Shown piece after piece: positions 1 through 64,000 of a stretch of 64,000 nt of DNA. This DNA comes from a virus, in the IMG/VR virus record IMGVR_UViG_3300032401_001514, positions 1 through 64,000 of that record; one strand, written 5' to 3'. The translations under genes were made by a program, and so were the position numbers. The notes below the pieces were generated by a model. That model had not been told where the DNA came from, made no database searches, and saw only the letters and a program-made list of their open reading frames with translations. The stretch's first letter is position 1. Every line of letters starts with the position of its first letter.

Positions 1-54
1 TAGGTCACCTGTTTTGGGTACAGGATTTCGGGTGTTCGATTCACCCCACCTCGA
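1..54 (+). tRNA. tRNA-Pro(TGG), 5' end cut by window edge
   Basis: The 3' part of a tRNA is visible. The anticodon stem CCTGT/ACAGG closes the loop TTTGGGT, giving anticodon TGG with G37, as expected for proline. A T-arm follows (GGGTG, loop TTCGATT, CACCC), then the 3' acceptor strand. The 5' acceptor strand and most of the D-arm lie outside the window. CCA is not encoded. Confidence 0.85.
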
Positions 55-93
55 CTAACTTTAATTAGTTAAGAAAGACACTAGGTAAGACAA

Positions 94-336
94 GTGACAA
101 TTTTCAAAATTCGTAGAAAAAGTGACAGCCATTATTCTCTAGGCGGAAGATCTACTGATGTAGGTGCTACCGGCTGGACAAAAGATGGTGGTAAGGTGTG
201 GACGGAATTAAAGAATATAAAACGTCATTTACGTCAGTTTGATTTGGTACCGGCTGATTGGCAAATCGTTGAATTCGATCTTACTGTAAAGAGTCGAAAA
301 CAAGCGATGAAGCTAGTAAAAGGCAAACGTTTATGA
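94..336 (+). CDS. Hypothetical 80-aa phage protein
   Basis: This small soluble protein is not recognised. The only workable start is the GTG at 94, preceded by AGGTAAG. The stop overlaps the next start by 4 nt (ATGA), so translation is probably coupled to the two genes that follow. The sequence is basic, with a Gly-rich N-terminal part and a helical, Lys/Arg-rich C-terminus. No catalytic motif, signal peptide or membrane segment is visible. Function unknown. Confidence 0.7.
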   Translation: MTIFKIRRKSDSHYSLGGRSTDVGATGWTKDGGKVWTELKNIKRHLRQFDLVPADWQIVEFDLTVKSRKQAMKLVKGKRL

Positions 337-800
337 AAGTTAGCCTAACAGTTTCTGAGCTTTTGATGGCCGCGAATATCGGTATCAAAAGACATATGGA
401 AGCTTTGAAGAAAGGTTTACCCGATAAGCACGGCTTTGATGGCCAAAATGGGTGGACCGTTCATATCGAAGGAGCCGCTGGAGAGTTAGCTGTTGCTAAA
501 GCGCTTAATGTATATTGGGCCGGAACAGTTAATACATTCAAAACAGGCGCTGATGTTGGCAGCTTGCATGTTAGGACCAGAAGCAAAGATAATTACGAAC
601 TATTAGTTAGAGATAATGATCCTGATGATGGTATCTTTATTCATGTTACTGGTTTAGCTCCTCATTACAATGTTGTTGGTTATCTGTTAGCAGCAGAAGC
701 TAAAAACAAAAAGTGGTTAAGGGAGCATGGTGATAGGCCAGCGGCTTACTTTGTTCCTAATGATCAATTAAAAAACATAGAAGATCTAAAACTGTTATGA
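333..800 (+). CDS. Hypothetical protein, weakly nuclease-like
   Basis: This is a 155-aa soluble protein. It has the pattern E (in GAAGELAVAK, about residue 50), D (in ADVG, about 74) and a basic strand VRTRSK just after. That order is reminiscent of PD-(D/E)XK nuclease folds, but the typical E-x-K is replaced by R-x-R, so a nuclease role is only a guess. It is coupled by ATGA overlaps to both neighbours. No signal peptide or membrane segment is seen. Family membership could not be confirmed by eye. Confidence 0.75.
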   Translation: MKVSLTVSELLMAANIGIKRHMEALKKGLPDKHGFDGQNGWTVHIEGAAGELAVAKALNVYWAGTVNTFKTGADVGSLHVRTRSKDNYELLVRDNDPDDGIFIHVTGLAPHYNVVGYLLAAEAKNKKWLREHGDRPAAYFVPNDQLKNIEDLKLL

Positions 801-1297
801 TTGTTTCATTTACTGGACATAGAAAAATTGGAGCTGGATACGGATCTAATCCAGCAAAAGACTATGTTATTTCCGAGTTAGAAAGTATATTAAAAGAATT
901 GAAGCCTGAAGGATGCATATCTGGTATGGCCATTGGTTTTGACCAAATAGCCACATTAGTGTGTATCCAATTGGGCATTCCATTTGAAGCAGCAATTCCT
1001 TTCTCGGGCCAGGAGAAGCGTTGGCCTTTCGATATTCAAAATGAATACAATTCTATTTTGGATAAAGCGGTAAAGAAAACTATTGTTTGTGAGGGAGAAT
1101 ATTCTGCTAAAAAAATGCAGATAAGAAATGAATACATGGTTGATAATTCTGATACTGTGGTTTGTTGCTGGGACGGATCAGCTGGTGGAACCAAAAATTG
1201 TCTTGATTATGCCAAGAAGATGAACAAGAAAATAATCAGAATTGACCCTAATGCTTATATCTCAGTAGTTCAACTGGATAGAACGGATCTTTCCTAA
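797..1297 (+). CDS. SLOG-superfamily (YpsA/DUF1273-like) nucleotide-binding protein
   Basis: The 166-aa protein starts with a beta strand and GHR (MIVSFTGHRKIG), followed by SGMAIGFDQIA and a late DTVVCCWDGSAGGTKN segment. This is the Rossmann-like layout of the SLOG/YpsA family, whose members are thought to bind nucleotides or nucleotide-derived ligands. The ATGA overlap with the upstream gene suggests coupling. The last 13 or so residues are encoded by the 5' half of the tRNA-Arg gene at 1259, so the natural C-terminus was probably near IIRIDP and was extended or shortened when the tRNA came to lie there. Ligand and role in the phage are unknown. Confidence 0.8.
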   Translation: MIVSFTGHRKIGAGYGSNPAKDYVISELESILKELKPEGCISGMAIGFDQIATLVCIQLGIPFEAAIPFSGQEKRWPFDIQNEYNSILDKAVKKTIVCEGEYSAKKMQIRNEYMVDNSDTVVCCWDGSAGGTKNCLDYAKKMNKKIIRIDPNAYISVVQLDRTDLS

Positions 1298-1332
1298 AGA
1301 TTTGGCTGCAAGTTCGAATCTTGCCTGAGATG
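1259..1332 (+). tRNA. tRNA-Arg(CCT)
   Basis: The acceptor ATCTCAG pairs with CTGAGAT. The D-stem is GTTC/GAAC. The anticodon stem GATCT/AGATT closes the loop TTCCTAA (anticodon CCT). The T-arm is GCAAG-TTCGAAT-CTTGC and the discriminator is G. CCA is not encoded. The first 39 nt overlap the 3' end of the SLOG gene in the same direction. Confidence 0.9.
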
Positions 1333-1358
1333 CAGTAAAGTTTTGGCATTTATATACA

Positions 1359-1643
1359 ATGTCAAAACATGAAATTAAAGACGAGCGTAAAATAGTTGAC
1401 AATGCAATACAAAACTGTAAAGGATTTATTGACGCACTTGAATGGGTAAAACAAATAACTGATGATTCTGCTGTAAATGATAAGATTGTAGAAACAGAAT
1501 ATTTGATGGCTGAATATAGAGAAAGACTTCATTCTATAATGATTGAAGAAGGCCGGAAAGAAGAAAAAAAGAATAGAAATTCTAAAAATAAAAAAGAAAG
1601 ACAAAAAGATGAAACCAGAATTAGACAAACAGCTTTGCGATAA
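1359..1643 (+). CDS. Hypothetical 94-aa charged helical protein
   Basis: The protein is predicted to be mostly helical, with a strongly Lys/Glu/Arg-rich C-terminal third (KKNRNSKNKKERQKDE). No known motif is recognised. The start at 1359 lacks a clear ribosome binding site, but no better start is available. Its 3' end overlaps the next gene by 35 nt in another frame. The basic tail could bind nucleic acid, but nothing specific supports this. Confidence 0.6.
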   Translation: MSKHEIKDERKIVDNAIQNCKGFIDALEWVKQITDDSAVNDKIVETEYLMAEYRERLHSIMIEEGRKEEKKNRNSKNKKERQKDETRIRQTALR

Positions 1644-2010
1644 ATTTCCAATTTTATATAGAGATAGAGGCGCCAGCATGCAAGAAACTTGTATGTGTTG
1701 GGGGTTCCCAGGTTCAGGTTGGTTTAATTTAATTCATGATCTTTCTCAAAAATTAGAAGCAATTGCTGCATCACAACCGGATGATGAAAATAGATTAAAA
1801 GCAACGCAAGTAAAAGAAAAATTTGGAACGTTGCGCTTTTATACTAATCTATCATCGCCAGAAATAGATGACGCAATACATGAAGCAGAGAGGCTGTCAG
1901 CTATTACTTGCGAACAATGTGGTCAGGATGGAAGTAGACGTGGTATCGGCTGGATATTCACAATGTGCGATAAATGTTATGAAGAGTATGAAAAGAAAAG
2001 AAAAGGGTAG
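1609..2010 (+). CDS. Hypothetical protein with C-terminal Cys4 zinc-binding segment
   Basis: The start is placed at ATG 1609 (MKPELDKQLC) because it follows an AAAGAAAG purine run; upstream codons are only low-complexity lysines. A conserved-looking N-terminal block (YRDRGASMQETCMCWGFPGS) is followed by a helical middle and a C-terminal CEQCG...CDKC pair that could hold zinc. Proteins of this general layout occur in many tailed phages without a known function. Length is 133 aa; no signal or membrane segment is visible. Confidence 0.75.
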   Translation: MKPELDKQLCDKFPILYRDRGASMQETCMCWGFPGSGWFNLIHDLSQKLEAIAASQPDDENRLKATQVKEKFGTLRFYTNLSSPEIDDAIHEAERLSAITCEQCGQDGSRRGIGWIFTMCDKCYEEYEKKRKG

Positions 2011-2040
2011 TATGCCGGGACGACTCACTGGCTGCCTGCT

Positions 2041-3051
2041 ATGACAAATATTCTTTTAGCAAGACATAAACTTCCTTCAGATTGGCTTGACGCTTCATAT
2101 GGGGAGCCGTATGTTGTCAAGGACATTCTGCTTAATACATTTGATCTTCAAAAGGAATTTAGTTATACATATGACGAATTGAGTTATCCAACATCAACTG
2201 GATATCCTCCATTAGTTTCTTTGTTAGAGGATAAACATCAGGCTCCGGTTGTCATTACTCATGGAGCTAAACAAGCATTAGGGGCTGCGTTTTACGCCTT
2301 ATCTAAATTGAATAAGTTTGATATGTATTTACCCAAACCATATTGGGCTCTTATTCCTCCTATAGCTGAAATACATAATATAAATTGTTTGGCATCAGAC
2401 TTTAATGGTTACGATAGTTATTGTTGTGTAGCTCCAAATAATCCTGATGGCAGTTGTCCTACTTCTGATGATCTAAAGAAGTTGGAAATAATAATGGAAT
2501 ATAAAAAAAATGTATTAATTCATGATGCAGCATATTACAGTCATGTTTATTTGCCGGAAAATTATAAATTAGATGTAATTGGTGATGTTCAGATTTATAG
2601 CATTTCTAAATTAACTGGTTTATCTGGATTAAGATTAGGATACGCAGTATGTAAGAACCCTGAATTTTATCGAATGATTCAAGAGTATGTAGAGATTATG
2701 ACTGTTGGGGTTTCGGTATTACCACAAATATTACTTTATGATCTCTTATTAAAAATGAAAAGATATCCAGAAGACACTAAGGCTTTTGAAAATAAATCGA
2801 ATTTAGCTTTACGTAATTCTAAGAACATTATAAAGCAAGTTAATCCTGATATTCTTGAAGTTGGAGATTTAGAAAATAATAATGGTATGTTTGGTTGGTT
2901 TAAATTGGGACCAAAAGCAAATCTTGATAAAGCTAAGATAAAAGTCGTGGACGGAAGTTTGTTCGGAGTTCCAGGTTTCATAAGAATGAATCTTGCATTT
3001 GATGAAAACAAAATGCAAGAAATTGTTCAAAAACTAAACAACAGTATTTGA
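2041..3051 (+). CDS. PLP-dependent aminotransferase, class I/II (fold type I)
   Basis: This 336-aa enzyme shows the expected landmarks in order: YPTSTGYPPL near residue 49, THGAKQAL near 73, APNNPDG at 131-137 with the cofactor-contacting Asn, HDAAYYSH at 161-168 with Asp and Tyr, SISKLTGLSGLRLGY at 187-201 with the Schiff-base Lys190 and a phosphate-binding Arg, and a late FIRMNLAF Arg for the substrate carboxylate. All catalytic positions look intact, so it is probably active. It is slightly short for the family, with a compact N-terminus. Substrate cannot be told; amino-acid or amino-sugar transamination are both possible. Confidence 0.88.
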   Translation: MTNILLARHKLPSDWLDASYGEPYVVKDILLNTFDLQKEFSYTYDELSYPTSTGYPPLVSLLEDKHQAPVVITHGAKQALGAAFYALSKLNKFDMYLPKPYWALIPPIAEIHNINCLASDFNGYDSYCCVAPNNPDGSCPTSDDLKKLEIIMEYKKNVLIHDAAYYSHVYLPENYKLDVIGDVQIYSISKLTGLSGLRLGYAVCKNPEFYRMIQEYVEIMTVGVSVLPQILLYDLLLKMKRYPEDTKAFENKSNLALRNSKNIIKQVNPDILEVGDLENNNGMFGWFKLGPKANLDKAKIKVVDGSLFGVPGFIRMNLAFDENKMQEIVQKLNNSI

Positions 3052-3058
3052 GGAAAAA

Positions 3059-3247
3059 ATGTTAAGTTCATATTTATGGTTTGCATTAATAACTAATGTA
3101 TTATCAGCGATGGTGTATATAGTTGATTTACTTAGTGATAAAGAGCGGCCAAGAATTGTAAAATACAGTGTTGGGTATGATTCATTTGGTTTGATTTTGG
3201 CTATATCACTTGCTGTATGGGTAATGAAGTGTTTAAGTTTATTATAA
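3059..3247 (+). CDS. Small membrane protein, two predicted helices
   Basis: The 62-aa protein has two hydrophobic segments, about residues 5-24 and 42-60, joined by a short charged loop (LLSDKERPRIVK). It begins 8 nt after the aminotransferase stop and has a GAGGAAAAA purine run just upstream, so it is probably cotranslated with it. Function is unknown. Its size and topology would fit a holin-like or envelope-modifying protein, but there is no lysis gene beside it. Confidence 0.65.
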   Translation: MLSSYLWFALITNVLSAMVYIVDLLSDKERPRIVKYSVGYDSFGLILAISLAVWVMKCLSLL

Positions 3248-3249
3248 AC

Positions 3250-3309
3250 GTATAGGTGGCGAAATTTAGTAGACGCACTATGTTGAGAACGTAGCGATCT
3301 TTGACCTAC
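3250..3309 (+). pseudogene. Truncated tRNA-Leu(GAG), missing T-arm and 3' acceptor
   Basis: A leucine-type 5' half is clear: the presumed acceptor strand GTATAGG, TG, D-stem GCG/CGC with loop AAATTTAGTAGA, and anticodon stem CTATG/CGTAG closing TTGAGAA (anticodon GAG). After a few nucleotides of variable arm the tRNA stops. No T-arm or matching CCTATAC strand follows. The HNH gene on the opposite strand ends exactly here, so its arrival probably removed the 3' part. No matching 3' exon was found on the far side of that gene. Confidence 0.65.
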
Positions 3310-3971
3310 TAGTTTATTTTTCCAATATTTTTGCCGCAATAAGTTTCTGTTTGAGAGTGACAATTTGGACATAGCAACCTAAGATTCTCAATTCTGTTAT
3401 CTGTTGGTGAGCCATTTATATGATCTAATTGTAATGCTATTTGTTTATTTTGCCATTTGTTTATTTGACAAATAAAACATTTATTTTGAAAAATACCTTC
3501 TTTGAGTAATCTGTGTTTTAAATTATAACTACTTGTATATTTACTATTAATTATCAAAATTGATTTCATTGGTATTTTTGGTGTCCAATTATGTGTTTTG
3601 CCTCGTAAATGAGCTTGCCCAGTCCAATGATTAATATCTATTTTTAAATCATTTATTTTTTTATTAATCCATCGTACATTGCCTCCGCCATAATTTAAAC
3701 CAAATGATTTTAACACACTTTGGCGACTTAAAAGTAATTTACATTTTTGTGTAATTTGTGCATTTGTAATTAATAATCTTTTTGTTTTTTGTGTATTGGT
3801 TTTATCATACAGATTTAAATTAAGTTTTTTGCAACGATTTTTAAAAACAGAATAAGCGTTTCCTCTTGCATTAAGACCCATTTTAAGTAAAGCTTGATAT
3901 ATATTGTTAGAAGATTTTACAGCATTAATAAAGTCTTCGTCAGAAATTTGGTAGACGCTTTTATTTATCAT
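3309..3971 (-). CDS. HNH homing endonuclease
   Basis: The start is placed at the ATG at 3971 (MINKSVYQIS); the longer reading frame upstream only translates tRNA genes backwards. The 220-aa protein has an N-terminal DNA-binding-like part and a C-terminal HNH nuclease: CFICQ, then LDHINGSPTDNRIENLRLLC, then CPNCHSQ, giving the zinc CxxC pairs and the H-N-H metal site. It is antisense to the surrounding tRNA genes. It sits between a broken tRNA-Leu and an intact tRNA-Leu, as expected for a selfish element that targeted a tRNA-Leu gene. Confidence 0.88.
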   Translation of the reverse strand: MINKSVYQISDEDFINAVKSSNNIYQALLKMGLNARGNAYSVFKNRCKKLNLNLYDKTNTQKTKRLLITNAQITQKCKLLLSRQSVLKSFGLNYGGGNVRWINKKINDLKIDINHWTGQAHLRGKTHNWTPKIPMKSILIINSKYTSSYNLKHRLLKEGIFQNKCFICQINKWQNKQIALQLDHINGSPTDNRIENLRLLCPNCHSQTETYCGKNIGKIN

Positions 3972-4013
3972 AAATATATGACTATTAATACATATGTTTA
4001 TAAAAGAAAATTT

Positions 4014-4095
4014 GCTCAGGTGATGGAACAGAAGACATGCGGTTCTCAAAAAACCGTGCTTAAATAGCGTGAGGGTGCGACTCCCTTCCTGAGCA
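4014..4095 (+). tRNA. tRNA-Leu(CAA)
   Basis: The acceptor GCTCAGG pairs with CCTGAGC and the discriminator is A. The anticodon stem CGGTT/AACCG closes CTCAAAA (anticodon CAA). A long class II variable arm follows, then a T-arm around loop TGCGACT, which departs from the usual TTCGANT. CCA is not encoded. Confidence 0.88.
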
Positions 4096-4104
4096 CAAAT
4101 TTTT

Positions 4105-4190
4105 CCGCAAATGGTGAAATTGGAATACACAGCAGGCTTAGAACCTGCCACCCTTAACTGGGTTTGAGAGTTCGAGTCTCTCTCTGCGGA
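4105..4190 (+). tRNA. tRNA-Leu(TAG)
   Basis: The acceptor CCGCAAA pairs with TCTGCGG with one A-C mismatch; the discriminator is A. The anticodon stem GCAGG/CCTGC closes CTTAGAA (anticodon TAG). The class II variable arm has an ACCC/GGGT stem, and the T-arm is GAGAG-TTCGAGT-CTCTC. CCA is not encoded. Confidence 0.9.
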
Positions 4191-4196
4191 CAGTTT

Positions 4197-4586
4197 ATGA
4201 ATTGGTTTAGCTCTATAGGGATACTAAGATATAGCGAACATTACCTAGTGGTTGATGTTGATCCTGGCATTGTAGAATTAGCTAGGTCGTTAGTTCCAAA
4301 AGCATGGTATCTTAATCGTCAAAAGTATGCTCCGCATATTTCTGTTGTTAGGCACGAAAACCCTGTAGTATTAAAAAATTGGGGAAAACACGAAGGTAGA
4401 GAAGTAGAATTTAAATATTCTACTTATGTTTATAATGATGAGGTTTATTATTGGTTACAGGTTCTTAGTCCAACCTTAAATAATATAAGAATTGAATTTG
4501 GATTAAGCAAATTTAGTGAAAGGTCAAGACCTCCTGATGGTCATGATTGTTTTCACATAACGATTGGAAATACGAAGAAGGTGTAA
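4197..4586 (+). CDS. 2H phosphoesterase-superfamily protein (LigT-like)
   Basis: The start is placed at ATG 4197 because the longer frame runs back into tRNA-Leu. The 129-aa protein has the two H-x-S/T motifs that define the 2H superfamily: HIS at about 47-49 and HIT at about 120-122, each in a hydrophobic strand. These enzymes act on 2',3'-cyclic phosphate or 2',5'-linked nucleotides, and some act on cyclic ADP-ribose phosphates. It is one of several RNA-repair-like genes in the window (RNA ligase, P-loop kinase, CCA enzyme), so end processing of cleaved tRNA is one reasonable role. The substrate is not determined by the sequence. Confidence 0.7.
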   Translation: MNWFSSIGILRYSEHYLVVDVDPGIVELARSLVPKAWYLNRQKYAPHISVVRHENPVVLKNWGKHEGREVEFKYSTYVYNDEVYYWLQVLSPTLNNIRIEFGLSKFSERSRPPDGHDCFHITIGNTKKV

Positions 4587-4587
4587 G

Positions 4588-5223
4588 ATGGAAACTGTTA
4601 GCATAGAAACGATTAAGTCATTACGAAATAAGACGAACATTAGCCTTGACGCTTGTAGAAAAGCTCTTATTGAATCTAAAGGTGATATAGATGAGGCTTT
4701 AATTGTTCTTCAGAAACGCGGAGAATTAAAAGCTAATGAGCTATTTATTAAAGCAACAAATGAGGGATTAATATATTCTTATATTCATGATTATAAGATA
4801 GGCGTTATGGTTGAGGTAAATTGCCAAACTGATTTCGCTGCCAGGTCTAAAGAATTCAAGGAGTTCTGTGAGGTTGTTGCATTACAAATTGCAGCTATGA
4901 ATCCAATGTTCATTGACGATTTATCTGATGAAGAGAAAGATAAACAAATGTCAATTTTTAGGGCACAAATGGATTCATCTAAACCAAAGCCAGAGCAGGT
5001 TTTAGCAAAGATATTTGATGGCAAATTAACAAAATTGAAGAGCGAATTTTGTTTATTAAGTCAAGAGTCTGTTTTTATCCCAGGAAAAACGATTGAACAG
5101 CTTAGGACAGAATTGGTATCCAAAATTGGCGAGAACGTTTCCATAAAACGTTTTGTGCGCTGGGAAGTTGGCGTTATTAAACCTATAAGTAAAGCAGACA
5201 CCACCCAGGCTTGTACTGCATAA
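4588..5223 (+). CDS. tsf: Translation elongation factor Ts
   Basis: The 211-aa protein has an N-terminal UBA-like helix set (SLRNKTNISLDACRKAL, residues 11-27) and the EF-Ts signature VNCQTDFAARSKEF around residues 77-90. The TDF triad, which in bacterial EF-Ts reaches the EF-Tu nucleotide site, is kept. The family role is GDP release from EF-Tu. Its length matches the short EF-Ts forms rather than the roughly 280-aa Escherichia coli form. The start at 4588 follows GAAGGTG and lies 1 nt after the upstream stop. EF-Ts is also recruited by some phage RNA replicases, but here support of host or phage translation is more likely. Confidence 0.93.
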   Translation: METVSIETIKSLRNKTNISLDACRKALIESKGDIDEALIVLQKRGELKANELFIKATNEGLIYSYIHDYKIGVMVEVNCQTDFAARSKEFKEFCEVVALQIAAMNPMFIDDLSDEEKDKQMSIFRAQMDSSKPKPEQVLAKIFDGKLTKLKSEFCLLSQESVFIPGKTIEQLRTELVSKIGENVSIKRFVRWEVGVIKPISKADTTQACTA

Positions 5224-5237
5224 AAACGCCTATCTAT

Positions 5238-5492
5238 ATGATAGGTGACAGTGAAACGTTTGTTATTAACGATAGATCGAAAACCTTGATGGAGAAACTG
5301 CGATCTGAAATATTAAAAAATTTCAGAATGGTTTGGTTATATCTTTACAAAGAGAAAGATGGTAATTATGAGATTTCTGCTGCAAATCAAGAAGGCGGCA
5401 AATTAACCAAAGATGAAATATCTGCTATAAAGAGATTTGCAACGGATTTTATGTTGGATCCTAAAAATAAAGACGATTTTTTAAAGTTTTAG
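5238..5492 (+). CDS. Hypothetical 84-aa protein
   Basis: The protein is not recognised. The preferred start is ATG 5238 (MIGDSETFV); a TTG at 5211 would overlap the EF-Ts gene. The sequence alternates short strands (MVWLYLYKE, YEISAAN) and ends in a charged helix (KNKDDFLKF), suggesting a small globular protein. No motif, signal or membrane segment is visible. It probably shares a transcript with EF-Ts. Confidence 0.6.
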   Translation: MIGDSETFVINDRSKTLMEKLRSEILKNFRMVWLYLYKEKDGNYEISAANQEGGKLTKDEISAIKRFATDFMLDPKNKDDFLKF

Positions 5493-5516
5493 GCTCTTGA
5501 CATTTCCGCAAAAAGT

Positions 5517-5594
5517 AGTACGATACTAACTCTGTTCCGTCCTAACTGGTTTCATATGCCAGATAGTACTGGTTCAAATCCGACTCTGATACTA
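5517..5594 (+). tRNA. Possible degenerate tRNA with CAT anticodon
   Basis: A hairpin CTGGT/GCCAG closes TTCATAT, which would give a CAT anticodon, and a T-loop-like TTCAAAT follows. The T-stem pairs only in its inner 2-3 positions, and no convincing acceptor or D-stem could be found by hand. It may be a decayed tRNA-Met or tRNA-Ile2, or an unusual fold. Boundaries are approximate. Confidence 0.35.
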
Positions 5595-5605
5595 AAGAAA
5601 GTATA

Positions 5606-5767
5606 ATGCAAACAATAGTTTTGAACAGATTATGCCACGTTGTTAATGGTGAACGGAAAATTATTGAAATAGAAGTAGATGACGATTTTCCGACAGAAGA
5701 AATTAAAGCCAAAGCTACAGTTGCGGCCAAGAGATTAACACATGTCTTCGGAAAAGAAAAAAAATAG
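5606..5767 (+). CDS. Hypothetical 53-aa protein
   Basis: A short open frame starts at ATG 5606, 5 nt after an AAAGAAAG run. The product (N-terminus MQTIVLNRLCHVV, C-terminus VFGKEKKK) is a plausible small folded protein with an acidic middle (EIEVDDDFPTEE). It overlaps the start of the next gene by 26 nt in another frame. Function unknown. It could be missed by length cut-offs. Confidence 0.55.
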   Translation: MQTIVLNRLCHVVNGERKIIEIEVDDDFPTEEIKAKATVAAKRLTHVFGKEKK

Positions 5768-6056
5768 AGAGAATTTTCGTAACGTTGTTTTTGAACGTGA
5801 TAAACATAAGTGCGTAACATGTGGTGTATCTAATGTGCCATTGGACGCTCATCATATAACTGATAGGAACGAAATGCCTAATGGTGGATATGTTAAAGAG
5901 AATGGAATTTCTCTTTGCTATAGTTGTCATTTAAAGGCAGAGAAGTTTCATATTTCTAACAAGACAGAATTCGAGCCTGGCTATCATCCTGCCGATCTTT
6001 ATCGGATGATTAAATCTGATTATGAAAAAGCTGTCAAGGCATCTAATGCTTTATAA
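5742..6056 (+). CDS. HNH endonuclease, small
   Basis: The 104-aa protein is almost entirely an HNH domain: VFERDKHKCVTCG, then LDAHHITDR carrying the catalytic His pair, then NGISLCYSCHLKAE with the second CxxC. This matches the McrA/HNH_5 style found both in homing endonucleases and in phage packaging nucleases. There is no extra DNA-binding domain, and the gene lies among tRNA and small genes rather than beside a terminase. A free-standing mobile nuclease is therefore the simpler reading. The start overlaps the upstream small gene. Confidence 0.82.
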   Translation: MSSEKKKNRENFRNVVFERDKHKCVTCGVSNVPLDAHHITDRNEMPNGGYVKENGISLCYSCHLKAEKFHISNKTEFEPGYHPADLYRMIKSDYEKAVKASNAL

Positions 6057-6064
6057 GGTATAAT

Positions 6065-6538
6065 ATGTTTTCTAGAAGAAGTTTCATAAAATCACTAGGA
6101 TTAATTTCATTATTTAACGCATTGCCTGCTGCTGCTATTAAAAATGATAAAATTAATCCACCACAAAAACGAAAAACAAATATTATCTTAATTAAAAACG
6201 GGATAATAGTTGGGCGCGCTAAAGCAATTGATCTCTTAGAGACCCGCACTATTTCTTCTGATTTTTCGGTAGCATCTCGTATTTCAGTGTCAGGAAAGTT
6301 ATGGCTAGTTTTGTTAAATAAATCAAAAATTAAAAAACTGTTTAATAACAAGATTGCATCAAATTCTCAATTAGAACCATTTGATATAATAATTGCAGAA
6401 ACAGAAGTTCGTCAGGCAACTGAAATAAAAAACGTTTGGATAAATACTCCAATAGTTCAATATGGAACTGATGATTTTATAGTTATTGATAATATTGAGT
6501 GGCAAGCAGAATACATAAGAAAGCAGATAATAGATTGA
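6065..6538 (+). CDS. Exported protein with twin-arginine (Tat) signal peptide
   Basis: The N-terminus MFSRRSFIKSLGLISLF is a close match to the Tat consensus S-R-R-x-F-x-K, followed by a hydrophobic core and ALPAAA, a good signal peptidase I site near residue 24. AAGGT precedes the ATG at suitable distance. The remaining 130 or so residues are a basic, strand-rich domain of unknown family. Tat export implies folding in the cytoplasm, often with a cofactor, before crossing the inner membrane. No cofactor motif is obvious. A phage-encoded Tat substrate is unusual. Confidence 0.75.
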   Translation: MFSRRSFIKSLGLISLFNALPAAAIKNDKINPPQKRKTNIILIKNGIIVGRAKAIDLLETRTISSDFSVASRISVSGKLWLVLLNKSKIKKLFNNKIASNSQLEPFDIIIAETEVRQATEIKNVWINTPIVQYGTDDFIVIDNIEWQAEYIRKQIID

Positions 6539-6571
6539 TATATAGTTAAGTGAACAAAACATAAATTTTAC

Positions 6572-6645
6572 GGGCATATATCTCAATCTGGTTAGAGAAA
6601 TCGGCTGATAACCGGTGAATATAGGTTCAAATCCTATTATGCCTA
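6572..6645 (+). tRNA. tRNA-Ile(GAT)
   Basis: The acceptor GGGCATA pairs with TATGCCT (first pair G-T) and the discriminator is A. The D-stem is CTC/GAG. The anticodon stem ATCGG/CCGGT closes CTGATAA (anticodon GAT). The T-arm surrounds loop TTCAAAT. CCA is not encoded. Confidence 0.9.
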
Positions 6646-6651
6646 CTGTGC

Positions 6652-6734
6652 GCGGGTGTATCGAACCGGTCTTATAAATCGGATAATCGTAGCCTGGTAT
6701 ATTGCAAACGCGGGTTCAAATCCCGCCGCCCGCA
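6652..6734 (+). tRNA. Noncanonical tRNA-like gene, apparent anticodon TAT (Ile)
   Basis: The acceptor GCGGGTG/CGCCCGC and T-arm GCGGG-TTCAAAT-CCCGC are excellent. The anticodon-like hairpin CCGGT/ATCGG closes CTTATAA (TAT). Only 7 nt (TATCGAA) separate the acceptor from this hairpin, so there is no room for a D-arm. Instead 27 nt, including a D-loop-like CCTGG, lie between the anticodon hairpin and the T-arm. The tRNA-like gene at 11655 has the same layout. The gene may encode a working but odd tRNA, a rearranged one, or a relic. Confidence 0.55.
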
Positions 6735-6798
6735 CAATAATATTAAACTAATTATCGAGTGCTCTTGGATTTTCTAATCCTAATTTTAGGAGATCCTT

Positions 6799-7329
6799 AT
6801 GAGTAGAATAGAAAATTTCCTTCTCAAGTTCGTAGACATATTTAATTTAGATAGACGAGTTGTTTCTCGTGAAGATGGCGAGAAATATTTAACTCGTTAT
6901 TATATATTTAGGAAGCCTCTGAAATGGATGCCTAGTATATACATCCATTGTTTTCATAATGGCGATCCTGATTTAGAGCTGCATGACCACCCATGGTCCA
7001 AATCAATATCATTTATATTGGATGGTTCGTATCTTGAAGAAAAGAGATATGAGACAGATCATCCATTGATTCCATTATATCATGATCTTGACGCAAATTA
7101 TAAATATCTGGAAATGGATTTAGGCCCAAGATATAATGTTAATGTTAGAAAGTTTTTACAAGGAAATATAAACTATATACGTGGAACAGATTTTCATAGA
7201 GTTCAGTTGTTGACTCCAAAAGTGTGGACGCTATTTATATCCGGTCCTAAGATAAAAGATTGGGGATTTTGGGATAGGCATACAGGTAAATACATAGGGC
7301 AAGAAGAGTTCTTAAATAGAAAGATATGA
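6799..7329 (+). CDS. Cupin-fold protein with metal-binding His residues
   Basis: The 176-aa protein carries a cupin-like motif pair: ELHDHPWSKSISFILDG (two His, near residue 60) and INYIRGTDFHRVQLL (one His, near 130), followed by GPKIKDWGFW. This suggests a single-domain metal-binding double-stranded beta-helix, the layout of small dioxygenases, isomerases or sugar-binding cupins. The start at 6799 has a strong AGGAGA ribosome binding site. No signal peptide is present. The reaction cannot be deduced from the sequence. Confidence 0.72.
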   Translation: MSRIENFLLKFVDIFNLDRRVVSREDGEKYLTRYYIFRKPLKWMPSIYIHCFHNGDPDLELHDHPWSKSISFILDGSYLEEKRYETDHPLIPLYHDLDANYKYLEMDLGPRYNVNVRKFLQGNINYIRGTDFHRVQLLTPKVWTLFISGPKIKDWGFWDRHTGKYIGQEEFLNRKI

Positions 7330-7341
7330 TTAGTAAAACAC

Positions 7342-7415
7342 GGGCCTTTAGCTCAATTGGTTAGAGCAACTCCCTTTTAAGGAGAAGGTTCTCGGATCGT
7401 TCCCGAGAAGGCCTA
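7342..7415 (+). tRNA. tRNA-Lys(TTT)
   Basis: The acceptor GGGCCTT pairs with AAGGCCT and the discriminator is A. The D-stem is GCTC/GAGC. The anticodon stem CTCC/GGAG (outermost A-A mismatch) closes CTTTTAA (anticodon TTT). The T-arm is CTCGG/CCGAG. CCA is not encoded. Confidence 0.9.
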
Positions 7416-7481
7416 CTATAAAAACAAATGTCATTATCCCAAAATAACAAGCGACAACTAATAAAATAATATATCTTTGAA

Positions 7482-7652
7482 ATGAAAAACACAACCGCAG
7501 CACATAGATTCCGTGAAGCGGCGGACAAAATTTGGCAAATGGCAGAAGAGTACAGAGAAAAAGATTTAGAACTTGCGAAAGCTCTTAAAGATTTGTCTTC
7601 CGAACTACACAGCATTGCCCGTATTAAAGAAGAAACGGCTGGCTTAACTTAA
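7482..7652 (+). CDS. Small helical protein (paralogue of next gene)
   Basis: The 56-aa protein starts at ATG 7482 (MKNTTAAHRFREAADKIW). It is predicted to be two amphipathic helices. Its core FREAADKIWQMAEEYRE lines up with YQEVANRISELANEFED of the next gene, so the two look like a tandem duplication. It ends 10 nt before the neighbour's start. Function unknown. Confidence 0.6.
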   Translation: MKNTTAAHRFREAADKIWQMAEEYREKDLELAKALKDLSSELHSIARIKEETAGLT

Positions 7653-7662
7653 GGTGGTATCA

Positions 7663-7860
7663 ATGATTGAAGCATATCAAGAAGTCGCAAATAGAATTTC
7701 GGAATTAGCAAATGAGTTTGAAGATTGCGATGAGGTTTGTCAGCATTTGAAAGCTGCCTCCAGTCGTATCGCTAATTTAACTATAAAAAAAGGATCTATT
7801 GTTAAAATGGCTAGCGTTGATACAGCAGAAGAAACGTCAGAACTAGCAGAAGCCGTATAA
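7663..7860 (+). CDS. Small helical protein (paralogue of previous gene)
   Basis: The start is placed at ATG 7663 (MIEAYQEVANRIS), which has AAGGTGGT 5 nt upstream; a GTG at 7654 lies inside that site. The 65-aa product resembles the preceding protein in its first 40 residues and ends in an acidic tail (EETSELAEAV). Both could form small coiled-coil proteins. No family is recognised. Confidence 0.62.
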   Translation: MIEAYQEVANRISELANEFEDCDEVCQHLKAASSRIANLTIKKGSIVKMASVDTAEETSELAEAV

Positions 7861-7892
7861 AGACTCAATTATGGGCTGGGCAAGTTATCATA

Positions 7893-7965
7893 GGGACTTT
7901 AGTTTACTCGGGTAAAACCGTTGGTTTGCATCCAGCAGAAATCGGATCGTAACCGATAAGTTCCA
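7893..7965 (+). tRNA. tRNA-Ala(TGC)
   Basis: The acceptor GGGACTT pairs with AAGTTCC and the discriminator is A. The D-stem GTTT/AAAC closes ACTCGGGT. The anticodon stem GTTGG/CCAGC closes TTTGCAT (anticodon TGC). The T-arm is ATCGG/CCGAT with loop ATCGTAA, which lacks the usual first TT. The alanine-specific G3-U70 pair is present (third pair G-T). CCA is not encoded. Confidence 0.85.
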
Positions 7966-8199
7966 CTATTTTGGTATAACAAAATTGAAATTTATATATT
8001 TCAATGGAAACTTTGGCGTATAAGTCATAGATATAAAAGCTGTTTGATTTTTTATATAAGCGTCTGTTATATTAATATCATCCAAAAAATAATTATCTAA
8101 TACGGCCTTTTTTAACAAAGGCTTAGCTGCTTCAATAGGCGGTTTATCATAAAAAGATGATTCAATTTTATTAAGCGAAAACAATGTGTCCGGTTTCAT
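7966..8199 (-). CDS. Hypothetical 77-aa protein
   Basis: This frame is antisense to its neighbours and fills the space between tRNA-Ala and tRNA-Thr. It begins at the ATG ending at 8199 (MKPDTLFSLNKIESSFY) without a clear ribosome binding site. The composition is protein-like (mixed helix and strand, aromatic residues), but no family is recognised. The opposite strand holds no better gene here. Moderate doubt remains whether it is expressed. Confidence 0.5.
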   Translation of the reverse strand: MKPDTLFSLNKIESSFYDKPPIEAAKPLLKKAVLDNYFLDDINITDAYIKNQTAFISMTYTPKFPLKYINFNFVIPK

Positions 8200-8232
8200 G
8201 TTTGGTTATATAACGTTATAGTCGAGAGATTT

Positions 8233-8304
8233 GCCTCTGTGGTGTTAATGGTAACATGCTAGTTTCGTAATCTAGTGATTTCGGTTCGATTCCGAGTAGA
8301 GGCT
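8233..8304 (+). tRNA. tRNA-Thr(CGT)
   Basis: The acceptor GCCTCTG pairs with TAGAGGC and the discriminator is T. The D-arm is TGTT/AACA. The anticodon stem CTAG/CTAG with an inner T-T mismatch closes TTCGTAA (anticodon CGT). The T-arm surrounds TTCGATT. CCA is not encoded. The metallophosphoesterase gene starts 3 nt downstream. Confidence 0.85.
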
Positions 8305-8307
8305 CAA

Positions 8308-9036
8308 ATGAAAATTAGAATACTAAGCGATCTTCATCTAGAATTTTTTAGAGATAAAGGTACTAAATTTATTGAATCGTTAGAAGTAAATGATACTGAT
8401 GTATTAGTATTAGCTGGCGATATAACTACTTGTTCGGGCATTGAAAAATGTTTAAGTCAATTTGCCAGTAAATTTCCGAAAGTATTGTATGTTCATGGTA
8501 ATCATGAATATTATCAAGTTAAACGTAATGATGTTGTGGAGGCAACTGTAGCGGCAGTATTAAAGAATAATACTAATTTGTATTGGCTTAATAGAAGCGT
8601 TGTTACAATTGATAATGTTCGTTTTGTTGGAACGACTCTTTGGTATCCATCGAATGAGCAATCTTTGAAACTTAAGGCTAATATTAACGATTTCTATTGT
8701 ATAGAGGATTGTGACCCTTGGGTTTTTGAAGAAAATACAAAGAATGTAAAATTCTTAAATGATGAGGTTAAAAAAGGTGATGTTGTAATAACGCATCACT
8801 TACCATCGTTCAAGTCTGTACATAAGACGTTTGAAGGAGACCCAACAAATTGCTATTTTGTTTGTGAAATGGATAGTCTTATAGCTGAAAGACAACCTGC
8901 TTTTTGGATTCATGGACATACTCATTTTTCAATTGATTATAAAATTGAAGATACTAGGATAATCTGCAATCCTTTTGGATATAATTTGAATCAAACTAAT
9001 AAAGAGTTTTATAAAAACCTTACAATAACTTTATAA
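8308..9036 (+). CDS. Calcineurin-like metallophosphoesterase
   Basis: The start is placed at ATG 8308 (MKIRILSDLHLEF); upstream codons belong to tRNA-Thr. The 242-aa enzyme has all five metallophosphoesterase blocks: DLH near residue 8, GDI near 37, GNHEYY near 64, HH near 159 and HGHTH near 208, so a two-metal active site should form. Family members split phosphomono- or phosphodiester bonds in nucleotides, nucleic acids or proteins. The substrate is unknown; the setting between tRNA genes gives no firm hint. Confidence 0.88.
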   Translation: MKIRILSDLHLEFFRDKGTKFIESLEVNDTDVLVLAGDITTCSGIEKCLSQFASKFPKVLYVHGNHEYYQVKRNDVVEATVAAVLKNNTNLYWLNRSVVTIDNVRFVGTTLWYPSNEQSLKLKANINDFYCIEDCDPWVFEENTKNVKFLNDEVKKGDVVITHHLPSFKSVHKTFEGDPTNCYFVCEMDSLIAERQPAFWIHGHTHFSIDYKIEDTRIICNPFGYNLNQTNKEFYKNLTITL

Positions 9037-9041
9037 TTAAG

Positions 9042-9046
9042 TCGAG
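9042..9046 (+). promoter_or_regulatory. TCGAG element after metallophosphoesterase stop
   Basis: TCGAG lies 5 nt after the stop codon of the metallophosphoesterase gene and points toward the next gene. It is one of a dozen copies of this pentamer placed in gene borders in coding orientation. Its role is not known. Confidence 0.3.
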
Positions 9047-9168
9047 AATTTTAATTAACTGGTTGTATAGTAAGTAATTAACAAGGTCAGACCCTCGGAT
9101 CTGCCACGTTTGTGTACATAATGATGTATTGCTATATGAATGGCCCTAGTAAATTTCGGAGCAATTTA

Positions 9169-9549
9169 ATGAGAAGTATTGCGTTTATGTCATTTGTGTT
9201 TGGTTTGGTTTTAAGTTGTGCTTCTGAGAGCAGTTATATTGGCATTGGGGCTATTGATGCTGGCATTGGAGGTAGTGTTATAAGTAGTGGTGGGATAGGC
9301 GGCGGAATAGCAAGCAGTGGTGGGATAGGCAATAGCGGAGCAAGCAGTGGGGGCGTTTCTAATTCTGGAGGAACGGTTACAACGGGCGGTGTTCAAAATT
9401 TTGGAGGCATTGCAGGAGCAGGTTTAACGTGTAGGGCTGCTTACTGTCCGTCATCGGGGTCTGGAGTGCCCTGTTGCACAACGTCAGATGTTTGTGGTGC
9501 GGACTTTGGTATGGGCTGTGCTCCTGTAAAAAAAGACGCTGGTCCATAG
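9169..9549 (+). CDS. Glycine-rich lipoprotein with Cys-rich C-terminus
   Basis: The start is ATG 9169 with CGGAGC upstream. The N-terminus MRSIAFMSFVFGLVLSC is a lipoprotein signal with a lipobox (LVLSC), so lipidation at Cys17 is predicted. The middle is low-complexity Gly/Ser (GGIGGGIASSGGIGNSG repeats). The C-terminus is Cys-rich (CRAAYC, PCCTTSDVCG, MGCAP), presumably disulphide bonded. No aspartate follows the Cys, so outer-membrane sorting is allowed. The style resembles secreted proteins of myxobacteria, which may hint at the host. A surface role such as blocking superinfection is possible but not shown. Confidence 0.7.
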   Translation: MRSIAFMSFVFGLVLSCASESSYIGIGAIDAGIGGSVISSGGIGGGIASSGGIGNSGASSGGVSNSGGTVTTGGVQNFGGIAGAGLTCRAAYCPSSGSGVPCCTTSDVCGADFGMGCAPVKKDAGP

Positions 9550-9566
9550 ATATAGTTTATTTGTAT

Positions 9567-9651
9567 GCGGGTGTGGCCGAGTGGCTAAGGCATCAGTTTT
9601 CCAAACTGACGGAGAAATCCATCGCTGGTTCGAATCCAGTCACCCGCTCCA
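9567..9651 (+). tRNA. tRNA-Gly(TCC) with a long class II variable arm
   Basis: The acceptor GCGGGTG/CACCCGC, discriminator T and an encoded CCA (9649-9651) are glycine-like. The anticodon stem TCAGT/ACTGA closes TTTCCAA, giving TCC. The D-arm (GCC/GGC with loop GAGTGGCTAA) and a 14-nt variable arm with a GGA/TCC stem are instead typical of tRNA-Ser or tRNA-Leu. It is the only tRNA here with a clearly encoded CCA. Confidence 0.8.
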
Positions 9652-9659
9652 ATGATTTT

Positions 9660-9730
9660 GACGACATGCCAGAGTGGTAATGGATTAGTCTGCAAAACTA
9701 ATATCGCAAGTTCGATTCTTGCTGCCGTCC
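9660..9730 (+). tRNA. tRNA-Cys(GCA)
   Basis: The acceptor GACGACA pairs with TGCCGTC with one A-C mismatch. The anticodon stem TTAGT/ACTAA closes CTGCAAA (anticodon GCA). The T-arm is GCAAG-TTCGATT-CTTGC. The 3' boundary is uncertain by a nucleotide because TCCA occurs at the end. Confidence 0.85.
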
Positions 9731-9766
9731 AAAAATAAGATTCTATCATTTATTACATATTTAAGC

Positions 9767-11650
9767 ATGCATGATTCTCTGCTCAAATGTGCTATATCAT
9801 TTAAAAAAATAGCAAATCAAGATGTAACGATATTGCCTGCCGGGACAATTGCCGCAAGTAATTTGGTTTATTGTGCAGATTTATTTAAATTTGCAGCTAT
9901 TAGCGATGTTTTAACTGCGTTGAATGTATCTGATGAGATAAAGCAATATGTTTTGAGCCAGCCTAAAGATAGGATGAACCATTGTATAATTGCTTTAGAG
10001 AAAAACAAAAATATAAAATCAGTTAATGAGCTTGAGGCGGCTGTTAATGAACTATTGCAATCTGCGGATAAATTTGATATTAATGCGGTTAAATTTTGGC
10101 TAGGTCAGTACTATGAAGAGCCTGCTGGACAGTGGGCATTAGATAATTTAAGAAAATTAAGAAAAAATAATCCAATACTGGATTCAGAAAAATTTTATAA
10201 AATATTTCCAGCTTGGTTTAATTTCGTAGGATGGGTGTCTGACACGAATGCAAACGCCCTATTAGGCGAAGGCTTGCTTACAGCAGACCTTCAATTTAGT
10301 CGTCAATCATTTTTGGATTGGTACAGAGCCCTAGTTACTAAAGAATCTATCCTATCAATGTCAATTGGGGAAGTTGCTCAACAAATTCGTAATTGGCATG
10401 AAATACAAGCGCAATTAGGAGAGGGCGAAAAATATCAAGAAGGTACAACAAATATTGTATATGGTCCAAAATGGCATAATCCTGCTTTCAATGGTTGGAC
10501 AATAAAGAAAATAACAACAGAAAATGATTTGCAAGTTGAAGGCAATAAAATGAATCATTGTGTTGGTGGCTATTGCGAACATGTTGAATCAGGAAATTCA
10601 ATTATATATTCACTTAGAGATTCGAAAAATGAGCCTCACGTTACTATGGAAGGAAATCCGAAATACTCTTATGTTGAGCCACGGGACTGGTCTTCACATC
10701 AAGAAAATCCAGATTATCAATCACCTAAAAAAGAAATAACAAACATAGATTTCAACCAAATCTATGGGAACTCCAACTCAGAGCCGAAAAAAGAATATAA
10801 AGAAATGATTAAAGAATGGTTTCAAAGCTTAATGAAATCTGGTAAAAAAATAGAGGCGGTAAAAGGCGATGATATAAATGAGCGTATTTATGAGGCCGCC
10901 GAAAGTTTTAAATATAACCATAGCAATGATTGGTTAGATAAATTATTATTGGACGAAAATGAATATGGCATACCAGTAAGTAATTCGAACTATTCTTTTA
11001 GTTCAGCGTATGATAGTATTTTAAAAGGGTTTGCAAACAGGAATAATAATTATTATGGAGCCATGGGGTATGCGGCTGAACCATTAATTAGATTAGCAAT
11101 TGAAGAGGATATTAGAACAGCTGATGAATACGATAAAAAATTTACATATACATATGTTCAGAAATTACAATTGTCGTATCAGAAGAATATTTTAAATATA
11201 ATACGAAATGATCGTCATGATTCAGAAAATACAAATATACGGAAAAGTCACGACGCTTATAGTAAACAAGATAAAAAAATAGCAGAAGATCAAGCTATAA
11301 GAGAAATAAAAGCGTTATGGACACGTAATTCAGAAATTGAATTTATTACAAATAAAATTCAAGAAAACAATGAAGTATTGTTTGATCGCGTTATGGATAA
11401 TTATCCAACAATGCCAGAAGAATCAGATTTTGAAGATCCTGAAGATTATAAACGAGCATATAAAGATTATGAAGATCAGGTAGAATATATAGACAAAGAT
11501 GCTCGTCAATATTTGCCTTACGCATTTGACGATGACCTCATGAAAGAATTACATAAACAATTAGCATCAAAGCCTATTGCTTTAAGACCATGGATGGAAG
11601 GGTCTACTGTATGGCATTATTCAAATGAAAAACAAAGAGAGACTGCATAA
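9767..11650 (+). CDS. PcfJ-like domain protein
   Basis: The start is placed at ATG 9767 (MHDSLLKCAISF) because the longer frame begins inside tRNA-Cys. The 627-aa protein contains, near residue 260-300, MNHCVGGYCEHVESGNSIIY and a following SLRD strand. This is the hallmark of PcfJ-like proteins, which occur on conjugative plasmids and phages with unknown biochemistry. The N-terminal 200 residues are helical, and the C-terminal third is highly charged with an acidic stretch (EESDFEDPEDYKRAYKDYED). No signal peptide is visible. The role is unknown. Confidence 0.72.
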   Translation: MHDSLLKCAISFKKIANQDVTILPAGTIAASNLVYCADLFKFAAISDVLTALNVSDEIKQYVLSQPKDRMNHCIIALEKNKNIKSVNELEAAVNELLQSADKFDINAVKFWLGQYYEEPAGQWALDNLRKLRKNNPILDSEKFYKIFPAWFNFVGWVSDTNANALLGEGLLTADLQFSRQSFLDWYRALVTKESILSMSIGEVAQQIRNWHEIQAQLGEGEKYQEGTTNIVYGPKWHNPAFNGWTIKKITTENDLQVEGNKMNHCVGGYCEHVESGNSIIYSLRDSKNEPHVTMEGNPKYSYVEPRDWSSHQENPDYQSPKKEITNIDFNQIYGNSNSEPKKEYKEMIKEWFQSLMKSGKKIEAVKGDDINERIYEAAESFKYNHSNDWLDKLLLDENEYGIPVSNSNYSFSSAYDSILKGFANRNNNYYGAMGYAAEPLIRLAIEEDIRTADEYDKKFTYTYVQKLQLSYQKNILNIIRNDRHDSENTNIRKSHDAYSKQDKKIAEDQAIREIKALWTRNSEIEFITNKIQENNEVLFDRVMDNYPTMPEESDFEDPEDYKRAYKDYEDQVEYIDKDARQYLPYAFDDDLMKELHKQLASKPIALRPWMEGSTVWHYSNEKQRETA

Positions 11651-11654
11651 AATT

Positions 11655-11731
11655 TGCCTCTGTATCGGTCCTGTCTTCTAAACAGGTTAACCGTAATTTG
11701 GACGATGGGGGTTCGAATCCCTCCAGGGGCG
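11655..11731 (+). tRNA. Noncanonical tRNA-like gene, apparent anticodon TCT (Arg)
   Basis: The acceptor GCCTCTG/CAGGGGC and T-arm GGGGG-TTCGAAT-CCCTC are sound. The anticodon hairpin CCTGT/ACAGG closes CTTCTAA (TCT). As in the gene at 6652, only 7 nt (TATCGGT) separate the acceptor from this hairpin. Twenty nucleotides, including a CGT-AATTTGG-ACG mini-hairpin with the GG pair normally found in D-loops, lie between it and the T-arm. CGGT before and ACCG after the hairpin could also extend the stem. Total length (77 nt) is normal. Confidence 0.6.
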
Positions 11732-11749
11732 CTAACAAAAAGGTGATTA

Positions 11750-12004
11750 ATGAAAAAATTAACTGCGCTATTAACAACTGTTATATTAATTCTAGTAACT
11801 AGTTCTGTTCATGCAGAAAATAAAACAACAACAAATGATAAAGAAGGATATGGGTATGAATTTGATGATGACCCATTAAACGCTGGTGGGTTTGGTCCTA
11901 ATGATTCAGTAATTAAAGTTCGTTCTCGTGCAGCTAGAACAACATTAATTAGGCCAAGAACATCTTTTGTTCCTGAGATGTTGAAATCAATCGAGCAAAT
12001 TTAA
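11750..12004 (+). CDS. Small exported protein with Sec signal peptide
   Basis: The N-terminus MKKLTALLTTVILILVTSS is a classical Sec signal, with a cleavage site after SVHA (about residue 22). The mature part of about 62 aa is acidic at first (EFDDDPLNAGGFG) and then basic (RSRAARTTLIRPRTSF), ending in VPEMLKSIEQI. AAGGTG precedes the ATG. No family is named. The mature sequence looks like a conserved short periplasmic or secreted protein rather than random coding. It is one of four exported products in the tRNA region. Confidence 0.68.
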   Translation: MKKLTALLTTVILILVTSSVHAENKTTTNDKEGYGYEFDDDPLNAGGFGPNDSVIKVRSRAARTTLIRPRTSFVPEMLKSIEQI

Positions 12005-12010
12005 TATTAT

Positions 12011-12082
12011 TGCGATAAAGCCCAATGGTGAGGCAGGAGTTTCATAAGCTCTAATTAGTGGGTTCGATTCCCATTATCGCAT
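12011..12082 (+). tRNA. tRNA-Met(CAT), elongator or Ile2 type
   Basis: The acceptor TGCGATA pairs with TATCGCA. The D-stem is GCC/GGC. The anticodon stem GGAGT/GCTCT closes TTCATAA (anticodon CAT). The T-arm is GTGGG-TTCGATT-CCCAT. The three G-C pairs of an initiator anticodon stem are absent. A CAT anticodon could also mark an isoleucine tRNA with modified C34. Confidence 0.85.
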
Positions 12083-12088
12083 CTGTAT

Positions 12089-12161
12089 GGTATGTGACTA
12101 AGCCGGCGAATAGGCTTCCTTTACACGGAAGAAGCGATAGGTTCGACTCCTATACATACTA
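12089..12161 (+). tRNA. tRNA-Val(TAC)
   Basis: The acceptor GGTATGT pairs with ACATACT (first pair G-T) and the discriminator is A. The D-stem CTA/TAG closes AGCCGGCGAA. The anticodon stem CTTCC/GGAAG closes TTTACAC (anticodon TAC). The T-arm is ATAGG-TTCGACT-CCTAT. CCA is not encoded. Confidence 0.9.
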
Positions 12162-12197
12162 CAAATTTTACAATGAATATATTGACATTTAATAGTC

Positions 12198-12554
12198 ATG
12201 TATAAACAATTATTAAAATATGCTACTATATTTTCCGTTGCAGCTGGTAGTTTTGATATACGTAAAGAAAAATGGTGGCAAGACATGGACAAGGAACTCC
12301 AGGAGATTTTCAAAAATCAACGTGATGATCCAGAGCCTCCAAAATCTACACAACTTGCAGAAAAAAGTCATATTAGAACGAAGAAGCCAAAAAAGAAAGA
12401 TGGTTGGTTAATGGCTAAATACGATGGACGTTGTTCGGCATGTGATGGAAAAATTAGCCCTGGTGATAGAATTTATTGGACAGAGCTAGACGGTTCAATG
12501 CATGATGTATGTTATGGAAAAATAAAAAGTTATAAGAAATTACTTGGAAGATAA
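12198..12554 (+). CDS. Hypothetical protein with C-terminal zinc-binding module
   Basis: The 118-aa protein has a helical N-terminus and a Lys-rich linker (RTKKPKKKDGW). A compact C-terminal module follows: CSACDGKISPGDRIYW, then HDVCYGKI. The spacing (CxxC, G-D strand, H-x-x-C) fits a small treble-clef-like zinc site seen in phage and bacterial DNA- or protein-binding domains. The start at 12198 has no clear ribosome binding site; ATG 12285 is an alternative. Function unknown. Confidence 0.65.
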   Translation: MYKQLLKYATIFSVAAGSFDIRKEKWWQDMDKELQEIFKNQRDDPEPPKSTQLAEKSHIRTKKPKKKDGWLMAKYDGRCSACDGKISPGDRIYWTELDGSMHDVCYGKIKSYKKLLGR

Positions 12555-12562
12555 TTCTCTAT

Positions 12563-12645
12563 GGAAGGTGCCGCTGAATGGTTGGCAATTCGGTTTGAAC
12601 CCGAAGGGATCTGAAAAGATGGGCGTTCGATTCGTCTACCCTCCG
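12563..12645 (+). tRNA. tRNA-Ser(TGA)
   Basis: The acceptor GGAAGGT pairs with ACCCTCC with one A-C mismatch; the discriminator G fits serine. The D-stem is GCC/GGC. The anticodon stem TTCGG/CCGAA closes TTTGAAC (anticodon TGA). The class II variable arm has an ATCT/AGAT stem. CCA is not encoded. Confidence 0.88.
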
Positions 12646-12667
12646 CAATTTAAATAACACCAAATTA

Positions 12668-13696
12668 TCATTTATTTATAATATTGAATTCATCACGATT
12701 TACGTTAGCTCTCCAATCTGTTTCCAATTTTTCTAAAGCTTCATTTGGAATAGATTTGTCTCTTGGATATATTTGAGCTAAGTAATTGCCATATTTTCTT
12801 GTTTCACTTGGGACAAGTTCAAATATTGCAACAATTTTATTAGATTTAGTATAGCCAATTGGTTCTAAAATTCGTGCAGAAAATCTATAATTATCATCTG
12901 GCAAATTTTCTGGAGTTGCCATAGTTTTAAGAGTTCTGGTTAATTTATCTTCATAATCTTTGAATGCTTTTTCTGTTTCAGCTATTGTTGGTTGTTTTGG
13001 CGGATTATTATAATTTTCTCTATCGGCCCAATTGCCCCATAATCGTTTATAATAATCTGGCGACATATGAGCCACCTTTCTATTTAATGCTGTAAAGAAG
13101 CCCTCTGATAACAAATGTTCTAAACGAGCTTTTAAATCGGGATGTAATTTTTTACTTTTTAAATCGTATTCGATCCTTTCGATTGCGTGTTGCACATATG
13201 CTTTTTGAGCATTATTCAAAAACTTTTTATCTTCAGAAATTCTATAAGGATGAGCCCCAGAACCTATCTGACCAAAATACATTTGGGAAATCAAGCTTTC
13301 ACTTGAATCTAAATTAACACCTTGATAAACAAGAGCGTTAACATTAAGATCATCTTCATCCATGACTAATGATTGAGGCTGCACACTGACAATAATTAAT
13401 ACAGTGTTATGTTTTTTCTTATCAGATCTTGCATTTGAAGAAGCAGAAATAGCAGTCATTAAATTTGAAGTGAGATATATGCTGTCCGGCAAGGATTGAC
13501 GAGATGGTTTGGCCCAACTAGCATGTGGATCTTCTTGCCACACTCTTTCTTTTGGATTCGGAATTAAACCTTGGGATAATATGCTTGGCAATCTATCTGC
13601 GCTAGTTCCGTGGTATAAATAAATAGGCTTGGCTTTGGCTATTTTTTCAAAAGCTTTAGCGCAATTAATTATGTCTACTAAATAATTATCGAGCAT
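12668..13696 (-). CDS. ADP-ribosyltransferase-like (ART-fold) protein
   Basis: Near the N-terminus of this 342-aa protein is YLYHGTSADRLPSILSQGLI (about residues 26-45). IYLTSN, an Ala-rich helix and a hydrophobic strand TVLIIVSV follow. This is the H-G-T, beta, Y-x-T pattern of ART-fold enzymes such as KptA and PARP-like transferases. A catalytic Glu was not pinpointed. The long C-terminal half is helical and unassigned. The gene is antisense to its tRNA neighbours. An NAD-dependent transferase would fit the PARP, glycohydrolase and NAD genes elsewhere in the window. The alternative is an inactive ART fold. Confidence 0.62.
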   Translation of the reverse strand: MLDNYLVDIINCAKAFEKIAKAKPIYLYHGTSADRLPSILSQGLIPNPKERVWQEDPHASWAKPSRQSLPDSIYLTSNLMTAISASSNARSDKKKHNTVLIIVSVQPQSLVMDEDDLNVNALVYQGVNLDSSESLISQMYFGQIGSGAHPYRISEDKKFLNNAQKAYVQHAIERIEYDLKSKKLHPDLKARLEHLLSEGFFTALNRKVAHMSPDYYKRLWGNWADRENYNNPPKQPTIAETEKAFKDYEDKLTRTLKTMATPENLPDDNYRFSARILEPIGYTKSNKIVAIFELVPSETRKYGNYLAQIYPRDKSIPNEALEKLETDWRANVNRDEFNIINK

Positions 13697-13725
13697 TCTA
13701 TGGTTATACTATAATATTAATATAT

Positions 13726-13809
13726 GGAAGATGATGGGTTCATGGGAGCCCGGCTGGGTGCTAACCAGTGCGTGCCGCAAGGCAAGCCGTTCGATTCGGC
13801 CTTCTTCCG
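13726..13809 (+). tRNA. tRNA-Ser(GCT)
   Basis: The acceptor GGAAGAT pairs with TTCTTCC (last pair T-T) and the discriminator is G. The D-stem is GGG/CCC. The anticodon stem GCTGG/CCAGT closes GTGCTAA (anticodon GCT). The variable arm is GCC-GCAA-GGC. The T-arm surrounds TTCGATT. CCA is not encoded. Confidence 0.85.
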
Positions 13810-13830
13810 CTAATTAATGCGGATGAGAAG

Positions 13831-13835
13831 TCGAG
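13831..13835 (+). promoter_or_regulatory. TCGAG element upstream of AAA+ gene
   Basis: TCGAG lies about 30 nt upstream of the AAA+ start codon, in the short gap after tRNA-Ser. Several other genes have the same pentamer at nearly the same distance. Its role is not known. Confidence 0.3.
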
Positions 13836-13863
13836 CCAGATAAAAGTAAAAACCATATTATTT

Positions 13864-14913
13864 ATGGCAAGTAATCATTGGACAACAGGCGATGAGCGCA
13901 ATTTTTTTCCAAGAGGGATTGAGCATGGTTTTTCAGAATTGCCTGCTGGCATTTATGATTTAAAGAACAGTTTACAAGGGTTATACTTTAGATCACGTAA
14001 AGTCCAGGACTTATCTGAGTTAATAAGATTTGAAAACACTCAGGTAGATGAAGCAATTGCAGAGATTAAATCTTTTTGGACAAAGAAGCAATTATTTAAC
14101 AAGTATAATTTTCCGTTTCGCAGAGGAATTTTATTATATGGCCCTCCAGGCAGTGGCAAATCTTGTGCAATTAAAATGATTATAGATGATGTTGTGAAGA
14201 TGAATGGTATTGCAATAATGTTTTGCAATCCAGGTTTATTTAGTGAGTCAATGGATTCTTTGCGTCAGATTCAAAAAGACACCCCAGTAGTTGTAATTAT
14301 AGAAGACATTGATGGGTGGTTAGACAGTTATGAATCTACAATAACAGATATGCTAGATGGTCATAGTGGATATGAAAATATTGTATTTTTAGCTACAACT
14401 AATAACATCAATATTCTATCTGATAGAATTAAAAATCGCCCAAGTCGTTTTGATAAACGCATTTATATAGGGCCGCCAAATCTAGAAACTAGAAAAGAAT
14501 ATATTTCTAATTTGATTAACAAATATGATGATTTTAAACATATTCAAATAGATGTTTGGGCCAATGATTCAGAGGGCTTAACATTCGCTCATATAAAAGA
14601 ATTATTTTTATCTGTTTGTTTTTTTGATTGCGATTATAAATTGTCATTAGAGAAAATGATTGAAATGACAAACTATAATGAAGATTATAGTATGAAGCGT
14701 GTTTTAAAAGGAAAAAGAACGTCTAACGCTTCTTTAAAAGAAGCGGAAAATTCTAACATTTATTTAAAAGAAAAAAAACATTGCTCTCCAGAGGATCCAG
14801 ATCCTTTCGATCCTGCTCCTCCTTGCCCTACTGATTTAGATTCTTATTTTGATAATAACAAAGCCAGTCCTATACCGGAGCAGGATTTATCACCTGTTGA
14901 TGAATATGAATGA
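13864..14913 (+). CDS. AAA+ ATPase (BCS1/proteasomal-ATPase-like)
   Basis: The start is placed at ATG 13864 (MASNHWTTGDERNFF), since upstream codons lie in tRNA-Ser. The 349-aa protein has Walker A GPPGSGKS (about residue 95), Walker B VVVIIEDID (about 143), sensor 1 ATTNN (about 180) and an arginine-finger-like RPSRFDKR (about 193). The C-terminus is Pro/Asp-rich. This order matches the classical AAA clade, which remodels proteins or complexes. The stop overlaps the start of the RNA ligase gene, so the two are translationally coupled and may act together. The target is unknown. Confidence 0.85.
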   Translation: MASNHWTTGDERNFFPRGIEHGFSELPAGIYDLKNSLQGLYFRSRKVQDLSELIRFENTQVDEAIAEIKSFWTKKQLFNKYNFPFRRGILLYGPPGSGKSCAIKMIIDDVVKMNGIAIMFCNPGLFSESMDSLRQIQKDTPVVVIIEDIDGWLDSYESTITDMLDGHSGYENIVFLATTNNINILSDRIKNRPSRFDKRIYIGPPNLETRKEYISNLINKYDDFKHIQIDVWANDSEGLTFAHIKELFLSVCFFDCDYKLSLEKMIEMTNYNEDYSMKRVLKGKRTSNASLKEAENSNIYLKEKKHCSPEDPDPFDPAPPCPTDLDSYFDNNKASPIPEQDLSPVDEYE

Positions 14914-15652
14914 ACTTTATAAATACCCACGAACGCAGCATCTTAAAGATTTTACAGAAGGTCTTGAGGGAAAATTTGTTGTTGTCGAAGAAAAAATGGA
15001 TGGTTCACAAGTCGGAATAAGTTTCGACTTGAACGAAAAACCTTTGTTCCAAAGTCGCGGAAGATTTTTGGAAGGAAATTATGAGCGTCAATTTGATTTA
15101 TTAAAGCAATGGGTGAATGTCCATCATAATGATTTATTTAAAATATTAGGCCAAAGATATATTATGTTTGGGGAATGGATGTTGATGAAGCATACAATAT
15201 TTTATGATATGCTTCCAAATTATTTTCTTGAGTTTGATGTCTTTGATAAAGAAACAAATTCATACATAAGCACTTTGGAAAGGCACAGTATGTTTATGGG
15301 TACCGTAGTAACATCTGTGGCCGTTTTATGGAATGGCATTGTAGATGATACAAATGATATAGAGACTTTGATAGGAAATTCTTTATTCAAATCCGCTGAG
15401 TGGAAGTCAAATTTTGTCGATGAACTTAAGCAAGCAAGATTCGTTGATATTGATAGAGCTTTTCGTAATACTGACAATACAAATCTGATGGAAGGTCTGT
15501 ATATAAAAATAGAACATAATAATAATGTTCAAAATAGACTAAAATTTATTAGACCTGATTTTATCGCTACTATAGTTAATAGTACAACTCATTGGGTTGA
15601 TAATAATACTGTTCTTAATAGATTGCGGCCAGGCACAAATTTGTGGCGGTAA
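14900..15652 (+). CDS. RNA ligase (Rnl2-like nucleotidyltransferase)
   Basis: The start lies at ATG 14900 or 14906, overlapping the upstream stop. Nucleotidyltransferase motifs occur in order: I EEKMDGSQVG with the AMP-accepting Lys, the QSRGR segment, III YIMFGEWM, IIIa FLEFDVFD, IV LMEGLYIKIE, and V RLKFIRP. At about 250 aa it is a compact ligase of the T4 Rnl2/PF09414 type, without an obvious extra domain. These enzymes seal 3'-OH/5'-phosphate RNA nicks, often to repair tRNAs cut by host defences. The large phage tRNA set and the CCA enzyme fit that use. Activity is inferred from intact motifs. Confidence 0.88.
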   Translation: MNMNELYKYPRTQHLKDFTEGLEGKFVVVEEKMDGSQVGISFDLNEKPLFQSRGRFLEGNYERQFDLLKQWVNVHHNDLFKILGQRYIMFGEWMLMKHTIFYDMLPNYFLEFDVFDKETNSYISTLERHSMFMGTVVTSVAVLWNGIVDDTNDIETLIGNSLFKSAEWKSNFVDELKQARFVDIDRAFRNTDNTNLMEGLYIKIEHNNNVQNRLKFIRPDFIATIVNSTTHWVDNNTVLNRLRPGTNLWR

Positions 15653-15669
15653 TATTTTTGCATGAGAGT

Positions 15670-16371
15670 ATGATACTCATGCAAGACGAAGTTAAAACAT
15701 TAGAGCAAGGAGAGGCCGCCGTAGCCTTAAAAGCTGCTTGGATAAATTTTTTTGGGACTGATCCATCAAATGATTCTCTAGCGCTTCTATGGGGCCAAAG
15801 CGCCTTAGAGACGGCTAGATGGAAGGCCATCCATTGTTATAATTATGGCAATATTAAAAAGCGTCACGCCAACCCTCAATTTAATACAGAGGATGATGGG
15901 CACGACTGGTGCATGTATCGTTGTAATGAATTGCTTAACGGCAAATTGTGTTGGTTTGATCCGCCGCATCCGCAAACCCACTTTCGTGCATATTCAACTG
16001 CCGAAGAAGGAGCTGAAGATTATATTAATTTTGTAGCTAATAGACCCCGTTATAAAAAAGCGTGGCAAGAGGTTATGAATGGAGACCCTGCTGCATATTC
16101 GCATGAGTTGAAGGTAGCAGGTTATTATACAGCCTCTGAGAATTTATACACTCGTGGCATTGTATCACTTACAAACGAGTTTAAACAAAGAGCTGATAAG
16201 CTGTTATTATGGGCTCCAGATTCTGCTTCTGAAGTTACTCCAAGTTCATTGTTTACTTATGAAGAAGAGCAAAATATCAGAGGCATTATTGGACTAACAT
16301 TAAGCCAATCTGTAAGTAATTATTTTAGTAACACAGATAGATATGACACTGATACAAATAAAATAACGTAA
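15670..16371 (+). CDS. Glucosaminidase-like peptidoglycan hydrolase
   Basis: The start is at ATG 15670 (MILMQDEVKTL) or 15679. The start region sits in a CATGAG/CTCATG inverted repeat that could hide it in a hairpin. The 233-aa protein has LLWGQSALETARW, HCYNYGNIK and FRAYSTAEEGAEDYINFV, then RYKKAW and YYTASENLYTRGIVSL. This resembles the lysozyme-like fold of glucosaminidases (FlgJ/endo-beta-N-acetylglucosaminidase type). The first Glu is the probable acid. No signal peptide is visible, so export would need a holin or virion association. An endolysin or virion lysin role is likely. Confidence 0.75.
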   Translation: MILMQDEVKTLEQGEAAVALKAAWINFFGTDPSNDSLALLWGQSALETARWKAIHCYNYGNIKKRHANPQFNTEDDGHDWCMYRCNELLNGKLCWFDPPHPQTHFRAYSTAEEGAEDYINFVANRPRYKKAWQEVMNGDPAAYSHELKVAGYYTASENLYTRGIVSLTNEFKQRADKLLLWAPDSASEVTPSSLFTYEEEQNIRGIIGLTLSQSVSNYFSNTDRYDTDTNKIT

Positions 16372-16431
16372 CAGATTGAAAATGTTAGTTATTTATCTGG
16401 CGCATCGCGTTACATAATACTTTTGTATTAT

Positions 16432-17067
16432 ATGGTGAGAAAGATAATAATATGTTTATTATATTTTATAATAACATTGTTTGTCACTACTGGATGTCCA
16501 GATAAGCCAAAAGTAATAACTCCAGATTTAATAAAAGAGTTTCCAATATATATAAAAATAGATTGGTCTTTCAACCAACAGCAGCGCGATTCAATAGAAC
16601 GATCAATTGAATCATGGCGCTATGTCAGCAACGACAAAATAAATATAATTCCTGTTTGGAATCAATCTCACTCAGACATTCCAACTTATGAATTACTGGA
16701 TAATTATAATGGAATGTTTATGTGGTATTTGTCAAAGAAAGACCCGTTTAATTTATCACCCGAATTAATAAAAAAAGTAAAAAAATATAACGGATATTAT
16801 ATTCCGTCAAAAAATAATAATTCTGCTAACATATTAGTTTTTAACGAAAAAAAAGATCCTCTTACATTTCAAAATGTTATACTACATGAATTAGGACATT
16901 TATTACGATTAAAACATATACCTTATGTACATTCAATAATGTATCCGGTATCTGATTATCAGACATGCATTAGTCAATGGGATGCAAACGAATTATGCGC
17001 ATTATACAATTGCATTCCTCGTCCTGAATGCAAGACATCAGATGAACAATTTGAACTTAACCTTTAG
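16432..17067 (+). CDS. Lipoprotein metalloprotease, matrixin-like
   Basis: The start is ATG 16432. The N-terminus is hydrophobic and ends in the lipobox VTTGC (about Cys22). The catalytic region reads VILHELGHLLRLKH, a zinc site with three His and the Glu. The usual Gly before the last His turn is replaced by Arg. SIMYP, a typical Met-turn, follows about 12 residues later. Late cysteines (CISQ, CALYNC, CKTS) may form disulphides. The enzyme should face the periplasm or the outside. It converges on the IF-1 gene, with an 11-nt overlap of 3' ends. A function in envelope remodelling is possible. Confidence 0.78.
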   Translation: MVRKIIICLLYFIITLFVTTGCPDKPKVITPDLIKEFPIYIKIDWSFNQQQRDSIERSIESWRYVSNDKINIIPVWNQSHSDIPTYELLDNYNGMFMWYLSKKDPFNLSPELIKKVKKYNGYYIPSKNNNSANILVFNEKKDPLTFQNVILHELGHLLRLKHIPYVHSIMYPVSDYQTCISQWDANELCALYNCIPRPECKTSDEQFELNL

Positions 17068-17278
17068 TTCTAAATGTAATTATTCCTTTAGATAAATCAT
17101 ATGGGGATACGGATATTTTAACCCTATCTCCTTCTAAAATTCTAATAGAATTTTTCTTAATTTTTCCGGATAGGTGACAAGATATTTCCGCGCCACCACT
17201 ATCTAGTTTAACTAAAAAAATACCATTACCCTGGGCTCTCAAAACAATACCTTCAAACTCTAAAAGATCTCCAGCCAT
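17057..17278 (-). CDS. infA: Translation initiation factor IF-1
   Basis: The 73-aa protein is a clear S1/OB-fold IF-1: MAGDLLEFEGIVLRAQGNGI, then CHLSGKIKKNSIRILEGDRV and VSPYDLSKGIITFR. The length equals bacterial IF-1, and the basic ribosome-binding loop (GKIKKNSIR) and SPYDL signature are kept. IF-1 sits in the ribosomal A site and assists IF-2 and IF-3 in initiation. AAGGAC lies upstream of the ATG. It is the first minus-strand gene after the tRNA block. With EF-Ts and methionine aminopeptidase it suggests that the phage adjusts host translation. Confidence 0.93.
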   Translation of the reverse strand: MAGDLLEFEGIVLRAQGNGIFLVKLDSGGAEISCHLSGKIKKNSIRILEGDRVKISVSPYDLSKGIITFRTKG

Positions 17279-17283
17279 TTATT

Positions 17284-17943
17284 TTAATTGTCCTTTTTTG
17301 TTAGTAAATTGCAGTCGTTTGTAATATAGCGCGCAAGTGGTTGATAAGTTAACATCATATCTAATATCATGTTTTTACTTGGAGGCCATGGTGTTGCCCA
17401 AGCTTTTTTTGTAAAAGCAGAAGATAGTGGCTCTTTTATATCAGTGATTTTTACAACACAATATTTATCAATGTTCAAATATTTTACTATTGTTCGTAGC
17501 GTAGTAACACTTGTTATTAATGGCGATTGATTTTCAATCCATTCATTTTGGATAAACGTGGACAGTCGTAATTTATTATCAATGCCCAAAAACCATATAA
17601 AAATTATATTAAGTCCTGGTAAAATATTATTAAACTGAGGGATGCCAGCTGAACTTTCCGCAAAACATATTAAAGCCCATTTGCTATTTTTTGAAATAAC
17701 ATCAATTGGGGCTTTAAAATGAATATCTTTTATTATTCGTATTCTTTTTTTTGTAGGAGATTCTTTACTAGAAATTACTGTTTTATCATTTTTTATGTGC
17801 AAGTAGTTACCATTGGCATCAGACCATTTATACCAAGAGTCGCCTTCCGGATCCAAATTACACATATCTATTATTTGAATTATTTCTTGGTCTTGTGGCA
17901 AAAAAGCTTTAACATTGACGATAGCAGTTTCGCGATTTATCAT
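17284..17943 (-). CDS. Hypothetical 219-aa protein
   Basis: The protein has an N-terminal domain with DPEGDSWYKWSDANGNYLH and a hydrophobic middle (IIFIWFLGI), then a helical C-terminus. The hydrophobic stretch is short and flanked by charges, more like a buried strand than a membrane helix. No motif is recognised. It lies 5 nt upstream of the IF-1 start, so the two are probably cotranscribed. A TCGAG element lies about 32 nt before its start codon. Confidence 0.7.
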   Translation of the reverse strand: MINRETAIVNVKAFLPQDQEIIQIIDMCNLDPEGDSWYKWSDANGNYLHIKNDKTVISSKESPTKKRIRIIKDIHFKAPIDVISKNSKWALICFAESSAGIPQFNNILPGLNIIFIWFLGIDNKLRLSTFIQNEWIENQSPLITSVTTLRTIVKYLNIDKYCVVKITDIKEPLSSAFTKKAWATPWPPSKNMILDMMLTYQPLARYITNDCNLLTKKDN

Positions 17944-17974
17944 ATATAATTTTTAATTAAAAACTGCAAACAAT

Positions 17975-17979
17975 CTCGA
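17975..17979 (-). promoter_or_regulatory. TCGAG element upstream of 17943 gene
   Basis: On the minus strand TCGAGATTG lies about 32 nt before the start of the hypothetical gene and just past the stop of the NadE-like gene. Same pentamer and spacing as other copies in the window. Role unknown. Confidence 0.3.
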
Positions 17980-17980
17980 T

Positions 17981-18700
17981 TTATTTCCTATCTATTAAAC
18001 AAACTGGAATGTTATTATTATATTTATGTCTTGTTAATTTTTCTATTTGAAAGGCCTTGCATATTAAGGCCTTTTGTATAAAAGTATAAGTGTACCATAG
18101 AGGATGTTTTGTAGGATCTATATCTGCTGTAATTATTCCTTTATTTTTATCCAATTGTTCAAGCCATTCAAGTTCGGCATGAGTAAATTCTGATGGTTCT
18201 GGATCATCAATTTCTATTTTTACCAACTCATTATACATTTGGTAAACTTCAGTATGTGTTAAATCATTAATTGGCAATATGTCAACAGGTTCAAATTTAT
18301 CATAATTTCTAATAAGAATCGAATCGTTTTTACACCTAGTGCCAATAATAAGGGCATCATATTCAATAGAAGCGGAATATATATAAGCGTTCTGTTTAGC
18401 GGCTCGCCGAAGCCCAAGAGCCCCGATAAAATTTAAGTCATCATTTGAGTCTCCAAGCATATCGTGTTCTTTATTAGAAAAAATATGATGTGGTATATTA
18501 AATTTATTGCTGAGACGATAGCTCGATTGAACAGATGATATTGTATGAACTTTCAAAAGTGAACGCAAGCACAAAAAAGCAACTAGGCCACAAGCCATGT
18601 TGTTTGGTGATACATCAACTAATAATGATTTTTTATTGCGTTGATAGGCCTGTTCTTTTATCCAATTTATTATAAATTCGGTTGTTTCATTTATATGCAT
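17981..18700 (-). CDS. NAD synthetase (NadE)-like protein with altered P-loop
   Basis: The 239-aa protein follows the NadE layout. An ATP-pyrophosphatase-like loop lies at about 27-38 (LVDVSPNNMACG), a middle segment reads AYIYSASIEYDALIIGTR, and DILPINDLTHTEVYQMYNEL matches the NadE adenylate-binding region. The PP-loop signature SGGxDS is replaced by SPNNMA, so ATP binding or catalysis may be lost or changed. NadE makes NAD from nicotinate adenine dinucleotide, the last step after the PncB reaction encoded nearby. It could be an active variant, a regulator or a relic. The start overlaps the upstream repeat gene by 10 nt. Confidence 0.68.
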   Translation of the reverse strand: MHINETTEFIINWIKEQAYQRNKKSLLVDVSPNNMACGLVAFLCLRSLLKVHTISSVQSSYRLSNKFNIPHHIFSNKEHDMLGDSNDDLNFIGALGLRRAAKQNAYIYSASIEYDALIIGTRCKNDSILIRNYDKFEPVDILPINDLTHTEVYQMYNELVKIEIDDPEPSEFTHAELEWLEQLDKNKGIITADIDPTKHPLWYTYTFIQKALICKAFQIEKLTRHKYNNNIPVCLIDRK

Positions 18701-19803
18701 AATTTTCTCATACAGGTCTCTATTCCAATACTCGGTCCATGTCCTTTATCTTCTATCTCAAATTTATCATTCAAAAAATATATGTGCCAAGCCTTAATAT
18801 TGTCTTCTCCTACATATAATATTTTTATTCTCTTTCTTCCGTTTTCAAGATAATCAAACTGTACTATACCATTCTCTCCTGAAGTACTGTGACCGTAATA
18901 TCCTGAAGTACTGTGACCGCAATCTCCTGAAATACTGTGACCGAAATTTCCTGAAATGCTGTGACCGTAATATCCTGAAGTACTGCGACCGGAATATCCT
19001 GAAGTACTGTGACCTAAATCTCCTGAAATACTATAACCGCAATCTCCTGAAATACTGTGACCGTACTCTCCTGAAATACTGTGACCGGAATATCCTGAAG
19101 TACTGCGACCGTAATATCCTGAAGTACTGTGACCGCAATCTCCTGAAATACTGTGACCGGACTCTCCTGAAGTACTGTGACCGGAATTTCCTGAAGTACT
19201 GTGACCGTAATCTCCTGAAATGCTGTGACCGTAATATCCTGAAGTACTGCGACCGGAATATCCTGAAGTACTGTGACCTAAATCTCCTGAAATACTGTGA
19301 CCGGAATATCCTGAAGTACTGCGACCGTAATATCCTGAAGTACTGTGACCGTAATCTCTTGAAGTACTGTGACCGGAATATCCTGAAATACTGTGACCGT
19401 ACTCTCCTGAAGTAACCGTAGCAAAAGCACAAGCAGATCCAGGACATAACTTTACAATCATGTCTGTAGCATCTTTCTTAGATCCTACAAATACTACATA
19501 TGCTTTTGGCACTTTTACTTTGCTATCTATTTGTACTACTTCAGATTTAACAACAGCTATAACCATCCATTTTGCTGTATTCTTTTTACTTAAAAGAGAT
19601 CCGTCACCTTCTCCAGATAACAAACCATGCAGTCCGTTACCACATTCAGGCTTAGGGTCCCAGTCAGGAACAGAAACAAGACCAGAAGAAGGCCACTGGA
19701 AATCTCCACGACTCTTCAGATCTTCATCACATGTCCTAAGTAAAAAACATATTTCGGTTGGAGAACATTCTAAAGCAGAAGCAAATTCTTGTATTGCAAT
19801 CAT
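18691..19803 (-). CDS. Octapeptide-repeat protein (predicted beta-solenoid)
   Basis: The 370-aa protein has a non-repetitive N-terminal domain (1-133), 22 tandem octapeptides of the form xxGHSxSG (134-309) and a C-terminal domain of about 60 residues. The regular Gly-His-Ser spacing suggests a stacked beta-solenoid, as in phage proteins with repeated short motifs between two capping domains. No signal peptide is present. It lies between the NadE-like gene and the ADP-ribosylglycohydrolase gene and is probably cotranscribed with both. A possible role as a decoy or scaffold is speculation. Confidence 0.72.
   Translation of the reverse strand: MIAIQEFASALECSPTEICFLLRTCDEDLKSRGDFQWPSSGLVSVPDWDPKPECGNGLHGLLSGEGDGSLLSKKNTAKWMVIAVVKSEVVQIDSKVKVPKAYVVFVGSKKDATDMIVKLCPGSACAFATVTSGEYGHSISGYSGHSTSRDYGHSTSGYYGRSTSGYSGHSISGDLGHSTSGYSGRSTSGYYGHSISGDYGHSTSGNSGHSTSGESGHSISGDCGHSTSGYYGRSTSGYSGHSISGEYGHSISGDCGYSISGDLGHSTSGYSGRSTSGYYGHSISGNFGHSISGDCGHSTSGYYGHSTSGENGIVQFDYLENGRKRIKILYVGEDNIKAWHIYFLNDKFEIEDKGHGPSIGIETCMRKLCI
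18877..19404 (-). repeat. 22 tandem copies of a 24-bp coding repeat
   Basis: The units encode GHSTSG- or GHSISG-type octapeptides. Copies differ by point changes, mainly at the two residues before GHS and at Thr/Ile, and some larger blocks recur (GYSGHSISG, GYYGRSTSG), pointing to repeated duplication. Since 24 is a multiple of three, copy-number change would keep the frame. Confidence 0.95.
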
Positions 19804-19805
19804 TT

Positions 19806-20816
19806 TTATACCACTATTTCAAATAATTTATCAGCAAGATCAATCAATCCTTTACTATTCTCTACTTCTTTTCTGAGACGGATCGGGAATGCTGTAAGAC
19901 CCCATTTGGCGCCGACTAAAGCGCTATACATACTAGCATTTGTATCTGTGTCCCCACCACATTTTATAAGTTCACACATTGTATTTACAACATCACGTTT
20001 TTTACGTGTATTAAAGAAAACTGCCACGGCGGTAATCCAAGAGCGATCTGCACGACTATCAACTCCAATATTAAATGCGATGGAACTGATATCTCGCATA
20101 CGAACGGCTTGTTTTAGTTTATCTGAAAATCTGCTATTTCCAAAAAAATCAAGTTCAACTCGGTTCATATTTTCCAATAATTTTTGTTTAGAACGATTAT
20201 TGTTTATCAAATCAGCAATAAGCACACTTTGTAAAACGCCGGCTGTGATACCAAGTTCATGATGTGTAATTTTACCAACAGAAATGATACTGTTGATACA
20301 GTGTTTTATTTCGCTTTTAGATCTTTTGCCAGCGTTAACTTCCTCTATAATTTGGCTTAAATAGAGGCCGAGCGGAGCTGCACGCATGGCAACTCCATTA
20401 CCAACCCCCAAAGATGTGTCAGCTGCCCTAAACCATGGCACACCTTTTGTTAGCCGCTCTACAGCAGCGATAGTAGAACGACTCCATCCACGAAGCACTT
20501 CTCCGCTTTCAAAAATTTCTTTTAATCGCAAAGCCTGATCGAATGGATCAATACAATTTTTGATAGTAATTGATTTAATCAAAGGAATCATTAATTGAGT
20601 ATCATCGGTCCAGCTACCACGCTTTTGAATGATATCACCTCTTGTACGGAAATGATCAATAAAATCTCCGGTGATTTTTGCAGCGGGATTAGCTTCAATT
20701 TCTGCTTTGCTCATACTTTCAGTAGGAGCGCCTAAGGCATCACCAATAGCCGTACCAATAATTGCGCCACGAAACCTAGATTTGCGCTGAGAATCAACTG
20801 TTATTAATGTTATCAT
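19806..20816 (-). CDS. ADP-ribosylglycohydrolase (DraG/ARH family)
   Basis: The start is placed at the ATG at 20816 (MITLITVDSQRK), after the upstream pncB stop; a longer frame would overlap pncB. The 336-aa protein has GTAIGDALGAPTE (about 21-33), WTDDTQLM (about 69-76) and near the C-terminus CGGDTDTNASMYSALVGA. These supply the Asp/Thr ligands of the two-magnesium site, so an active enzyme that removes ADP-ribose from proteins or nucleic acids is expected. It stands beside NAD-synthesis genes and 10 kb from a PARP. A writer and eraser pair in one phage is notable. Confidence 0.92.
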   Translation of the reverse strand: MITLITVDSQRKSRFRGAIIGTAIGDALGAPTESMSKAEIEANPAAKITGDFIDHFRTRGDIIQKRGSWTDDTQLMIPLIKSITIKNCIDPFDQALRLKEIFESGEVLRGWSRSTIAAVERLTKGVPWFRAADTSLGVGNGVAMRAAPLGLYLSQIIEEVNAGKRSKSEIKHCINSIISVGKITHHELGITAGVLQSVLIADLINNNRSKQKLLENMNRVELDFFGNSRFSDKLKQAVRMRDISSIAFNIGVDSRADRSWITAVAVFFNTRKKRDVVNTMCELIKCGGDTDTNASMYSALVGAKWGLTAFPIRLRKEVENSKGLIDLADKLFEIVV

Positions 20817-20823
20817 TTTTATT

Positions 20824-22332
20824 TTACTTTGAAAGCGTTGAATGGTATGCGTCTGTTCCGCCACTTGTTGAGATGATCATATTAGTTTTAGCATGATGAA
20901 GATCTATGTCTATACCACAATGGTATTCTTGGGGGTTGTTAAATTGTTTTACATCCTCAGACAACTTAGATAACTGTGTTTGTGCATAATCTCTAATTTC
21001 ATTTAGAGATGGTTGCATACGAACAAGTTTGCCATTTCTGATTGAAGGCTCTAGAATTTTATAATTATTGATTTTTTTCATATTATATTTTTGTTGCCTA
21101 GTTGCATCGTTATGCTGAACTGCCGTAACTTCTTCTTTATTTGAATCTAAAAGAAGCTCATCATAAATCATATCACCACAAAATTTTCCATCTTTTTCAA
21201 AACGTACAGCATTAAGTATACCAGGGTTACTAGTTTTTATTGTTTGATCAGAAAGCTTAATTTTTGGAATCCAAACGCCATTTTTTTGTATGGCTCCCAT
21301 TTTATAAACACCGCCTAGAGCTGGTTGGCTATTAGATGTTATCATTTTGGTACCAACAATCCAAGAAGCAATGGTCGCCCCCTGCAACTTAAGTGATGAA
21401 ATTAACATTTCATCCAAATCGTTACTACCGCCAATTATTACATCATGAAGTCCGGCATCATCCAGCATTTGCCGTCCACGTTTCGATAAGAAATTTAGAT
21501 CGCCAGAATCTAAACGAATGCCAATTGGCTTGTATCCATTATTTTTTAATTTAGCACATGCAGTAATTGCGTTTTTTATTCCACTAATTGTTCCATATGT
21601 ATCTACCAGAAACACACAATTATTTGGCAGAGCTTTTGCATATGTTTCGAAAGCTTCCAGTTCAGAGTCAAAAAACATTACGAACGCATGTTGCATTGTT
21701 CCGCCGGCTTTTATGCCTAACGTCTTTCCTGCCCATGTATTGGACGTTCCTTTGATTCCGCCAATGTAACAGGCTCTTGTAGCAGAAAGAGCCCCATCAA
21801 GCCCCTGAGCCCGTCTAAGCCCTCCATCAAGTACTGGGTTGCCACCTGCCGCCCGCACCATTCTTGACGCCAATGTAGCAAATAGCGTTTGAGAATTTAA
21901 TGTGCATAGAGCGAAAGATTCTATAAGCAATGCGTCTGCTACAGTGCCAATGGTTCTTATCATTGGTTCATGCGGAAAAACTACTGTGCCTTCTGGAACA
22001 GCATCAACATCGCATGTAAAACGAAAGTCACTCAGGTATCTAAAGAAACCATCATCTTGAAAAATTCTTTTGCCATCATTTCCTTCAATACTGGCTAAAT
22101 AATCGATATCCGTGGAATCCATCTTGAAATCAGTAATCCAGTCTTCAAGATATTCTTTGCCAGCACAAATAGCGTAGCCTCCATTAAAAGGAGAGGACCT
22201 ATGAAACATATGGAAGCAACTTTTTGTTTCGTGTAAGTTTGCTTTCCAAAATGCATAAAGCGCGGTGAATTGGTAAAAATCAGCAACCAACGCTAAAGAT
22301 TGGTTACCATATATTTTTTTCAGGATGGCCAT
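20824..22332 (-). CDS. pncB: Nicotinate phosphoribosyltransferase
   Basis: The 502-aa protein matches the nicotinate/nicotinamide phosphoribosyltransferase family: N-terminal LVADFYQFTALYAFWKANLH, FHRSSPFNGGYAI, then FLVDTYGTISGIKNAI, IRLDSGDL and a GGSNDLDE phosphate-binding loop. The overall pattern is closer to PncB than to NAMPT. The reaction joins nicotinate and PRPP to give nicotinate mononucleotide, entering the Preiss-Handler route to NAD. The downstream NadE-like gene could serve the last step; no adenylyltransferase (NadD) was found in the window. The operon continues into the glycohydrolase gene. Confidence 0.88.
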   Translation of the reverse strand: MAILKKIYGNQSLALVADFYQFTALYAFWKANLHETKSCFHMFHRSSPFNGGYAICAGKEYLEDWITDFKMDSTDIDYLASIEGNDGKRIFQDDGFFRYLSDFRFTCDVDAVPEGTVVFPHEPMIRTIGTVADALLIESFALCTLNSQTLFATLASRMVRAAGGNPVLDGGLRRAQGLDGALSATRACYIGGIKGTSNTWAGKTLGIKAGGTMQHAFVMFFDSELEAFETYAKALPNNCVFLVDTYGTISGIKNAITACAKLKNNGYKPIGIRLDSGDLNFLSKRGRQMLDDAGLHDVIIGGSNDLDEMLISSLKLQGATIASWIVGTKMITSNSQPALGGVYKMGAIQKNGVWIPKIKLSDQTIKTSNPGILNAVRFEKDGKFCGDMIYDELLLDSNKEEVTAVQHNDATRQQKYNMKKINNYKILEPSIRNGKLVRMQPSLNEIRDYAQTQLSKLSEDVKQFNNPQEYHCGIDIDLHHAKTNMIISTSGGTDAYHSTLSK

Positions 22333-22505
22333 ACGATCATCATAACCATTACTGAAAAAATGTCAACTGTCGTTTGTAAGATTTGGAGCCCAAAGAGAGC
22401 CTTATACTCCCATCAACCAACGATTTGCTGGCCGCTTTGTAAATTAAGCTATTCGGGCATAAAGATTATATATCACAATATTTTTTTGTTTGTTCAACAA
22501 AATTT

Positions 22506-22898
22506 CTAGTGTAAGAAATGTCCGAACAAAGATTGTGCTAAGGTGGTGGTAAGACTTAAAATACCGGCAATAATGGCTACTCTAAGTTGCCATTTATTAG
22601 CCTCAGCTGTTTTTTGCATTTTTTTATTTTCATCAATCCATTCTTTTACGGATTCAATATTTTTTTCTGCCGATAATAATCTTCCTATGAGAGAACGATC
22701 ACTGCTTTCATCTCTTAGTATTTTGGATAAAGATTTGACATCATCACGCAAAGCGGATACCTCTGTGGTAACGCCTTTCATAGCAACGGCGCCAGAGTGA
22801 ACATCTGTTTGCAATTCATGAAGTAACTTGGAAGTTGATTCTAGGCCTTTAGCAAATTGTTCTGCTAAAATACGGCTTGCATCATTATTATCAACCAT
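22506..22898 (-). CDS. Coiled-coil protein with C-terminal membrane helix
   Basis: The 130-aa protein is helical with heptad-like regions (about 20-90) and ends in a hydrophobic segment (VAIIAGILSLTTTLAQSLFG, about 107-126), a tail-anchor arrangement. Its start overlaps the 3' end of the upstream membrane-protein gene by 8 nt, so the two are coupled. Together they could form a membrane complex. The layout is also compatible with phage spanin or accessory lysis proteins, but no family is recognised. Confidence 0.68.
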   Translation of the reverse strand: MVDNNDASRILAEQFAKGLESTSKLLHELQTDVHSGAVAMKGVTTEVSALRDDVKSLSKILRDESSDRSLIGRLLSAEKNIESVKEWIDENKKMQKTAEANKWQLRVAIIAGILSLTTTLAQSLFGHFLH

Positions 22899-23424
22899 TT
22901 ATATACTCCGATACTTCTATTGTTTCTTCATGAGTTAATTCTTTCAAACTATGTATTACGTCATCTAGTTCTTTGAAAGCGATAAGCTTGTCATCATTGC
23001 GTAAATTTTGAAGTACAAGAATTTGTTTTTCTAGTCGTATAGATCTGTTTTCCGAAGCCGCTGTTCTAGCTAATACTTTTAGCTCTAAATTAAGGTTAAG
23101 ATCCATTAATTCTTTTTCGACTTCTTTTCTTTGTATTGATAATATCGCCGTTAACAGTATAATTACATATGCAAATATTCTATTAAATAATTCATTAATT
23201 TGCATAGAAAAGCCACCATTATAGTAAATTCCAAATGAAATTAATACGGAGGCTATTAATGAAGCCCAAACAGTAAGCATAGTTTCTGTAGACAAAAGAG
23301 ATATTAAAATTAAAATAATATAAAAAGCTGCTATTATTCCATGCGTTGGAAACATTAAATCCAACGAAAAAATAACGGCAGCAACTAGCATGCCATAAAT
23401 TGCCAGTTGACTATTTTTGTGCAT
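22891..23424 (-). CDS. Multi-pass membrane protein with cytoplasmic coiled coil
   Basis: The 177-aa protein has four to five hydrophobic segments within residues 8-100, followed by a long charged helix (about 100-170). The layout resembles the N-terminal sensor part of some histidine kinases, but no kinase domain follows. It is coupled to the downstream tail-anchored coiled-coil gene. A role in sensing or reshaping the host membrane is possible. Function unknown. Confidence 0.68.
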   Translation of the reverse strand: MHKNSQLAIYGMLVAAVIFSLDLMFPTHGIIAAFYIILILISLLSTETMLTVWASLIASVLISFGIYYNGGFSMQINELFNRIFAYVIILLTAILSIQRKEVEKELMDLNLNLELKVLARTAASENRSIRLEKQILVLQNLRNDDKLIAFKELDDVIHSLKELTHEETIEVSEYING

Positions 23425-23457
23425 ACTTGTAAGCCAAAATATGCAAAGTAAATAAAA

Positions 23458-23685
23458 CTAATAATTTTGGCTATAAACTTTTCTTTTATTTCTAGCTTTG
23501 CGTCGTTTATCCTTCATTAAAATACGTAAAGTTGTTTTTATTGGTTCTCCCGCTTCGTCTTTGCCTATTTCAACAAGATCATCAAGCTCAGTTGGGAGAC
23601 CCTGCTGTTTTCTCTGAAGCGCCCATTGCTCTTTTAATTGTGAGAATACTTTTACTTTCTTTTGTATTTTTCTTATCTGGCTCAT
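23458..23685 (-). CDS. Hypothetical 75-aa basic protein
   Basis: The protein is rich in Lys and Arg at both ends (KIQKKVKVF; KDKRRKARNKRK), which suggests nucleic-acid or ribosome contact. Its ATG has AAGGA at good distance. It overlaps the 3' end of the P-loop kinase gene by 98 nt in another frame, a long overlap even for a phage. The good ribosome binding site argues that it is real. No family is recognised. Confidence 0.6.
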   Translation of the reverse strand: MSQIRKIQKKVKVFSQLKEQWALQRKQQGLPTELDDLVEIGKDEAGEPIKTTLRILMKDKRRKARNKRKVYSQNY

Positions 23686-24178
23686 ATTTTTTATTCCTTA
23701 GTTCATGAAAATCATGAGTAAATTCATCAATCATGACATTGTTTACTTTTTTTGGCGTTTCAACAAAGTTGTCTATCATTCTTTGTATTGCTTCTATCGG
23801 CACACCGTGAACATTAACTTTGTGGCATTCTTTAGCGGAACACCCAACAATTGAATGAACTGCAACATTGTAGCCAGAATCAGTGGCAAATTTTATATAC
23901 CATTGAAACTCTCTAAGTTTTATATTAGTGTTATCTACTATAACCAAAGCTTCGCCACTAGCTAGCGCTTCTTTGAAGTTTTCGCGGCATTTATCATGTG
24001 CCGCTCCTAGTAATTTTGGATTGAATTTGTAATTTATTGGATTGTGAGGTTTATCGAAATAAAAGAAATGATCAGCGCTGCAAATAACCGCAGGCATACC
24101 ATACTCCGCCTCTAAATATAGAGTTAAAGTTGTTTTCCCCGATCCCGGTACGCCACGCATGATAATTACTTGTTTCAT
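23588..24178 (-). CDS. P-loop nucleotide/polynucleotide kinase-like protein
   Basis: The start is taken as the ATG at 24178 (MKQVIIMRGVPGSGKTT); an ATG at 24199 is possible. Walker A is GVPGSGKT at about residues 9-16. Then come ICSADHFF (Walker B-like Asp), a helical lid and VIVDNTNIK. This is the AAA_33/polynucleotide-kinase-like arrangement shared with T4 Pnk and eukaryotic N4BP2. It could phosphorylate 5' RNA ends and so work with the RNA ligase and 2H protein, but the substrate is not shown. No phosphatase domain is fused. Confidence 0.78.
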   Translation of the reverse strand: MKQVIIMRGVPGSGKTTLTLYLEAEYGMPAVICSADHFFYFDKPHNPINYKFNPKLLGAAHDKCRENFKEALASGEALVIVDNTNIKLREFQWYIKFATDSGYNVAVHSIVGCSAKECHKVNVHGVPIEAIQRMIDNFVETPKKVNNVMIDEFTHDFHELRNKKYEPDKKNTKESKSILTIKRAMGASEKTAGSPN

Positions 24179-24182
24179 TGTA

Positions 24183-24560
24183 TTACCCGAAAATTTCATT
24201 GTTTTCAATTCTCTCTTTTAAATCTTCTATTATAAAAGAGGCTGCTTTCCAGTCATGTTCGTTAGGAGTGTCTTTATTTACAGAATCAAAAACCCAGTCC
24301 CACATACTGGTATCTAAAAAGAAATCAGAATATGTAGGATGAAACGCTTCTGGGTAAATATTGACCTGATAATCTTTTAATGCCATTAGCTCAGATATAA
24401 ATTTGGAAAATTCCTTATTTTTATAAGCATCTATTATATTAGTAATATAATCGGCTATTTTAGTTCTATCTTCCATTGAAGACTCTCTAAAATCGGACCC
24501 TTCCATTGCGTGATCTGTTAATAGTTCTGCGGCCTGTTTAAATAAACTCTCTATGCTCAT
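24183..24560 (-). CDS. Hypothetical 125-aa acidic protein
   Basis: The protein is helical and acidic, with aromatic clusters (YPEAFHPTYSDFFLDTSMWDW). It starts 5 nt after the exonuclease stop and ends 4 nt before the kinase start, so it belongs to the same operon. No motif, signal or membrane segment is visible. Function unknown. Confidence 0.68.
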   Translation of the reverse strand: MSIESLFKQAAELLTDHAMEGSDFRESSMEDRTKIADYITNIIDAYKNKEFSKFISELMALKDYQVNIYPEAFHPTYSDFFLDTSMWDWVFDSVNKDTPNEHDWKAASFIIEDLKERIENNEIFG

Positions 24561-24565
24561 GTTTG

Positions 24566-25153
24566 TTATTCCAAAATATGAGGGCTTCTTTTAATATGTG
24601 GAAGATGGTCCACGCCATCGTCCATTAACTTCTTCCAGAGTATATAGGCGTTCTGAGTATCGACAAGTGCGTTATGTTCTCCGAACTTAGCTTTTGCGTT
24701 CACTATTTCCAATGAAGCTCTTAGATTAAGTTTCGGATTGGCTATTCCATGTTTTATAGTATAGCTTCTGGTAAATTCCTTAGTGCATAGCCACAAATGA
24801 GCTGGAAACGTTTTATTAACCGATTGCCACAAGGCGTGAACAAACCTTTTATCGAATGAAGCGTTGTGCGCAATCATACAGCGATGCTCTGGCGTTTGTC
24901 CATCCTCTTCTATAAATTTTTCGCAAAACTCAACTACTGCCAGTCTACTTTCACCTTTAAATAAATCGGCTTTGGTTCTGTTTGTAATTTGAAGAGCTTG
25001 TGCAGAGGCTCGTTCTGGATGTTCGGCTTTTATGTATTTATCTAGCTGGTGTCTATCAGAACATCTAACTAATGAAATCTGCGTAACTTCATGTTGTTTT
25101 GAATCTAGGCCGGTAGTTTCCGTATCTAGTGCGTAGTAGATTATATTTGACAT
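24566..25153 (-). CDS. DnaQ-like (DEDDh) 3'-5' exonuclease
   Basis: The 195-aa protein has the three exonuclease motifs: Exo I ALDTETTGLD (about 8-17), Exo II AHNASFDKRF (about 95-104) and Exo III HNALVDTQNA (about 160-169), giving the D-E-D-D-H set. Such proteins proofread or trim DNA or RNA. No polymerase is fused. It opens a short operon, with a TCGAG element about 29 nt upstream. A second DnaQ-like exonuclease lies at 34474; the two are only distantly similar. Confidence 0.88.
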   Translation of the reverse strand: MSNIIYYALDTETTGLDSKQHEVTQISLVRCSDRHQLDKYIKAEHPERASAQALQITNRTKADLFKGESRLAVVEFCEKFIEEDGQTPEHRCMIAHNASFDKRFVHALWQSVNKTFPAHLWLCTKEFTRSYTIKHGIANPKLNLRASLEIVNAKAKFGEHNALVDTQNAYILWKKLMDDGVDHLPHIKRSPHILE

Positions 25154-25181
25154 ACATATTTATGTGCAAATCTTTGCTCTG

Positions 25182-25186
25182 CTCGA
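25182..25186 (-). promoter_or_regulatory. TCGAG element upstream of exonuclease gene
   Basis: On the minus strand TCGAGCAGAGC lies just after the stop of the 25189 gene and about 29 nt before the exonuclease start codon. It recurs in the same position in other gene borders. Role unknown. Confidence 0.3.
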
Positions 25187-25188
25187 CC

Positions 25189-25509
25189 TTAAAAATTCTT
25201 GATTAATTTAATCATATTAGTGCCATATTTGTATACCTTAGCACTAATTTTTTTCATTCCATTAACTTTTGTTAATGGCGGATTAAGCATCGCAGATTTA
25301 TCGATTAATTCAACAGCTTCTTCTGGACTTTCAGCCAATACTTTATATTTCAAAGTGCTTTTAGTCCAGGCCTCTACTTCTATAGTATAAAATTGTTTTT
25401 CTGCTTTTTTTATAACTTTAGGTTTTTTGTCTTCCGCAGACTTTTGTCTTTCTGGAAAATTATAAGCATAACGTTTTTTAGCGTCATTTTTATCATCATC
25501 TTTTGCCAT
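25189..25509 (-). CDS. Hypothetical 106-aa protein with charged N-terminus
   Basis: A Lys/Asp-rich disordered N-terminus (about 1-38) precedes a compact domain with FYTIEVEAWTKSTLKYKVLA and PEEAVELIDK. This is a small alpha-beta layout common in phage proteins of unknown role. It is divergent from the CCA-enzyme gene with about 47 nt between starts, so both promoters must sit there or upstream. No family is recognised. Confidence 0.65.
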   Translation of the reverse strand: MAKDDDKNDAKKRYAYNFPERQKSAEDKKPKVIKKAEKQFYTIEVEAWTKSTLKYKVLAESPEEAVELIDKSAMLNPPLTKVNGMKKISAKVYKYGTNMIKLIKNF

Positions 25510-25556
25510 ATTTATGTATATAACATATGATTATACATGTTGCCCACAGGACAAAG

Positions 25557-27206
25557 ATGTTGCGAAGCTTAGCCAGATGTGCCAGAATGGTTGTTTTCAG
25601 AAAGGTTGCGGTAGAGCTTATGCAAATCAACAAGTCGCCAACAGAAAACAGGATATTTGATCTGTTATTAGCTGTTGTTAAAGATAAAGCTCCCGATACT
25701 GTATTAAGAGTTGCCGGAGGCTTTGTGCGTGATCGTTTACTTGGCAAAGAATCTCATGATATAGACATTTCCATAAATAACATGAGTGGTGAGCAATTTG
25801 CCAATCTAGTTAAAAATTATATGGACGAACATGGTATTCATACAAAAGGAGTGTCTGTAGTAAAAGCAAATCCGGACCAAAGCAAACATTTAGCTACCGC
25901 AATGATAAATATATTTGGTCTTTCTATAGATTTTGTTAATCTGAGGAAAGAAACATATTCAGAATCCAGAATTCCAACTATTGAACCAGGAACTCCGGAA
26001 GAAGATGCTAGGCGCAGAGATTTAACTATCAATTCTATATTTTATAATATCAATGATGATAAAATAGAAGATTTTGTTGGTGGTATAGAAGATTTAAAAA
26101 ATGGAATAATTAGAACTCCCATAGATCCTATACAAACATTTATTGATGATCCTTTACGTATTTTACGAACAATTAGATTTGCTTCGAAATTTGGATTTAA
26201 TGTTGCTCCTGAAATATTAGAAGCGGCAAATAATAAAGATGTACAAGATGCTTTCAGATCGAAAGTAAGTGCTGAACGTGTGTGGAAAGAACTTGCCGGT
26301 CAAGCAGAACCTGAAGGATGGAAATCAGGATTTTTGACTGGTCCAAATCCACACGAGGCAGCCAAGCTATTAGGTCAGATGGGCCTAAGAGATATATTAT
26401 TTGGATTAAATGAGGAAGAGCAAAAGCAGCTTGGTTTGTCAAAAGGAATGGTGTCATTTGATACCGAACAACATAATCCTCATCATGATTTAAATGTCTG
26501 GGAACATACTTTAAAAGTATTGGAATTTTTAGTAAAAAAACAGACTACCGAAGAACAAAAAAATAAAGCGGAAGATTATCTTGTAAGAAACATTTCCGCT
26601 CTATTACATGATATTGGCAAATGTGATATTTGCGCTATACAAATGTACTCTACAGATCATCCGGAATATAAAGCGCGTATTGAAAAGCTTAAAGAAAAAT
26701 ACGGACTAACTCATGAGGGAGAGCTTCGTGCTTTTGAAGGCCATGCCGAATCTTCTGCTAAAATGGCAGAATATGTTTTAGACAGAATGAAAGCTCCAAA
26801 AAATATTAGCAAGAGAGTAATACGTCTTGTTAAAGAACATATGCGCCCTCATGGCATGACTAATATATCTGATGCAGGATTACGAAAGTTTATAAAAGAT
26901 CTTGAAGATGACTGGAGACATTCATTAGAATTGGCTATAGCAGATGCTTATGGCAAGAACACACACGAGCCACAAACAAGAGATAAATATGATACTATAA
27001 TTAAACGTATCGATGAAATAATATCTCAAATGGGCGGAACGAAAGTAAAGCCTCCAATTACCGGAAATGACTTAATGCAATTAGGTTTTAAGCCAGGTCC
27101 GACAATGGGTAAGATTTTACACGCTTTACAAGAAAAACTACTTGAGACGCCAAATATGAGCAAAGAAGAAGCCATTGAATTTATTAAAAATTTAAATATT
27201 CAATAA
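25557..27206 (+). CDS. cca: CCA-adding tRNA nucleotidyltransferase with HD domain
   Basis: The start is taken as ATG 25557, which follows AGGACAAAG. The 549-aa protein has VAGGFVRDRLLGKESHDIDI (class II signature with the DxD metal site), RRRDLTINSIFYN and DDPLRILRTIRFASKFGF, then a helical body. A C-terminal HD-type region has ALLHDIGKCD. The enzyme adds or repairs CCA ends. This matters here because nearly all phage tRNA genes lack an encoded CCA. It is the only long plus-strand gene inside a 47-kb minus-strand region, which may mean separate control or later acquisition. Confidence 0.93.
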   Translation: MLRSLARCARMVVFRKVAVELMQINKSPTENRIFDLLLAVVKDKAPDTVLRVAGGFVRDRLLGKESHDIDISINNMSGEQFANLVKNYMDEHGIHTKGVSVVKANPDQSKHLATAMINIFGLSIDFVNLRKETYSESRIPTIEPGTPEEDARRRDLTINSIFYNINDDKIEDFVGGIEDLKNGIIRTPIDPIQTFIDDPLRILRTIRFASKFGFNVAPEILEAANNKDVQDAFRSKVSAERVWKELAGQAEPEGWKSGFLTGPNPHEAAKLLGQMGLRDILFGLNEEEQKQLGLSKGMVSFDTEQHNPHHDLNVWEHTLKVLEFLVKKQTTEEQKNKAEDYLVRNISALLHDIGKCDICAIQMYSTDHPEYKARIEKLKEKYGLTHEGELRAFEGHAESSAKMAEYVLDRMKAPKNISKRVIRLVKEHMRPHGMTNISDAGLRKFIKDLEDDWRHSLELAIADAYGKNTHEPQTRDKYDTIIKRIDEIISQMGGTKVKPPITGNDLMQLGFKPGPTMGKILHALQEKLLETPNMSKEEAIEFIKNLNIQ

Positions 27207-27209
27207 TGA

Positions 27210-28076
27210 TTAAAGGTCATTTTTCCATATGCTTTCACCAGCTATAGTTGATCTGTAAGAAATCCACCCTCGGTGATTTCCTGACCATAAAGATCCTTGC
27301 TTATTATAAACAAGCTTGCTTTTTGGATTTGTAATTGGATATGCCACATGTTCAAAAGGGCTCATATGTCCATTCTTAAGCAGATCTTCACATAGATTGA
27401 TATCTGCTTCAGGATCGCGCTTGCCATCGTGTGTTAAGTAGCTTACGCGACAGCAACGACCTACGGAAATTCTGGCTAGTCCCTCTTGTCCATATTTATT
27501 TATTAAAGCCTCAAGTTCCGCGCCTTCCTCAAATATTAAAGGTAAATGCCATTGTTCGGCAGATAATTTTTGAGGCTGTGATGCGTCATAAGCTTCTGCC
27601 ATCATTGTGGCTATACGCTGAATTTCAGGTTGTGCGTTTTTATTACAGCGCAAACCTCGCCAATTATCCCATTCGGTAGATGTTACGATAACTGTTTGCC
27701 ATAACCAAGGTTCTAAAATTCTATTGGTTATTTGTTTATGCAACCCTAAAGATAAAAGTTTTTCGGCATGAGAAACGGCGCTATCTCTTGCGTACAACCA
27801 TTCAGATTTAGCATTTTCTATTTCATCAATAGATAGTTCTGTTTCAGCCTGCATTCCTTTTTGTTTTTTGCCCCAATGAATAGGAATAAAAGGATCTGTT
27901 TTAACACGCTCAAGCATTTTCTCAACTGGGATAGCTCGGCTACTTGCTGAATTCCTAGAGAATACCCTATGTGTATTAAATTCGGCTAGAACAATTCTTG
28001 GAAAAGTTATTTCAAAGCTAGTTATTCGAATGCCAGTAGGCGATTCAGAGTCTTTTAATATTTTACAAGAATACAT
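27210..28076 (-). CDS. thyX: Flavin-dependent thymidylate synthase ThyX
   Basis: The 288-aa protein carries the ThyX region EFNTHRVFSRNSASSRAIP (the family motif RHRxxSxNxxSxR with the first Arg as Thr), WDNWRGLRCN, RISVGRCCRVSYL and HMSPFEHVA. It makes dTMP from dUMP with FAD and methylene-tetrahydrofolate. It converges with the CCA gene with a 3-nt gap. The first-Arg change occurs in the loop that binds nucleotide and flavin and may affect activity. It pairs functionally with the ribonucleotide reductase at 49181. Confidence 0.9.
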   Translation of the reverse strand: MYSCKILKDSESPTGIRITSFEITFPRIVLAEFNTHRVFSRNSASSRAIPVEKMLERVKTDPFIPIHWGKKQKGMQAETELSIDEIENAKSEWLYARDSAVSHAEKLLSLGLHKQITNRILEPWLWQTVIVTSTEWDNWRGLRCNKNAQPEIQRIATMMAEAYDASQPQKLSAEQWHLPLIFEEGAELEALINKYGQEGLARISVGRCCRVSYLTHDGKRDPEADINLCEDLLKNGHMSPFEHVAYPITNPKSKLVYNKQGSLWSGNHRGWISYRSTIAGESIWKNDL

Positions 28077-28185
28077 TTTTTATCTTCTTAGTTAAATCAA
28101 AAAATTTTTTCCATACTATCAACACAATTAAAATAGGATATAATCTCCACCAGTCGCCAGGTTCATATTTGTTATTTTTTGTCAT
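28063..28185 (-). CDS. Small 40-aa membrane protein
   Basis: A short frame begins at the ATG at 28185 (MTKNNKYEPGDWWRLYPI) with TTTGGAAA upstream. The product has one hydrophobic segment (LYPILIVLIVW) between a polar N-terminus and a basic tail (KKFFDLTKKIKN). It ends 14 nt inside the ThyX gene. A single-span membrane peptide is likely. Function unknown. Confidence 0.5.
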   Translation of the reverse strand: MTKNNKYEPGDWWRLYPILIVLIVWKKFFDLTKKIKNVFL

Positions 28186-28203
28186 TTAATTTCCAAATTT
28201 ATG

Positions 28204-29268
28204 TTATTTTAATAAAACGCTATGAGGTTTACTTTCAATAAGACCGGCATTACTTATTGAAACGAATTCCGGATCTTCCCTAAGCTCCTCTAGAGAAGTA
28301 CAATTTTGATAAGACATGCCACTTTTCAAGCCCTGCATTAATTTCACAATAACATTAGTTACTGGACCTCGATACGGAACAAGTGCAGAAACTCCTTCTA
28401 TATGATCTTGTTTATGAGTTGAGCTTCCTACATACTCTTTATATAACTTGTCATCCAAGCCCTTTATAACATGTCCTGGTGCCTCATCAGTACCAGCTAA
28501 CAGATTGCCAAGCATTACAGCATCAGAAAAACATAATGCTTTGACTATATCTCCCGCTTTATTAATTCCTCCATCAGCTATGATTTTGAACTTTCTATTA
28601 GGTCCATCATTTCTTAAATAACCCTCTGTTCCCCGAAGCAAATCTTGCTGTTGTGGAGCAAGTGAATATTCGTAAACATCGCTCAATGCAGTTAATTGAG
28701 GAACGCCGTTACCGGTTTCAAGTCTGGTAGTACATAAACTTCCAGGGCCAATTCCTACCTTAATTACATTTGCTCCGGCATTATAAAGAGTTCTGGCCCC
28801 AGCTTTTGTTGCGACATTCCCGGATATTAATAAAACTTCAGGATATTTTTTAGCAATGTATTCTGTTGTTTGAGCGCAACCTTTAGAATCGCCATGAGCT
28901 ACATCTACACAAATTACTTTCGGAGGATCCTTTAAATTCATAAAAACATCAATGACTTCTACATTATTGATGCCAAAAGAAACGCCGATTTTATCAAAAG
29001 CATATGACGCTTTATGATAATCATTTATATATTCTTGAATAGAATCATAAAACCTATGTAAAATAGGCAGCCCGCCTAAAGTGCTTAGTTTTTTAGCCAT
29101 GGTTAATTCTGTAACATTTTTCATGTTAGCAGAAACAATAGGTATTTCTAATGTAATTCCTTTACCAAGATCTACAGAAGTATTAACATCTTTTCTGTTT
29201 TTAATCTCACTATATTTTGGAACTAACAAAACATCATCAAATGTATAACCAATTCTGGGGTGCAACAT
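28204..29268 (-). CDS. IMP dehydrogenase / GMP reductase family enzyme
   Basis: The 354-aa (beta-alpha)8 barrel has FDDVLLVPKYSEI at the start, the catalytic loop KVGIGPGSLCTTR with the active-site Cys, and IIADGGINKAGDI plus DAVMLGNLLAG for phosphate binding. CBS domains are absent. The late EGVSALVPYRGPV segment is closer to IMP dehydrogenase than to GMP reductase, so oxidation of IMP to XMP with NAD is favoured, though not certain. It would support guanine nucleotide supply. The leader carries a terminator-like hairpin and, further up, a TCGAG element. Confidence 0.85.
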   Translation of the reverse strand: MLHPRIGYTFDDVLLVPKYSEIKNRKDVNTSVDLGKGITLEIPIVSANMKNVTELTMAKKLSTLGGLPILHRFYDSIQEYINDYHKASYAFDKIGVSFGINNVEVIDVFMNLKDPPKVICVDVAHGDSKGCAQTTEYIAKKYPEVLLISGNVATKAGARTLYNAGANVIKVGIGPGSLCTTRLETGNGVPQLTALSDVYEYSLAPQQQDLLRGTEGYLRNDGPNRKFKIIADGGINKAGDIVKALCFSDAVMLGNLLAGTDEAPGHVIKGLDDKLYKEYVGSSTHKQDHIEGVSALVPYRGPVTNVIVKLMQGLKSGMSYQNCTSLEELREDPEFVSISNAGLIESKPHSVLLK

Positions 29269-29288
29269 ATTTTATCTCCAAATGAAAA

Positions 29289-29323
29289 AAACTATCAACA
29301 ATTAAGTTGATAGTTTTTTTTTG
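29289..29323 (-). terminator. Bidirectional terminator-like hairpin
   Basis: AAACTATCAAC and GTTGATAGTTT form an 11-bp stem with a 6-nt loop, flanked by A and T runs on both sides. It lies between the LAGLIDADG gene and the IMPDH-like gene. It could end the upstream transcript or act as a hairpin in the IMPDH leader. Confidence 0.8.
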
Positions 29324-29325
29324 CG

Positions 29326-29330
29326 CTCGA
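29326..29330 (-). promoter_or_regulatory. TCGAG element upstream of IMPDH-like gene
   Basis: On the minus strand TCGAGCGC lies just past the stop of the LAGLIDADG gene and before the terminator-like hairpin, about 58 nt from the IMPDH start. Role unknown. Confidence 0.3.
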
Positions 29331-29345
29331 CTACAAAAGTATTTA

Positions 29346-30332
29346 TTATTTCCATTTATATGATAAACTTGGTACTGGACAAGAGCCAATTATTTCATAA
29401 AATTGATTTGTTTGAGATTGTGGAACTCTTATTCTCCAACCAGTACCAGAGCTACAAGGCGTTGTTTTTATATCAATATTAAATTTTTTATTTATTTTTT
29501 CACAAAACATTTCTTGATTATCTCTTGTGAAAGATTCTGAACAAATTGTAATTATTATTTGTTTAGTTTTTGATTTTTTTCTTCTATGAAAAGATGTTCC
29601 ATCATCCATAAACATATTTAACAAAAGCTCTGAACTTATTTCTATGTCTTCTGGTATTACTTTTTTATAATTGGATTTTTCAGGATACCATTTGTTATAA
29701 AGTGGTAATAATGTTTTGTGTGTAAGAGATGAAATATGAAAATATTGATATTTTTCGTTTTTAGGATTTATATAGTGTGTTATTCGTGATTCTGGGTTTT
29801 TTAAAAAAATATTATTTGCCACATATAGAATATGATCATAATAAATATTTTTTTTATGAAAATAAGGAATTGATATATTACTTTTATTATTCCATATATC
29901 TAAAGATCCGTCTCCTAATAAAGATCCATTAATAACTGGTAAATTTAAAATAAAATTATCATCTTTTCTATTTATTGTTTGGCCATCACTTTTATTTCTA
30001 ATATTAATATTATGTCTAACCAAAAATTGTCTAGTAGAATTACATGATTTTGCACCAATTAAATTAGCAATTTGTTGGGTTGATAATTTATTATCAATAT
30101 AATTATTTTTCAACCATAATGGATCATTTAATAAAGAATATTTAGATTGTTTTTTCGGCGCTAATAAACAGGCTTCTGATGCAGAACGAATCTTAATATC
30201 AAATTTTTTTAAACAATATCCTACTGCTCTAATACTGCATCCAATAATTTTAGCAATTTCCGTAGTTGATTTTTTCTCTTTTGAATATGCATTATCAAGC
30301 CATATTGGGTCTGCCAATTGCGGGTACTTCAT
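29346..30332 (-). CDS. LAGLIDADG homing endonuclease
   Basis: The 328-aa protein has two N-terminal helix-turn-helix-like repeats (WLDNAYSKEKKSTTEIAKII and WLKNNYIDNKLSTQQIANLI) for DNA contact. The two LAGLIDADG helices follow: INGSLLGDGSL (about 133-143) and LLNMFMDDGTS (about 235-245), each ending in the catalytic acidic residue. It is free-standing, not an intein or in-frame insertion, and lies between the PARP and IMPDH-like genes. Both neighbours look intact. Confidence 0.88.
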   Translation of the reverse strand: MKYPQLADPIWLDNAYSKEKKSTTEIAKIIGCSIRAVGYCLKKFDIKIRSASEACLLAPKKQSKYSLLNDPLWLKNNYIDNKLSTQQIANLIGAKSCNSTRQFLVRHNINIRNKSDGQTINRKDDNFILNLPVINGSLLGDGSLDIWNNKSNISIPYFHKKNIYYDHILYVANNIFLKNPESRITHYINPKNEKYQYFHISSLTHKTLLPLYNKWYPEKSNYKKVIPEDIEISSELLLNMFMDDGTSFHRRKKSKTKQIIITICSESFTRDNQEMFCEKINKKFNIDIKTTPCSSGTGWRIRVPQSQTNQFYEIIGSCPVPSLSYKWK

Positions 30333-30357
30333 ACCACAATTGGCAAATATTGATATA

Positions 30358-31911
30358 TTATCCAGAAATTTCTAATAAATATTTAATATGAGATTGGCAG
30401 TCCTGTGGCTTAAAATCATAAGTAATCATTTCATCATTACGAACTCCAGAATGAGAAGCTTTACCATAAACAGAATGATATCCTTTAGGAGCACCTTTGA
30501 AAAATTGTGGATGTGAAGCTTTATACATGTTTCCAAAAGACACATCTAACAAGAACATAAATCTTGAACTAGGAGCATTTCCGCCAGTCCAGTAACCACC
30601 GTCAGTATAATTTAATGATTTAGTAGAGTTCCAAGCGAAGTATTTGCCATCACCAAACATTGAGCCTGTATGAACTGCCCCAGATGGACGAATCATAAGA
30701 CCACGTTTTGTAATACCTATAACGTTAGCACTTCGCGTGCCATGCCAGCAAAGCCAAGTATTAGCTTCATTGTAAAGCTTGCAAAGCTCTGGGCTTAAAT
30801 CTGGACGTTTCTTGGGCTCCCATTGATGGGCGCCCTTAGTGATATCTCCTGCTTCCTTTGCGAAAGAATGCTTACCGCATTCTTTAGCAATTGCCGATGT
30901 ATTTTCAAGGAAATAACTTTCTTCCTTATCTTTACGTTTTACTCCCCAAATATTCTTTATTCTAATGGCTTTTGGTCCTGAGAAAGAATATCCATGACCC
31001 CTTACAGCAGAATTCGAAAAGTAATCAACTAAGAAGTTGAATATTGGGTCAGAATGCTCTACGAACTTAAAGTCCGCATTGAGCGTAGTATATTGATCAT
31101 CCACTGAGGAATCAGCTTTTAGTACCGCCCCAATGCTCTTAGCATCTAGTAGAGTATCAAGATCATCTTCTTTCTTGATAATCTTATCAAGATCATCTAA
31201 AAGAAGTTCAGTCATTTGGCCACGAGCGCCTTGGCCAAGATTATGCGGAATGAGCCTATAGAATTCATTAGTTAGATCAGTAACTAACGATTCATCTTTC
31301 TTAGGCAGAGCAACGGACATTTTGCCGTTCTGTCCGGCCCCGGCAGAAACAAGAATTTTTCTTGCTTCATTTAGCGCATCTCGTCCTTTATCAATTTGGG
31401 CATTAGTAAGTTGTCCGAGCGGACATTTTAGAGTTTGAATAACGAACTGATTTGTAGCGCCCATAAGGTCGCCAATAAGCCGTTGCGTTTCAGAGTGCAG
31501 CGAGCTTTTCTTTTTGCTAGGATCCAGTAAGCCATCAGCATTTTTCAACTGAACAGCTTTCGTGATCTTCTTAGCTTCTTCGGAACCATGAGCACGCTGG
31601 GCTACGTCAACTTCTCCGTAACCCTTCTTCTTCTTAGACTTGATAAGGGCTTCGAATTCATGTTCGGCCGCGCTGAGGTCAGGGTAGTAGCGCCATTCGT
31701 TTGTTTGGTGCCCGCCAGTCGGCCCCCACATCGTAAAAATCTGAGTCTTGGAACCACTCTTTGGCTTATGAAGCTCGATATGGTAAGACTTGTTCGATGT
31801 TCCTTGGGTATTCGCTTTGCCACCAGTAAGGTCGAAGAAGGCAAGCTCCAGCACCCTCTCTACAGTGTACGAACCTTCCTTTAGAATAGGGGACTTCTGA
31901 ACTTTTTCCAT
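30358..31911 (-). CDS. Poly(ADP-ribose) polymerase with WGR, regulatory and catalytic domains
   Basis: The 517-aa protein has the layout of eukaryotic DNA-dependent PARPs. A WGR-like domain spans about 40-105 (MWGPTGG, EWRYYPDLSAAEHEFEALI). A helical regulatory domain spans about 140-265 (IGDLMGATNQFVIQTLKCPL). The C-terminal catalytic domain has CWHGTRSANVIGITKRGL (His390), FGDGKYFAWNSTKSLNYT (Tyr424) and RNDEMITYDF (Glu494). The H-Y-E triad needed for chain elongation is complete. The Arg of the WGR signature is Pro here. It should use NAD to modify protein or nucleic acid, perhaps on sensing DNA ends. Context: NAD synthesis and ADP-ribosylglycohydrolase genes lie nearby. Confidence 0.95.
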   Translation of the reverse strand: MEKVQKSPILKEGSYTVERVLELAFFDLTGGKANTQGTSNKSYHIELHKPKSGSKTQIFTMWGPTGGHQTNEWRYYPDLSAAEHEFEALIKSKKKKGYGEVDVAQRAHGSEEAKKITKAVQLKNADGLLDPSKKKSSLHSETQRLIGDLMGATNQFVIQTLKCPLGQLTNAQIDKGRDALNEARKILVSAGAGQNGKMSVALPKKDESLVTDLTNEFYRLIPHNLGQGARGQMTELLLDDLDKIIKKEDDLDTLLDAKSIGAVLKADSSVDDQYTTLNADFKFVEHSDPIFNFLVDYFSNSAVRGHGYSFSGPKAIRIKNIWGVKRKDKEESYFLENTSAIAKECGKHSFAKEAGDITKGAHQWEPKKRPDLSPELCKLYNEANTWLCWHGTRSANVIGITKRGLMIRPSGAVHTGSMFGDGKYFAWNSTKSLNYTDGGYWTGGNAPSSRFMFLLDVSFGNMYKASHPQFFKGAPKGYHSVYGKASHSGVRNDEMITYDFKPQDCQSHIKYLLEISG

Positions 31912-31921
31912 TTGATTACTT

Positions 31922-32164
31922 TCAGGATGGAGAATCGTTATAGATGTACAACATGTCTTTTAGCTTAAAAACATTTTTGCAAAGATTGCATTCTAAATCT
32001 TGCCGCTCTTTAGTTGAGAGGGGGATGCGGCAGGAGGGGCAGAGAGCATATATGTAGCCACCATCCGTTAAATTGTCAAGAGCTACTTGCAACTCTTCTA
32101 CGGATTCGGAAATTTGTTCAGATAAAAAATTATCGTCAGGTTTTATAAAAATAGTTTGCTTCAT
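31922..32164 (-). CDS. Small zinc-ribbon protein
   Basis: The start is placed at the ATG at 32164 (MKQTIFIKPDDNF). The 80-aa protein has an acidic helical N-terminus and a C-terminal CPSCRIPL...CNLC zinc ribbon. It lies just upstream of the PARP gene with a 10-nt gap, so they probably share a transcript. A TCGAG element lies about 29 nt before its start. A DNA-, RNA- or protein-binding role is possible. Confidence 0.72.
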   Translation of the reverse strand: MKQTIFIKPDDNFLSEQISESVEELQVALDNLTDGGYIYALCPSCRIPLSTKERQDLECNLCKNVFKLKDMLYIYNDSPS

Positions 32165-32192
32165 AAAAAATATTACTTCGAAGCAAAAGCAT

Positions 32193-32197
32193 CTCGA
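32193..32197 (-). promoter_or_regulatory. TCGAG element upstream of zinc-ribbon/PARP genes
   Basis: On the minus strand TCGAGATGC lies about 29 nt before the zinc-ribbon start codon, in a true intergenic gap. If it is a promoter or processing site, it would control the PARP transcript. Role unknown. Confidence 0.3.
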
Positions 32198-32220
32198 CAA
32201 TCATATTGAATTAATAATTA

Positions 32221-32397
32221 TTATGATAATAATTTTTCTGTTCCAATTATTCTTTGAATAAAATAAATTTCTACAGTATCATCATCTTTAAATCTTGCTT
32301 CAAGTGTTCCTTGCGCCTCATTTGGCAAGCTGTTTGAAGCATGTTGTATTAAAATTTCAAGTATGTCTTTTTCCGTAAATTTTTTAACCAATATCAT
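32221..32397 (-). CDS. Hypothetical 58-aa protein
   Basis: A short frame begins at the ATG at 32397 (MILVKKFTEKDILEILI). The product has a helix (residues 8-21), a loop and two strands (TLEARFKDDDTVEIYFIQRI), a compact small fold common among phage proteins. A TCGAG element lies about 30 nt upstream, inside the 3' end of the preceding gene. Function unknown. Confidence 0.6.
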   Translation of the reverse strand: MILVKKFTEKDILEILIQHASNSLPNEAQGTLEARFKDDDTVEIYFIQRIIGTEKLLS

Positions 32398-32409
32398 TAA
32401 ATGATCAAA

Positions 32410-32736
32410 TTATCTATTAAGATGATCTCGACAAGTAATTTTAAACTTTCCTGTATCCCAAAGCTTAATAAATTTTGTTCCCATATGTGGCGCTTCTAAT
32501 ATTAATTTAATTCTCCAGTTTTTCATATTTGAAATTTTCTCAATAATAACCAAATTATTATGATCTATTTCAGATAATATAGATACTGAATTTGTTATTT
32601 CTATATGTTGTTCATCTGAAAATTTTAATAAAACTAAATTACTAGCAAATATCGGACGTATGATAACAACTGCTTCAAAGACAGAATAGCGCAATACTGC
32701 TATTAAGTCATCGTGTAATAAAAATAAACCGTTCAT
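32410..32736 (-). CDS. Hypothetical 108-aa beta-rich protein
   Basis: The sequence alternates hydrophobic strands (AVVIIRPIF, LVLLKFS, LVIIEKI, RIKLILEAP) and ends in a basic tail. It is likely a small beta-barrel or sandwich. No motif, signal peptide or membrane segment is clear. Its own upstream gap to the HAD gene is about 50 nt. Function unknown. Confidence 0.62.
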   Translation of the reverse strand: MNGLFLLHDDLIAVLRYSVFEAVVIIRPIFASNLVLLKFSDEQHIEITNSVSILSEIDHNNLVIIEKISNMKNWRIKLILEAPHMGTKFIKLWDTGKFKITCRDHLNR

Positions 32737-32789
32737 TTACGGAAGTGAATGTAATCACTTGAAATCAATTGTCAACCTCATAATGATTA

Positions 32790-33416
32790 TCAACCTTTTT
32801 GAATTCTTTCTTTTATCTTGTATAACGCATTTTTAATATCAGAAGGTCTTTTTAAAAGATCAAGGTCGAAATGAACGGCATCAAATTTTTGCTTAGCGGC
32901 GGCTATTATATTTTCTTTTCTGTCATCTAAAAAAACACATCCGGCAAAATCTTCATTGCTCAAAAGAAAACTTTGATAATATAACATTTGTGGTTTAGCC
33001 GAGCCGACTTCGAAACTAAAATGTTGGATACATTTATTTATTACTTCATTGCAATTAGATCGTATAAAATTTATGTGATCTAATCCCATGTTGCTTAGTA
33101 ATGCTACTTTTACGCCTTCGTCTTTTAGATTAGTAACGAAGTTCATCATTATATCATTCTCTGTTAAAGAATCATTCCATGCTTCCAAAATTTCTCCCCA
33201 ATGTTTTTTCATTTTTCCATTTGCAAATATTTCTGGAAATCGAACTCTGAGAGCTTGGCAAAGTGTTAACATACCCATATGACAACTATATTCTAAATCA
33301 TTAATAAACTCTGATATTTCCTCTTCAGTAAGACCATGGCTTTGCATTACATCGTAAAATTTATTAAAATTTACATGTATAAGAACGTTGCCTATATCAA
33401 AAGCTATATGTTGCAT
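32790..33416 (-). CDS. HAD-superfamily hydrolase
   Basis: The 208-aa protein begins AFDIGNVLIHVN (motif I with nucleophile Asp). A helical cap, motif II LLSNMG, the motif III Lys in SAKPQM, and motif IV CVFLDDRKENI follow. This is the HAD-IA layout of small-molecule phosphatases. The second acidic residue of DxD is Gly in DIGN, as in several natural HAD-IA proteins. It could act on a sugar phosphate, a nucleotide or a 3'-phosphate end. The start overlaps the glycosyltransferase-like gene upstream by 13 nt. Confidence 0.82.
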   Translation of the reverse strand: MQHIAFDIGNVLIHVNFNKFYDVMQSHGLTEEEISEFINDLEYSCHMGMLTLCQALRVRFPEIFANGKMKKHWGEILEAWNDSLTENDIMMNFVTNLKDEGVKVALLSNMGLDHINFIRSNCNEVINKCIQHFSFEVGSAKPQMLYYQSFLLSNEDFAGCVFLDDRKENIIAAAKQKFDAVHFDLDLLKRPSDIKNALYKIKERIQKG

Positions 33417-34477
33417 AAATTATTTATCTTATCGTGTAGGAGGAGATTTTTTTGTACGCTTAAATAATCTTTCTTTAATTTTTTAAAGAAAGATTTTTCT
33501 ATAGTTTCTGTTGCAAAATTTTGACTAAGTTCAACTTGAGCAACATCAACGCCTATGCCATAAATTTTACACAAAATAGCATTAAGTAATGTTTCTGAAT
33601 CCGTTAATGTTGGGGCTATACAAATATCTTTCAAATTATAAAAAGCGTCAGAAACATAGCTGGTTTCGCCAGTTGTAAATAACCATTTGGCATTAGTTAA
33701 TTTGTCTCGATATTTTAATTTATTATTAATGTTTTCAACGAAAAGATTATTGTATTGATCAGTAAATGGGCTAAACAAATTTATAGTAAATTTTGAATTA
33801 ATTGAATTTAATATTTTAGTTAACGCGGAGTAACGATTTGTATCATTAATAATAGCTATATTACTATTTGATAAAGTAATACCGACCGATCTTGATTTTA
33901 TTATTACTGTTGGTCCTTCTTCAACATCAATATGATATGGCTGAATCCATTCAAATCCATTTTTCAAATATGGTCTAAATTTTATGTCTCCAAAAGGAGA
34001 ATAAATAAAGGCGGCATCTGGCTCGGGCATAGATCTAAGCATATGTCGCAGGGATGTCAATCTAGAAATGTATCTAAGTTGTCCTTTTTCCCACTCTAAA
34101 CCATTTAATAAATGCAACGGGCTGTAGTACCATAATTTAATACCAAGTTTTTTAGCTATATGAGCGGTCGTAGGTTCTCCGTCCACTATAAATAATTCTG
34201 GTTCAAATTGCTCTATTTCTTGTAACAAAATACGAACGTTATTTATATTAACAAAAGGAACTCCACGATGACCAAATAACTTAAACATTTCTGCATTTGC
34301 TGTAGCTGGTTTATTATAATGTAGTGCGTCCAAAGTCCAGTCTATATGTGGTATAGAATCGCTTGACTTTAAATAAGCAGCTATTTTTATCTCATGTTTG
34401 GAGCCTGCGTGCTGAAGAAACCTTGATAGCTGGCTATTTGCGCCAACTCTATTACCTGCGCTATAGAGAATTCTCAT
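33404..34477 (-). CDS. Putative GT-B-fold glycosyltransferase
   Basis: The 357-aa protein begins RILYSAGNRVGANSQLSRFL, a typical N-terminal Rossmann strand and loop of GT-B enzymes. LFIVDGEPTTAHIAKKLGI fits a MurG/GT28-like half-domain. The C-terminal half contains WLFTTGETSYVSDAFY and SETLLNAILCKIYGIGV, where the sugar-nucleotide site would be. No clear family assignment is possible by eye. It is coupled to the exonuclease gene (4-nt overlap) and to the HAD gene. Virion or surface glycan modification is a possible role. Confidence 0.6.
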   Translation of the reverse strand: MRILYSAGNRVGANSQLSRFLQHAGSKHEIKIAAYLKSSDSIPHIDWTLDALHYNKPATANAEMFKLFGHRGVPFVNINNVRILLQEIEQFEPELFIVDGEPTTAHIAKKLGIKLWYYSPLHLLNGLEWEKGQLRYISRLTSLRHMLRSMPEPDAAFIYSPFGDIKFRPYLKNGFEWIQPYHIDVEEGPTVIIKSRSVGITLSNSNIAIINDTNRYSALTKILNSINSKFTINLFSPFTDQYNNLFVENINNKLKYRDKLTNAKWLFTTGETSYVSDAFYNLKDICIAPTLTDSETLLNAILCKIYGIGVDVAQVELSQNFATETIEKSFFKKLKKDYLSVQKNLLLHDKINNLCNI

Positions 34478-35115
34478 TCGTTATAACAATTTTTAAAAGC
34501 TTCAATAAGAACGGCTTTTAATGGCGCTAATTGTATTAACAAAAGATCTTTTGTCATAATAACATCTTCTTCCGCTCTGTGTGCCTTTCGTGATTTTACG
34601 CCAAAAGATTTTACTAAAGAGCCTAGATTATATCTTTCTCGTTTCTTACCAGTACATAGATCAATTAAAACAGCTATATCTTTTGTATCTAAAGTAAATT
34701 TGTTAGGGCCAGTCTGGAAAGGAAAGGTATCGTAAGCATTATGTCTTTTCCAAAGAGCTTCTAACATGTTATAATCGAACAATACGTTCTGTCCAACCAT
34801 CACCCTATCTGTTACTGCCATATTATCTTCCATAATCCAATTTTCTATATTTGGCAGAACTTTTTTTGGATGTATATAATTTTCTTTTCCAAACTTGGAT
34901 AGGTTTAAGATATCCTCACGTTTGTGCCCGCTAATTTTTAGAGCAGCGTCCTCTATTGTATCTGGCTTTACTGCTTGCAATAGCCATGTTTTAATTTCCT
35001 CTTTGCTATCTTTAATATCAAGGAAAAGCCTGCACATAGCTACTTCAATTACTTCGTTGTTATTTGGATCCAACCCAGTAGTTTCGGTATCAACAACATA
35101 GACGACATAGCCCAT
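34474..35115 (-). CDS. DnaQ-like (DEDDh) exonuclease, second copy
   Basis: The 213-aa protein has Exo I YVVDTETTGLDPNNN (about 6-20), Exo II VGQNVLFDYNML (about 105-116) and Exo III HRAEEDVIMTKDLL (about 180-193), so the D-E-D-D-H set appears complete. AAGGAGG precedes the ATG, a strong ribosome binding site. It differs clearly from the exonuclease at 24566. The likely role is nucleic-acid trimming or proofreading in trans. Confidence 0.86.
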   Translation of the reverse strand: MGYVVYVVDTETTGLDPNNNEVIEVAMCRLFLDIKDSKEEIKTWLLQAVKPDTIEDAALKISGHKREDILNLSKFGKENYIHPKKVLPNIENWIMEDNMAVTDRVMVGQNVLFDYNMLEALWKRHNAYDTFPFQTGPNKFTLDTKDIAVLIDLCTGKKRERYNLGSLVKSFGVKSRKAHRAEEDVIMTKDLLLIQLAPLKAVLIEAFKNCYNE

Positions 35116-35137
35116 TTAATAGCCTCCTTTAAGGTTA

Positions 35138-35326
35138 TTATTCAGATGGCTCGTCGTTTTTTCGCTCGACAGGTATCGACGCCGTAGTTGAAATCTTGGA
35201 AATATACTTACCTATAATATTAGCCATAGAAGCATCAATAGGAATCCAAACTTCCTTATTTATTTCATTTGACATAACAAGATAAGAATATCCGTTTTTA
35301 TCTTTTATACCTTCGTATTTAATCAT
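35138..35326 (-). CDS. Hypothetical 62-aa protein
   Basis: This small acidic protein has a strand-rich N-terminal half (YEGIKDKNGYSYLVMS, VWIPIDASMANII) and a charged tail. The start overlaps the upstream stop by 4 nt, so it is coupled to it. Its 3' end contains a TCGAG element that lies 50 nt before the exonuclease start. No family is recognised. Confidence 0.6.
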   Translation of the reverse strand: MIKYEGIKDKNGYSYLVMSNEINKEVWIPIDASMANIIGKYISKISTTASIPVERKNDEPSE

Positions 35327-35694
35327 TTTATTTTAATAGCAAGCAATGCTTTTTTAAATTTAACAACAGATTTGATATCAGATTTATAACTATCCATAAG
35401 AAACTTTACGCCATTAACAGTTCTGAGAAATTCACGTTGTGACTTAGAAAATCTAGTACCTTTTAATGTTAGAACAACTTTCTTGTCCTCTAATATTTCC
35501 CAATCTTCTCCGTTTCTTGGCAGCTTAATTCTTTTTATGTTTAAAACTTTTTGTTTAATATCATCTTCTTCTTTAAACAACTCGTGATCTGTTCTTAATA
35601 TATTAAGATTTAAATATTTAGAATTGTTAAAGTTTGTTTCTGAATTTGCTTCATTAACAGTATTGCTACCAGAAGTTATATTATATTTATTCAT
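35323..35694 (-). CDS. Hypothetical 123-aa protein
   Basis: An Asn/Ser-rich, probably disordered N-terminus (about 1-30) precedes a basic globular part with EDWEILEDKKVVLTLKGTRF and a C-terminal helix. The second half has a strand-helix pattern that could bind nucleic acid. It lies 8 nt after the FAD-protein stop, in the same operon. No family is recognised. Confidence 0.62.
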   Translation of the reverse strand: MNKYNITSGSNTVNEANSETNFNNSKYLNLNILRTDHELFKEEDDIKQKVLNIKRIKLPRNGEDWEILEDKKVVLTLKGTRFSKSQREFLRTVNGVKFLMDSYKSDIKSVVKFKKALLAIKIK

Positions 35695-35702
35695 GATAAT
35701 CC

Positions 35703-36914
35703 TTATTTACAAGCGCTATCCATTGCTATTGCGCCTGTAATTGCAGCAGCTGCTATTCCTTGTATTCCAGCACTTTCTCCTGCGATAAATAAATTTTCAA
35801 TCTCTGATTCTAAATTGGAGCCTAGTCTAACTTGAGATGCCATCGGCAGTATATCAGGTGAATGATAATATGCCTTTGTTGGCATTGATGGAATAATTTC
35901 TGTCAGTTCAGTTAAAACCGGAATTAACCAATTATATTCTGGCAATACAGATAATTGGCCAACGTTTTTTAAAATGCTTCTTACTTTTTCTCGGCCTATT
36001 CTATCGTTAAATAACAAGAATGCTAATTTCCCTAATCTATCAGTTTGTCTACAACCGTCATTTTGAAAATATTGTTTACTTAAAATTGAAAAAGAAACCT
36101 TGTCTGTTTTCCACCTGTCTTCATTAGAGCGAAATGATGATATTACTAAATCAGCATGGTCTTCTGGAATGACAGTTCCGTTCCAATTAAATGGGCCAAT
36201 CTCTAGATTATCCTTTTTTAATTTGCAATGAGTTTTATTAAAATCTTTCATTTGTTGAGCAGACAATTCAACTCTAATTCCATAAATTGCAAAATCGTCA
36301 TTTGCAAGAATTCCAAGTTCTTTATATAATTTATTTGTCCAACGCCATCCGCTTCTGCCAGCACACAATATAAGTTTTTTACAAGTATAATTTCCGTCAG
36401 CTGTAGTTACCAAAAACGTATCTTTTTGTTTAAATATTTTGAATACCTCATTATCAAACGAAAATGTAATATTGCCGGCAGTATCAATCACCTCTGTTAT
36501 TAACCTTGATAGCTGATGGACACTATCAGGTTTCCATTGGACGTAATTATTTAATTCAATTTCATAATTTAAAGAAGATAATTTCTTTTGAATAGCAGCG
36601 CTTGGAAGCTTGTCTTTAATAATCTTCATTGGGTTTACTTCTTCAAACCATTTTGTTACCCATTTGTTCGCAGGGTTTGCTTTCCTGCCATCTACTATAT
36701 CTAATACTTTATCGATATCGCCAGTGTATATTTTACCATCACCTGTGGGAAAACAGCCTAGAAACCCCTCTATTTGTCGTCTTCTTTTTGACGGAGGACG
36801 ACCTAATTCAAACAATATGACTTTTGAGTCTTTATGAATCTCTGCTGCTCTTAACGCTGCGAACGTACCAGAAATACCAGCTCCTATTATTCCGATATCA
36901 TAGTTTATTGTCAT
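35703..36914 (-). CDS. FAD-dependent oxidoreductase/dehydrogenase
   Basis: The start is placed at the ATG at 36914 (MTINYDIGIIGAGISG), which has GGAAA upstream. The 403-aa protein has the FAD-binding GxGxxG loop at about 9-14, a mid-protein KKLILCAGRSGWRW segment and a C-terminal NLFIAGESAGIQGIAAAAITG, the second FAD-contacting motif. This matches the COG2509/HI0933-like flavoprotein group, whose members include tRNA-modifying and uncharacterised dehydrogenases. The substrate is unknown. It is rare in phages and is followed upstream by an eroded homing endonuclease gene that overlaps its start by 4 nt. Confidence 0.78.
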   Translation of the reverse strand: MTINYDIGIIGAGISGTFAALRAAEIHKDSKVILFELGRPPSKRRRQIEGFLGCFPTGDGKIYTGDIDKVLDIVDGRKANPANKWVTKWFEEVNPMKIIKDKLPSAAIQKKLSSLNYEIELNNYVQWKPDSVHQLSRLITEVIDTAGNITFSFDNEVFKIFKQKDTFLVTTADGNYTCKKLILCAGRSGWRWTNKLYKELGILANDDFAIYGIRVELSAQQMKDFNKTHCKLKKDNLEIGPFNWNGTVIPEDHADLVISSFRSNEDRWKTDKVSFSILSKQYFQNDGCRQTDRLGKLAFLLFNDRIGREKVRSILKNVGQLSVLPEYNWLIPVLTELTEIIPSMPTKAYYHSPDILPMASQVRLGSNLESEIENLFIAGESAGIQGIAAAAITGAIAMDSACK

Positions 36915-37264
36915 ATATGTTTCCAACTTTCTTTATTAATAATTCGTCTGACTTGAGTTCTTCCAACTTTATATTCACGAGCCAGCTGAGTTTTTGTAAA
37001 TCCATTTTTGTATTTATTACGTATACTTATAACAACGTCTTCTGATATTTTTACTAATGGATTCTTTTCTCCAATAAATTTGCCTTTTCTGGCGGCGCAC
37101 CTTTCCTCACTTAATTTTCTACCCCTATGCAAATAAAATTTTTCGCGCTTTCTTTTACTTTGCGCTATGTTCTTATGCTTAATCCAGCGTTTTATCGGAT
37201 TTGCAGATTTACCAACGTAAATTTTATTATAAATTATATTGTGAATTATGTAAATTTGGTGCAT
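36911..37264 (-). CDS. GIY-YIG homing endonuclease, apparently shortened
   Basis: The N-terminus has the GIY-YIG pair (IYIIHNII, KIYVGKSANPIKRWIKHK, about 3-31). The C-terminus has a NUMOD/helix-turn-helix-like DNA-binding part (LVKISEDVVIS, FTKTQLAREYKVGRTQVRRI). The usual 30-50 residues between them, including the catalytic Glu and the W-I-x-x-Y region, are missing. At 117 aa it is well below the normal size, so it is probably an internal deletion product that can no longer cut. It overlaps genes on both sides. Confidence 0.72.
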   Translation of the reverse strand: MHQIYIIHNIIYNKIYVGKSANPIKRWIKHKNIAQSKRKREKFYLHRGRKLSEERCAARKGKFIGEKNPLVKISEDVVISIRNKYKNGFTKTQLAREYKVGRTQVRRIINKESWKHI

Positions 37265-37946
37265 ATATTATCTGTCTAGATGTTTGCAAAGACTCTAGTA
37301 CGTCTTTGTACAAACTATCCACGCTGAATATATCACCACTAATTATTTTATCAATAGTTTCACTTAGTTCTTTGTCAACACCAAACGGCCACATAAAATA
37401 ATAATTTGAATTTATAAAATGTTGATTGAAATTTTTAGCTGCTTTCTCTAGTGTTTCTTTGATTTTTTCTTCGCTATAATTTAATTCTTTCATCAACTCA
37501 GCATAAGTAAATAAAGACATTTGATATCCACGCACTTCATAAAGTTTTCGCCAATATGCAGGCATTGGAGATAAAAATACTACAAATAATAATAAAGAAA
37601 CTATAATATTTATTGGTAATAATAATAACATTAATATTGATAAGCTTTGTGGGAATAAATAAAAGAATGAAAATATAATTTGTCCTTGTCTTTCAGAATC
37701 GCTTGCATGCACAAATTCATGAGATAAAATATCTATGGCATCAAAATCTCTATCTTGTATAAACTTTCTATTTGGAAAATATACGGTCTTGCCAATGGTA
37801 GTTGTATAACTAGTCATAAATGTTTTATTATAAAACAAAAAATAACTTATTAACTTCATAAGCCAAGATTCATCTTTATATGCTATCTTGAGACCTGGAA
37901 GTTTTTTATTTAATTCTGCATAAAAATTATCGAATCTTGTTGTCAT
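37227..37946 (-). CDS. Membrane-associated zinc metallopeptidase-like protein
   Basis: The 239-aa protein has a zincin motif HEFVH at 76-80, within ILSHEFVHASD. Two or three hydrophobic segments follow (about 88-130), then a possible third ligand Glu in YEVRGYQMS (near 137). This order resembles small M48-like or phage metallopeptidases. No signal peptide is seen, so the active site could be cytoplasmic. Its last residues are overlapped for 38 nt by the GIY-YIG gene, whose insertion may have changed the C-terminus. Confidence 0.68.
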   Translation of the reverse strand: MTTRFDNFYAELNKKLPGLKIAYKDESWLMKLISYFLFYNKTFMTSYTTTIGKTVYFPNRKFIQDRDFDAIDILSHEFVHASDSERQGQIIFSFFYLFPQSLSILMLLLLPINIIVSLLLFVVFLSPMPAYWRKLYEVRGYQMSLFTYAELMKELNYSEEKIKETLEKAAKNFNQHFINSNYYFMWPFGVDKELSETIDKIISGDIFSVDSLYKDVLESLQTSRQIIYAPNLHNSQYNL

Positions 37947-38407
37947 ACTACACTTAATCCATTAATCCACTGCCAAGTAATAGGCCCTGATGGACGCATT
38001 ATAGCATTTGTTTTTGTTGCGTTAATAATAGCTTGTTTCATTTGTGGAGCAACACTGCTTTGCAACATTTTTAATATAGCCCCACTCTTTACAGCAGGGT
38101 GATTTCCAGATATATTAAATTGCACATTCAAATTTGGTAAAACAGATATGCCAATATTAACATTTCCTGCTTTATCTCCCATTGCAGCAAAGATGCTTTC
38201 TATTGTAGGATTATTTAATAATATTTGTTGAGCTTCAATATCTACGCCTGACAAATTCTTGTTGCCAGTAAATTTAGCAAACGTACCATAACCAGCTAAT
38301 AATTCTTGATACTCTCCAACACCTCCGCCAACAACAGTTGGAGGGCCTGCGTCTGCAAATGTTAGTAAATTGAACTTAGTTGCTGCTGATAATAATTTGT
38401 TATACAT
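37943..38407 (-). CDS. Hypothetical 154-aa protein, possibly structural
   Basis: The start is placed at the ATG at 38407 (MYNKLLSAATKFNLL). The sequence is low in charge and rich in Gly, Ala, Asn and Ile, with a Gly-rich stretch (VVGGGVGEYQELLAGYG) and a strand-rich centre. That would fit a virion or assembly protein. It is coupled to the zincin gene by a 4-nt overlap. No family is recognised. Confidence 0.6.
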   Translation of the reverse strand: MYNKLLSAATKFNLLTFADAGPPTVVGGGVGEYQELLAGYGTFAKFTGNKNLSGVDIEAQQILLNNPTIESIFAAMGDKAGNVNIGISVLPNLNVQFNISGNHPAVKSGAILKMLQSSVAPQMKQAIINATKTNAIMRPSGPITWQWINGLSVV

Positions 38408-38485
38408 GGCATAGATATATTGGTTTATTCGTTGTTCCACCAGAGGCGCGCTGTAACGTTTTGCGTGCTTCGTCTCCTAAGAGGC

Positions 38486-38725
38486 ATGAGCCAACTAAAA
38501 CTAATTCCTACGTGGGTCCTGGAGCTATCAATGGCGGATCTTCACCTTGTTCTTCGGGCTCTAGGTGACCGAATAACTGAAGAAGCCGAAATGGCCGAAG
38601 CTAAGGCTTTGGGAAATAAATTAACGTTAGATCGAGTTAAATCTACAGAGATTGAATTAGGAAAGCTTAAAAAAGCTCTTGCTCAAGGATCCCAGGATTC
38701 CCAAGAATTTGGCCCGGTGGTGTAA
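38486..38725 (+). CDS. Hypothetical 79-aa helical protein
   Basis: The start is placed at ATG 38486 (MSQLKLIPTWVLELS) with AAGAGGC just upstream. The C-terminal two thirds form a charged amphipathic helix (EEAEMAEAKALGNK, VKSTEIELGKLKKAL). It is one of only two plus-strand genes in this part of the window and is divergent from the 38407 gene. Its end overlaps the deaminase gene by 43 nt. It is a plausible real gene because of its composition and ribosome binding site. Function unknown. Confidence 0.55.
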   Translation: MSQLKLIPTWVLELSMADLHLVLRALGDRITEEAEMAEAKALGNKLTLDRVKSTEIELGKLKKALAQGSQDSQEFGPVV

Positions 38726-39024
38726 TATACTTTCTTTACACCCTTGTTTATTATTAGAGTTTCACAATGTTTACATGGTTTTGCCATAGCCCATGAGCCA
38801 TCTCTTAACACCCTGGCTACCCACAATATGGCTCCAAATCCAGCCTTGCGTAAACTGCGGGCTTCAGCATGAGCGCTAGCCGAAGGAGTGCGCACTTCCG
38901 CATTAGTGGATTTAACTAATGTTCCATCTTGTCTTTCAGCGATACAACCTAGTAAAAAATGTTTATCATTTTGCCTAGAATTAGCCGCTAACTTTGCCGC
39001 GTCTTCTAGTTTTTTCATATTCAT
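38683..39024 (-). CDS. Cytidine/deoxycytidylate deaminase-family protein
   Basis: The start is placed at the ATG at 39024 (MNMKKLEDAAKLA) after GGTGGA. The 113-aa protein has the zinc-dependent deaminase motifs SAHAEARSL (H-A-E) and AKPCKHCETLI (P-C-x-x-C), with the catalytic Glu in place. It is short, and the substrate cannot be told; dCMP, cytidine or a modified base are options. It could supply dUMP for ThyX. A terminator hairpin lies directly upstream, so it has its own promoter or depends on read-through. Confidence 0.85.
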   Translation of the reverse strand: MNMKKLEDAAKLAANSRQNDKHFLLGCIAERQDGTLVKSTNAEVRTPSASAHAEARSLRKAGFGAILWVARVLRDGSWAMAKPCKHCETLIINKGVKKVYYTTGPNSWESWDP

Positions 39025-39040
39025 ATTATCCACCAAAACA

Positions 39041-39064
39041 AAAAACCCGCTGTTGGCGGGTTTT
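39041..39064 (-). terminator. Rho-independent terminator hairpin
   Basis: AAAACCCGC and GCGGGTTTT form a 9-bp stem with a 5-nt loop. On the minus strand it is followed by a T-rich run. It lies after the stop of the 39082 gene and before the deaminase gene. Confidence 0.85.
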
Positions 39065-39081
39065 AATTAAAAAGCCCTTAG

Positions 39082-39450
39082 TTATGCCGGATTTACAGGC
39101 GATAAAATAGCTTTAAAAAAAGAACCAATTTGAATGGCAACTTCAGGGTTGAAATTAGCGGCAGGACTATTAATTGTTCCTAAAAGTAAATCGTATGCCT
39201 CTTGCTCTATTTCAATAAAGCCATTAGGTTCACAAGATTTTATTTTATCTTTAATATCTATTGCATGCATAACAGTAACTGCGTTCTTACCAAAAGAAGG
39301 ATCCTTTAAAAGAGTACCAACTACAAAAGTTAAAAATGATATTTTTATTTGTAAAAGCTGTTTTGTATCAGGATCTTCCATTAATAAAGGCTGATCATTA
39401 ATTAAATTTTTCAGCGCTATTGTTTCAGGGACTAATATTTTTTTGTTCAT
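39082..39450 (-). CDS. Hypothetical 122-aa protein
   Basis: The start is at the ATG at 39450 (MNKKILVPETIALKNLI) with AAAGGAGC upstream, a strong ribosome binding site. The protein is helical with a hydrophobic centre (ISFLTFVVGTLL) that is not long enough to be confident as a membrane helix. It ends just before a terminator, so it closes the transcript that includes the glycosyltransferase and fibre genes. A structural or chaperone role is possible. No family is recognised. Confidence 0.7.
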   Translation of the reverse strand: MNKKILVPETIALKNLINDQPLLMEDPDTKQLLQIKISFLTFVVGTLLKDPSFGKNAVTVMHAIDIKDKIKSCEPNGFIEIEQEAYDLLLGTINSPAANFNPEVAIQIGSFFKAILSPVNPA

Positions 39451-39487
39451 GTTTTGCTCCTTTCCCGTATATATCAAGCTACTTATA

Positions 39488-40363
39488 TTATTTTAATATA
39501 TTTTCAATTATTGATATAAAACTTTCTCCCCAAATTTCATATTTACGAGTAGACGCTATTTGTAAAGCTGTGCCAGATAAATCTTTTTGTAACTGTTTTG
39601 ATTCTATTAGTTTTATTATGCCATTTCTTAAACTCAATATATCTCTATCAACATAAATTGCGGAATCTTTGCACGTATCTATATTTGCCTGAATGTTTGT
39701 AACAATACACGGTAGGCCAACAGCCATTGCTTCTAATAAAGCAAGTGACATACCTTCTGTTATACTGGGGAAAACGAAAATATCAGCAGACCTTAAATGT
39801 TTGATTATTTCATTTTCGTTTTTAATTCCAAGAAATTTAACATTTCTATATTTAGACTTGTTTATATTTCCTTTGCCTATTAACCAAAGTTCGCATTTCA
39901 AATCCTTAACCGCTTCTATTAATTTATCAGTTCCTTTATGAGAGCTAAAATTACCACAATAAATTAATATTGGAACATCTCTTATAAGTTTAACATCTTT
40001 ATCTCCTGGAGAAAAACTCGGTCTTGCAACATTTTCTATTAACTCAGTTTTGTAACCAAAATCTCTGAACATTTTCCATGTATGTTCAGCAACAGTTACT
40101 AGCATATCATGATCTTTGTATATAAAAACACTTTCTGGAATTACTTCAGTTATAACATGACATATACGAGGAATAGTAAGCCAGGGCCATTTATTTAATT
40201 GATAAACTACACTAATAGAAGCTTTTTTTATTTGTGTAACATCATTATTGATCCAATTTATTTTATGACTTGTTGCGTTTTGTAACATCTGTCCAACAAT
40301 GCCTGCCCCTCCTATTGGGCACTTTGTTTTATTGTTAACTACGTGTATTGCGTTTATTTGCAT
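39488..40363 (-). CDS. Glycosyltransferase, GT4-like (GT-B fold)
   Basis: The 291-aa protein shows the GT4 C-terminal half: LIYCGNFSSHKGTDKLIEAV, LWLIGKGN, SADIFVFPSITEGMSLALLE with the E-x7-E donor-binding pattern, and AMAVGLPCIVTN. The N-terminal half is short compared with bacterial GT4 enzymes (usually about 350-400 aa). It follows another GT4-like gene with a 3-nt gap, and both lie downstream of the fibre genes. Glycosylation of virion fibres or host surface is likely. Confidence 0.86.
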   Translation of the reverse strand: MQINAIHVVNNKTKCPIGGAGIVGQMLQNATSHKINWINNDVTQIKKASISVVYQLNKWPWLTIPRICHVITEVIPESVFIYKDHDMLVTVAEHTWKMFRDFGYKTELIENVARPSFSPGDKDVKLIRDVPILIYCGNFSSHKGTDKLIEAVKDLKCELWLIGKGNINKSKYRNVKFLGIKNENEIIKHLRSADIFVFPSITEGMSLALLEAMAVGLPCIVTNIQANIDTCKDSAIYVDRDILSLRNGIIKLIESKQLQKDLSGTALQIASTRKYEIWGESFISIIENILK

Positions 40364-40366
40364 ATA

Positions 40367-41212
40367 TCAACTTTCATATAAAGCTTTTGATAAAATTTTG
40401 GCCAAAACTTTATGGTCGAAAAACTGTTCAGCGATTTTTCTATTTTCAATTCCCATACGCTGGCGCTCCTGTGGATCATTTTGTAACCATATAATTGCGT
40501 CTAGAAATTCTTTTTTAGTTTTAGCTAAGACGCCTTGACATTTATATTGATCAAAAATTTCCTTATTAGCCCCAATAGAAGAAGATATAACAGGTAGACC
40601 TGCTGCCATATATTGAATAATTTTAAATGCACATTTGTAACGAGTCCAATTATTATCAATAAGTGGGGCAAGACCTATTGAACATCCTAAAAGACCAGAT
40701 GTTTGAGTTTCTTTTGACCAAGGAATAAAATCAGTGTTTATGTTCCATATAGGTTTTAAATCACAAATAACACGAATTGGAATTTTAGATTGCTCCAAAA
40801 CGTCAGAAATGCTTATTAAATATTGAAGCGTTGAAGAGGATCCTGTCCATACCAGTGGATCATTTTGTTTATGAATATTTATTTCATAAGAGTTTATATC
40901 AACCCCAGTTCTCCAAATACGAACGTCTTTTGCTCCAGCGTCTAAAGCCGATTCAGCTAAAGCGTCGCAGCCAGCTAAAACAATTTTTGTTCGTTTAATT
41001 GTATGCTTAAAAAAGTTTTGCTTTCCTAAATGAATTCCGTCGTCATAATCAAAAACAAGAGATTCTTTCCTATAAAAAACTCGGTGTACCCAAAGTTTAT
41101 CTGATGTTGGTTTATGAACAATTTCAATTGGTAACAACTTTGTATAAGGTGCCACTCTTGCTAAATATGAAGGACAATTACCAGTGCAATTTGTAATGCA
41201 TTGAGCCAGCAT
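40367..41212 (-). CDS. Glycosyltransferase, GT4-like
   Basis: The 281-aa protein has LVFDYDDGIHLG, then VLAGCDALAESALDAGAKDVRIWRTGVD, VWTGSSSTLQYL and a C-terminal CAFKIIQYMAAGLPVISSSIGANKEI donor-site region. A Cys-rich N-terminus (CITNCTGNC) is unusual. It starts 2 nt before the end of the downstream-reading fibre gene's border, so the whole set is probably one transcript. It likely acts with the next glycosyltransferase. Confidence 0.82.
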   Translation of the reverse strand: MLAQCITNCTGNCPSYLARVAPYTKLLPIEIVHKPTSDKLWVHRVFYRKESLVFDYDDGIHLGKQNFFKHTIKRTKIVLAGCDALAESALDAGAKDVRIWRTGVDINSYEINIHKQNDPLVWTGSSSTLQYLISISDVLEQSKIPIRVICDLKPIWNINTDFIPWSKETQTSGLLGCSIGLAPLIDNNWTRYKCAFKIIQYMAAGLPVISSSIGANKEIFDQYKCQGVLAKTKKEFLDAIIWLQNDPQERQRMGIENRKIAEQFFDHKVLAKILSKALYES

Positions 41213-41214
41213 GT

Positions 41215-43821
41215 TTATGCCATTAAACCATATGCCTGCAAATCAGCAATAATAGTACCAACTACTTCTGCTAAGTTTTGTGTAGTAATTGTTGTTGTAT
41301 CAAAGCTTCGATCAGTTACCGGGTTAGTAACAGTATATGTTTGGCGAGCAACTGGTGTGCTTGCAAAGAAACCAATACCAACTGTATTAACTTCAAATTT
41401 AATTGCCGCAGCGCTATCTTGTAGCTTCACTGAGCCAACAGTTCCTGAACCAGTTTTGGAACCAGGCTTGATAGTTATACTACCACCATTGCCATTAATA
41501 CTAGCTGCAATACCGGCCGTTACTGTTATTGATGCACCATCGCCTGTAGCTCCAACACCAGAATTGCCTCCTGTAATTGATATAGCTCCGGCAAAACCAG
41601 TTCCTGTTGCCGCACCAGACGTAATGTTAACAAGGCCACCACTACGGTCTGTACCGACAGCATCAGATCCTGTAACATAAATTGGGCCACCATCTCCGTC
41701 TGTTGGTATGCCGCCGGAAATATTAACAATTCCTCCTGCACCAGAAGTGTTTCCTCCAGTGCCACCAACAATAGTAGCGCTTCCTCCGGCTGCACCACCA
41801 CCTCCATTTCCTCCATGCCCACCTTGCAGAATAGCTTCGCCGCCAACGCCTGTACCAGCTCCTGGTCCACCTAAAATAGAAGCTTGTCCACCAGTCCTAG
41901 TTGACCCTGTTGCAACTCCTCCTTTGAGGAGTGCTATGCCTCCATCCCCTCCAGAGAAACCTCCAGAACCACCAGCTATAGTAAGATTTCCTCCAGATAA
42001 AATACCAGTACCGCCGCCACTGCCAGCTGTTATATTAAGAGCGCCACCAATTGCTGTAGAACCGCCATTACCAGCGTTTATATTAAGGGCTCCGCCTATT
42101 CCAGATCCTGTACCAGTTCCGGATTTTAGGGAAAGAATGCCACCCGCTCCTGATGTTGCGCCACCAACTCCAGCAGTTATATTAAGTGCGCCTCCTGTTA
42201 AGGTTGCCCCACCAACACCAGCAGTTATATTAAGTATGCCCCCAACTGCCGAAGCTCCCCCATCTCCAGAAATTATACTAAGCGTGCCTGCTAAACCAGT
42301 TCCAGTTCCGGCACCAGATGTAATGGTAAGCGCGCCTCCAGCACCGTTAGTACTATTCGCGTTACCTGATGTAATGCTTAATGCTCCACCATAACCTGTA
42401 GATCCGCTTCCGCTATCTCCAGCTAAAATCGAAAGTAATCCTCCATTTCCGGTACCAGCGCCAGTTCCAGTTGCAATTACTGCTGCCCCTCCATCACCAT
42501 TAGTACTAGCTGCGTTATTAGCTCCTATAGATATTGAGCCTCCGTTTCCACTAGCTCCGGATCCGCTGGCACCTGATATTATAATTATATCTCCACCATT
42601 TGCGACACCATTACCTGGCGCTGCAAATAAATAAATATTACCGCCTTTAAAACCGGAAGCTGCGGTCCCTCCTGATACAACAACAGTGCCGCCAGAATTG
42701 TCTAATGAGTTTGTTGCATGAATTAAAAATATGTTTGTTGCTAAGGTGGATTGATCCGCTTGTCTAAGCTCAACTATGCCTGCTCCAATAGTGCCAGTTC
42801 CGTATTCAATTACGGTAGCTGTAGCTCCGGCCGCAACAAAACAACTTGTGACTCCATTAGGACTGTGTTTTACAGTGCTAGCACTTTTATATTGAAAATC
42901 AATAACTCCGTTTCCATAACCATCATCACTATTAATGTTTAAATTAATATTCCCAGCAAGCCCAGATGTATTATCGCCTATTTCTAAATTTATGCTACCA
43001 ACTTTAACTCCATTACCACTTGAAGACACACCAGTAACAAATGAAATATCCCCTGTTGTAGAACCATCGCCTGTAGCAATATAAATGTTCCCGCTTTTTC
43101 CTGTTCCACCCGAAATGCCACCATCACCAGTGTATAAAGTAAAATCACCACTAGTTGATGTTAAAGATAAAGGATTAGCATTACCAGTTGCAACAGTTAT
43201 GTCACCACCATAATTACCATTAATTCCATCGCCTGCCGTAATGTTTATTGCTCCTCCACCAAAGACAGCCTCTCCAGCAGCCGGAGAACTGCCAGCTGAT
43301 ATATCAATATTTCCACCGGTTCCAACAACATCATTACCGCCATAAGCAACAACTTGCGCAGGTGATGCGGTTTCACCACCATTAGGATCTCCGCCCTTCA
43401 ATATAGCTAGGCCACCGATACCAGTATAAGAATTTCCACCAGCAATTAATGTTGTGCCACCAGAAAAGCCAGCCGTACCAACTCCTCCAACAATATTAAC
43501 GTATCCTCCATCGCTAGCTACGCCAGGTTCTCCAATAATTGATTGTCCATTTACAATTTTTATATCGTAAGCTCCGGTAGAATTCCCAATAGCTAAAACA
43601 GACTCTAAAGTTGATGCCGACCCTAATATATGATCAACGCCAGTTTCATCAGTAAACAATAAACGATTAGGGGATGTGGTGTTGTCGATCCAAACAATAC
43701 CTTTCCCGGCGGCCACATGTCCTGCGCCGAAACCTGGGCTTTGCTCGTTAAGCACTAAACCTTCAGAAAGCTTTGCGTTTATCGGAGTGTTTGCTATTTG
43801 CTCTCGTCTAGATTTAACCAT
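41215..43821 (-). CDS. Glycine-rich repetitive tail/head fibre protein
   Basis: The 868-aa protein has three parts. The N-terminal segment (about 1-80) has GLVLNEQSPGFGAGHVAAG and LLFTDETGVDHILGS, a pattern shared by many phage fibre or adhesin N-termini. A long Gly/Thr/Ala-rich repeat (about 90-800) has irregular units such as GGALNITAG and GGTLSIISG, probably a triple-stranded or solenoid shaft. The C-terminus (TPVARQTYTVTNPVTDRSFD, then IIADLQAYGLMA) resembles a conserved fibre tip or trimerisation domain. The repeat favours recombination, so length may vary between relatives. Its role is host attachment or virion decoration. Confidence 0.82.
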   Translation of the reverse strand: MVKSRREQIANTPINAKLSEGLVLNEQSPGFGAGHVAAGKGIVWIDNTTSPNRLLFTDETGVDHILGSASTLESVLAIGNSTGAYDIKIVNGQSIIGEPGVASDGGYVNIVGGVGTAGFSGGTTLIAGGNSYTGIGGLAILKGGDPNGGETASPAQVVAYGGNDVVGTGGNIDISAGSSPAAGEAVFGGGAINITAGDGINGNYGGDITVATGNANPLSLTSTSGDFTLYTGDGGISGGTGKSGNIYIATGDGSTTGDISFVTGVSSSGNGVKVGSINLEIGDNTSGLAGNINLNINSDDGYGNGVIDFQYKSASTVKHSPNGVTSCFVAAGATATVIEYGTGTIGAGIVELRQADQSTLATNIFLIHATNSLDNSGGTVVVSGGTAASGFKGGNIYLFAAPGNGVANGGDIIIISGASGSGASGNGGSISIGANNAASTNGDGGAAVIATGTGAGTGNGGLLSILAGDSGSGSTGYGGALSITSGNANSTNGAGGALTITSGAGTGTGLAGTLSIISGDGGASAVGGILNITAGVGGATLTGGALNITAGVGGATSGAGGILSLKSGTGTGSGIGGALNINAGNGGSTAIGGALNITAGSGGGTGILSGGNLTIAGGSGGFSGGDGGIALLKGGVATGSTRTGGQASILGGPGAGTGVGGEAILQGGHGGNGGGGAAGGSATIVGGTGGNTSGAGGIVNISGGIPTDGDGGPIYVTGSDAVGTDRSGGLVNITSGAATGTGFAGAISITGGNSGVGATGDGASITVTAGIAASINGNGGSITIKPGSKTGSGTVGSVKLQDSAAAIKFEVNTVGIGFFASTPVARQTYTVTNPVTDRSFDTTTITTQNLAEVVGTIIADLQAYGLMA

Positions 43822-43839
43822 TTAAATACCCATTTGTGT

Positions 43840-45708
43840 TTATACAACTCTCCAAGCGCCTGTTATACTGTCATATTCAATATCGGCGGATGCGTTAGGG
43901 TTTAATACCAAATCCCCTCCGGCTATAAGAAACCTATTAGCAGCCGAAGAGCTAACGCTTTGATTTTTTATAGTGACCGATGTAGCTCCAATATAAATTA
44001 GAGTTTTTCTTGTGTTGACAGCTGTTGCATCAAATCCAGTAATATCCCATGCTGCATTGCTATCGATTCTAATAACATCAGCAAAATTAAAGTCTGTTGG
44101 TGCCCAATTATTAATACTAGCTGTGAGAGAAGTTGGTGATATTATAGTTCGTTTAATAAATGTTCCGTCAGATGTAACATGTACTTTTAGAACGTTATAT
44201 CCGTCATATATTTTTAAAGATCCATCATTGCCACTTAGGCCACCAGTGCCAATATTAATGATAATATCGCCTCCGTTACCAAGGCTGTTTCCATTCCCAC
44301 TAGTGATATTAATATTGCCGCCATAACCATCATCAATATATATGCCTGTCCCACTAGTTGTAATAATATTAACATCGCCACCGTTTCCATTCAAAGTAGA
44401 GCCGCTTTGTATTATTACATTGCCTCCTGGTCCGATATCAGAGCCTCCTCCTTCAACAATTGTTTTTCCACCACCGCTGGTTCCGTATGCTCCTATTAAG
44501 CCTACGTCTCCGGCATGGATACCATCCATACCGGTATAAATTGTAGTAGCGCCATCAGATTCGGTAAGAGGCCTAGAATGAATTAAAGAAGTTTGATAGT
44601 TGGTATATCTAAAATACAATGTTGTACTTAATGTTCCTAAAACAGCACTGCTTGTATAAGATGGCGAGTCGTTAGAATCTATATATAATATTGGAAATTG
44701 ACCTTCTCCAACAGCCGGAGGTCCCCATATAGAAAATACCCCATTTGTTGTTCCTCCCACCCCAAATGATAAATATATATTACCAGCATCTCCGGAAGTA
44801 CCAGTTCCCGCTTCTATTAAAACGTCCCCACAAACATTTGACACACTGTTTCCGGCTAATATTAAAACGTCCCCTCCACCATCAGCGCCAACACCATCGC
44901 TTGCATTAATATTAATATTACCGCTTATTCCAGTACCATTGCCTATTTGGCTTTTAATAAAAACGGATGAGCCATTAGCATTTAATGTTGGCTGACCACT
45001 TTTATAAAGTATGCTAAAGTTCCCAGCATTATCAGCAAGAGTCATATTAACGCTTGCACTTGGATTAAACGTTAAAAAATCAGATCCGTCTTTTTTAAAC
45101 CTAATTAATTCTGGATTTAGCCCGCTACTTAAAACGTTTAAATCTAAATATCCATCTGGGGCAATAACCATATCTCCATTAGTCATGGATATGTTTGTTC
45201 CGCCAGTTACATTTCCAAGTATCAAAGTTTGAGCGAGCGTTTGGCTTCCGCCGCCGCCTCCACCACTACCACTTGTAATATACCAAAATTCAACAACGTC
45301 AGTAGTTTGAAGTGAAAAATCTGTACTAATCCATGTAACAGTTAAGCCTGATACAGTATAATCAGCGCCATAATTTTCTTTATTACCATTAACAAACATT
45401 TCAACTGCGGATCCTTTAGATGGCGAGGATCCTAATGTGATGCTTGTCTGTCCGTTAGTAGAAATTGCAATAGTCTCTTGAACCTGACCTATGCTGCCGC
45501 CACCTCCGCCACCACCAGCTTCTAAAGCATCAATGCGCGCCTTTACTGTCCCATAATCTCTAGAAGGGTCGGAACCCAATTCAGATTCTATTGCAATAAT
45601 GGCACCACGTAGGTTATTTACGACAGCTGCATTAACAGGAGTCACCAAATCAATTGAAACCGGAAGTTCGGTTTGTCCATCTATTGAGTTAGGGTATTTT
45701 GTAGACAA
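43840..45708 (-). CDS. Fibre-like structural protein with glycine-rich repeats
   Basis: The 622-aa protein begins with PVSIDLVTPVNAAVVNNLRG and IAIESELGSDPSRDYGTVKA, a start seen in many phage fibre or decoration proteins. A poly-Gly linker (about residues 71-77) leads into a strand-rich domain, then irregular Gly-rich repeats (GGDVLILAG, GGNVIIQSG), and a C-terminal beta domain. It precedes the 868-aa fibre gene by 18 nt. The two share repeat style and probably form one appendage. Three hairpins upstream separate this transcript from the next gene. Confidence 0.8.
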   Translation of the reverse strand: MSTKYPNSIDGQTELPVSIDLVTPVNAAVVNNLRGAIIAIESELGSDPSRDYGTVKARIDALEAGGGGGGGSIGQVQETIAISTNGQTSITLGSSPSKGSAVEMFVNGNKENYGADYTVSGLTVTWISTDFSLQTTDVVEFWYITSGSGGGGGGSQTLAQTLILGNVTGGTNISMTNGDMVIAPDGYLDLNVLSSGLNPELIRFKKDGSDFLTFNPSASVNMTLADNAGNFSILYKSGQPTLNANGSSVFIKSQIGNGTGISGNININASDGVGADGGGDVLILAGNSVSNVCGDVLIEAGTGTSGDAGNIYLSFGVGGTTNGVFSIWGPPAVGEGQFPILYIDSNDSPSYTSSAVLGTLSTTLYFRYTNYQTSLIHSRPLTESDGATTIYTGMDGIHAGDVGLIGAYGTSGGGKTIVEGGGSDIGPGGNVIIQSGSTLNGNGGDVNIITTSGTGIYIDDGYGGNINITSGNGNSLGNGGDIIINIGTGGLSGNDGSLKIYDGYNVLKVHVTSDGTFIKRTIISPTSLTASINNWAPTDFNFADVIRIDSNAAWDITGFDATAVNTRKTLIYIGATSVTIKNQSVSSSAANRFLIAGGDLVLNPNASADIEYDSITGAWRVV

Positions 45709-45758
45709 TTGTTTTCCAGAATGATAATTTTAAAGTCAATTATATTCCTTAATATGCA

Positions 45759-45789
45759 CAAAAAAAGCCCAGAGCTTAAGCGCTGGGCT
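45759..45789 (-). terminator. Terminator hairpin before fibre operon
   Basis: GCCCAG and CTGGGC form the stem around AGCTTAAGCG. On the minus strand the stem is followed by seven T. A second inverted repeat, ATATCCAA/TTGGATAT, lies immediately next to it (45791-45818). Confidence 0.75.
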
Positions 45790-45827
45790 AAATATCCAAT
45801 GTTATGAATTTTGGATATAAAATAAAA

Positions 45828-45853
45828 AGGCCCAGTACTTTCGTACCAGGCCC
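45828..45853 (-). terminator. Second terminator-like hairpin before fibre operon
   Basis: GGCC..GTAC and GTAC..GGCC pair with a two-base mismatch around the loop TTTC. On the minus strand a T-rich run follows. Together with 45759-45789 it forms tandem terminators after the winged-helix gene. Confidence 0.65.
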
Positions 45854-45897
45854 GTATATAACTAAATTAATTAAATTATATTATTCTATAATGAGGC

Positions 45898-46206
45898 TTA
45901 AACCACCCCCTTAAAGATGCTTTCGAGTTTATTAACCGATAAATCCTTTAATGGCAATCGGTAATAAAACGTGTGACGACCTCCGGCTAGGCCTAAGCTT
46001 GTGGCGGAACGGCATTGAATGTCGAATCCTCCAAAGCTATCCTTGCGCAAATCTCGAAGCCTAGAGCCGGCAGAGGCGACACGGAAAGCAGACCGTGGGG
46101 TCCACTCGCTCTTCGCAGTGATCAGAGTGTGCAAAACACGCTGAGTGTTGTTCGAAAATCTACGACGATTTAGTTTAGTCATTAATGTAACTAATGTTCT
46201 ACTCAT
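45898..46206 (-). CDS. Winged-helix-like DNA-binding protein
   Basis: The start is placed at the ATG at 46206 (MSRTLVTLMTKLNRRRF), which has CGGAG at good distance. The 102-aa protein has a helical core with TQRVLHTLITAKSEWTPRSA and RLRDLRKDSFGGFDIQCR, then a strand pair ending in HTFYYRL. This helix-turn-helix plus wing layout is common in small phage regulators. It lies just before the tandem terminators and has a long leader (76 nt from a TCGAG element). It could regulate the fibre or late genes. The target is unknown. Confidence 0.68.
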   Translation of the reverse strand: MSRTLVTLMTKLNRRRFSNNTQRVLHTLITAKSEWTPRSAFRVASAGSRLRDLRKDSFGGFDIQCRSATSLGLAGGRHTFYYRLPLKDLSVNKLESIFKGVV

Positions 46207-46281
46207 ATTCATTCTCCGTCTTTCCAACTTTTTTAGTTGGATTGTTTGTTGTTTAAAACTAAAGTTATATCGAAAAGGACG

Positions 46282-46286
46282 CTCGA
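46282..46286 (-). promoter_or_regulatory. TCGAG element upstream of winged-helix gene
   Basis: On the minus strand TCGAGCGTCC lies in the gap after the 46300 gene and about 76 nt before the winged-helix start. Role unknown. Confidence 0.3.
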
Positions 46287-46299
46287 CATTTTAGAACTA

Positions 46300-46479
46300 T
46301 TATTTTTTCAAAACAGGAATTTCTTCCGTTAATTTAATCCATTCTTCTAAACTAACTTCAGCAGAATTTACTATTTTCTTAAGAGAGTTATTAGAATCTT
46401 TTGCCCCAAGAATAATAGCTATCTTATCTTCGGAATAATAAATTTCTATAAAGCTGTTGTTATCAAAATCTATTCTCAT
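46300..46479 (-). CDS. Hypothetical 59-aa protein
   Basis: A short frame begins at the ATG at 46479 (MRIDFDNNSFIEIYYSE). The product has a strand-rich first half and a helical second half (SLKKIVNSAEVSLEEWIKL). The start overlaps the LAGLIDADG gene stop by 4 nt. It may originally have followed the methionine aminopeptidase gene directly before the endonuclease moved in. Function unknown. Confidence 0.6.
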   Translation of the reverse strand: MRIDFDNNSFIEIYYSEDKIAIILGAKDSNNSLKKIVNSAEVSLEEWIKLTEEIPVLKK

Positions 46480-47297
46480 AATTTCCTATTTAAATATTTT
46501 TTTCTAGTAACAACAATTGATTGACACAGATCATATTTTCGTTTCAAATATATTGTTGAATCATTATACAAATAATCTTTTATTTCGGTGCAAATTATAT
46601 TTCCTGAATATTTTAACATTCCGAAACCACTGTTTATTTTTGGTCTTGTTTTTGAATTTATATGCAAATTATTTTCAAAAATATTCATAAATTGGGTTAA
46701 CACAGATATTGTCCCACGTATATTAATCTCTGCTTTTCTTGGCAATTTAGAAAATGTAATACATCCATCACCATCAAAATAACCTCGAATAAAATGGTTT
46801 ACTAATTTATGAGTAATTAACCAATTAGGCATATCATATATATGGGTTTTTCTTTGTGTTAAATTAAATCTATTTAAATCATCAAATAATTGACTTGATG
46901 ATATGCATATAGTATGTTTTATACTATCTTTCCATTTGCTGTTTGTAAGACTATGTTTTGTTATTGATTTACTAATTGGGCCACTATAATTTAATGTATT
47001 TTTTAATAATTGCACATGGCTTAAATCTTTTTCTGCTAATGACAAAATTAATCTTTTAGAATTTTGTTTTTTATATAAACAGCCATCAGCTGCTAAAAAT
47101 CCGGCCCAATAAAAACTAGCCTCATTATCTTTTGAAAAAAAATAATGATTGCATTCATATCTGCTTCTTGTTGTAAATAAATGACTTAAATCATTAAGCT
47201 CAAATAATAAATCTTTATAATTTATATTAAATTTATCAGATATATTTTTCAATAAATTATTTTTAATAATTTCTAAACTTATTTTTTCATTCGTCAT
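46476..47297 (-). CDS. LAGLIDADG homing endonuclease
   Basis: The 273-aa protein has two LAGLIDADG helices: YWAGFLAADGCLYK (about 62-75) and HFIRGYFDGDGCITF (about 165-179), each with the catalytic acidic residue. The flanking beta regions fit the DNA-binding saddle. It is wedged between the methionine aminopeptidase gene (11-nt overlap) and a small gene (4-nt overlap), so it is free-standing and not in an intron. Its codon use is more A/T-biased than its neighbours', consistent with a mobile origin. Confidence 0.87.
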   Translation of the reverse strand: MTNEKISLEIIKNNLLKNISDKFNINYKDLLFELNDLSHLFTTRSRYECNHYFFSKDNEASFYWAGFLAADGCLYKKQNSKRLILSLAEKDLSHVQLLKNTLNYSGPISKSITKHSLTNSKWKDSIKHTICISSSQLFDDLNRFNLTQRKTHIYDMPNWLITHKLVNHFIRGYFDGDGCITFSKLPRKAEINIRGTISVLTQFMNIFENNLHINSKTRPKINSGFGMLKYSGNIICTEIKDYLYNDSTIYLKRKYDLCQSIVVTRKKYLNRKL

Positions 47298-48102
47298 TAG
47301 TTATTTCTGTTATAATATGATTTCCGTCTTCCATGATTGTAATAGAATGTTCAAAATGAGCATTAATATCTTCTGTCGTTACAGTCCAATTATCTGGTGA
47401 AATCTTTGTTTTAGTAGATCCTATTACTAATAATGGTTCTATTGCAATGGATAATCCTGGCTGTATTGTAATTCCTTCATTTTGATTAGCTTTGTTAGCA
47501 ACGAATGGTTCGGAGTGCGGTTTGTTATAATCTATCCCGTGCCCTCCGTAGGTTTCTATTACATTAAACCCAGTAGCTTGAGCATGTTTATAAATGGCAT
47601 TACCTATTACGCCAAGTTTTTTGCCTATTGCAACAGATTTGATTGCTAGCCTTAATGCTTCTTTACAAGCATTAACTAACCGAACGTGTTCCGGATTTTT
47701 TGGAACGCCATATATAGCTGTGCGAGCAGCATCTGCAATTGCTCCCTCATAAGTGGCTCCAAGATCCAAACTAACAATATCACCATCACATAAGATATAA
47801 TCATTTGGTATTCCATGAACTAATTGTTTATTTACTGAAAGGCAAACAGACCCTGGAAAGCCTTTATAATTTTTAAATGTTGGTGTACAATTATAAAATC
47901 TCATATAAGTAAGAGCCATTTGTTCAATGTCTATCAAAGATAAATTAGGTGTTTTATCTTTGATCATTTGATCAAATGCTTTAAGTATATTAGATACGCA
48001 TCGCCCAGCATGTTTTTGACGATTTAGCCAAACATAATCTTTTAATATAATAAGATTATGATTATCAAACGTTGGCAGCAGGTTCTTTTGAAGTTTTGAC
48101 AT
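47287..48102 (-). CDS. map: Methionine aminopeptidase
   Basis: The 271-aa protein has the five metal ligands of type I MetAP in order: Asp in IVSLDLGATYEG, Asp in AIADAART, His in YGGHGID, Glu in SIAIEPLL and Glu in FEHSITI. The substrate-binding region HGIPNDYIL is also kept. It removes the initiator Met from nascent proteins. The last residues are overlapped by the LAGLIDADG gene. The leader carries the third unit of a 23-bp repeat, so repeat changes could affect its expression. It adds to the translation-related set (EF-Ts, IF-1, CCA enzyme, tRNAs). Confidence 0.92.
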   Translation of the reverse strand: MSKLQKNLLPTFDNHNLIILKDYVWLNRQKHAGRCVSNILKAFDQMIKDKTPNLSLIDIEQMALTYMRFYNCTPTFKNYKGFPGSVCLSVNKQLVHGIPNDYILCDGDIVSLDLGATYEGAIADAARTAIYGVPKNPEHVRLVNACKEALRLAIKSVAIGKKLGVIGNAIYKHAQATGFNVIETYGGHGIDYNKPHSEPFVANKANQNEGITIQPGLSIAIEPLLVIGSTKTKISPDNWTVTTEDINAHFEHSITIMEDGNHIITEITNDE

Positions 48103-48116
48103 TTTTCTTAAGCTTC

Positions 48117-48185
48117 TTTACAGGAGCTTCCCGCGAGTCTTTACAGGAGCTTCCCGCGAGTCTTTACAGGAGCTTCCCGTGAGTC
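48117..48185 (-). repeat. Three tandem 23-bp repeats at a gene end
   Basis: Three near-identical 23-bp units (one base differs in the unit at 48163) span the C-terminal codons of the 48141 gene and the leader of the methionine aminopeptidase gene. The core is GGGAAGCTCCTGTAAA on the minus strand. Since 23 is not a multiple of three, copy-number change would alter the protein's C-terminus. Confidence 0.95.
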
Positions 48186-48479
48186 ATTAACAGCAGCAAC
48201 CGTAGCTTCCTCGACAGAAATTCTCTTTACTGAAGTTCTATCAAGCTTTGATCTTTCTTCCGCTATTCTCTTGTTAATATCTTCTATGTCATCTTTATCT
48301 TGTTGAGACGAGCTGCTTAATAATAAATCAACAAACATTTTATCTAACTTCATACCTTCTTGTTGCAGTTTATGAAGTTGAGGTTTCGGAACAACGCCAC
48401 GACCTGTATTTAAAATGCTTGCTATATGATTTTTTACAGAGGCGATATTAGCTAGCTGTTGTAAGTCTTTACTGTCCAT
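48141..48479 (-). CDS. Hypothetical 112-aa helical protein
   Basis: The protein is mostly helical and charged, with a Gln/Ser-rich middle (LLLSSSSQQDKDDIEDINK). Its last 15 residues (DSREAPVKTRGKLL) are encoded by the 23-bp repeats, so the C-terminus depends on repeat number. The start overlaps the upstream gene by 11 nt. No family is recognised. Confidence 0.65.
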   Translation of the reverse strand: MDSKDLQQLANIASVKNHIASILNTGRGVVPKPQLHKLQQEGMKLDKMFVDLLLSSSSQQDKDDIEDINKRIAEERSKLDRTSVKRISVEEATVAAVNDSREAPVKTRGKLL

Positions 48480-48744
48480 TTTCTAATTCCTTTATCTCGG
48501 GTTGCTCAGGTTGTTCAGGTTGCTTTGCTCTTGAAATTTTACCATCATCTCTGATGTCATCTTTGCCTGGTATAAGATTATATTTCATAAATAATGATAA
48601 AACTACATATTTAGCTTCCATTTGAGCAGCTTTGCTTTCAGCAATAGCTTTATCTGCCATAGAAGATGCTAACATAGAGTTTGATACTATTTGTCTATAA
48701 GCTAGTAAATCATTAGCCGACAAGTGTTCTTCTTCTAAAGTCAT
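48469..48744 (-). CDS. Hypothetical 91-aa helical protein
   Basis: An Ala/Ser-rich helix (ASSMADKAIAESKAAQMEAK) is followed by a short domain and a Pro/Gln/Glu-rich tail (KQPEQPEQPEIKE). A coiled-coil or adaptor role is possible. It is coupled to the next gene by an 11-nt overlap. No family is recognised. Confidence 0.65.
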   Translation of the reverse strand: MTLEEEHLSANDLLAYRQIVSNSMLASSMADKAIAESKAAQMEAKYVVLSLFMKYNLIPGKDDIRDDGKISRAKQPEQPEQPEIKELENGQ

Positions 48745-48785
48745 ATTTTCCTATATATCATCTCTCATAATTATTACTCTTTGTG

Positions 48786-49181
48786 CTAATCAGTATCGCT
48801 AGTATTGTCATCTTGTTCATCAAAAACTGACCAAAATTCAATGTTGATAAGGGTATATATTTTTTTTTTCGGATCCAATTGAGATAGATCTTCATGCAAT
48901 TCATATTTTGGTTTTTTCCATTTTCCAATAATATGTTTCTCTAAATATATTGTTATTCCTCCATCCTTATCATCTAACACTAACAAGTCATTAAAATTAA
49001 GTATTTTGCGAAGCTTAATTTTTTGTTCTATTGTCATGTCCTCATTGTTTTCAGAAAAACAATCGCTTAATTCTAGACCGCATTGTAATAATACATTTTT
49101 GGTCCAAGAAAATTGATATTGTGTAGCTATTTGCTTAGCATTCTCTCTATCAACCGCTAATGTTTCTTTGTTCCAGTTCAT
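48786..49181 (-). CDS. Hypothetical 131-aa protein
   Basis: The protein is mixed helix and strand with an acidic C-terminus (DEQDDNTSDTD). Its ATG overlaps the stop of the ribonucleotide reductase gene by 1 nt, so it is translated with it. No thioredoxin or glutaredoxin motif is seen, so it is not an obvious reductant for that enzyme. Function unknown. Confidence 0.68.
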   Translation of the reverse strand: MNWNKETLAVDRENAKQIATQYQFSWTKNVLLQCGLELSDCFSENNEDMTIEQKIKLRKILNFNDLLVLDDKDGGITIYLEKHIIGKWKKPKYELHEDLSQLDPKKKIYTLINIEFWSVFDEQDDNTSDTD

Positions 49182-51649
49182 TAACTACAACCGGACCATG
49201 GACATTCAGTGCAACGAACGCACCCCTCTTCATAAATTTTTTCAGAGGAACATGTTTCTGGGTTTTTACAAGCTATCTTACGTGACACATTATGTTTTTT
49301 CTCTTGTTCAGATCCGAGAATGTTCTTCGTAATTGGCTTAATAAGCGTATGTTGTTTTGTGGGCAATACGGTCTGAATAACAATCTCATTTTCATGTTTT
49401 GTATTTTCCGTTTTGGTGTATGACCTGAGTGCTTTAGCAATACTAACCGGGATAGAGTACAGATATTGCCCATCAACTTTTTCCAATTGTTTAGAGACGA
49501 ATTCAACCGGCACTCCATGACGCAAAGCTAAGCTTGCTAATCTAGAAGCCACTTCCAAAATTTGTATATCCTTCATATTACTGGCTACAGGAGCATTAAT
49601 AAATACTTCATATGGGTCATTAGTATCGGGGAAGAACGAAACTGTAATGTAAGCATTCTTTAATTCGGAATCTCCGGTATCAATTTTAATTTTGTGTGTT
49701 TGTGATTGTAGAGTCATTTGACGCTCTGGGACAATTCTATCATTGTCTTTAGTATCGCTTTCTGTCAATAGAACCCCGTCACGACTACCATCAACATATA
49801 CAGTAATGCCTTTCAATCCGTTTTTCCAGGCGTCCATATACAGCTTGCCGACCACTTCAGATTTTGTCCCTTTAGGAAGATTTATTGTTGAAGAGATCGA
49901 GTGGTCCAAGTATAGTTGTTCTACGCCTTGTAATCTAACTCTTGCGTTTGCATCAATCTGATCTGATGTCACAAAATAATCAGGAAGATTGCTATCATTT
50001 TCGTTTTGAAACTTCTTTTTATAAGCTTCAACATTAGGATGATAAATTTTATACTCTTGCCATTTATCACCCACGACATCTATGAAATCAACTCTTACAT
50101 TTTGATCATTTGGATTTATCTTTTTTCTTCTAATCAAAAAATTTCTGAAAACAGGTTCTACTCCAGAGGATGTATAAAATCTATTAAATTGTCCAACCTT
50201 GCTAATTGCTGATACTGACCCTGTAGGCGCCTGAGTTAAAATAGATATATTTCTGCGACCATGTTCGCTTATGTCTTTTTGTATTTTTTTAGGAAGTCTT
50301 TTAATAAATGGGCAGTTTTTTTCAATAGACCAATCAAAAGCGGGAAATGGGCCACGAATTTTTGCAAGGTCAACCGATTTAGAATATGCTGTATCTCTAA
50401 ATATAGAATATATCTTATCTATAATTTCAATAGATTCTTCACTGTCATATTTTATTTTAAGCTGAGCAAGAGCGTCTGCTAAAGCGTGTGTTCCTAATCC
50501 TGTTCTTCTACCTTGCTCTCCAGCATTTCTAAGCTTGTTCCACAATTTAGTTTCATGTTCGCTACCACAAGCTAATTTAATTTTGTCAATTAGCTCCAAC
50601 TCTATATCAACTAAATTGTCAATCATTTGCATAGCTGTACAAATATCTTCTTTGAATAAATCAAAATCAAATGAGACATCTTCTTCAAAGGCGTTGCGAA
50701 TATAACCAGTTAGGTTTAATGATATTAATCGGCAACTGTCATATGGCGAAAGGCAAATTTCTGAGCATGGATTTGTGCTTTGGCTTTTAAATTGTGGATA
50801 ATAATGTGCTGGCAAATTCTCAGTCATGCTATCCCACATGATCAATCCTGGCTCGGCTGTAGTTGTTGCGGATTCGATAATCTCATTCCATATTTGTTTA
50901 GCCGAAACCATTTTTCTAATTTTCGGTTCTCCTTCACATGGCCATCGTTGTTCATATAACGAATCAGTTTCTACCGCTTTTAAAAACTCATTACTTAAAC
51001 GAACAGATATATTAGCTCCCGTCACTTTAGTTTTATCATGTTTCATATTGATAAAATTTATAATATCTGGATGATGTACATCCAGTGTTATCATAAGTGC
51101 GCCTCTGCGAGAATTTTGCCCAATCATTCTTGTTATATATGAGAAAAAATCAGAAAAACTCCAGGCCCCACTAGTTGTGCGAGCGGCGTTATTTACCAAT
51201 GCTCCATCCGGACGAAGGGTGGATAGATCAATTCCTACACCAGCTCTTCGTTTCATTAACTGCGCTAAGTCAAGCCCAGACATTATAATGCCTTCTATAC
51301 TATCTATTGGGCTTTGTATCACTACACAATTTGAAGCGCTCATAATTTGATATGGATTGCCAACGGCCGACATAGGGCTGCCTTGTGGGACAATCCTAGC
51401 AAATTTATCCATGGCATTACGATATATCTTGAACCGCTCATCATAATTCAAACCATACTTTTCAGCGTCTATTCTGGCAAATTCAGATGCTAAACGATCA
51501 TGCATATAATCTGGTGTTGGTTCCAGAATATTTAAGTCATTATCGCGCAAAGCATATTTGCTTAGGAATACACTTGTGGTATATTCTGCGCCATTAAAAT
51601 ACTCTAAAGACTGATTCCACGCTTCATCAAAAGAAAAAACTTTAGTCAT
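49181..51649 (-). CDS. nrdJ: Ribonucleotide reductase, class II (adenosylcobalamin-dependent)
   Basis: The 822-aa protein fits NrdJ. The first redox Cys lies in MSASNCVVIQ (Cys108). The active-site loop STNPCSEICL spans 291-300. GSVSAISKVGQFNRF and the TQAPTGSVS finger follow. A Cys-rich tail (GCVRCTECPWSGCS, 809-822) passes electrons to the active site. No separate small subunit is encoded nearby, as expected for class II. It reduces ribonucleotides without oxygen but needs cobalamin, so the host must make or import B12. It would supply dNTPs for the replication genes upstream. Confidence 0.92.
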   Translation of the reverse strand: MTKVFSFDEAWNQSLEYFNGAEYTTSVFLSKYALRDNDLNILEPTPDYMHDRLASEFARIDAEKYGLNYDERFKIYRNAMDKFARIVPQGSPMSAVGNPYQIMSASNCVVIQSPIDSIEGIIMSGLDLAQLMKRRAGVGIDLSTLRPDGALVNNAARTTSGAWSFSDFFSYITRMIGQNSRRGALMITLDVHHPDIINFINMKHDKTKVTGANISVRLSNEFLKAVETDSLYEQRWPCEGEPKIRKMVSAKQIWNEIIESATTTAEPGLIMWDSMTENLPAHYYPQFKSQSTNPCSEICLSPYDSCRLISLNLTGYIRNAFEEDVSFDFDLFKEDICTAMQMIDNLVDIELELIDKIKLACGSEHETKLWNKLRNAGEQGRRTGLGTHALADALAQLKIKYDSEESIEIIDKIYSIFRDTAYSKSVDLAKIRGPFPAFDWSIEKNCPFIKRLPKKIQKDISEHGRRNISILTQAPTGSVSAISKVGQFNRFYTSSGVEPVFRNFLIRRKKINPNDQNVRVDFIDVVGDKWQEYKIYHPNVEAYKKKFQNENDSNLPDYFVTSDQIDANARVRLQGVEQLYLDHSISSTINLPKGTKSEVVGKLYMDAWKNGLKGITVYVDGSRDGVLLTESDTKDNDRIVPERQMTLQSQTHKIKIDTGDSELKNAYITVSFFPDTNDPYEVFINAPVASNMKDIQILEVASRLASLALRHGVPVEFVSKQLEKVDGQYLYSIPVSIAKALRSYTKTENTKHENEIVIQTVLPTKQHTLIKPITKNILGSEQEKKHNVSRKIACKNPETCSSEKIYEEGCVRCTECPWSGCS

Positions 51650-51659
51650 TGCTATTCTA

Positions 51660-52310
51660 CTACTCTCTGATTGTTTGTAAATTGTTTCTTAAAATACTTT
51701 CAGCTTCGTCCAAAATTTTCATACATGCCGGTCTTGATATTTTCAATTGTTCTGAAATTTTACTGATTGATGAATTAGATTCGCTTCTAGTAAATTCGTG
51801 CTTCATCATTATTGCTTTTTTATGAATTTCAGGAAGATTGTCTATAGCCTCAATGACCTTTTTTCTTTTTTCAGAAATTTCAATATTTTGTTGTGGGTCA
51901 CGTAAATCCACTATTATTGGCATATTGCTAATTTTATAAGGCTGTAGCAGCTTTGCTTTTTTTAATGGATATCTGATAGTGCTGTGAGCGTTTGCGGCTC
52001 TCGATATTCTTGTTGAGATGTATTGGTGAGCCCATCCTACGAAATTGCCTTTGCTTGCATCAAAAGTTTTAAGAGCTTGAATTAAAGCTTCAAATCCATC
52101 TTGATTTAAATCTGGATAGTTAGAGTATTTTCTGTATTTATTTGTCCTCATTGTAATTAGAGGCTCTAATTTTTTCATACAATAATTTTGATAGTTAATA
52201 AACTCATTTTGAGTTTTGAAGTTTTTAGATTTTTCGGCTTTATTTTTTAATTTTATATATTCATTAGCCAAATCGTCTATCTCTTGTTGGGTAAGATTGT
52301 TAGCACTCAT
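51660..52310 (-). CDS. RNA polymerase sigma-70-family factor
   Basis: The 216-aa protein has a region-2-like part (YPDLNQDGFEALIQALKTFD, FVGWAHQYISTRISRA, about 66-108) and a C-terminal region-4 helix-turn-helix (SSISKISEQLKISRPACMKIL, about 175-197). The domains are spaced as in alternative sigma factors. AAAGGAGAT precedes the ATG. It would redirect host RNA polymerase to phage promoters. The TCGAG elements found at many gene borders are one candidate target, not proven. Confidence 0.85.
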   Translation of the reverse strand: MSANNLTQQEIDDLANEYIKLKNKAEKSKNFKTQNEFINYQNYCMKKLEPLITMRTNKYRKYSNYPDLNQDGFEALIQALKTFDASKGNFVGWAHQYISTRISRAANAHSTIRYPLKKAKLLQPYKISNMPIIVDLRDPQQNIEISEKRKKVIEAIDNLPEIHKKAIMMKHEFTRSESNSSISKISEQLKISRPACMKILDEAESILRNNLQTIRE

Positions 52311-52462
52311 GTATCTCCTTTTAAAGAATCTGCATCAGAATCGGGCTCGTCCTTAAGATCATCGATAATTGATTCGATAGTACATTTTATTATTTCAATA
52401 TCTTCGATATTTAATAAAACATTAAGAACTTTTATTAAATATTGATGATCAATTTTTTTCAT
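52307..52462 (-). CDS. Hypothetical 51-aa acidic protein
   Basis: A short frame starts at the ATG at 52462 (MKKIDHQYLIKVLNVLL) and overlaps the sigma factor start by 4 nt (ATGA), so it is coupled to it. The product is helical with a strongly acidic C-terminus (DDLKDEPDSDADS). A small partner or anti-sigma-like regulator of the next gene is conceivable, but nothing in the sequence proves it. Confidence 0.6.
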   Translation of the reverse strand: MKKIDHQYLIKVLNVLLNIEDIEIIKCTIESIIDDLKDEPDSDADSLKGDT

Positions 52463-52742
52463 CTCTTAATTTCATTTGATGATAAGCTGTTTCGCCAACA
52501 ACATTGGCTCTTAGATTTTCATTTTTTCGCATTTCTCTACGAAGATTTACGCGATCTTCTTTAACCTTGGCTTTAAATTCCTGGTGCCCAAGTTCTACGC
52601 GCCCTGCTACTGGGGATATTAAACGTACCACTTTGCCTTTAGTGTTACATAATGGGCAAATATTAGGTGGATCAACTTTTATTGAATAAGAAGCTTCAAA
52701 TTCTTTATTACAGGCTTTACAGAGATGTTCATAGACGGGCAT
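52449..52742 (-). CDS. FmdB-like zinc-ribbon protein
   Basis: The 97-aa protein begins MPVYEHLCKACNKEFEASY and has CPLCN about 20 residues later, the FmdB-type zinc ribbon. A basic helical tail follows. Such small proteins are widespread with regulatory or unknown roles. It overlaps the downstream small gene by 14 nt and lies 1 nt after the next upstream gene, within the replication operon. Confidence 0.78.
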   Translation of the reverse strand: MPVYEHLCKACNKEFEASYSIKVDPPNICPLCNTKGKVVRLISPVAGRVELGHQEFKAKVKEDRVNLRREMRKNENLRANVVGETAYHQMKLRDEKN

Positions 52743-52743
52743 T

Positions 52744-52926
52744 TCATTCCTTTGAAATTATTAACTTTCTGTCAATAATTTTTAGTTCTATATCTTTGGT
52801 CCAATCTTTTTTAATTGATTTTTTAAAATCTTCATCGACAATTTCAAAAACTAAATATACTTCATCAGTATCTTTTATATATTCTACTCTGACGGCCTCT
52901 GCCACAATATGAAAATTATCGGACAT
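52744..52926 (-). CDS. Hypothetical 60-aa protein
   Basis: The small protein has alternating strands (HIVAEAVRVEYI, EVYLVFEIVD, IELKIIDRKLII), probably a compact beta fold. It abuts the DnaB-like helicase stop with no gap. The conserved operon position between helicase and zinc-ribbon genes suggests a real gene. Function unknown. Confidence 0.62.
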   Translation of the reverse strand: MSDNFHIVAEAVRVEYIKDTDEVYLVFEIVDEDFKKSIKKDWTKDIELKIIDRKLIISKE

Positions 52927-54372
52927 TTATTCTCCAGATATTATATTGCTTATTATATCTGCCATATCCAGTGATATATCATCTCTTGAACTAAGGTAAT
53001 TAGACATGCCTCTATCTCCTTCGCAATTATAAGGCTTGTCTGTAATACGAGAATGAGCGAAATTCTTAGTAACAGAATGTGTTCCTACCTGCCCGTCTCT
53101 GTTCTTTATTATATGATAAGCTAAATCCGGCCTTTCTTTTTCGCCCTTTCTATTTGCGATTTGAATAACAATAGAAGCGTGATGGGCAATTAAAGCGGAT
53201 CTGCCAATCCTATGTAATCCAATATCATCCTCGTCAGTCTTATCTTTAAATTTTTTATCAGACTTATTTAATTGAACGGCAGTTAATATCGGAATTTGAT
53301 GGGTTCTAGCAAACTCATGAACCCGGCCCGTTAATTCGCCTAACTTTAACCAATCTTGCTGATCCGCTCCATCTTGATTAATGTTGTCCATTAATCCTAA
53401 ATAATCAATAACAATAACGTCTGGCCTGTATCTAGATTTAGCTTCTTGGTAATGTAGTTCTAATTCATCTGTAGTAAAACCACGAGCCACATCTATAATA
53501 TCAAATTCATGTGGGTATCTTTCCATGAATTTAAGAGACCTGGCCATAGATTTAGCTTCTAATGCATTTAATTTAGAGTCTCTAATGCCATAGGACGGAA
53601 TGTCTGCTATTTGTGATATGGTCCTTCTGAAACAATCTTGATAAGGCATTTCTAAACTGAAATACATAACATTGTAACCAGTAGTAAGTTCTTCTTGAGG
53701 AGTATCTATCGTATTATTTTGCATCCACATATTAATTGCCATGTTGTTTAACATCATGCTTTTACCATTACCAGTTTCTCCGCACACTATTAATAAATCT
53801 GCTGGACGCAATCCGTTCTTCAAAAAATCAAGACAAGAATAACCTGTTAAAATTCCCTTTCCTAATTCTGGGTTTTTAAATTTAGCTGTGTACTCCTTCT
53901 TAAATTCAGGGACATATTGACGAAGTGTTTTCTTTTCAAAAGAACGCTCCTTGCTTAAAGAGCGAATATCTGCCATTGTTGTTTCAATGGAGTTTATATG
54001 CTGTCCTACATCGTTTGTAATTTCTTCTGGTAGAGTAGATCTTAAATTACCAATAATATTTTGAACATATCTGGTTTTTAGTTTTTCTATATCAAAATTA
54101 TAATCTGATTCATCGTATGTAAAATCAGATGTATATTCCCAATACCTATCAATTTCTTCTGATAAATTTCTATTCCTTGAAAAATCTATTAAAGAATCTT
54201 TTGTTGGTTTGCTTCTATAAATCTTTACATAATCAATCATGCAATTAATTATTTGTTTATTTACTGGATCAAGAAACAGTTTAGAACTATGTAAGTAGGC
54301 AAAATCCATGGCCAAACGTTGATGATCTATAATGGCCTTCATAATACGCATTTCTAAATCTAATTTGCTCAT
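52927..54372 (-). CDS. DnaB-like replicative helicase
   Basis: The 481-aa protein has an N-terminal helical domain and a RecA-like C-terminal domain. Walker A is VCGETGNGKSMML (about 197-209). VMYFSLEMPYQDCFRR follows, then Walker B DVIVIDYLGLMD, the ILTAVQLNKS sensor and a late arginine-rich SALIAHHASIVIQIANRKGEK region. This is the DnaB family. It should form a hexamer that unwinds the phage replication fork. The start overlaps the loader gene stop, so helicase and loader are coupled. Confidence 0.9.
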   Translation of the reverse strand: MSKLDLEMRIMKAIIDHQRLAMDFAYLHSSKLFLDPVNKQIINCMIDYVKIYRSKPTKDSLIDFSRNRNLSEEIDRYWEYTSDFTYDESDYNFDIEKLKTRYVQNIIGNLRSTLPEEITNDVGQHINSIETTMADIRSLSKERSFEKKTLRQYVPEFKKEYTAKFKNPELGKGILTGYSCLDFLKNGLRPADLLIVCGETGNGKSMMLNNMAINMWMQNNTIDTPQEELTTGYNVMYFSLEMPYQDCFRRTISQIADIPSYGIRDSKLNALEAKSMARSLKFMERYPHEFDIIDVARGFTTDELELHYQEAKSRYRPDVIVIDYLGLMDNINQDGADQQDWLKLGELTGRVHEFARTHQIPILTAVQLNKSDKKFKDKTDEDDIGLHRIGRSALIAHHASIVIQIANRKGEKERPDLAYHIIKNRDGQVGTHSVTKNFAHSRITDKPYNCEGDRGMSNYLSSRDDISLDMADIISNIISGE

Positions 54373-55082
54373 TAAAACTTCCTTTCGGCCTGACCAATTT
54401 TTCTATGATCATTGCCAAGAACAATAATCGTATTCACCTCATTCATAAGGCTCGAAATACTTTCTTTGATTGTTCCGTGAAACGCATCTGTCAAGCTTTG
54501 CGAATTGGTACACATAAATGTTGGCAAGCAATTTTGAGAGCGTGTTCTAAATATGTCCTCAACAATTCTGCCAAAGAAATCAGAGGCCGTATCTGTATTA
54601 CCCATGTATCTTGGATCAAACTCATCAATAACCAAAAAATCAACAGATATTAATTCATTTCTAACCTCATAACGTTCGTTGGATGTAGAGGCGGATACGA
54701 TATCAGTTAACGTTACATAAAGAGCCGAAAATCCTTTTTCTACCGCACGTTTAAGAATGTTTGAACAAACCGTAGTTTTTCCACATCCGAAAGAACCAGC
54801 AAAACAAAGTCCTGCGCCTTTTTGATAAGTTTTCTTAAGATCCTTTACTACATTTTCATAATGTTTTTTCAATACATCATCTCCGGAAAAGTTATTCATC
54901 TCAAGCTCCCAATAACGCACCGGGATATTTGCTTCGCCGTATCTGGTAAAAGCTTTATTTAATGTAATGCAACGTTGGCATTTGATACTGCTTCCTTTAC
55001 ATTGCTCACATGAATTATAAACATTATATAAAATATCGTTTATTTTTTTTTCTGGTATATTTCTTAAAGCATTGCGACTCAT
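54372..55082 (-). CDS. DnaC-like helicase loader, AAA+ ATPase
   Basis: The 236-aa protein has an N-terminal zinc module (CEQCKGSSIKCQRC, about 20-33). An AAA+ domain follows with Walker A AGSFGCGKTT (about 95-104), Walker B DFLVIDEFDPRY and a sensor FMCTN. This matches DnaC/DnaI-type loaders. It is directly upstream of and coupled to the DnaB-like gene, supporting the call. It would load the helicase at the origin or restart sites. Confidence 0.88.
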   Translation of the reverse strand: MSRNALRNIPEKKINDILYNVYNSCEQCKGSSIKCQRCITLNKAFTRYGEANIPVRYWELEMNNFSGDDVLKKHYENVVKDLKKTYQKGAGLCFAGSFGCGKTTVCSNILKRAVEKGFSALYVTLTDIVSASTSNERYEVRNELISVDFLVIDEFDPRYMGNTDTASDFFGRIVEDIFRTRSQNCLPTFMCTNSQSLTDAFHGTIKESISSLMNEVNTIIVLGNDHRKIGQAERKF

Positions 55083-55088
55083 ATTGTC

Positions 55089-55544
55089 CTACTTCTTTAA
55101 TTTAAGAAAGCCGGGAGAATTATAATTAAGTGGATATTTTTTTAAAAACTGTGTTTTATTAAAATGTTTTTCTACATTTTTTCGTTCATTACTAATTCTA
55201 TCAAGATGAGCATCTGCTGTTTTTAAAGCGTGAAATTTAATTGACCCATCAGCTTGAACGTCTTTTGATGGTTTAATAGGATAGTTAAGTTGTTCTGCCT
55301 GAACACCTTTTATACTAACTGGTTCCTCTTCGTCTTCGTCTTCAGTTTCATATTCATTAATAGCTGCTTTTTCATCTAATATTTTGAATCCAACAACATA
55401 TTTTTCTTTAATACAGCTTGTTAAATCAGTATTAGGATCTCTAATTTCAATCCATTCATCACCCCATTCTTCTACAAATCCGCTTTCTGTTATAGCTCCT
55501 TCTAAAACAACAGTAACCATATTTCCGATTTTTGGATATTTCAT
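55089..55544 (-). CDS. Hypothetical 151-aa protein
   Basis: An N-terminal small beta domain (KIGNMVTVVLEGAITESGFV, WIEIRDPNTDLTSCI) looks Sm- or SH3-like. A strongly acidic linker (NEYETEDEDEEEP) and a basic C-terminal helix follow. Two of the three parts suggest nucleic-acid or protein docking within the replication cluster. It lies 6 nt upstream of the loader. No family is recognised. Confidence 0.66.
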   Translation of the reverse strand: MKYPKIGNMVTVVLEGAITESGFVEEWGDEWIEIRDPNTDLTSCIKEKYVVGFKILDEKAAINEYETEDEDEEEPVSIKGVQAEQLNYPIKPSKDVQADGSIKFHALKTADAHLDRISNERKNVEKHFNKTQFLKKYPLNYNSPGFLKLKK

Positions 55545-56155
55545 TTTACTCCTTCAAGTGTTGATTCTTCGAATCCTAATGATCTTAGATGTAAGAACAG
55601 TTTGCGATATGGCGCTCGTGACTCGCTATCTGGCGCTTGGTCTAAAGCTTTTTTGATAAAAGCTAACTCCCCATACGTATTAACATTTATTCCAATCGAT
55701 TCGGCTAATGATTTGTATTCATCAGGAAGGACGGAGCTACGGGTTATTTGGTTGTTCTTCTCTCGTTCAAAATAAAATTCATTTCCTATCCCGGATATCA
55801 TAAAATAAGCAAGAGTTCTTATGTTTTTTTTCTGAGGGATAATCTTCTTATCGTAAATCCAGTCAACATATTCTTTAATGATATGCATATTAGTAGTGCC
55901 CAACATAGCCATCATGTTATTAGTTAAACGAACATCTGGACTTTTAGAAGGCGCGTTTTTTATGGTTACAGAAAATTTTCTGCCATAATGTTGCTGAAAT
56001 CTTTTACAGATATAAGCTAAAACATGCACATCTTTCCATTGGGATACTTTAAGAGTTTCTATCTCTTCAAATTTCTTAAAGAACTTTTGCCAAGGCTTGC
56101 TTAAAGCGGCCAATGGGTCGTTTGAATTTTCTGTTTGGTCTGACACTTTATTCAC
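55541..56155 (-). CDS. Hypothetical protein in replication cluster, non-ATG start
   Basis: No ATG is available near the 5' end; the start must be GTG 56155 or TTG 56164, without a clear ribosome binding site. The roughly 204-aa protein is helical with WQKFFKKFEEIETLKVSQWK, AYICKRFQQHYGRKFS and a basic centre. It is coupled to the next gene by a 4-nt overlap. Its position between an SF2 helicase and the helicase loader suggests a replication accessory role, but no family is recognised. Confidence 0.65.
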   Translation of the reverse strand: MNKVSDQTENSNDPLAALSKPWQKFFKKFEEIETLKVSQWKDVHVLAYICKRFQQHYGRKFSVTIKNAPSKSPDVRLTNNMMAMLGTTNMHIIKEYVDWIYDKKIIPQKKNIRTLAYFMISGIGNEFYFEREKNNQITRSSVLPDEYKSLAESIGINVNTYGELAFIKKALDQAPDSESRAPYRKLFLHLRSLGFEESTLEGVK

Positions 56156-56175
56156 CAGGACCAAACCAAACGAGG

Positions 56176-56180
56176 CTCGA
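56176..56180 (-). promoter_or_regulatory. TCGAG element after SF2 helicase gene
   Basis: On the minus strand TCGAGCCTCG lies 7 nt after the SF2 helicase stop and 16-25 nt before the next start. It follows the pattern seen at other gene borders. Role unknown. Confidence 0.3.
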
Positions 56181-56186
56181 TTTTTC

Positions 56187-57707
56187 TCATTTCATTTCTT
56201 TAGATTTTATTACTTTAAATCCATCTTCGCTAGAATAAATATTATAACGTAGCACAGAATGCTTCTTTAAAAATTTTACCTGATCATAAAAATCTACAAT
56301 AGCAGCAAATTTTTTATTTTTGTAAGATCTAATAACCCTTCCTATTCTTTGCAAAGCTCTAATACTACTTTTGCCGCCGCTACATAAAACAAGACCATCA
56401 AGAATAGGAATATCAACGCCCAAATCAAAAATAGTGCTTGCTAAAATAACATCAATTTTTTTGTTACTAATTAATTCTTTTACTTCGGTTCTTCTTTCTA
56501 ACGAATCTGCTCCATATAACATTTCGCACTTAATGCCATTATCTTTCATAAGATCAAATAACTTTTGCCCATGTTTAATTTGTTTAAATAATACTAATGG
56601 AGTATAACCCTTCTCTAACAATTCTTTAACATTTTTTATTATAAGATTGTTTCTTGTGTTATTTTCTACAATGTAATTTTTGTATACAGTTTGATATGGA
56701 TCATCCGTTTTTATTTTTGGCACAGAAACAAATTTAATTATTGGTTGTGCTAAAAGCTTTTCATTTATTAATTTTGATGCGCTTATGTTAATTATTTGTT
56801 CTCCAAGAATACTGTTTATTAACAAATCTGTATTATCGTCTCTAAATGGTGTGCCGCTAAATCCATAAATATTTTCAAAATTAATAGTTTTATATATTGA
56901 TTTTATTGTATTTGTTGTTACAACATGGCTTTCGTCAAAAATATGAATTTTAGTATTTTGAAGCATTTTCAATATTTCATAAGTTTGATTTTGATCAGGT
57001 TTGGCTTCTTCTATATCATATTCATCATCTGTGATAATATCTTTTTTGTCCACTTTTAATGCAGCGCCAATTGTCCAAATGCTTGCAATATTTATCCTTT
57101 GTATATTACAAACGCCATTACCAATAAAACCAATAGGCTCATCGAATATGGATGAAAATAAATCATGAAACTGTTTTAATAAGTCAATGCCTATTACATA
57201 TATAATAGTTGGTTTATTAAATTTAGCTGTAATCATAGCTGTACATAATGTTTTTCCAGAACCAGTACAAGCCCTTATAATTCCTCTTTCGTTAGCACAA
57301 GCAGCTTCGACTATTTGTATTTGATGATTTCTTGGAGTTAAGTTTAATGACTTTAGTTTTTCATCAATATTTATACTGTTATCACTATTGTTATATTTAT
57401 CTCTATTATCTTTTTCGATAAAAACTATTTCTTTTTCATTTAAAAAACGTTTTACTTTAAAAAGCAATCCTGTATAAAAATATCCGTCATCTTTGATTAA
57501 ATATGTAATTCCGCTCCAACCATTTTTATATGCTGTTGTATATTCAACCCCAGCAATTTTATATGATAGTTCGGATTTTAATGAATTAAATAGTTTAGTA
57601 TCGCTGGTTATAAATTGACAAAATTTATTGTTGTGAATTATAATTTGGTTTTCTAAATCGTCTTGATTATTTATTACATTAATTTTTATTTTACGTTTTT
57701 TATTCAT
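56187..57707 (-). CDS. Superfamily 2 DNA/RNA helicase (UvsW-like)
   Basis: The 506-aa protein has an N-terminal accessory part and an SF2 core: Q-region TPRNHQIQIVEAA, motif I RACTGSGKTLC, motif II FDESHVV, motif III GFSGTPFRDD, motif IV to V ILASTIFDLGVDIP and motif VI ALQRIGRVIRS. This resembles T4 UvsW and related phage helicases that remodel branched DNA. It is encoded between the tubulin-like gene and the replication cluster. DNA repair or recombination-dependent replication is a likely role. Confidence 0.9.
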   Translation of the reverse strand: MNKKRKIKINVINNQDDLENQIIIHNNKFCQFITSDTKLFNSLKSELSYKIAGVEYTTAYKNGWSGITYLIKDDGYFYTGLLFKVKRFLNEKEIVFIEKDNRDKYNNSDNSINIDEKLKSLNLTPRNHQIQIVEAACANERGIIRACTGSGKTLCTAMITAKFNKPTIIYVIGIDLLKQFHDLFSSIFDEPIGFIGNGVCNIQRINIASIWTIGAALKVDKKDIITDDEYDIEEAKPDQNQTYEILKMLQNTKIHIFDESHVVTTNTIKSIYKTINFENIYGFSGTPFRDDNTDLLINSILGEQIINISASKLINEKLLAQPIIKFVSVPKIKTDDPYQTVYKNYIVENNTRNNLIIKNVKELLEKGYTPLVLFKQIKHGQKLFDLMKDNGIKCEMLYGADSLERRTEVKELISNKKIDVILASTIFDLGVDIPILDGLVLCSGGKSSIRALQRIGRVIRSYKNKKFAAIVDFYDQVKFLKKHSVLRYNIYSSEDGFKVIKSKEMK

Positions 57708-57731
57708 ATTTGTGTCGCAAACAATGACACA

Positions 57732-59102
57732 CTATTTCTTTCTAAGATCTGTTACTCCGGAACCAAACACCTTGCTGAATTTAGAACTCTTCTTTTTAAT
57801 CTGTTGACGAATACGATCTGCCTCAGATGTAGCCTTCTCTGTTCCAGTATCAAGTGTTAGATTTAGATTGCGAGTATCCGCTCTATCTTTTGCCTTTGCG
57901 GCATCAGCTTGTGCTTCAGTCTTTAATTGTTTAACTCTAATGTCGGGCAATCCTAAACCCGAGAACATAGAGTAAACCTTAACAACATCCTCTTCTATAT
58001 CCGCAGTATAAATGCCTTTGAATACAGCTTCGGCATGCCCACAAACATCACGAATTAATTCCATAGCCAAATTAACACTGCCATTTGGTATTTCGCTCCA
58101 AACTTTTTTATTGGCTACAAAAAATACCCCGGCGTATCTCGTTTGTTTCAAATCAAATCCGCTAGCAAGCAAACCTGAATCCAAGTTATCTACAACTGAT
58201 TCGGCTAGCGCCATTGATTCTTGATAGTTAGCAATAGTCATTTCTCCATAAACGGATAATCCCTCGCCATCAATAAATAATTTCGCAAACTCCATTGAGT
58301 CCAAGCTCTTAACGGCCGAAGCTTCAGAAGAAAATCTATTAAATGCGTCAATTGGTTCAACGATTGCCTGATTACTTATGTTAAAGAAATCCATTATTCC
58401 AACGTCATTATATATGGATTCAATTTTAGCATTATCCACAACAATAAGGTTACTGATAGATTTGCTTTGTGTAAGTTTGGCTAACTTAGACAATGTATGA
58501 AGGGCATTGTTTTTTGTCTGTGTATCATCTGTGCTCATAGGGAGAACAGTAATAACAGTAACTGGCTTTCCTGTAGCAGTTAATACATCAATCATTGTTT
58601 CACACGAGCCAGCTCCTGATCCTCCGCCTAAGCTGAGACACAATAGAAATACTTGCGAGTCTCCAAGCTTATCGTGAACCAATTGATTAATACCGTCGCG
58701 ATGTTTTTCGGCAGCTTCGGCTCCAATGTCAATATCTTTTGCTGCACCGCCAATGCCATGCTCTAATAAATATTTGTTATCTTCTGGAATTTTAATATGT
58801 TCTAAATCCTGAGAGGCAGTATTAAAACAAATGGAAGAATAACCTAAATTATAAAAAGACTCTGCCAATCTAGAGCCAGCCTGCCCCGTTCCTACTACAC
58901 CGAATTCAATACTTCGTTTCTTCTTCTGTATAATTTTTGGCGGCATGGCGTTTTCCTTTTGTTTGCTAGCGAGCTTTGCTCTTAGTTCTTGAAGCTTCTG
59001 TTGATCCACTTCGTCATCTTTTTGACTTACATCTTCGTTTGATATATCATCATGGATTTGCTTTTGTTCTTGTGTTATATCTTCGTTTTTTACACCACTC
59101 AT
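57732..59102 (-). CDS. Tubulin/FtsZ-superfamily GTPase
   Basis: The start is placed at the ATG at 59102 (MSGVKNEDITQEQKQ) with GGAAAAAA upstream. After an acidic 65-residue N-terminus the GTPase begins: FGVVGTGQAGSRLAESFYNL (strand 1 and nucleotide loop) and LCLSLGGGSGAGSCETM (the tubulin signature, here GGGSGAGS). MSTDDTQTKNNALHTL and later strands follow. The C-terminus (about 400-456) is basic and probably flexible. Phage tubulins such as PhuZ form filaments that centre a replication compartment. Whether this one polymerises is unknown, and the nearby genes contain no recognised nuclear-shell gene. Confidence 0.85.
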   Translation of the reverse strand: MSGVKNEDITQEQKQIHDDISNEDVSQKDDEVDQQKLQELRAKLASKQKENAMPPKIIQKKKRSIEFGVVGTGQAGSRLAESFYNLGYSSICFNTASQDLEHIKIPEDNKYLLEHGIGGAAKDIDIGAEAAEKHRDGINQLVHDKLGDSQVFLLCLSLGGGSGAGSCETMIDVLTATGKPVTVITVLPMSTDDTQTKNNALHTLSKLAKLTQSKSISNLIVVDNAKIESIYNDVGIMDFFNISNQAIVEPIDAFNRFSSEASAVKSLDSMEFAKLFIDGEGLSVYGEMTIANYQESMALAESVVDNLDSGLLASGFDLKQTRYAGVFFVANKKVWSEIPNGSVNLAMELIRDVCGHAEAVFKGIYTADIEEDVVKVYSMFSGLGLPDIRVKQLKTEAQADAAKAKDRADTRNLNLTLDTGTEKATSEADRIRQQIKKKSSKFSKVFGSGVTDLRKK

Positions 59103-60079
59103 TGCTTTTTTCCTTCTGTTAATCTTAGAAACCATTGATTGTTATTATACCAATCCAAAGTTTGTTTTAACCCTTGTTTAAATTTGAATTTTGGTTCCCA
59201 TCCAAGGGTTTTAAGTTTATCGTTGGTTGTTGAATATCTATAATCATGCCAAGATCTATCTTTTACAAATTTAAGCAGATTATGTCCTCGACCTAATATA
59301 TTAGCTATTTGTTGGAACATCTCTACGTTAGTAATTTCTTGCTTGGCCGAAATATTATAAACTTCATTTAACGGCGCATGTTCAATTATTTTTATTATTG
59401 CATCACAATTATCCTGAACATGAATCCAACTTCTTATCTCCATTCCTTGACCATAAATAGGAGCCTCATATCCATCCAATATATGCGAAATTATTGACGG
59501 AATTAGATTTTTATTAGACTGTCTTGGGCCATAATTATTACAAGATCTAGTAATGTTAAATGGCAGTCCATAAGTTTCATGGGCGGCTTTTACGATTAGC
59601 TCTCCAGCTGCTTTGGATGCCGAGAAAGCGTTTCGTGGATTTAATGGAGAGTCCTCTGTCCAAGATGGAGAGTCCTCACTAGTTAGCTGTCCGTATACTT
59701 CGTCAGTGCTAGTATAGATGAATCGCTCAACTCCCCAACGAACAGCGGCATCAGCCATTGTTTGTGTGCCAAGAACATTAGATGTAATAAATTTTTGAGA
59801 CTCATCTATAGAATGGTCGCTATAATTTTCAACAGCTCCATGTATAACAATATCCGGCCTTTCGACTTCAAATACTATATTAACAAAATGTTTATCAGCA
59901 GCATCACCAACATAAAATATATGGTTCTTATTGGTATATATTGTATTAAGAACGCTACTATTAGTTATTTTATCTATACTAACAATTTGGTAAGCCGAAG
60001 AATCCTTTAAAACTTTACGAATAAAGTTAGAAAAAATAAATCCTCCAGAACCTGATATTAATATTTTCTTTTTTGTCAT
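59099..60079 (-). CDS. NAD-dependent sugar dehydratase/epimerase, RfbB-like (extended SDR)
   Basis: The 326-aa protein has the Rossmann loop ISGSGGFIFSNFIRK, IHGAVENYSDHS, TSTDEVYGQLT and the downstream SASKAAGELI. This is the layout of dTDP-glucose 4,6-dehydratase. The catalytic Tyr of YxxxK is Phe here (NAFSASKAAG), although the Lys is present. Substrate-site parts RSCNNYGPRQ and IRSWIHVQDNC are intact. Loss of the Tyr hydroxyl should strongly reduce normal chemistry, so it may be inactive or use a different residue. The stop overlaps the tubulin-like gene start by 4 nt. Confidence 0.83.
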   Translation of the reverse strand: MTKKKILISGSGGFIFSNFIRKVLKDSSAYQIVSIDKITNSSVLNTIYTNKNHIFYVGDAADKHFVNIVFEVERPDIVIHGAVENYSDHSIDESQKFITSNVLGTQTMADAAVRWGVERFIYTSTDEVYGQLTSEDSPSWTEDSPLNPRNAFSASKAAGELIVKAAHETYGLPFNITRSCNNYGPRQSNKNLIPSIISHILDGYEAPIYGQGMEIRSWIHVQDNCDAIIKIIEHAPLNEVYNISAKQEITNVEMFQQIANILGRGHNLLKFVKDRSWHDYRYSTTNDKLKTLGWEPKFKFKQGLKQTLDWYNNNQWFLRLTEGKKQ

Positions 60080-60103
60080 ACATTTTTATGATTGTAAAGG
60101 TTG

Positions 60104-60940
60104 TTAATAGCAACGCTTAAACATTTGGCGTTTGGCAGCATCGCTTATTGGCCCGATAGAATTTGCTGAGCGCCCACGACCGTTAGAATCGGAAGGGAAT
60201 AGTTCATTGGCCAAGGTATCTGTAATAACACTATGAATTTCCTCTTTGCTTGGGAGCTTTATATTTTCTACATCTTCCGTTTCAAGACTCTTATAAGCAG
60301 AAGCTAATATTTTATTAACTAGTAATAGCTTTCGTTTTGCTTGCCAATACTCTTTGGTAGCATCAGCAACTAGATTCTCAAACTGCTGAACCCTTTGCAA
60401 AGCAGAGCGAGTGATGAGCCATGCAGCTAAACCGGCTGTTGCATTGCCATCATTTTCTGAACTAGTAGCACCGGCTGTTGCATTGCCATCATTTTCTGAA
60501 CTAGTAGCACCGGCTGTTGCATTGCCATCATTTTCTGAACTAGTAGCTCCATATGTATTTTGGAAAGCATCAGCTACACTTTCCGGTAATTCATATTGGT
60601 ACGGTCCTTCGAGGCCCCCGGCAAGGTCGTTGTGCCCATAGTCAAACCCAATAACCTTCTTTAATTTTCTGATGGTTTGATCGATTGTGTTACCAGATTT
60701 GGTTTTAACAAAATCAGGAACAACCGCCTTTGGTTGCGAAGTTAAATCCTGTGCTAAATTATCATAACCCAATTGTGAGGCTATTGAGCTAGCCATATTA
60801 GGCCTGGCTTCATTTACTCTGCGCACTCGTATAGTTGCTTTCTTGCCAAGCTTGCTTTTTTGAGATTTGATTTTAGATTTGGCGCGGCTTACAGACCGGG
60901 CTACGTTAACTTCGGAAGAGCTTCTTGTTTTATTTTTCAT
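60104..60940 (-). CDS. Hypothetical protein with three 13-residue repeats
   Basis: The 278-aa protein starts with a basic region (about 1-42, SRAKSKIKSQKSKLGKKA). GFDYGHNDLAGGLEGPYQYE follows, then three perfect copies of GATSSENDGNATA (about 131-169) and a helical C-terminal half. The basic start and low-complexity linker suggest a DNA-associated or virion-packaged protein, as in internal head proteins, but this is a guess. It lies between two nucleotide-sugar genes. Confidence 0.68.
   Translation of the reverse strand: MKNKTRSSSEVNVARSVSRAKSKIKSQKSKLGKKATIRVRRVNEARPNMASSIASQLGYDNLAQDLTSQPKAVVPDFVKTKSGNTIDQTIRKLKKVIGFDYGHNDLAGGLEGPYQYELPESVADAFQNTYGATSSENDGNATAGATSSENDGNATAGATSSENDGNATAGLAAWLITRSALQRVQQFENLVADATKEYWQAKRKLLLVNKILASAYKSLETEDVENIKLPSKEEIHSVITDTLANELFPSDSNGRGRSANSIGPISDAAKRQMFKRCY
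60432..60548 (-). repeat. Three tandem 39-bp coding repeats
   Basis: Three 39-bp units follow one another, the first two identical and the third differing only at its last base or so. They encode the 13-residue unit GATSSENDGNATA. Near-perfect identity points to recent duplication. The frame is kept with any copy number. Confidence 0.95.
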
Positions 60941-61877
60941 GATTAATCCTATTTACATACCATTGAATTGTTTTAATCAGCCCATCAGTAAAAGGAGTTT
61001 CCGCCTTCCAGTTGAGCAAATCCGCAGCCCTAGAAACGTCTAATCGTCTTTTTGGTTGTCCATCAGAAACTTCGCCAGTAAATACGATTTTGCCCTTATA
61101 GTTTGTTAGATTTGCTATTAAGTGAGCCAGGTTTTTTATAGATATATCACAACCTGTTCCAAGATTAATAGGTTCGGGATAATCTAAGCCAGTCGCTACA
61201 GCTTTGACAATTGCTTGAGCAGCATCTCCGGCATATAAGAATTCACGAGTGGCTTCGCCGGTCCCCCAGCATTCAACAGTCGGTTTATCTTCTTTAACGG
61301 CAGAACAAAATTTATTAATTAAAGCTGGTATAACATGGCTGTTTTCTAAATCTGTATTATCATGCGGGCCGTACATATTTACAGGAACTAAATGAGCGCC
61401 TTTTAATCCATATTGTTTGCGATATTCCTTCTGTAACATAAACAACATTTTTTTCGATAAACCATATCCGGAATTAGTTTTTTCTGGAAAACCGTTCCAA
61501 AAATCATCTTCTTTAAATGGGACTGGACAATTTTCTGGATATGAACACACGCTTCCTAAAGTATAAACATATTCTGGTGTATATTTAAAAATGGCATCAA
61601 ATAAATTGATTGCCATTTTTAAATTAACATGTGTTAAATCGGCCGAGCATTTTTTATTTAAACCAATTCCTCCACAATAAGCAGCCATATGTAAAACAAC
61701 ATCTGGCCTATTTTTATCGAAATAATCTATGACAGAACTTTGATTGGTCAAATCAAGCTGGCTACTACTCGGAGTTAATATAGAACTTGAATTAGTGCCG
61801 AATGATTTGTTTGCATATATTGTGTGCATCACATGTTTGCCCAAGAAGCCATTTGCTCCTGTTATTAATAATTTCAT
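60930..61877 (-). CDS. fcl: GDP-L-fucose synthase
   Basis: The 315-aa extended SDR has LLITGANGFLGKH, LHMAAYCGGIGLN (typical for the epimerase-reductase), the catalytic LGSVCSYPENCPVPF and SGYGLSKKML with the Y-x-x-x-K pair. GTGEATREFLYAGDAA and RLDVSRAADLLNW follow. It converts GDP-4-keto-6-deoxymannose to GDP-L-fucose. It directly follows and overlaps the gmd gene by 4 nt, so the two-step pathway is encoded as a unit. Confidence 0.92.
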   Translation of the reverse strand: MKLLITGANGFLGKHVMHTIYANKSFGTNSSSILTPSSSQLDLTNQSSVIDYFDKNRPDVVLHMAAYCGGIGLNKKCSADLTHVNLKMAINLFDAIFKYTPEYVYTLGSVCSYPENCPVPFKEDDFWNGFPEKTNSGYGLSKKMLFMLQKEYRKQYGLKGAHLVPVNMYGPHDNTDLENSHVIPALINKFCSAVKEDKPTVECWGTGEATREFLYAGDAAQAIVKAVATGLDYPEPINLGTGCDISIKNLAHLIANLTNYKGKIVFTGEVSDGQPKRRLDVSRAADLLNWKAETPFTDGLIKTIQWYVNRINHEK

Positions 61878-62872
61878 TTACTTTCCTTTATTAATTTTTC
61901 TTCTTGGGCTAATTTAAGATCTTCTGTAACCATTTCATCAATCAATTGTTCAAAAGAATATTTTGGTGTCCAGCCAAGTTCTGTTCTTAGTTTTGTAGAA
62001 TCGCCTTGTAGAGAATCAACCTCTGCTGGACGAAGATATTTTGAATCAAACTCAATGTATTTATTTGGATCAAGATCTAATTTTGCGAACGCCAGATCAA
62101 CAAAGTCTCTAACGGAATATTGAGTCCCGGTTGAAACAACATAATCATCTGATTTTTCGGCGGTTGCGATCAAATATACTGCATTAGCCGTATCTTTTGC
62201 GTGACCCCAGTCTCGTCTTGCGTCTAAATTACCAAGGTAAAGTTTATGCTGTAGACCCAGCTTTATTCTGGTAGCAGCGCGAGTGATTTTTCTGGTAACA
62301 AATGTTTCCCCTCTTTTTGGACTTTCGTAATTAAACATAATGATATTTGAAGCAAATAAATTATATGATTCTCTATAGTTAACAGTTGCATAATAACCTG
62401 CAACCTTAGCGACTCCATATGGGCTTCTTGGTCTAAATTTTGTTTCTTCGTTTTGCGGAGGAAGAGTTGAGCCAAACATTTCTGATGACGAACATTGAAC
62501 AAATCTTGTATTTGGGCTGTATTTACGAATAGCTTCAAGGCATCTGATTACACCAGTTCCTGTGATATCCATTGTGTATTCGGGTATATCGAATGAAACA
62601 CGGACATGAGATTGCGCCCCAGCATTAATAAAGATATCTGGTTTTATACTTGAAACAAAATTAATAATAGATGTAGCGTCAGATAAATCACCATATACTA
62701 ATTCTAATTTGTTATCTATATGAGGATCTATATAGAGATGATCTATTCGTTCTGTGTTTAAAGTAGAGCTGCGCCTTTTAAGACCATATATTTTATAGTT
62801 TTTTTCTAGAAATAACTCGGCTAAATAAGAACCTAGTTGGCCATTTATACCTGTGATACAAACTGTTTTCAT
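61874..62872 (-). CDS. gmd: GDP-mannose 4,6-dehydratase
   Basis: The 332-aa extended SDR has CITGINGQLGSYLAELFL, YGLKRRSSTLNTERIDHLY, AGAQSHVRVSFDIPEYT, the catalytic CSSSEMFGSTLPP and SPYGVAKVAGYY with the Tyr-Lys pair, and NLDARRDWGHAKDTANA. These are the standard Gmd signatures, all present. It makes GDP-4-keto-6-deoxy-D-mannose from GDP-mannose. The start overlaps the upstream small gene by 4 nt. Fucose or a related deoxysugar could be attached to fibres or to host surface glycans. Confidence 0.93.
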   Translation of the reverse strand: MKTVCITGINGQLGSYLAELFLEKNYKIYGLKRRSSTLNTERIDHLYIDPHIDNKLELVYGDLSDATSIINFVSSIKPDIFINAGAQSHVRVSFDIPEYTMDITGTGVIRCLEAIRKYSPNTRFVQCSSSEMFGSTLPPQNEETKFRPRSPYGVAKVAGYYATVNYRESYNLFASNIIMFNYESPKRGETFVTRKITRAATRIKLGLQHKLYLGNLDARRDWGHAKDTANAVYLIATAEKSDDYVVSTGTQYSVRDFVDLAFAKLDLDPNKYIEFDSKYLRPAEVDSLQGDSTKLRTELGWTPKYSFEQLIDEMVTEDLKLAQEEKLIKESK

Positions 62873-63123
62873 GTTTTTCCGTACATTTTAGTTGAGCCTT
62901 GTTTATATAGCTTTTGTAATTCACCTGTTTTTATAAGATGATTAATTTTCTCATCAATTTCTTGAATCAAATCATTTCTTTGTTGATTAGCTATATTTGT
63001 TATTTGGGTTGCTTTCGCCATCTCTTCATTAGATACGTCTTCTTTTCTTTTAATATCTTCTGCCATCCATATGCGTAAGTTCACCACGGTAAGCTTATCT
63101 ATTAAATTACCTATTGTTTCCAT
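62869..63123 (-). CDS. Small helical protein in nucleotide-sugar cluster
   Basis: The 84-aa protein is almost all helix, with TIGNLIDKLTVVNLRIWMAE and ANQQRNDLIQEIDEKINHLI. Short proteins of this style (DUF4254-like) sit beside glycosyltransferase and deoxysugar genes in bacteria and phages. It overlaps gmd by 4 nt and the upstream epimerase-like gene by 13 nt. Its exact role is unknown. Confidence 0.68.
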   Translation of the reverse strand: METIGNLIDKLTVVNLRIWMAEDIKRKEDVSNEEMAKATQITNIANQQRNDLIQEIDEKINHLIKTGELQKLYKQGSTKMYGKT

Positions 63124-63908
63124 ATGTTTCCATTTTCTTTTATATCACCAATGGTATCAGATAATAAATTATCATAAGAATATTTCCATTCTACATCAGC
63201 CATAATTAATTTTTGTTTATCTTGCGCTTTATTGCTTTTTTCATTTACAAAATAATTAAAATCTAATTCATTTAATTTATAAAGATCTTTAATAAAATCT
63301 CCAACATGAAATAATCTACCAGCACCAACAACGCAATCATTATTTTTTTCTATACTCTTTGTAACTAAAAATTTAGTATGTATCATGTCTCGATAAAAAT
63401 CTAAATTTCCTACATTTATTTTTGTTTTATTAATAATTGAATTAAAAATTTTACCAAACAAAAAACATTCATTTCTATATACAGAATTAAAATAAAAAGG
63501 ATGTATAAGAACAACCTTATAATATGTATCATCTATCAATCTTCGTTCTTTTATTTTATTTAAAAGCAATAATTTTGATATGGCATATTCATTATTTATG
63601 TTAAAATAAGGATTGGAATTTAAAGATATATGCCCAGATAATTTGTTCCAAAGTTCACAGCTAGTATAGCATACTATTTTATTTGAATTTTTTAATAATG
63701 CCTCAATAATATTTAGCGTATAAATATAATTAGGCGTAATATAATCTATATTTGTTTCATAAATTCTTTGTTCAGCAAAGGTAATATAAACTGATTCCCA
63801 TATGTTATTTTTTAAATAATCAAAATCAATATTTCTTGAGGATATTTTCGTGAATCCTTCATTTGGAAAATATTTTGAAAGCTGAGAATTACCTATTACC
63901 AAATGCAT
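63111..63908 (-). CDS. NAD-dependent epimerase/dehydratase-like protein (SDR)
   Basis: The 265-aa protein begins MHLVIGNSQLSKYFP, a reduced Rossmann start. YTSCELWNKLS follows at the catalytic Ser/Thr position and YAISKLLLL gives the Tyr-Lys pair. A substrate part with DFYRDMIHTKFL comes next. The nucleotide-binding GxxGxxG is weak (GNSQLS), so cofactor binding is uncertain. It is shorter than typical sugar epimerases and could be a divergent reductase. Its start overlaps the end of the next upstream gene. Confidence 0.7.
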   Translation of the reverse strand: MHLVIGNSQLSKYFPNEGFTKISSRNIDFDYLKNNIWESVYITFAEQRIYETNIDYITPNYIYTLNIIEALLKNSNKIVCYTSCELWNKLSGHISLNSNPYFNINNEYAISKLLLLNKIKERRLIDDTYYKVVLIHPFYFNSVYRNECFLFGKIFNSIINKTKINVGNLDFYRDMIHTKFLVTKSIEKNNDCVVGAGRLFHVGDFIKDLYKLNELDFNYFVNEKSNKAQDKQKLIMADVEWKYSYDNLLSDTIGDIKENGNIWKQ

Positions 63909-64000
63909 ATGAGCTATCTATAACCTCGAATTTAGGACATGGAACAATAAATTTCCCACCATTAGCCAAGTACTCTTTTTCTCTATCGCAAAATTCGTTA
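63889..64000 (-). CDS. C-terminal end of a gene cut by the window edge
   Basis: An open frame enters from the right edge and ends at the TAA at 63889-63891, overlapping the epimerase-like start. Only 36 residues are visible (including REKEYLANGGKFIVPCPKFE, then IDSSYAFGNR). The KEYLANGGKFIVPCP part resembles the C-terminal end of sugar C-methyltransferases, but this is too short for a firm call. Confidence 0.45.
   Translation of the reverse strand, partial: NEFCDREKEYLANGGKFIVPCPKFEVIDSSYAFGNR

What the first reader, a model, noticed from the sequence alone, without database searches (positions are those of the whole stretch)
17981..31911. Possible phage ADP-ribose cycle: PARP writer, DraG-like eraser and NAD resynthesis genes
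Within 14 kb the sequence encodes a WGR-PARP with intact H-Y-E triad, an ADP-ribosylglycohydrolase with intact metal motifs, nicotinate phosphoribosyltransferase and a NadE-like protein. A second ART-like protein (12668), a 2H phosphoesterase (4197) and a SLOG protein (797) add to the theme. Established knowledge: PARP consumes NAD, ARH/DraG removes ADP-ribose, and PncB and NadE are Preiss-Handler steps. Inference: the phage may mark host or phage targets, reverse the mark, and refill NAD that host defences or its own PARP deplete. Seeing writer, eraser and NAD supply in one phage locus is unusual.
Basis: partly seen in the sequence, partly recalled or inferred. Interest (0 to 1): 0.85.

Follow-up and report, generated by a model that had tools for sequence, protein, structure and literature searches.

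The report
Phage ADP-ribose writer, eraser, NAD gene
A large bacterial virus carries, close together, an enzyme that would attach ADP-ribose using NAD, one that would remove it, and one that helps remake NAD, and similar sets turn up in several other giant viruses, which suggests (but does not prove) that they work as a cycle.

Summary
The genes are real. The window is 64 kb of a 129.6-kb IMG/VR phage record. It encodes a full WGR-PARP (30358-31911, H390/Y424/E494 intact), an ADP-ribosylglycohydrolase (ARH, 19806-20816) and an equivalog-level nicotinate phosphoribosyltransferase (PncB, 20824-22332). PncB and ARH are 7 nt apart in an operon-like run. The fourth, 'NadE-like' gene is a degenerate NAD synthetase paralogue without the SGGxDS ATP loop, so it is probably not a synthetase. 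No NadD/NMNAT was found, so the record lacks a full Preiss-Handler pathway.

Comparison mostly supports the theme. Of 19 ARH-bearing records of at least 200 kb, 11 also carry PARP, against 1 of 11 control phages. Most PARP-ARH pairs lie 3-18 kb apart. The two phages with the closest ARHs share the whole neighbourhood; one has a different PncB family beside ARH. Other lineages have PARP or ARH beside PncB/NAMPT, NadD/NMNAT and NadE. Against it: four close PARP relatives lack ARH and PncB, proximity is only moderately significant by lineage (P about 0.02 and 0.006), and no activity is shown.

I found no paper describing this linkage. Best reading: a reversible ADP-ribosylation module with NAD support, a new variant of the known viral NAD+-ADPr network.

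The parts
30358..31911 (-). WGR-PARP_reg-PARP protein (writer), 517 aa, H390/Y424/E494
   Evidence: Pfam three domains over cut-off; triad invariant in 12 phage PARPs; PARP1/2 best in PDB; syntenic with IMPDH-type gene in related phages
19806..20816 (-). ADP-ribosylglycohydrolase (eraser); listed ORF starts at GTG 20864, ATG at 20816 is the likelier start
   Evidence: PF03747 156 bits; metal motifs and TH conserved; MJ1187, ARH3 and DraG are PDB relatives
20824..22332 (-). Nicotinate phosphoribosyltransferase PncB
   Evidence: NCBIfam equivalogs NF006695 and TIGR01513 over cut-off; PDB 2f7f E=2e-90
17981..18700 (-). Degenerate paralogue of NH3-dependent NAD synthetase, without SGGxDS loop
   Evidence: homologues just downstream of ARH in L015 and L016, next to the 17284 homologue in G001
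18691..19803 (-). DUF7666 protein with GYSGHSTSG-type repeats, between ARH and NadE-like
   Evidence: DUF7666 25.8 bits (cut-off 27); phrog_18079 2e-54
17284..17943 (-). Unknown protein ending the operon-like run; conserved in G001 and G006
   Evidence: no Pfam match; 45% identity in G006 and 33% in G001
28204..29268 (-). IMPDH/GMP-reductase family protein, conserved neighbour of PARP
   Evidence: PF00478 282 bits; near PARP in relatives including RAS14
12668..13696 (-). Possible second ART (weak PARP/KptA-like N-terminus); membership in the module uncertain
   Evidence: PARP 18.8 bits, below cut-off; homologue 4 kb from PARP in Stenotrophomonas phages RAS14/CM1
4164..4586 (+). 2H phosphoesterase-like protein; homologues near PARP/ARH or PncB in 7 other phages, mostly one clade
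   Evidence: PF22547 23.8 bits, below cut-off 27; cluster c11
797..1297 (+). SLOG (YpsA-type) protein; homologues within about 10 kb of PARP in one huge-phage clade
   Evidence: PF06908 43 bits; cluster c39

Best explanation
The locus most likely encodes a reversible ADP-ribosylation system with support for its substrate. The WGR-PARP would be switched on by DNA ends or another nucleic-acid signal through its WGR and helical domains, and would attach ADP-ribose to phage or host targets, consuming NAD (inferred from family). The ARH would remove ADP-ribose from protein or nucleic acid, to limit or reset the mark (inferred). PncB would raise NAD by feeding nicotinate into the host's NadD and NadE, with nicotinamide from PARP first deamidated by a host nicotinamidase (inferred). 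The NadE-like protein is probably a non-catalytic paralogue, perhaps a binding or regulatory partner (speculative). Shown here: domains, catalytic residues, operon-like layout, and recurrent co-occurrence of PARP, ARH and NAD genes in other huge phages.
For: Intact triad and metal motifs. PncB-ARH-DUF7666-NadE-like-17284 run with gaps of 7, 2, -10 and 37 nt. The two closest ARHs lie in phages that share the whole neighbourhood with PARP. G006 has an E. coli-type PncB (TIGR01514) 1 kb before ARH, a different NAPRT family from the window's. 11 of 19 ARH records of at least 200 kb carry PARP vs 1 of 11 distinct control phages (0 of 11 above 50 bits; Fisher P=0.018 and 0.0016). 6 of 16 PARP records of at least 200 kb carry ARH, while PMC9503650 gives about 5% of jumbo phages. 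PARP-ARH gaps: P=1.9e-4 over 21 records, 0.019 with one value per lineage. NAPRT/NAMPT near PARP or ARH: P=0.006 by lineage. A clade of eight phages has NAMPT-ARH-PARP in conserved order, with an NMNAT-type gene beside NAMPT in six; G049 and G050 have PARP with PncB-NadE-NadD. In Planctomycetes, PARP often neighbours a Macro gene, and in 2 of 13 loci also ARH.
Against: G001-G004, with PARPs 55-58% identical, have no detectable ARH or PncB, so PARP can do without them. In G007, G027, G040 and G068 PARP and ARH lie 60-172 kb apart. In the window alone the PARP-ARH distance is not improbable (P=0.17). PncB does not use nicotinamide, and NadD and an active NadE were not found in the record.
Confidence: 0.45

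Rival explanations
1. Counter-defence island without a cycle: each gene answers a different host weapon. ARH strips ADP-ribose put on by host ART toxins, PncB repays NAD lost to host NADases, and PARP acts on its own host target. They are near each other because such genes gather in the same variable regions.
For: PARP occurs without ARH in G001-G004 and most smaller PARP records; ARH without PARP over cut-off in 22 of 37 records; NAD genes also occur in ARH-only phages such as phage G. PMC9503650 describes phage NAD synthesis as an answer to host NADases.
Against: Does not by itself predict that PARP is enriched among ARH phages and close to ARH in several lineages, nor two different NAPRT families beside the same ARH.
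Confidence: 0.33
2. PARP-ARH works as a toxin-antidote or superinfection-exclusion pair: PARP harms the cell or a rival phage and ARH protects the resident phage, like DraT-DraG or the ART-ARG pair reported in Aeromonas phages. NAD genes are incidental.
For: ART-ARG pair in Aeromonas phages (PMC9503650); ARH beside an Alt-type ART in Cronobacter phage S13; planctomycete PARPs sit beside proteins that match type XIII retron models, with Macro and sometimes ARH.
Against: PARP and ARH are not adjacent in the window (9.5 kb, separate gene runs); PARP exists in relatives without ARH.
Confidence: 0.15
3. Ordinary auxiliary metabolism: PncB, the IMPDH-type and ThyX proteins raise nucleotide and cofactor pools; PARP and ARH are unrelated cargo, and the NadE-like gene is a decaying remnant.
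For: IMPDH-type, ThyX and ribonucleotide reductase genes are nearby; the NadE-like gene has lost its ATP loop.
Against: NadE-like genes are kept in four phages next to or near ARH or the 17284 homologue, which is not expected of a dying remnant.
Confidence: 0.07

Closest known systems
Viral NAD+-ADPr network (Iyer et al. 2022, PMC9503650)
   Same: ARTs incl. PARPs, ARG/ARH, SLOG, 2H and NAD-salvage genes are known in large phages; ARG is held to act on macromolecular ADP-ribose
   Different: In the sections read, the paper gives NadV/NadM/NadR as phage NAD synthesis and ARG in about 5% of jumbo phages; linkage of WGR-PARP with ARH and with PncB/NadD/NadE is not described there
Phage NAD+ reconstitution pathways NARP1/NARP2
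   Same: Phage genes that restore NAD
   Different: Window has PncB only; no NMNAT or NAMPT-type gene was found by PF01467 and PF04095. The G011 clade has NAMPT+NMNAT-type genes, so NARP2-like, next to ARH and PARP
DraT-DraG and ART-ARG toxin-antitoxin pairs
   Same: Writer plus ARH-fold eraser
   Different: Here the writer is a PARP1-like WGR protein, in a separate gene run about 9.5 kb away
PARP1/2 plus ARH3/PARG cycle of eukaryotes
   Same: WGR-HD-ART writer with an ARH-fold eraser; ARH3 is among the PDB relatives
   Different: No zinc-finger or BRCT match; targets unknown; nearest cellular PARPs found here are mostly planctomycete
Planctomycete PARP-Macro(-ARH) loci beside type XIII retron-like genes
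   Same: PARP with erasers in one neighbourhood
   Different: Cellular, with RT/HEAT/SWIM genes that the phage locus lacks

Membership tests
WGR-PARP (PARP1-like ART) | WGR, regulatory helical and ART domains with H-Y-E | tested here: met
WGR-PARP (PARP1-like ART) | NAD-dependent (poly)ADP-ribosylation activated by DNA ends | not testable with these tools
   needs assay
ADP-ribosylglycohydrolase (ARH/DraG) | PF03747 family with dinuclear metal motifs TDDT and GGDTDT | tested here: met
ADP-ribosylglycohydrolase (ARH/DraG) | Specific DraG or Tri1 equivalog | tested here: not met
   61 vs 337 bits and 50 vs 490 bits; substrate class therefore open
Nicotinate phosphoribosyltransferase | Equivalog-level score | tested here: met
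   NF006695, TIGR01513 over cut-off
NAD synthetase (NadE) | Family score over cut-off | tested here: not met
   13.7 vs 21 bits; 16 vs 255
NAD synthetase (NadE) | ATP-PPase loop SGGxDS | tested here: not met
   SPNNMA in the window protein
Complete Preiss-Handler pathway | PncB + NadD + NadE encoded | tested here: not met
   No CTP_transf_like match in 129.6 kb, NadE degenerate; record may be incomplete
NARP2 (NAMPT + NMNAT) | NAMPT and NMNAT genes | tested here: not met
   for the window record, which may be incomplete
ART-ARG toxin-antitoxin pair | Adjacent two-gene unit, toxicity relieved by ARG | tested here: inconclusive
   Not adjacent (9.5 kb); toxicity not testable here

The most novel reading that the evidence does not exclude
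Several groups of huge phages have independently assembled a self-supplied ADP-ribosylation cycle (DNA-sensing PARP writer, ARH eraser, and a phage NAD pathway by either PncB-NadD-NadE or NAMPT-NMNAT), in which the NAD genes serve the phage's own PARP and not only repair of host NADase damage.
Probability: 0.3. Interest if true: 0.8.

Novelty: new variant of a known kind. Interest (0 to 1): 0.6.

Why it matters
As far as I could find, the role of phage PARPs is unknown. If they come with their own eraser and NAD supply, phage poly- or mono-ADP-ribosylation is a regulated process that can be tested, and some phage NAD-synthesis genes now read as anti-NADase counter-defence may instead feed the phage's own ADP-ribosyltransferases. 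It also gives a list of genomes and gene pairs with which to test this.

Tried and rejected
Single-protein scans with the NadE-like, PncB and second ART found no relatives in viral contigs; the NadE-like homologues were found only by looking beside ARH. Structure predictions of the NadE-like (pLDDT 52) and second ART (pLDDT 37) were too poor to compare, so no fold search was made. A control scan with the ribonucleotide reductase found one short contig, so a small mixed control of named large phages was used. I suspected a phage retron RT beside PARP in G046 and G010: only about 80 N-terminal residues are shared, not the RT domain; dropped. Promoter-like sites in the region are no more than in shuffles (67 vs 62.8), so the TTGACA-16-TATGAT before PncB is not used. 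The minus-strand 'ARH' of G010 in my tree is a miscalled antisense frame with a very long branch; the true match there is on the other strand.

Full report
What is there. The window is the first 64 kb of a 129,628-base IMG/VR virus record. Ribonucleotide reductase, DnaB helicase, ThyX, CCA-transferase, EF-Ts and 13 tRNA genes fit a large phage. Its closest ARH relatives lie in records of 435 and 459 kb, so this record is probably a fragment (inference). The NadE-like protein is a real but degenerate homologue of NH3-dependent NAD synthetase: below both curated cut-offs, best profile match the solved synthetase 3fiu, SGGxDS loop lost. The second ART and the 2H protein are below cut-off.

Layout. 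PncB, ARH, DUF7666 protein, NadE-like and an unknown protein form a minus-strand run with gaps of 7 (from the likely ARH ATG at 20816), 2, -10 and 37 nt. PARP is 9.5 kb upstream on the same strand, between a homing endonuclease gene and a conserved block, near an IMPDH/GMP-reductase-type gene.

Relatives by synteny. PARP with the IMPDH-type gene and flanking genes is conserved in G001-G004 (PARP 55-58% identity), in G005 and G006, and loosely in Stenotrophomonas phage RAS14, where a homologue of the second ART lies 4 kb from PARP. ARH is in G005 and G006 but was not found in G001-G004. In G005 and G006 a NadE-like homologue follows ARH; in G001 a NadE-like gene lies next to the 17284 homologue, without ARH. 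G006 has PncB one kilobase before ARH, but of the E. coli type (TIGR01514, 394 bits), whereas the window's is TIGR01513-type. Two different NAPRT families beside the same ARH point to selection for the function there (inference). G005 has its NAPRT and a NadE elsewhere.

Wider survey. ARH and PARP alignments were scanned against IMG/VR. Of 37 ARH records of at least 60 kb, 15 have PARP over cut-off; at 200 kb or more it is 11 of 19 (G026 and G039 are near-copies). Of 16 PARP records at 200 kb or more, 6 have ARH. Control: of 12 large phage records, two of which have the same length and are counted as one, one has a PARP match over cut-off, at 28 bits; several of these were chosen by DnaB similarity. 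PMC9503650 reports ARG in about 5% of jumbo phages. PARP-ARH gaps are 3-18 kb in 17 of 21 records with both and 60-172 kb in four; combined P 1.9e-4, by lineage 0.019. Lineages were assigned by eye from synteny. The ARH tree puts the PARP-near ARHs in several groups, not one.

NAD genes. Of 68 ARH or PARP records, 13 have PF17767 and 30 have PF04095 (NAPRT/NAMPT), 15 a NAD synthetase over cut-off, and 33 a CTP_transf_like protein, a family that is not NAD-specific. One clade of eight phages keeps NAMPT-ARH-PARP in order, with NMNAT-type genes beside NAMPT in six and NadE there in two; G049 and G050 have PARP with PncB-NadE-NadD; G040 has NadE, PncB, NMNAT-type genes and ARH within 9 kb. By lineage, NAPRT/NAMPT genes lie closer to PARP or ARH than random (P=0.006; 7 of 19 lineages below 0.1). 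These tests treat gene placement as uniform, which phage genomes are not, so they overstate the evidence.

Cellular parallel. The nearest bacterial PARPs found are nearly all planctomycete. Many neighbour genes that match type XIII retron models (HEAT, SWIM, RT), a Macro gene, and in two of 13 loci an ARH. This is independent support that PARP and erasers travel together, and hints at a defence role there.

Judgement. That PARP and ARH are partners is somewhat more likely than not; that NAD genes serve them is plausible but unproven. PARP makes nicotinamide, whereas PncB needs nicotinate, so the window phage would rely on host enzymes for three of four steps (general biochemistry). Literature searches found no description of this linkage; a Xanthomonas phage with pncB, nadM, nadD and nadE is reported without mention of PARP (PMC13384950). 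The library holds only open-licence papers, so this is not proof of novelty.

Noticed in passing
L304:2609-12051; also L306, L309, L311, L313, L315, L316: Planctomycete loci combine type XIII retron-like genes (HEAT-ARM, SWIM, RT) with a WGR-PARP, often a Macro protein and in two cases ARH; no PADLOC model matches the PARP, Macro or ARH.
   Followed up: partly
L271:12721-13569 and L244:14603-15391: Phage proteins near PARP share about 80 N-terminal residues with the planctomycete retron-RT protein but have no RT match.
   Followed up: partly
window:57732-59135(-): FtsZ/tubulin-like protein (FtsZ model 59 bits, below cut-off; PhuZ weak).
   Followed up: no
window:4564-5223(+): Translation elongation factor Ts encoded by the phage (TIGR00116 138 bits, over cut-off).
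   Followed up: no
window:18691-19803(-): DUF7666 protein with many imperfect GYSGHSTSG-type repeats between ARH and the NadE-like gene.
   Followed up: no
L022:1928-4957: Cronobacter phage S13 has ARH divergently adjacent to an Alt-type ADP-ribosyltransferase, another writer-eraser pair.
   Followed up: no
L291:14683-15264 (G060:C1:34683-35264): Macro-domain gene about 1.2 kb from a phage PARP (eraser of another fold).
   Followed up: no

Follow-up and report, generated by a model that had tools for sequence, protein, structure and literature searches.

The 64,000-nucleotide stretch of DNA analysed here (positions 1 to 64,000 of the IMG/VR virus record IMGVR_UViG_3300032401_001514; hereafter the window) encodes a phage PARP that keeps the autoinhibitory residues of its helical domain but has a proline in place of the WGR-domain arginine through which DNA-dependent PARPs are activated. 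Our best explanation, held with moderate confidence, is that this is an active, autoinhibited PARP with a rewired trigger, and that the phage brings its own putative eraser and an NAD salvage enzyme. Shown directly are the domains, fold, catalytic triad, acceptor and autoinhibition residues, the loss of the arginine, the linkage of a zinc-ribbon gene, and the presence of ADP-ribosylglycohydrolase (ARH) and nicotinate phosphoribosyltransferase (NAPRT) genes. Phage PARPs with all three domains were already known; the feature of interest here is the clade-specific loss of the WGR arginine together with the linked zinc-ribbon gene.

The PARP gene (30358–31911, minus strand) has an ATG start and encodes 517 amino acids. 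Pfam identified a WGR domain (aa 32–101, 3.9e-10, 40.1 bits against a cut-off of 22), a PARP regulatory helical domain (PARP_reg, aa 153–273, 3.6e-13, 50.2 bits against 26.8) and a PARP catalytic domain (aa 372–489, 4.7e-21, 75.6 bits against 26.7), which is the order of the ARTD1-3-type enzymes. The ART catalytic domain (30361–30798, minus strand) runs on from the Pfam match to the C terminus and contains His390, Tyr424 and Glu494. These residues align with the catalytic His, Tyr and Glu of PARP1 and PARP2 and are invariant across all aligned homologues. The acceptor-site residues are also kept, as K431 and Y435 correspond to PARP1 K903 and Y907, and H306, just N-terminal of the catalytic stretch, corresponds to PARP1 H826. 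An AlphaFold model built from a 49-sequence phage alignment (mean pLDDT 86.6, pTM 0.78) matched PARP1 residues 536–1007 on a DNA break over model residues 6–517 (4dqy_C; Z 27.8, rmsd 2.5, 387 residues, 29% identity), and it also aligned with PARP2 on bridged breaks (6x0l_P, Z 25.4). By sequence, human PARP1 and PARP2 are the nearest solved structures, and the profile of the phage PARP family, PHROG 23333, matched the protein with an E value of 3.9e-30. Pfam, triad alignment and fold agree in placing the protein in the PARP ART H-Y-E clade (PF00644). The initial annotation had read the three domains, their order as in DNA-dependent PARPs and the triad from the sequence, and had proposed HMM searches and structure prediction as a check; all of this was borne out, with the WGR and regulatory domains recovered and the triad aligning in the fold. 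A defence-system label for the protein was rejected, as PADLOC gave just an unconvincing match to WGR_XIII (E 0.0088, aa 79–146).

Codon divergence between PARP orthologues was highest at third positions (about 0.60–0.62, versus 0.24–0.27 at position 2), indicating that the gene is under purifying selection. Judged from its residues and model, the enzyme would be catalytically competent. Polymer synthesis is also conceivable, given that Glu494 and the acceptor-site residues are kept, but these features are necessary yet insufficient for it. The H-Y-E triad is present in PARP3 and PARP4, which make mostly mono-ADP-ribose. Thus the triad does not imply chain growth: the Glu that the initial annotation linked to this function is in place, whereas the function does not follow from it. 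The searches turned up no biochemical work on a phage WGR-HD-PARP, nor biochemical data on phage PARPs of any kind.

The source record is a 129,628-base IMG/VR virus contig whose tail-sheath and baseplate-wedge genes identify it as a contractile-tailed phage, in agreement with the phage origin first assigned. The contigs that bear orthologous loci range in length from 54 to 459 kb. Since relatives reach this size, the record is probably a fragment of a larger phage genome of the same type. Megablast of window positions 24000–40000 found no near-identical sequenced phage. The analysis also took in the half of the record that lies beyond the window. Other genes noted were 13 tRNA genes, a CCA-adding tRNA nucleotidyltransferase-like gene (25527–27206, plus strand), a gene for translation elongation factor Ts (4564–5223, plus strand; Pfam EF_TS 1.2e-24) and one for a Tubulin/FtsZ-family protein (57732–59135, minus strand; 2.1e-14), possibly a phage spindle or cytoskeletal protein. 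A second ADP-ribosyltransferase-like ORF (12668–13696, minus strand) has an HGT motif and is unlike the window PARP; its Pfam matches are weak (PARP 0.0012, Tpt1/KptA 0.0034).

Rarity is not what makes the gene of interest, because phage PARPs are common and have been annotated and reported before. Motif-limited scanning recovered at least 49 phage PARP loci, on viral contigs of IMG/VR, and 30 bacterial PARP loci. Among the 49 phage proteins scanned, the PARP domain was found in all, WGR in 44 and PARP_reg in 33; the corresponding numbers for 27 bacterial proteins were 27, 27 and 12. Four IMG/VR relatives are 55–58% identical to the window PARP over its full length, and others are 37–44% identical. 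The GenBank note for a Klebsiella phage FBKp34 protein (QQV91759.1) already names the WGR, regulatory and catalytic domains, and annotated PARPs are also found in Xanthomonas phage XacN1 (BBA65562.1) and Cellulophaga phages phi4:1 and phi17:2 (PHROG 23333). A PARP-like phage protein was reported from Aeh1 in 2005 (PMC1266365), with further reports in 2014 (PMC4245714) and 2021–22 (PMC7824862, PMC9503650). The view that a full-length PARP is exceptional in a phage was thus not upheld. The same is true of the description of the protein as eukaryote-like, if taken as a statement about origin. Two trees, one with 81 proteins and one with 42, had human PARP1 and PARP2 as the outgroup and sole two eukaryotic sequences. 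Phage and bacterial PARPs interleave in both, and the phage label requires 9 and 7 changes, respectively. Several bacterial PARPs are at least as close to PARP1 as the window PARP, which shares 29.5% identity with this human enzyme. Recent transfer from a eukaryote to a phage is therefore not supported, within the limits of the two eukaryotic sequences included.

The window also encodes enzymes that could remove ADP-ribose and replenish NAD+. The candidate eraser is a gene of the ARH/DraG family (19806–20864, minus strand, with a likely ATG start at 20816; Pfam ADP_ribosyl_GH 1.9e-45). Its PF03747 domain keeps the metal motifs WTDDT and GGDTDT (TDD, GDTD), and its PDB matches are MJ1187, ARH3 and DraG. 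Directly upstream and in the same operon is a gene for NAPRT, an enzyme of NAD salvage (20824–22332, minus strand; NCBIfam NF006695 7.3e-154, above the cut-off; PDB 2f7f 2.2e-90). PF17767 detected this NAPRT while PF04095 missed it, such that NAPRT counts based on PF04095 are lower bounds. Directly downstream of the ARH gene is an ORF with a long run of YGHSxSG-type repeats (18691–19803, minus strand), and beyond it a NadE-like gene (17981–18700, minus strand). The best PDB match of the latter is NAD synthetase 1xng (1.7e-4; Pfam NAD_synthase 0.034), and its usual SGG nucleotide loop looks degenerate; a relative (30%) sits after the ARH gene in phage G039, and a search of solved structures with this homologue gave no match.

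Neither a macrodomain eraser nor bacterial-type PARG (PF10021) was found in this phage record; PARG is present in 2 of the 40 phage records searched. Macro genes occur in clade members G001, G003, G004 and G040 and an ARH gene in G005, and the 113-kb contig of G002 has neither. Across PARP-phage contigs, 16 of 38 have a macro gene and 9 of 38 have ARH. Divergent macrodomain genes that look TARG1-like were also seen in sister phages (L116, L117, L118), where their neighbours resemble window positions 17284–17943. On the basis of co-occurrence, it is plausible that the window ARH removes the mark made by the window PARP.

Other uses are known for the ARH and macro genes of large phages, and these genes may act against host defences. 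The PARP, ARH and NAPRT could be unrelated passengers in a large accessory genome, with ARH and NAPRT countering NAD+-depleting or ADP-ribose-signalling defences independently of the PARP. This reading is compatible with any view of the PARP itself, and we consider it a real possibility, if on the unlikely side. Phage NAD salvage, ARG and macro genes have been reported as counter-defence (PMC9503650, PMC7824862), and sister phage G042, in which a PARP was not detected, also has a macro gene. A PARP-minus control set of sister phages came to 4 contigs, too few and too fragmentary for judging whether erasers go with PARPs; the search for this set with the IMPDH protein returned only one locus, and that with the FAD oxidoreductase 10. 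The PARP and ARH genes are 9.5 kb apart in the window. PARP and ARH lay within 8 kb of one another in 5 of 11 genomes, compared with 1.1 expected (P 0.0023, with related phages counted separately), but collapsing one related group made the result non-significant (P = 0.25). Against the passenger reading, the two genes are 3–7.5 kb apart in G009, G013, G016 and LR756511. Moreover, in G039 a window-type PARP, IMPDH, a second PARP, NAPRT and ARH lie in one block on a single strand; this ARH is 48% identical to that of the window even though the NAPRT belongs to another subfamily. The two full-length PARPs of the G039 contig (L111 8170–9576, L110) are different from one another. One is of the arginine-less window type, and the other has the WGR arginine but a Thr at the site of PARP1 K903.

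The WGR domain of the window PARP (aa 32–101; 31609–31818, minus strand) reads W-G-P at its name-giving motif. The residue equivalent to R591, R140 and R103 of the DNA-dependent PARP1, PARP2 and PARP3 is Pro64 (codon 31720–31722, minus strand). R591A, R140A and R103A abolish the DNA-dependent activity of PARP1, PARP2 and PARP3, respectively, whereas DNA-independent activity was unaffected in PARP2 R140A and PARP3 R103A (PMC4081085). Pro or Ala occupies this site in all 8 members of the window's clade (the window, L003, L004, L005, L006, L060, L109 and L110), which has support of 95/93. In contrast, the arginine is kept in each of the 74 phage and bacterial PARPs examined from outside the clade (73 in the alignment plus L108, the second PARP of phage G039), as it is in PARP1 and PARP2.

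The helical autoinhibitory domain (aa 153–273; 31093–31455, minus strand) gave a different picture. PARP1 D766 and D770 in this domain block NAD+ (PMC5829251), and L251, D252, L254 and D256 of the window PARP correspond to PARP1 L765, D766, L768 and D770. D256 is present in 8 of 8 members of the window's clade versus 14 of the 73 others in the alignment. Because the autoinhibitory residues are kept while the usual release relay, the WGR arginine, is gone, a different trigger is suggested. From these residue patterns, the trigger of the PARPs in this clade is probably rewired.

The initial annotation had taken the architecture to be that of a DNA-break sensor and asked whether it senses host genome decay, packaging ends or defence cuts. 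As stated, this is not supported in a clade in which the arginine is replaced throughout. An ordinary break-activated PARP, whose WGR domain binds DNA ends (from cutting of the host genome, from packaging or from defence) and switches the enzyme on by a PARP2-like route with another residue taking the place of the arginine, is in our view rather unlikely. R74 is kept in 8 of 8 clade members and could be a stand-in for the lost arginine, in which case ordinary DNA activation would be possible. N40, the aromatic W62 and Y98 (PARP2 Y188) are also retained, the fold matches DNA-bound PARP1 and PARP2, and the architecture is that of Herpetosiphon and C. difficile PARPs that are active with activated DNA (PMC5966428). 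However, the Pro or Ala found in the whole clade lies at the very site where mutation eliminates the DNA-dependent activity of PARP1, 2 and 3.

The genes around the PARP are conserved in the clade as a block comprising an FAD oxidoreductase, small genes, a DEDDh exonuclease, a glycosyltransferase-like gene, a HAD hydrolase, a zinc-ribbon gene, the PARP and an IMPDH-family gene. In the window, the IMPDH/GMP reductase-family gene, a conserved downstream neighbour of the PARP by synteny, is at 28204–29268 (minus strand; Pfam IMPDH 5.7e-84). A free-standing LAGLIDADG homing endonuclease gene is inserted directly 3′ of the PARP (29346–30332, minus strand; Pfam 1.6e-20), and L003 has a LAGLIDADG gene at the same site (L003:7545–8345, 47% identity).

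This setting bears on whether the protein is a host-takeover ADP-ribosyltransferase like T4 Alt/ModA, which would modify host proteins (factors of transcription or translation, for example) and whose WGR domain would be a generic nucleic-acid tether that senses no damage. Such a role has been proposed for jumbo-phage ARTs and PARPs (PMC7824862) and for viral ARTs (PMC9503650), and it is consistent with a PARP that has no working break-sensing arginine. We nevertheless think it unlikely. Retention of the helical autoinhibitory domain implies regulation. The neighbours of the PARP form a nucleotide-metabolism block that includes IMPDH, ThyX and exonuclease genes, and as none of the adjoining genes was identified as a virion gene, there is no hint that the protein is packaged in the head.

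The zinc-ribbon gene (31922–32164, minus strand; 80 aa from an inner ATG) was recognized by its CxxC-x13-CxxC motif, conserved position and model, in which pLDDT exceeds 90 over the ribbon. Its stop codon is about 10 nt ahead of the PARP start. A zinc-ribbon gene is likewise found 3–18 nt upstream of the PARP in L003–L006, making five phages with the window, and 1.6 kb upstream in L099. The two CxxC pairs of these genes are spaced about 13–15 residues apart, and one other among the 134 small ORFs of the window has a CxxC-CxxC motif. Its linkage makes the zinc-ribbon protein a candidate partner of the PARP. No zinc-ribbon gene was found beside the PARP at L060, L109, L061 or L062, which in the case of L060 and L109 is a point against this reading. 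A stronger version, which we regard as quite unlikely, is a split two-gene PARP, in which the zinc-ribbon protein replaces in trans the PARP1 relay of zinc fingers and WGR arginine and the phage runs a closed ADP-ribose cycle of NAPRT, PARP and ARH, with something else than a bare DNA end as the signal. If true, the zinc-ribbon protein would gate the autoinhibited PARP. Finally, a PARP that has degenerated and lost its activity, or whose gene is in decay beside the homing endonuclease, would fit the lost arginine and the adjoining LAGLIDADG gene but is very improbable, as the 517-aa frame is intact, the catalytic and acceptor residues are all kept, and third positions show an excess of divergence from the 55–58% identical orthologues.

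We return to an active, autoinhibited PARP with a rewired trigger, for which we infer the activity, chain length, autoinhibition, rewiring, target, role of the zinc-ribbon protein and action of ARH on the PARP product. In this model the phage PARP would attach ADP-ribose, probably as short chains, to itself and/or to nucleic-acid-bound proteins in the infected cell. The folded helical domain would hold the enzyme off, and unlike in PARP1-3, its release would no longer be coupled to DNA-end binding via the WGR arginine. The release signal could be nucleic acid sensed via further residues of the WGR domain, or else a partner protein, for instance the zinc-ribbon product of the upstream gene. The phage ARH would then take the mark off, as a macrodomain protein would in sister phages, and the spent NAD+ would be replaced in part through the phage NAPRT. 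A clade that lacks the arginine and keeps the autoinhibitory domain offers a direct test of whether the allosteric relay is replaceable and what can stand in for it. With an eraser and an NAD salvage gene encoded alongside, one can also ask whether infecting phages use ADP-ribosylation as a reversible mark.

The window PARP has the C-terminal WGR-HD-ART order, fold and H-Y-E triad in common with human PARP1, PARP2 and PARP3 (ARTD1-3), and it keeps the equivalents of PARP1 H826/K903/Y907 and D766/D770/L765/L768. In contrast to the human enzymes, it has Pro for the WGR arginine, its chain contains neither Zn1-3 nor BRCT, and the long loop inserted ahead of the catalytic Glu is missing. Its WGR-PARP_reg-PARP architecture is identical to that of Herpetosiphon HaPARP and C. 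difficile CD160 CdPARP, which are DNA-dependent and PAR-forming, and the WGR arginine of CdPARP (R59) shows some of the strongest coevolution within that WGR domain (PMC5966428). This arginine is lost in the window's clade, and the PARG that partners the bacterial enzymes is absent from the phage record. FBKp34, XacN1, phi4:1 and phi17:2 resemble the window in that their PARPs are phage-encoded, whereas the PARPs of FBKp34 and XacN1 keep the WGR arginine and belong to another branch, with 29–31% identity to the window PARP. Unlike DraT/DraG, the window genes are separated by 9.5 kb rather than adjacent, and a PARP takes the place of the DraT-type ART as transferase. As in DraT/DraG-like and PARP/ARH writer-eraser pairs, however, a transferase and an ADP-ribosylglycohydrolase are encoded in one genome.
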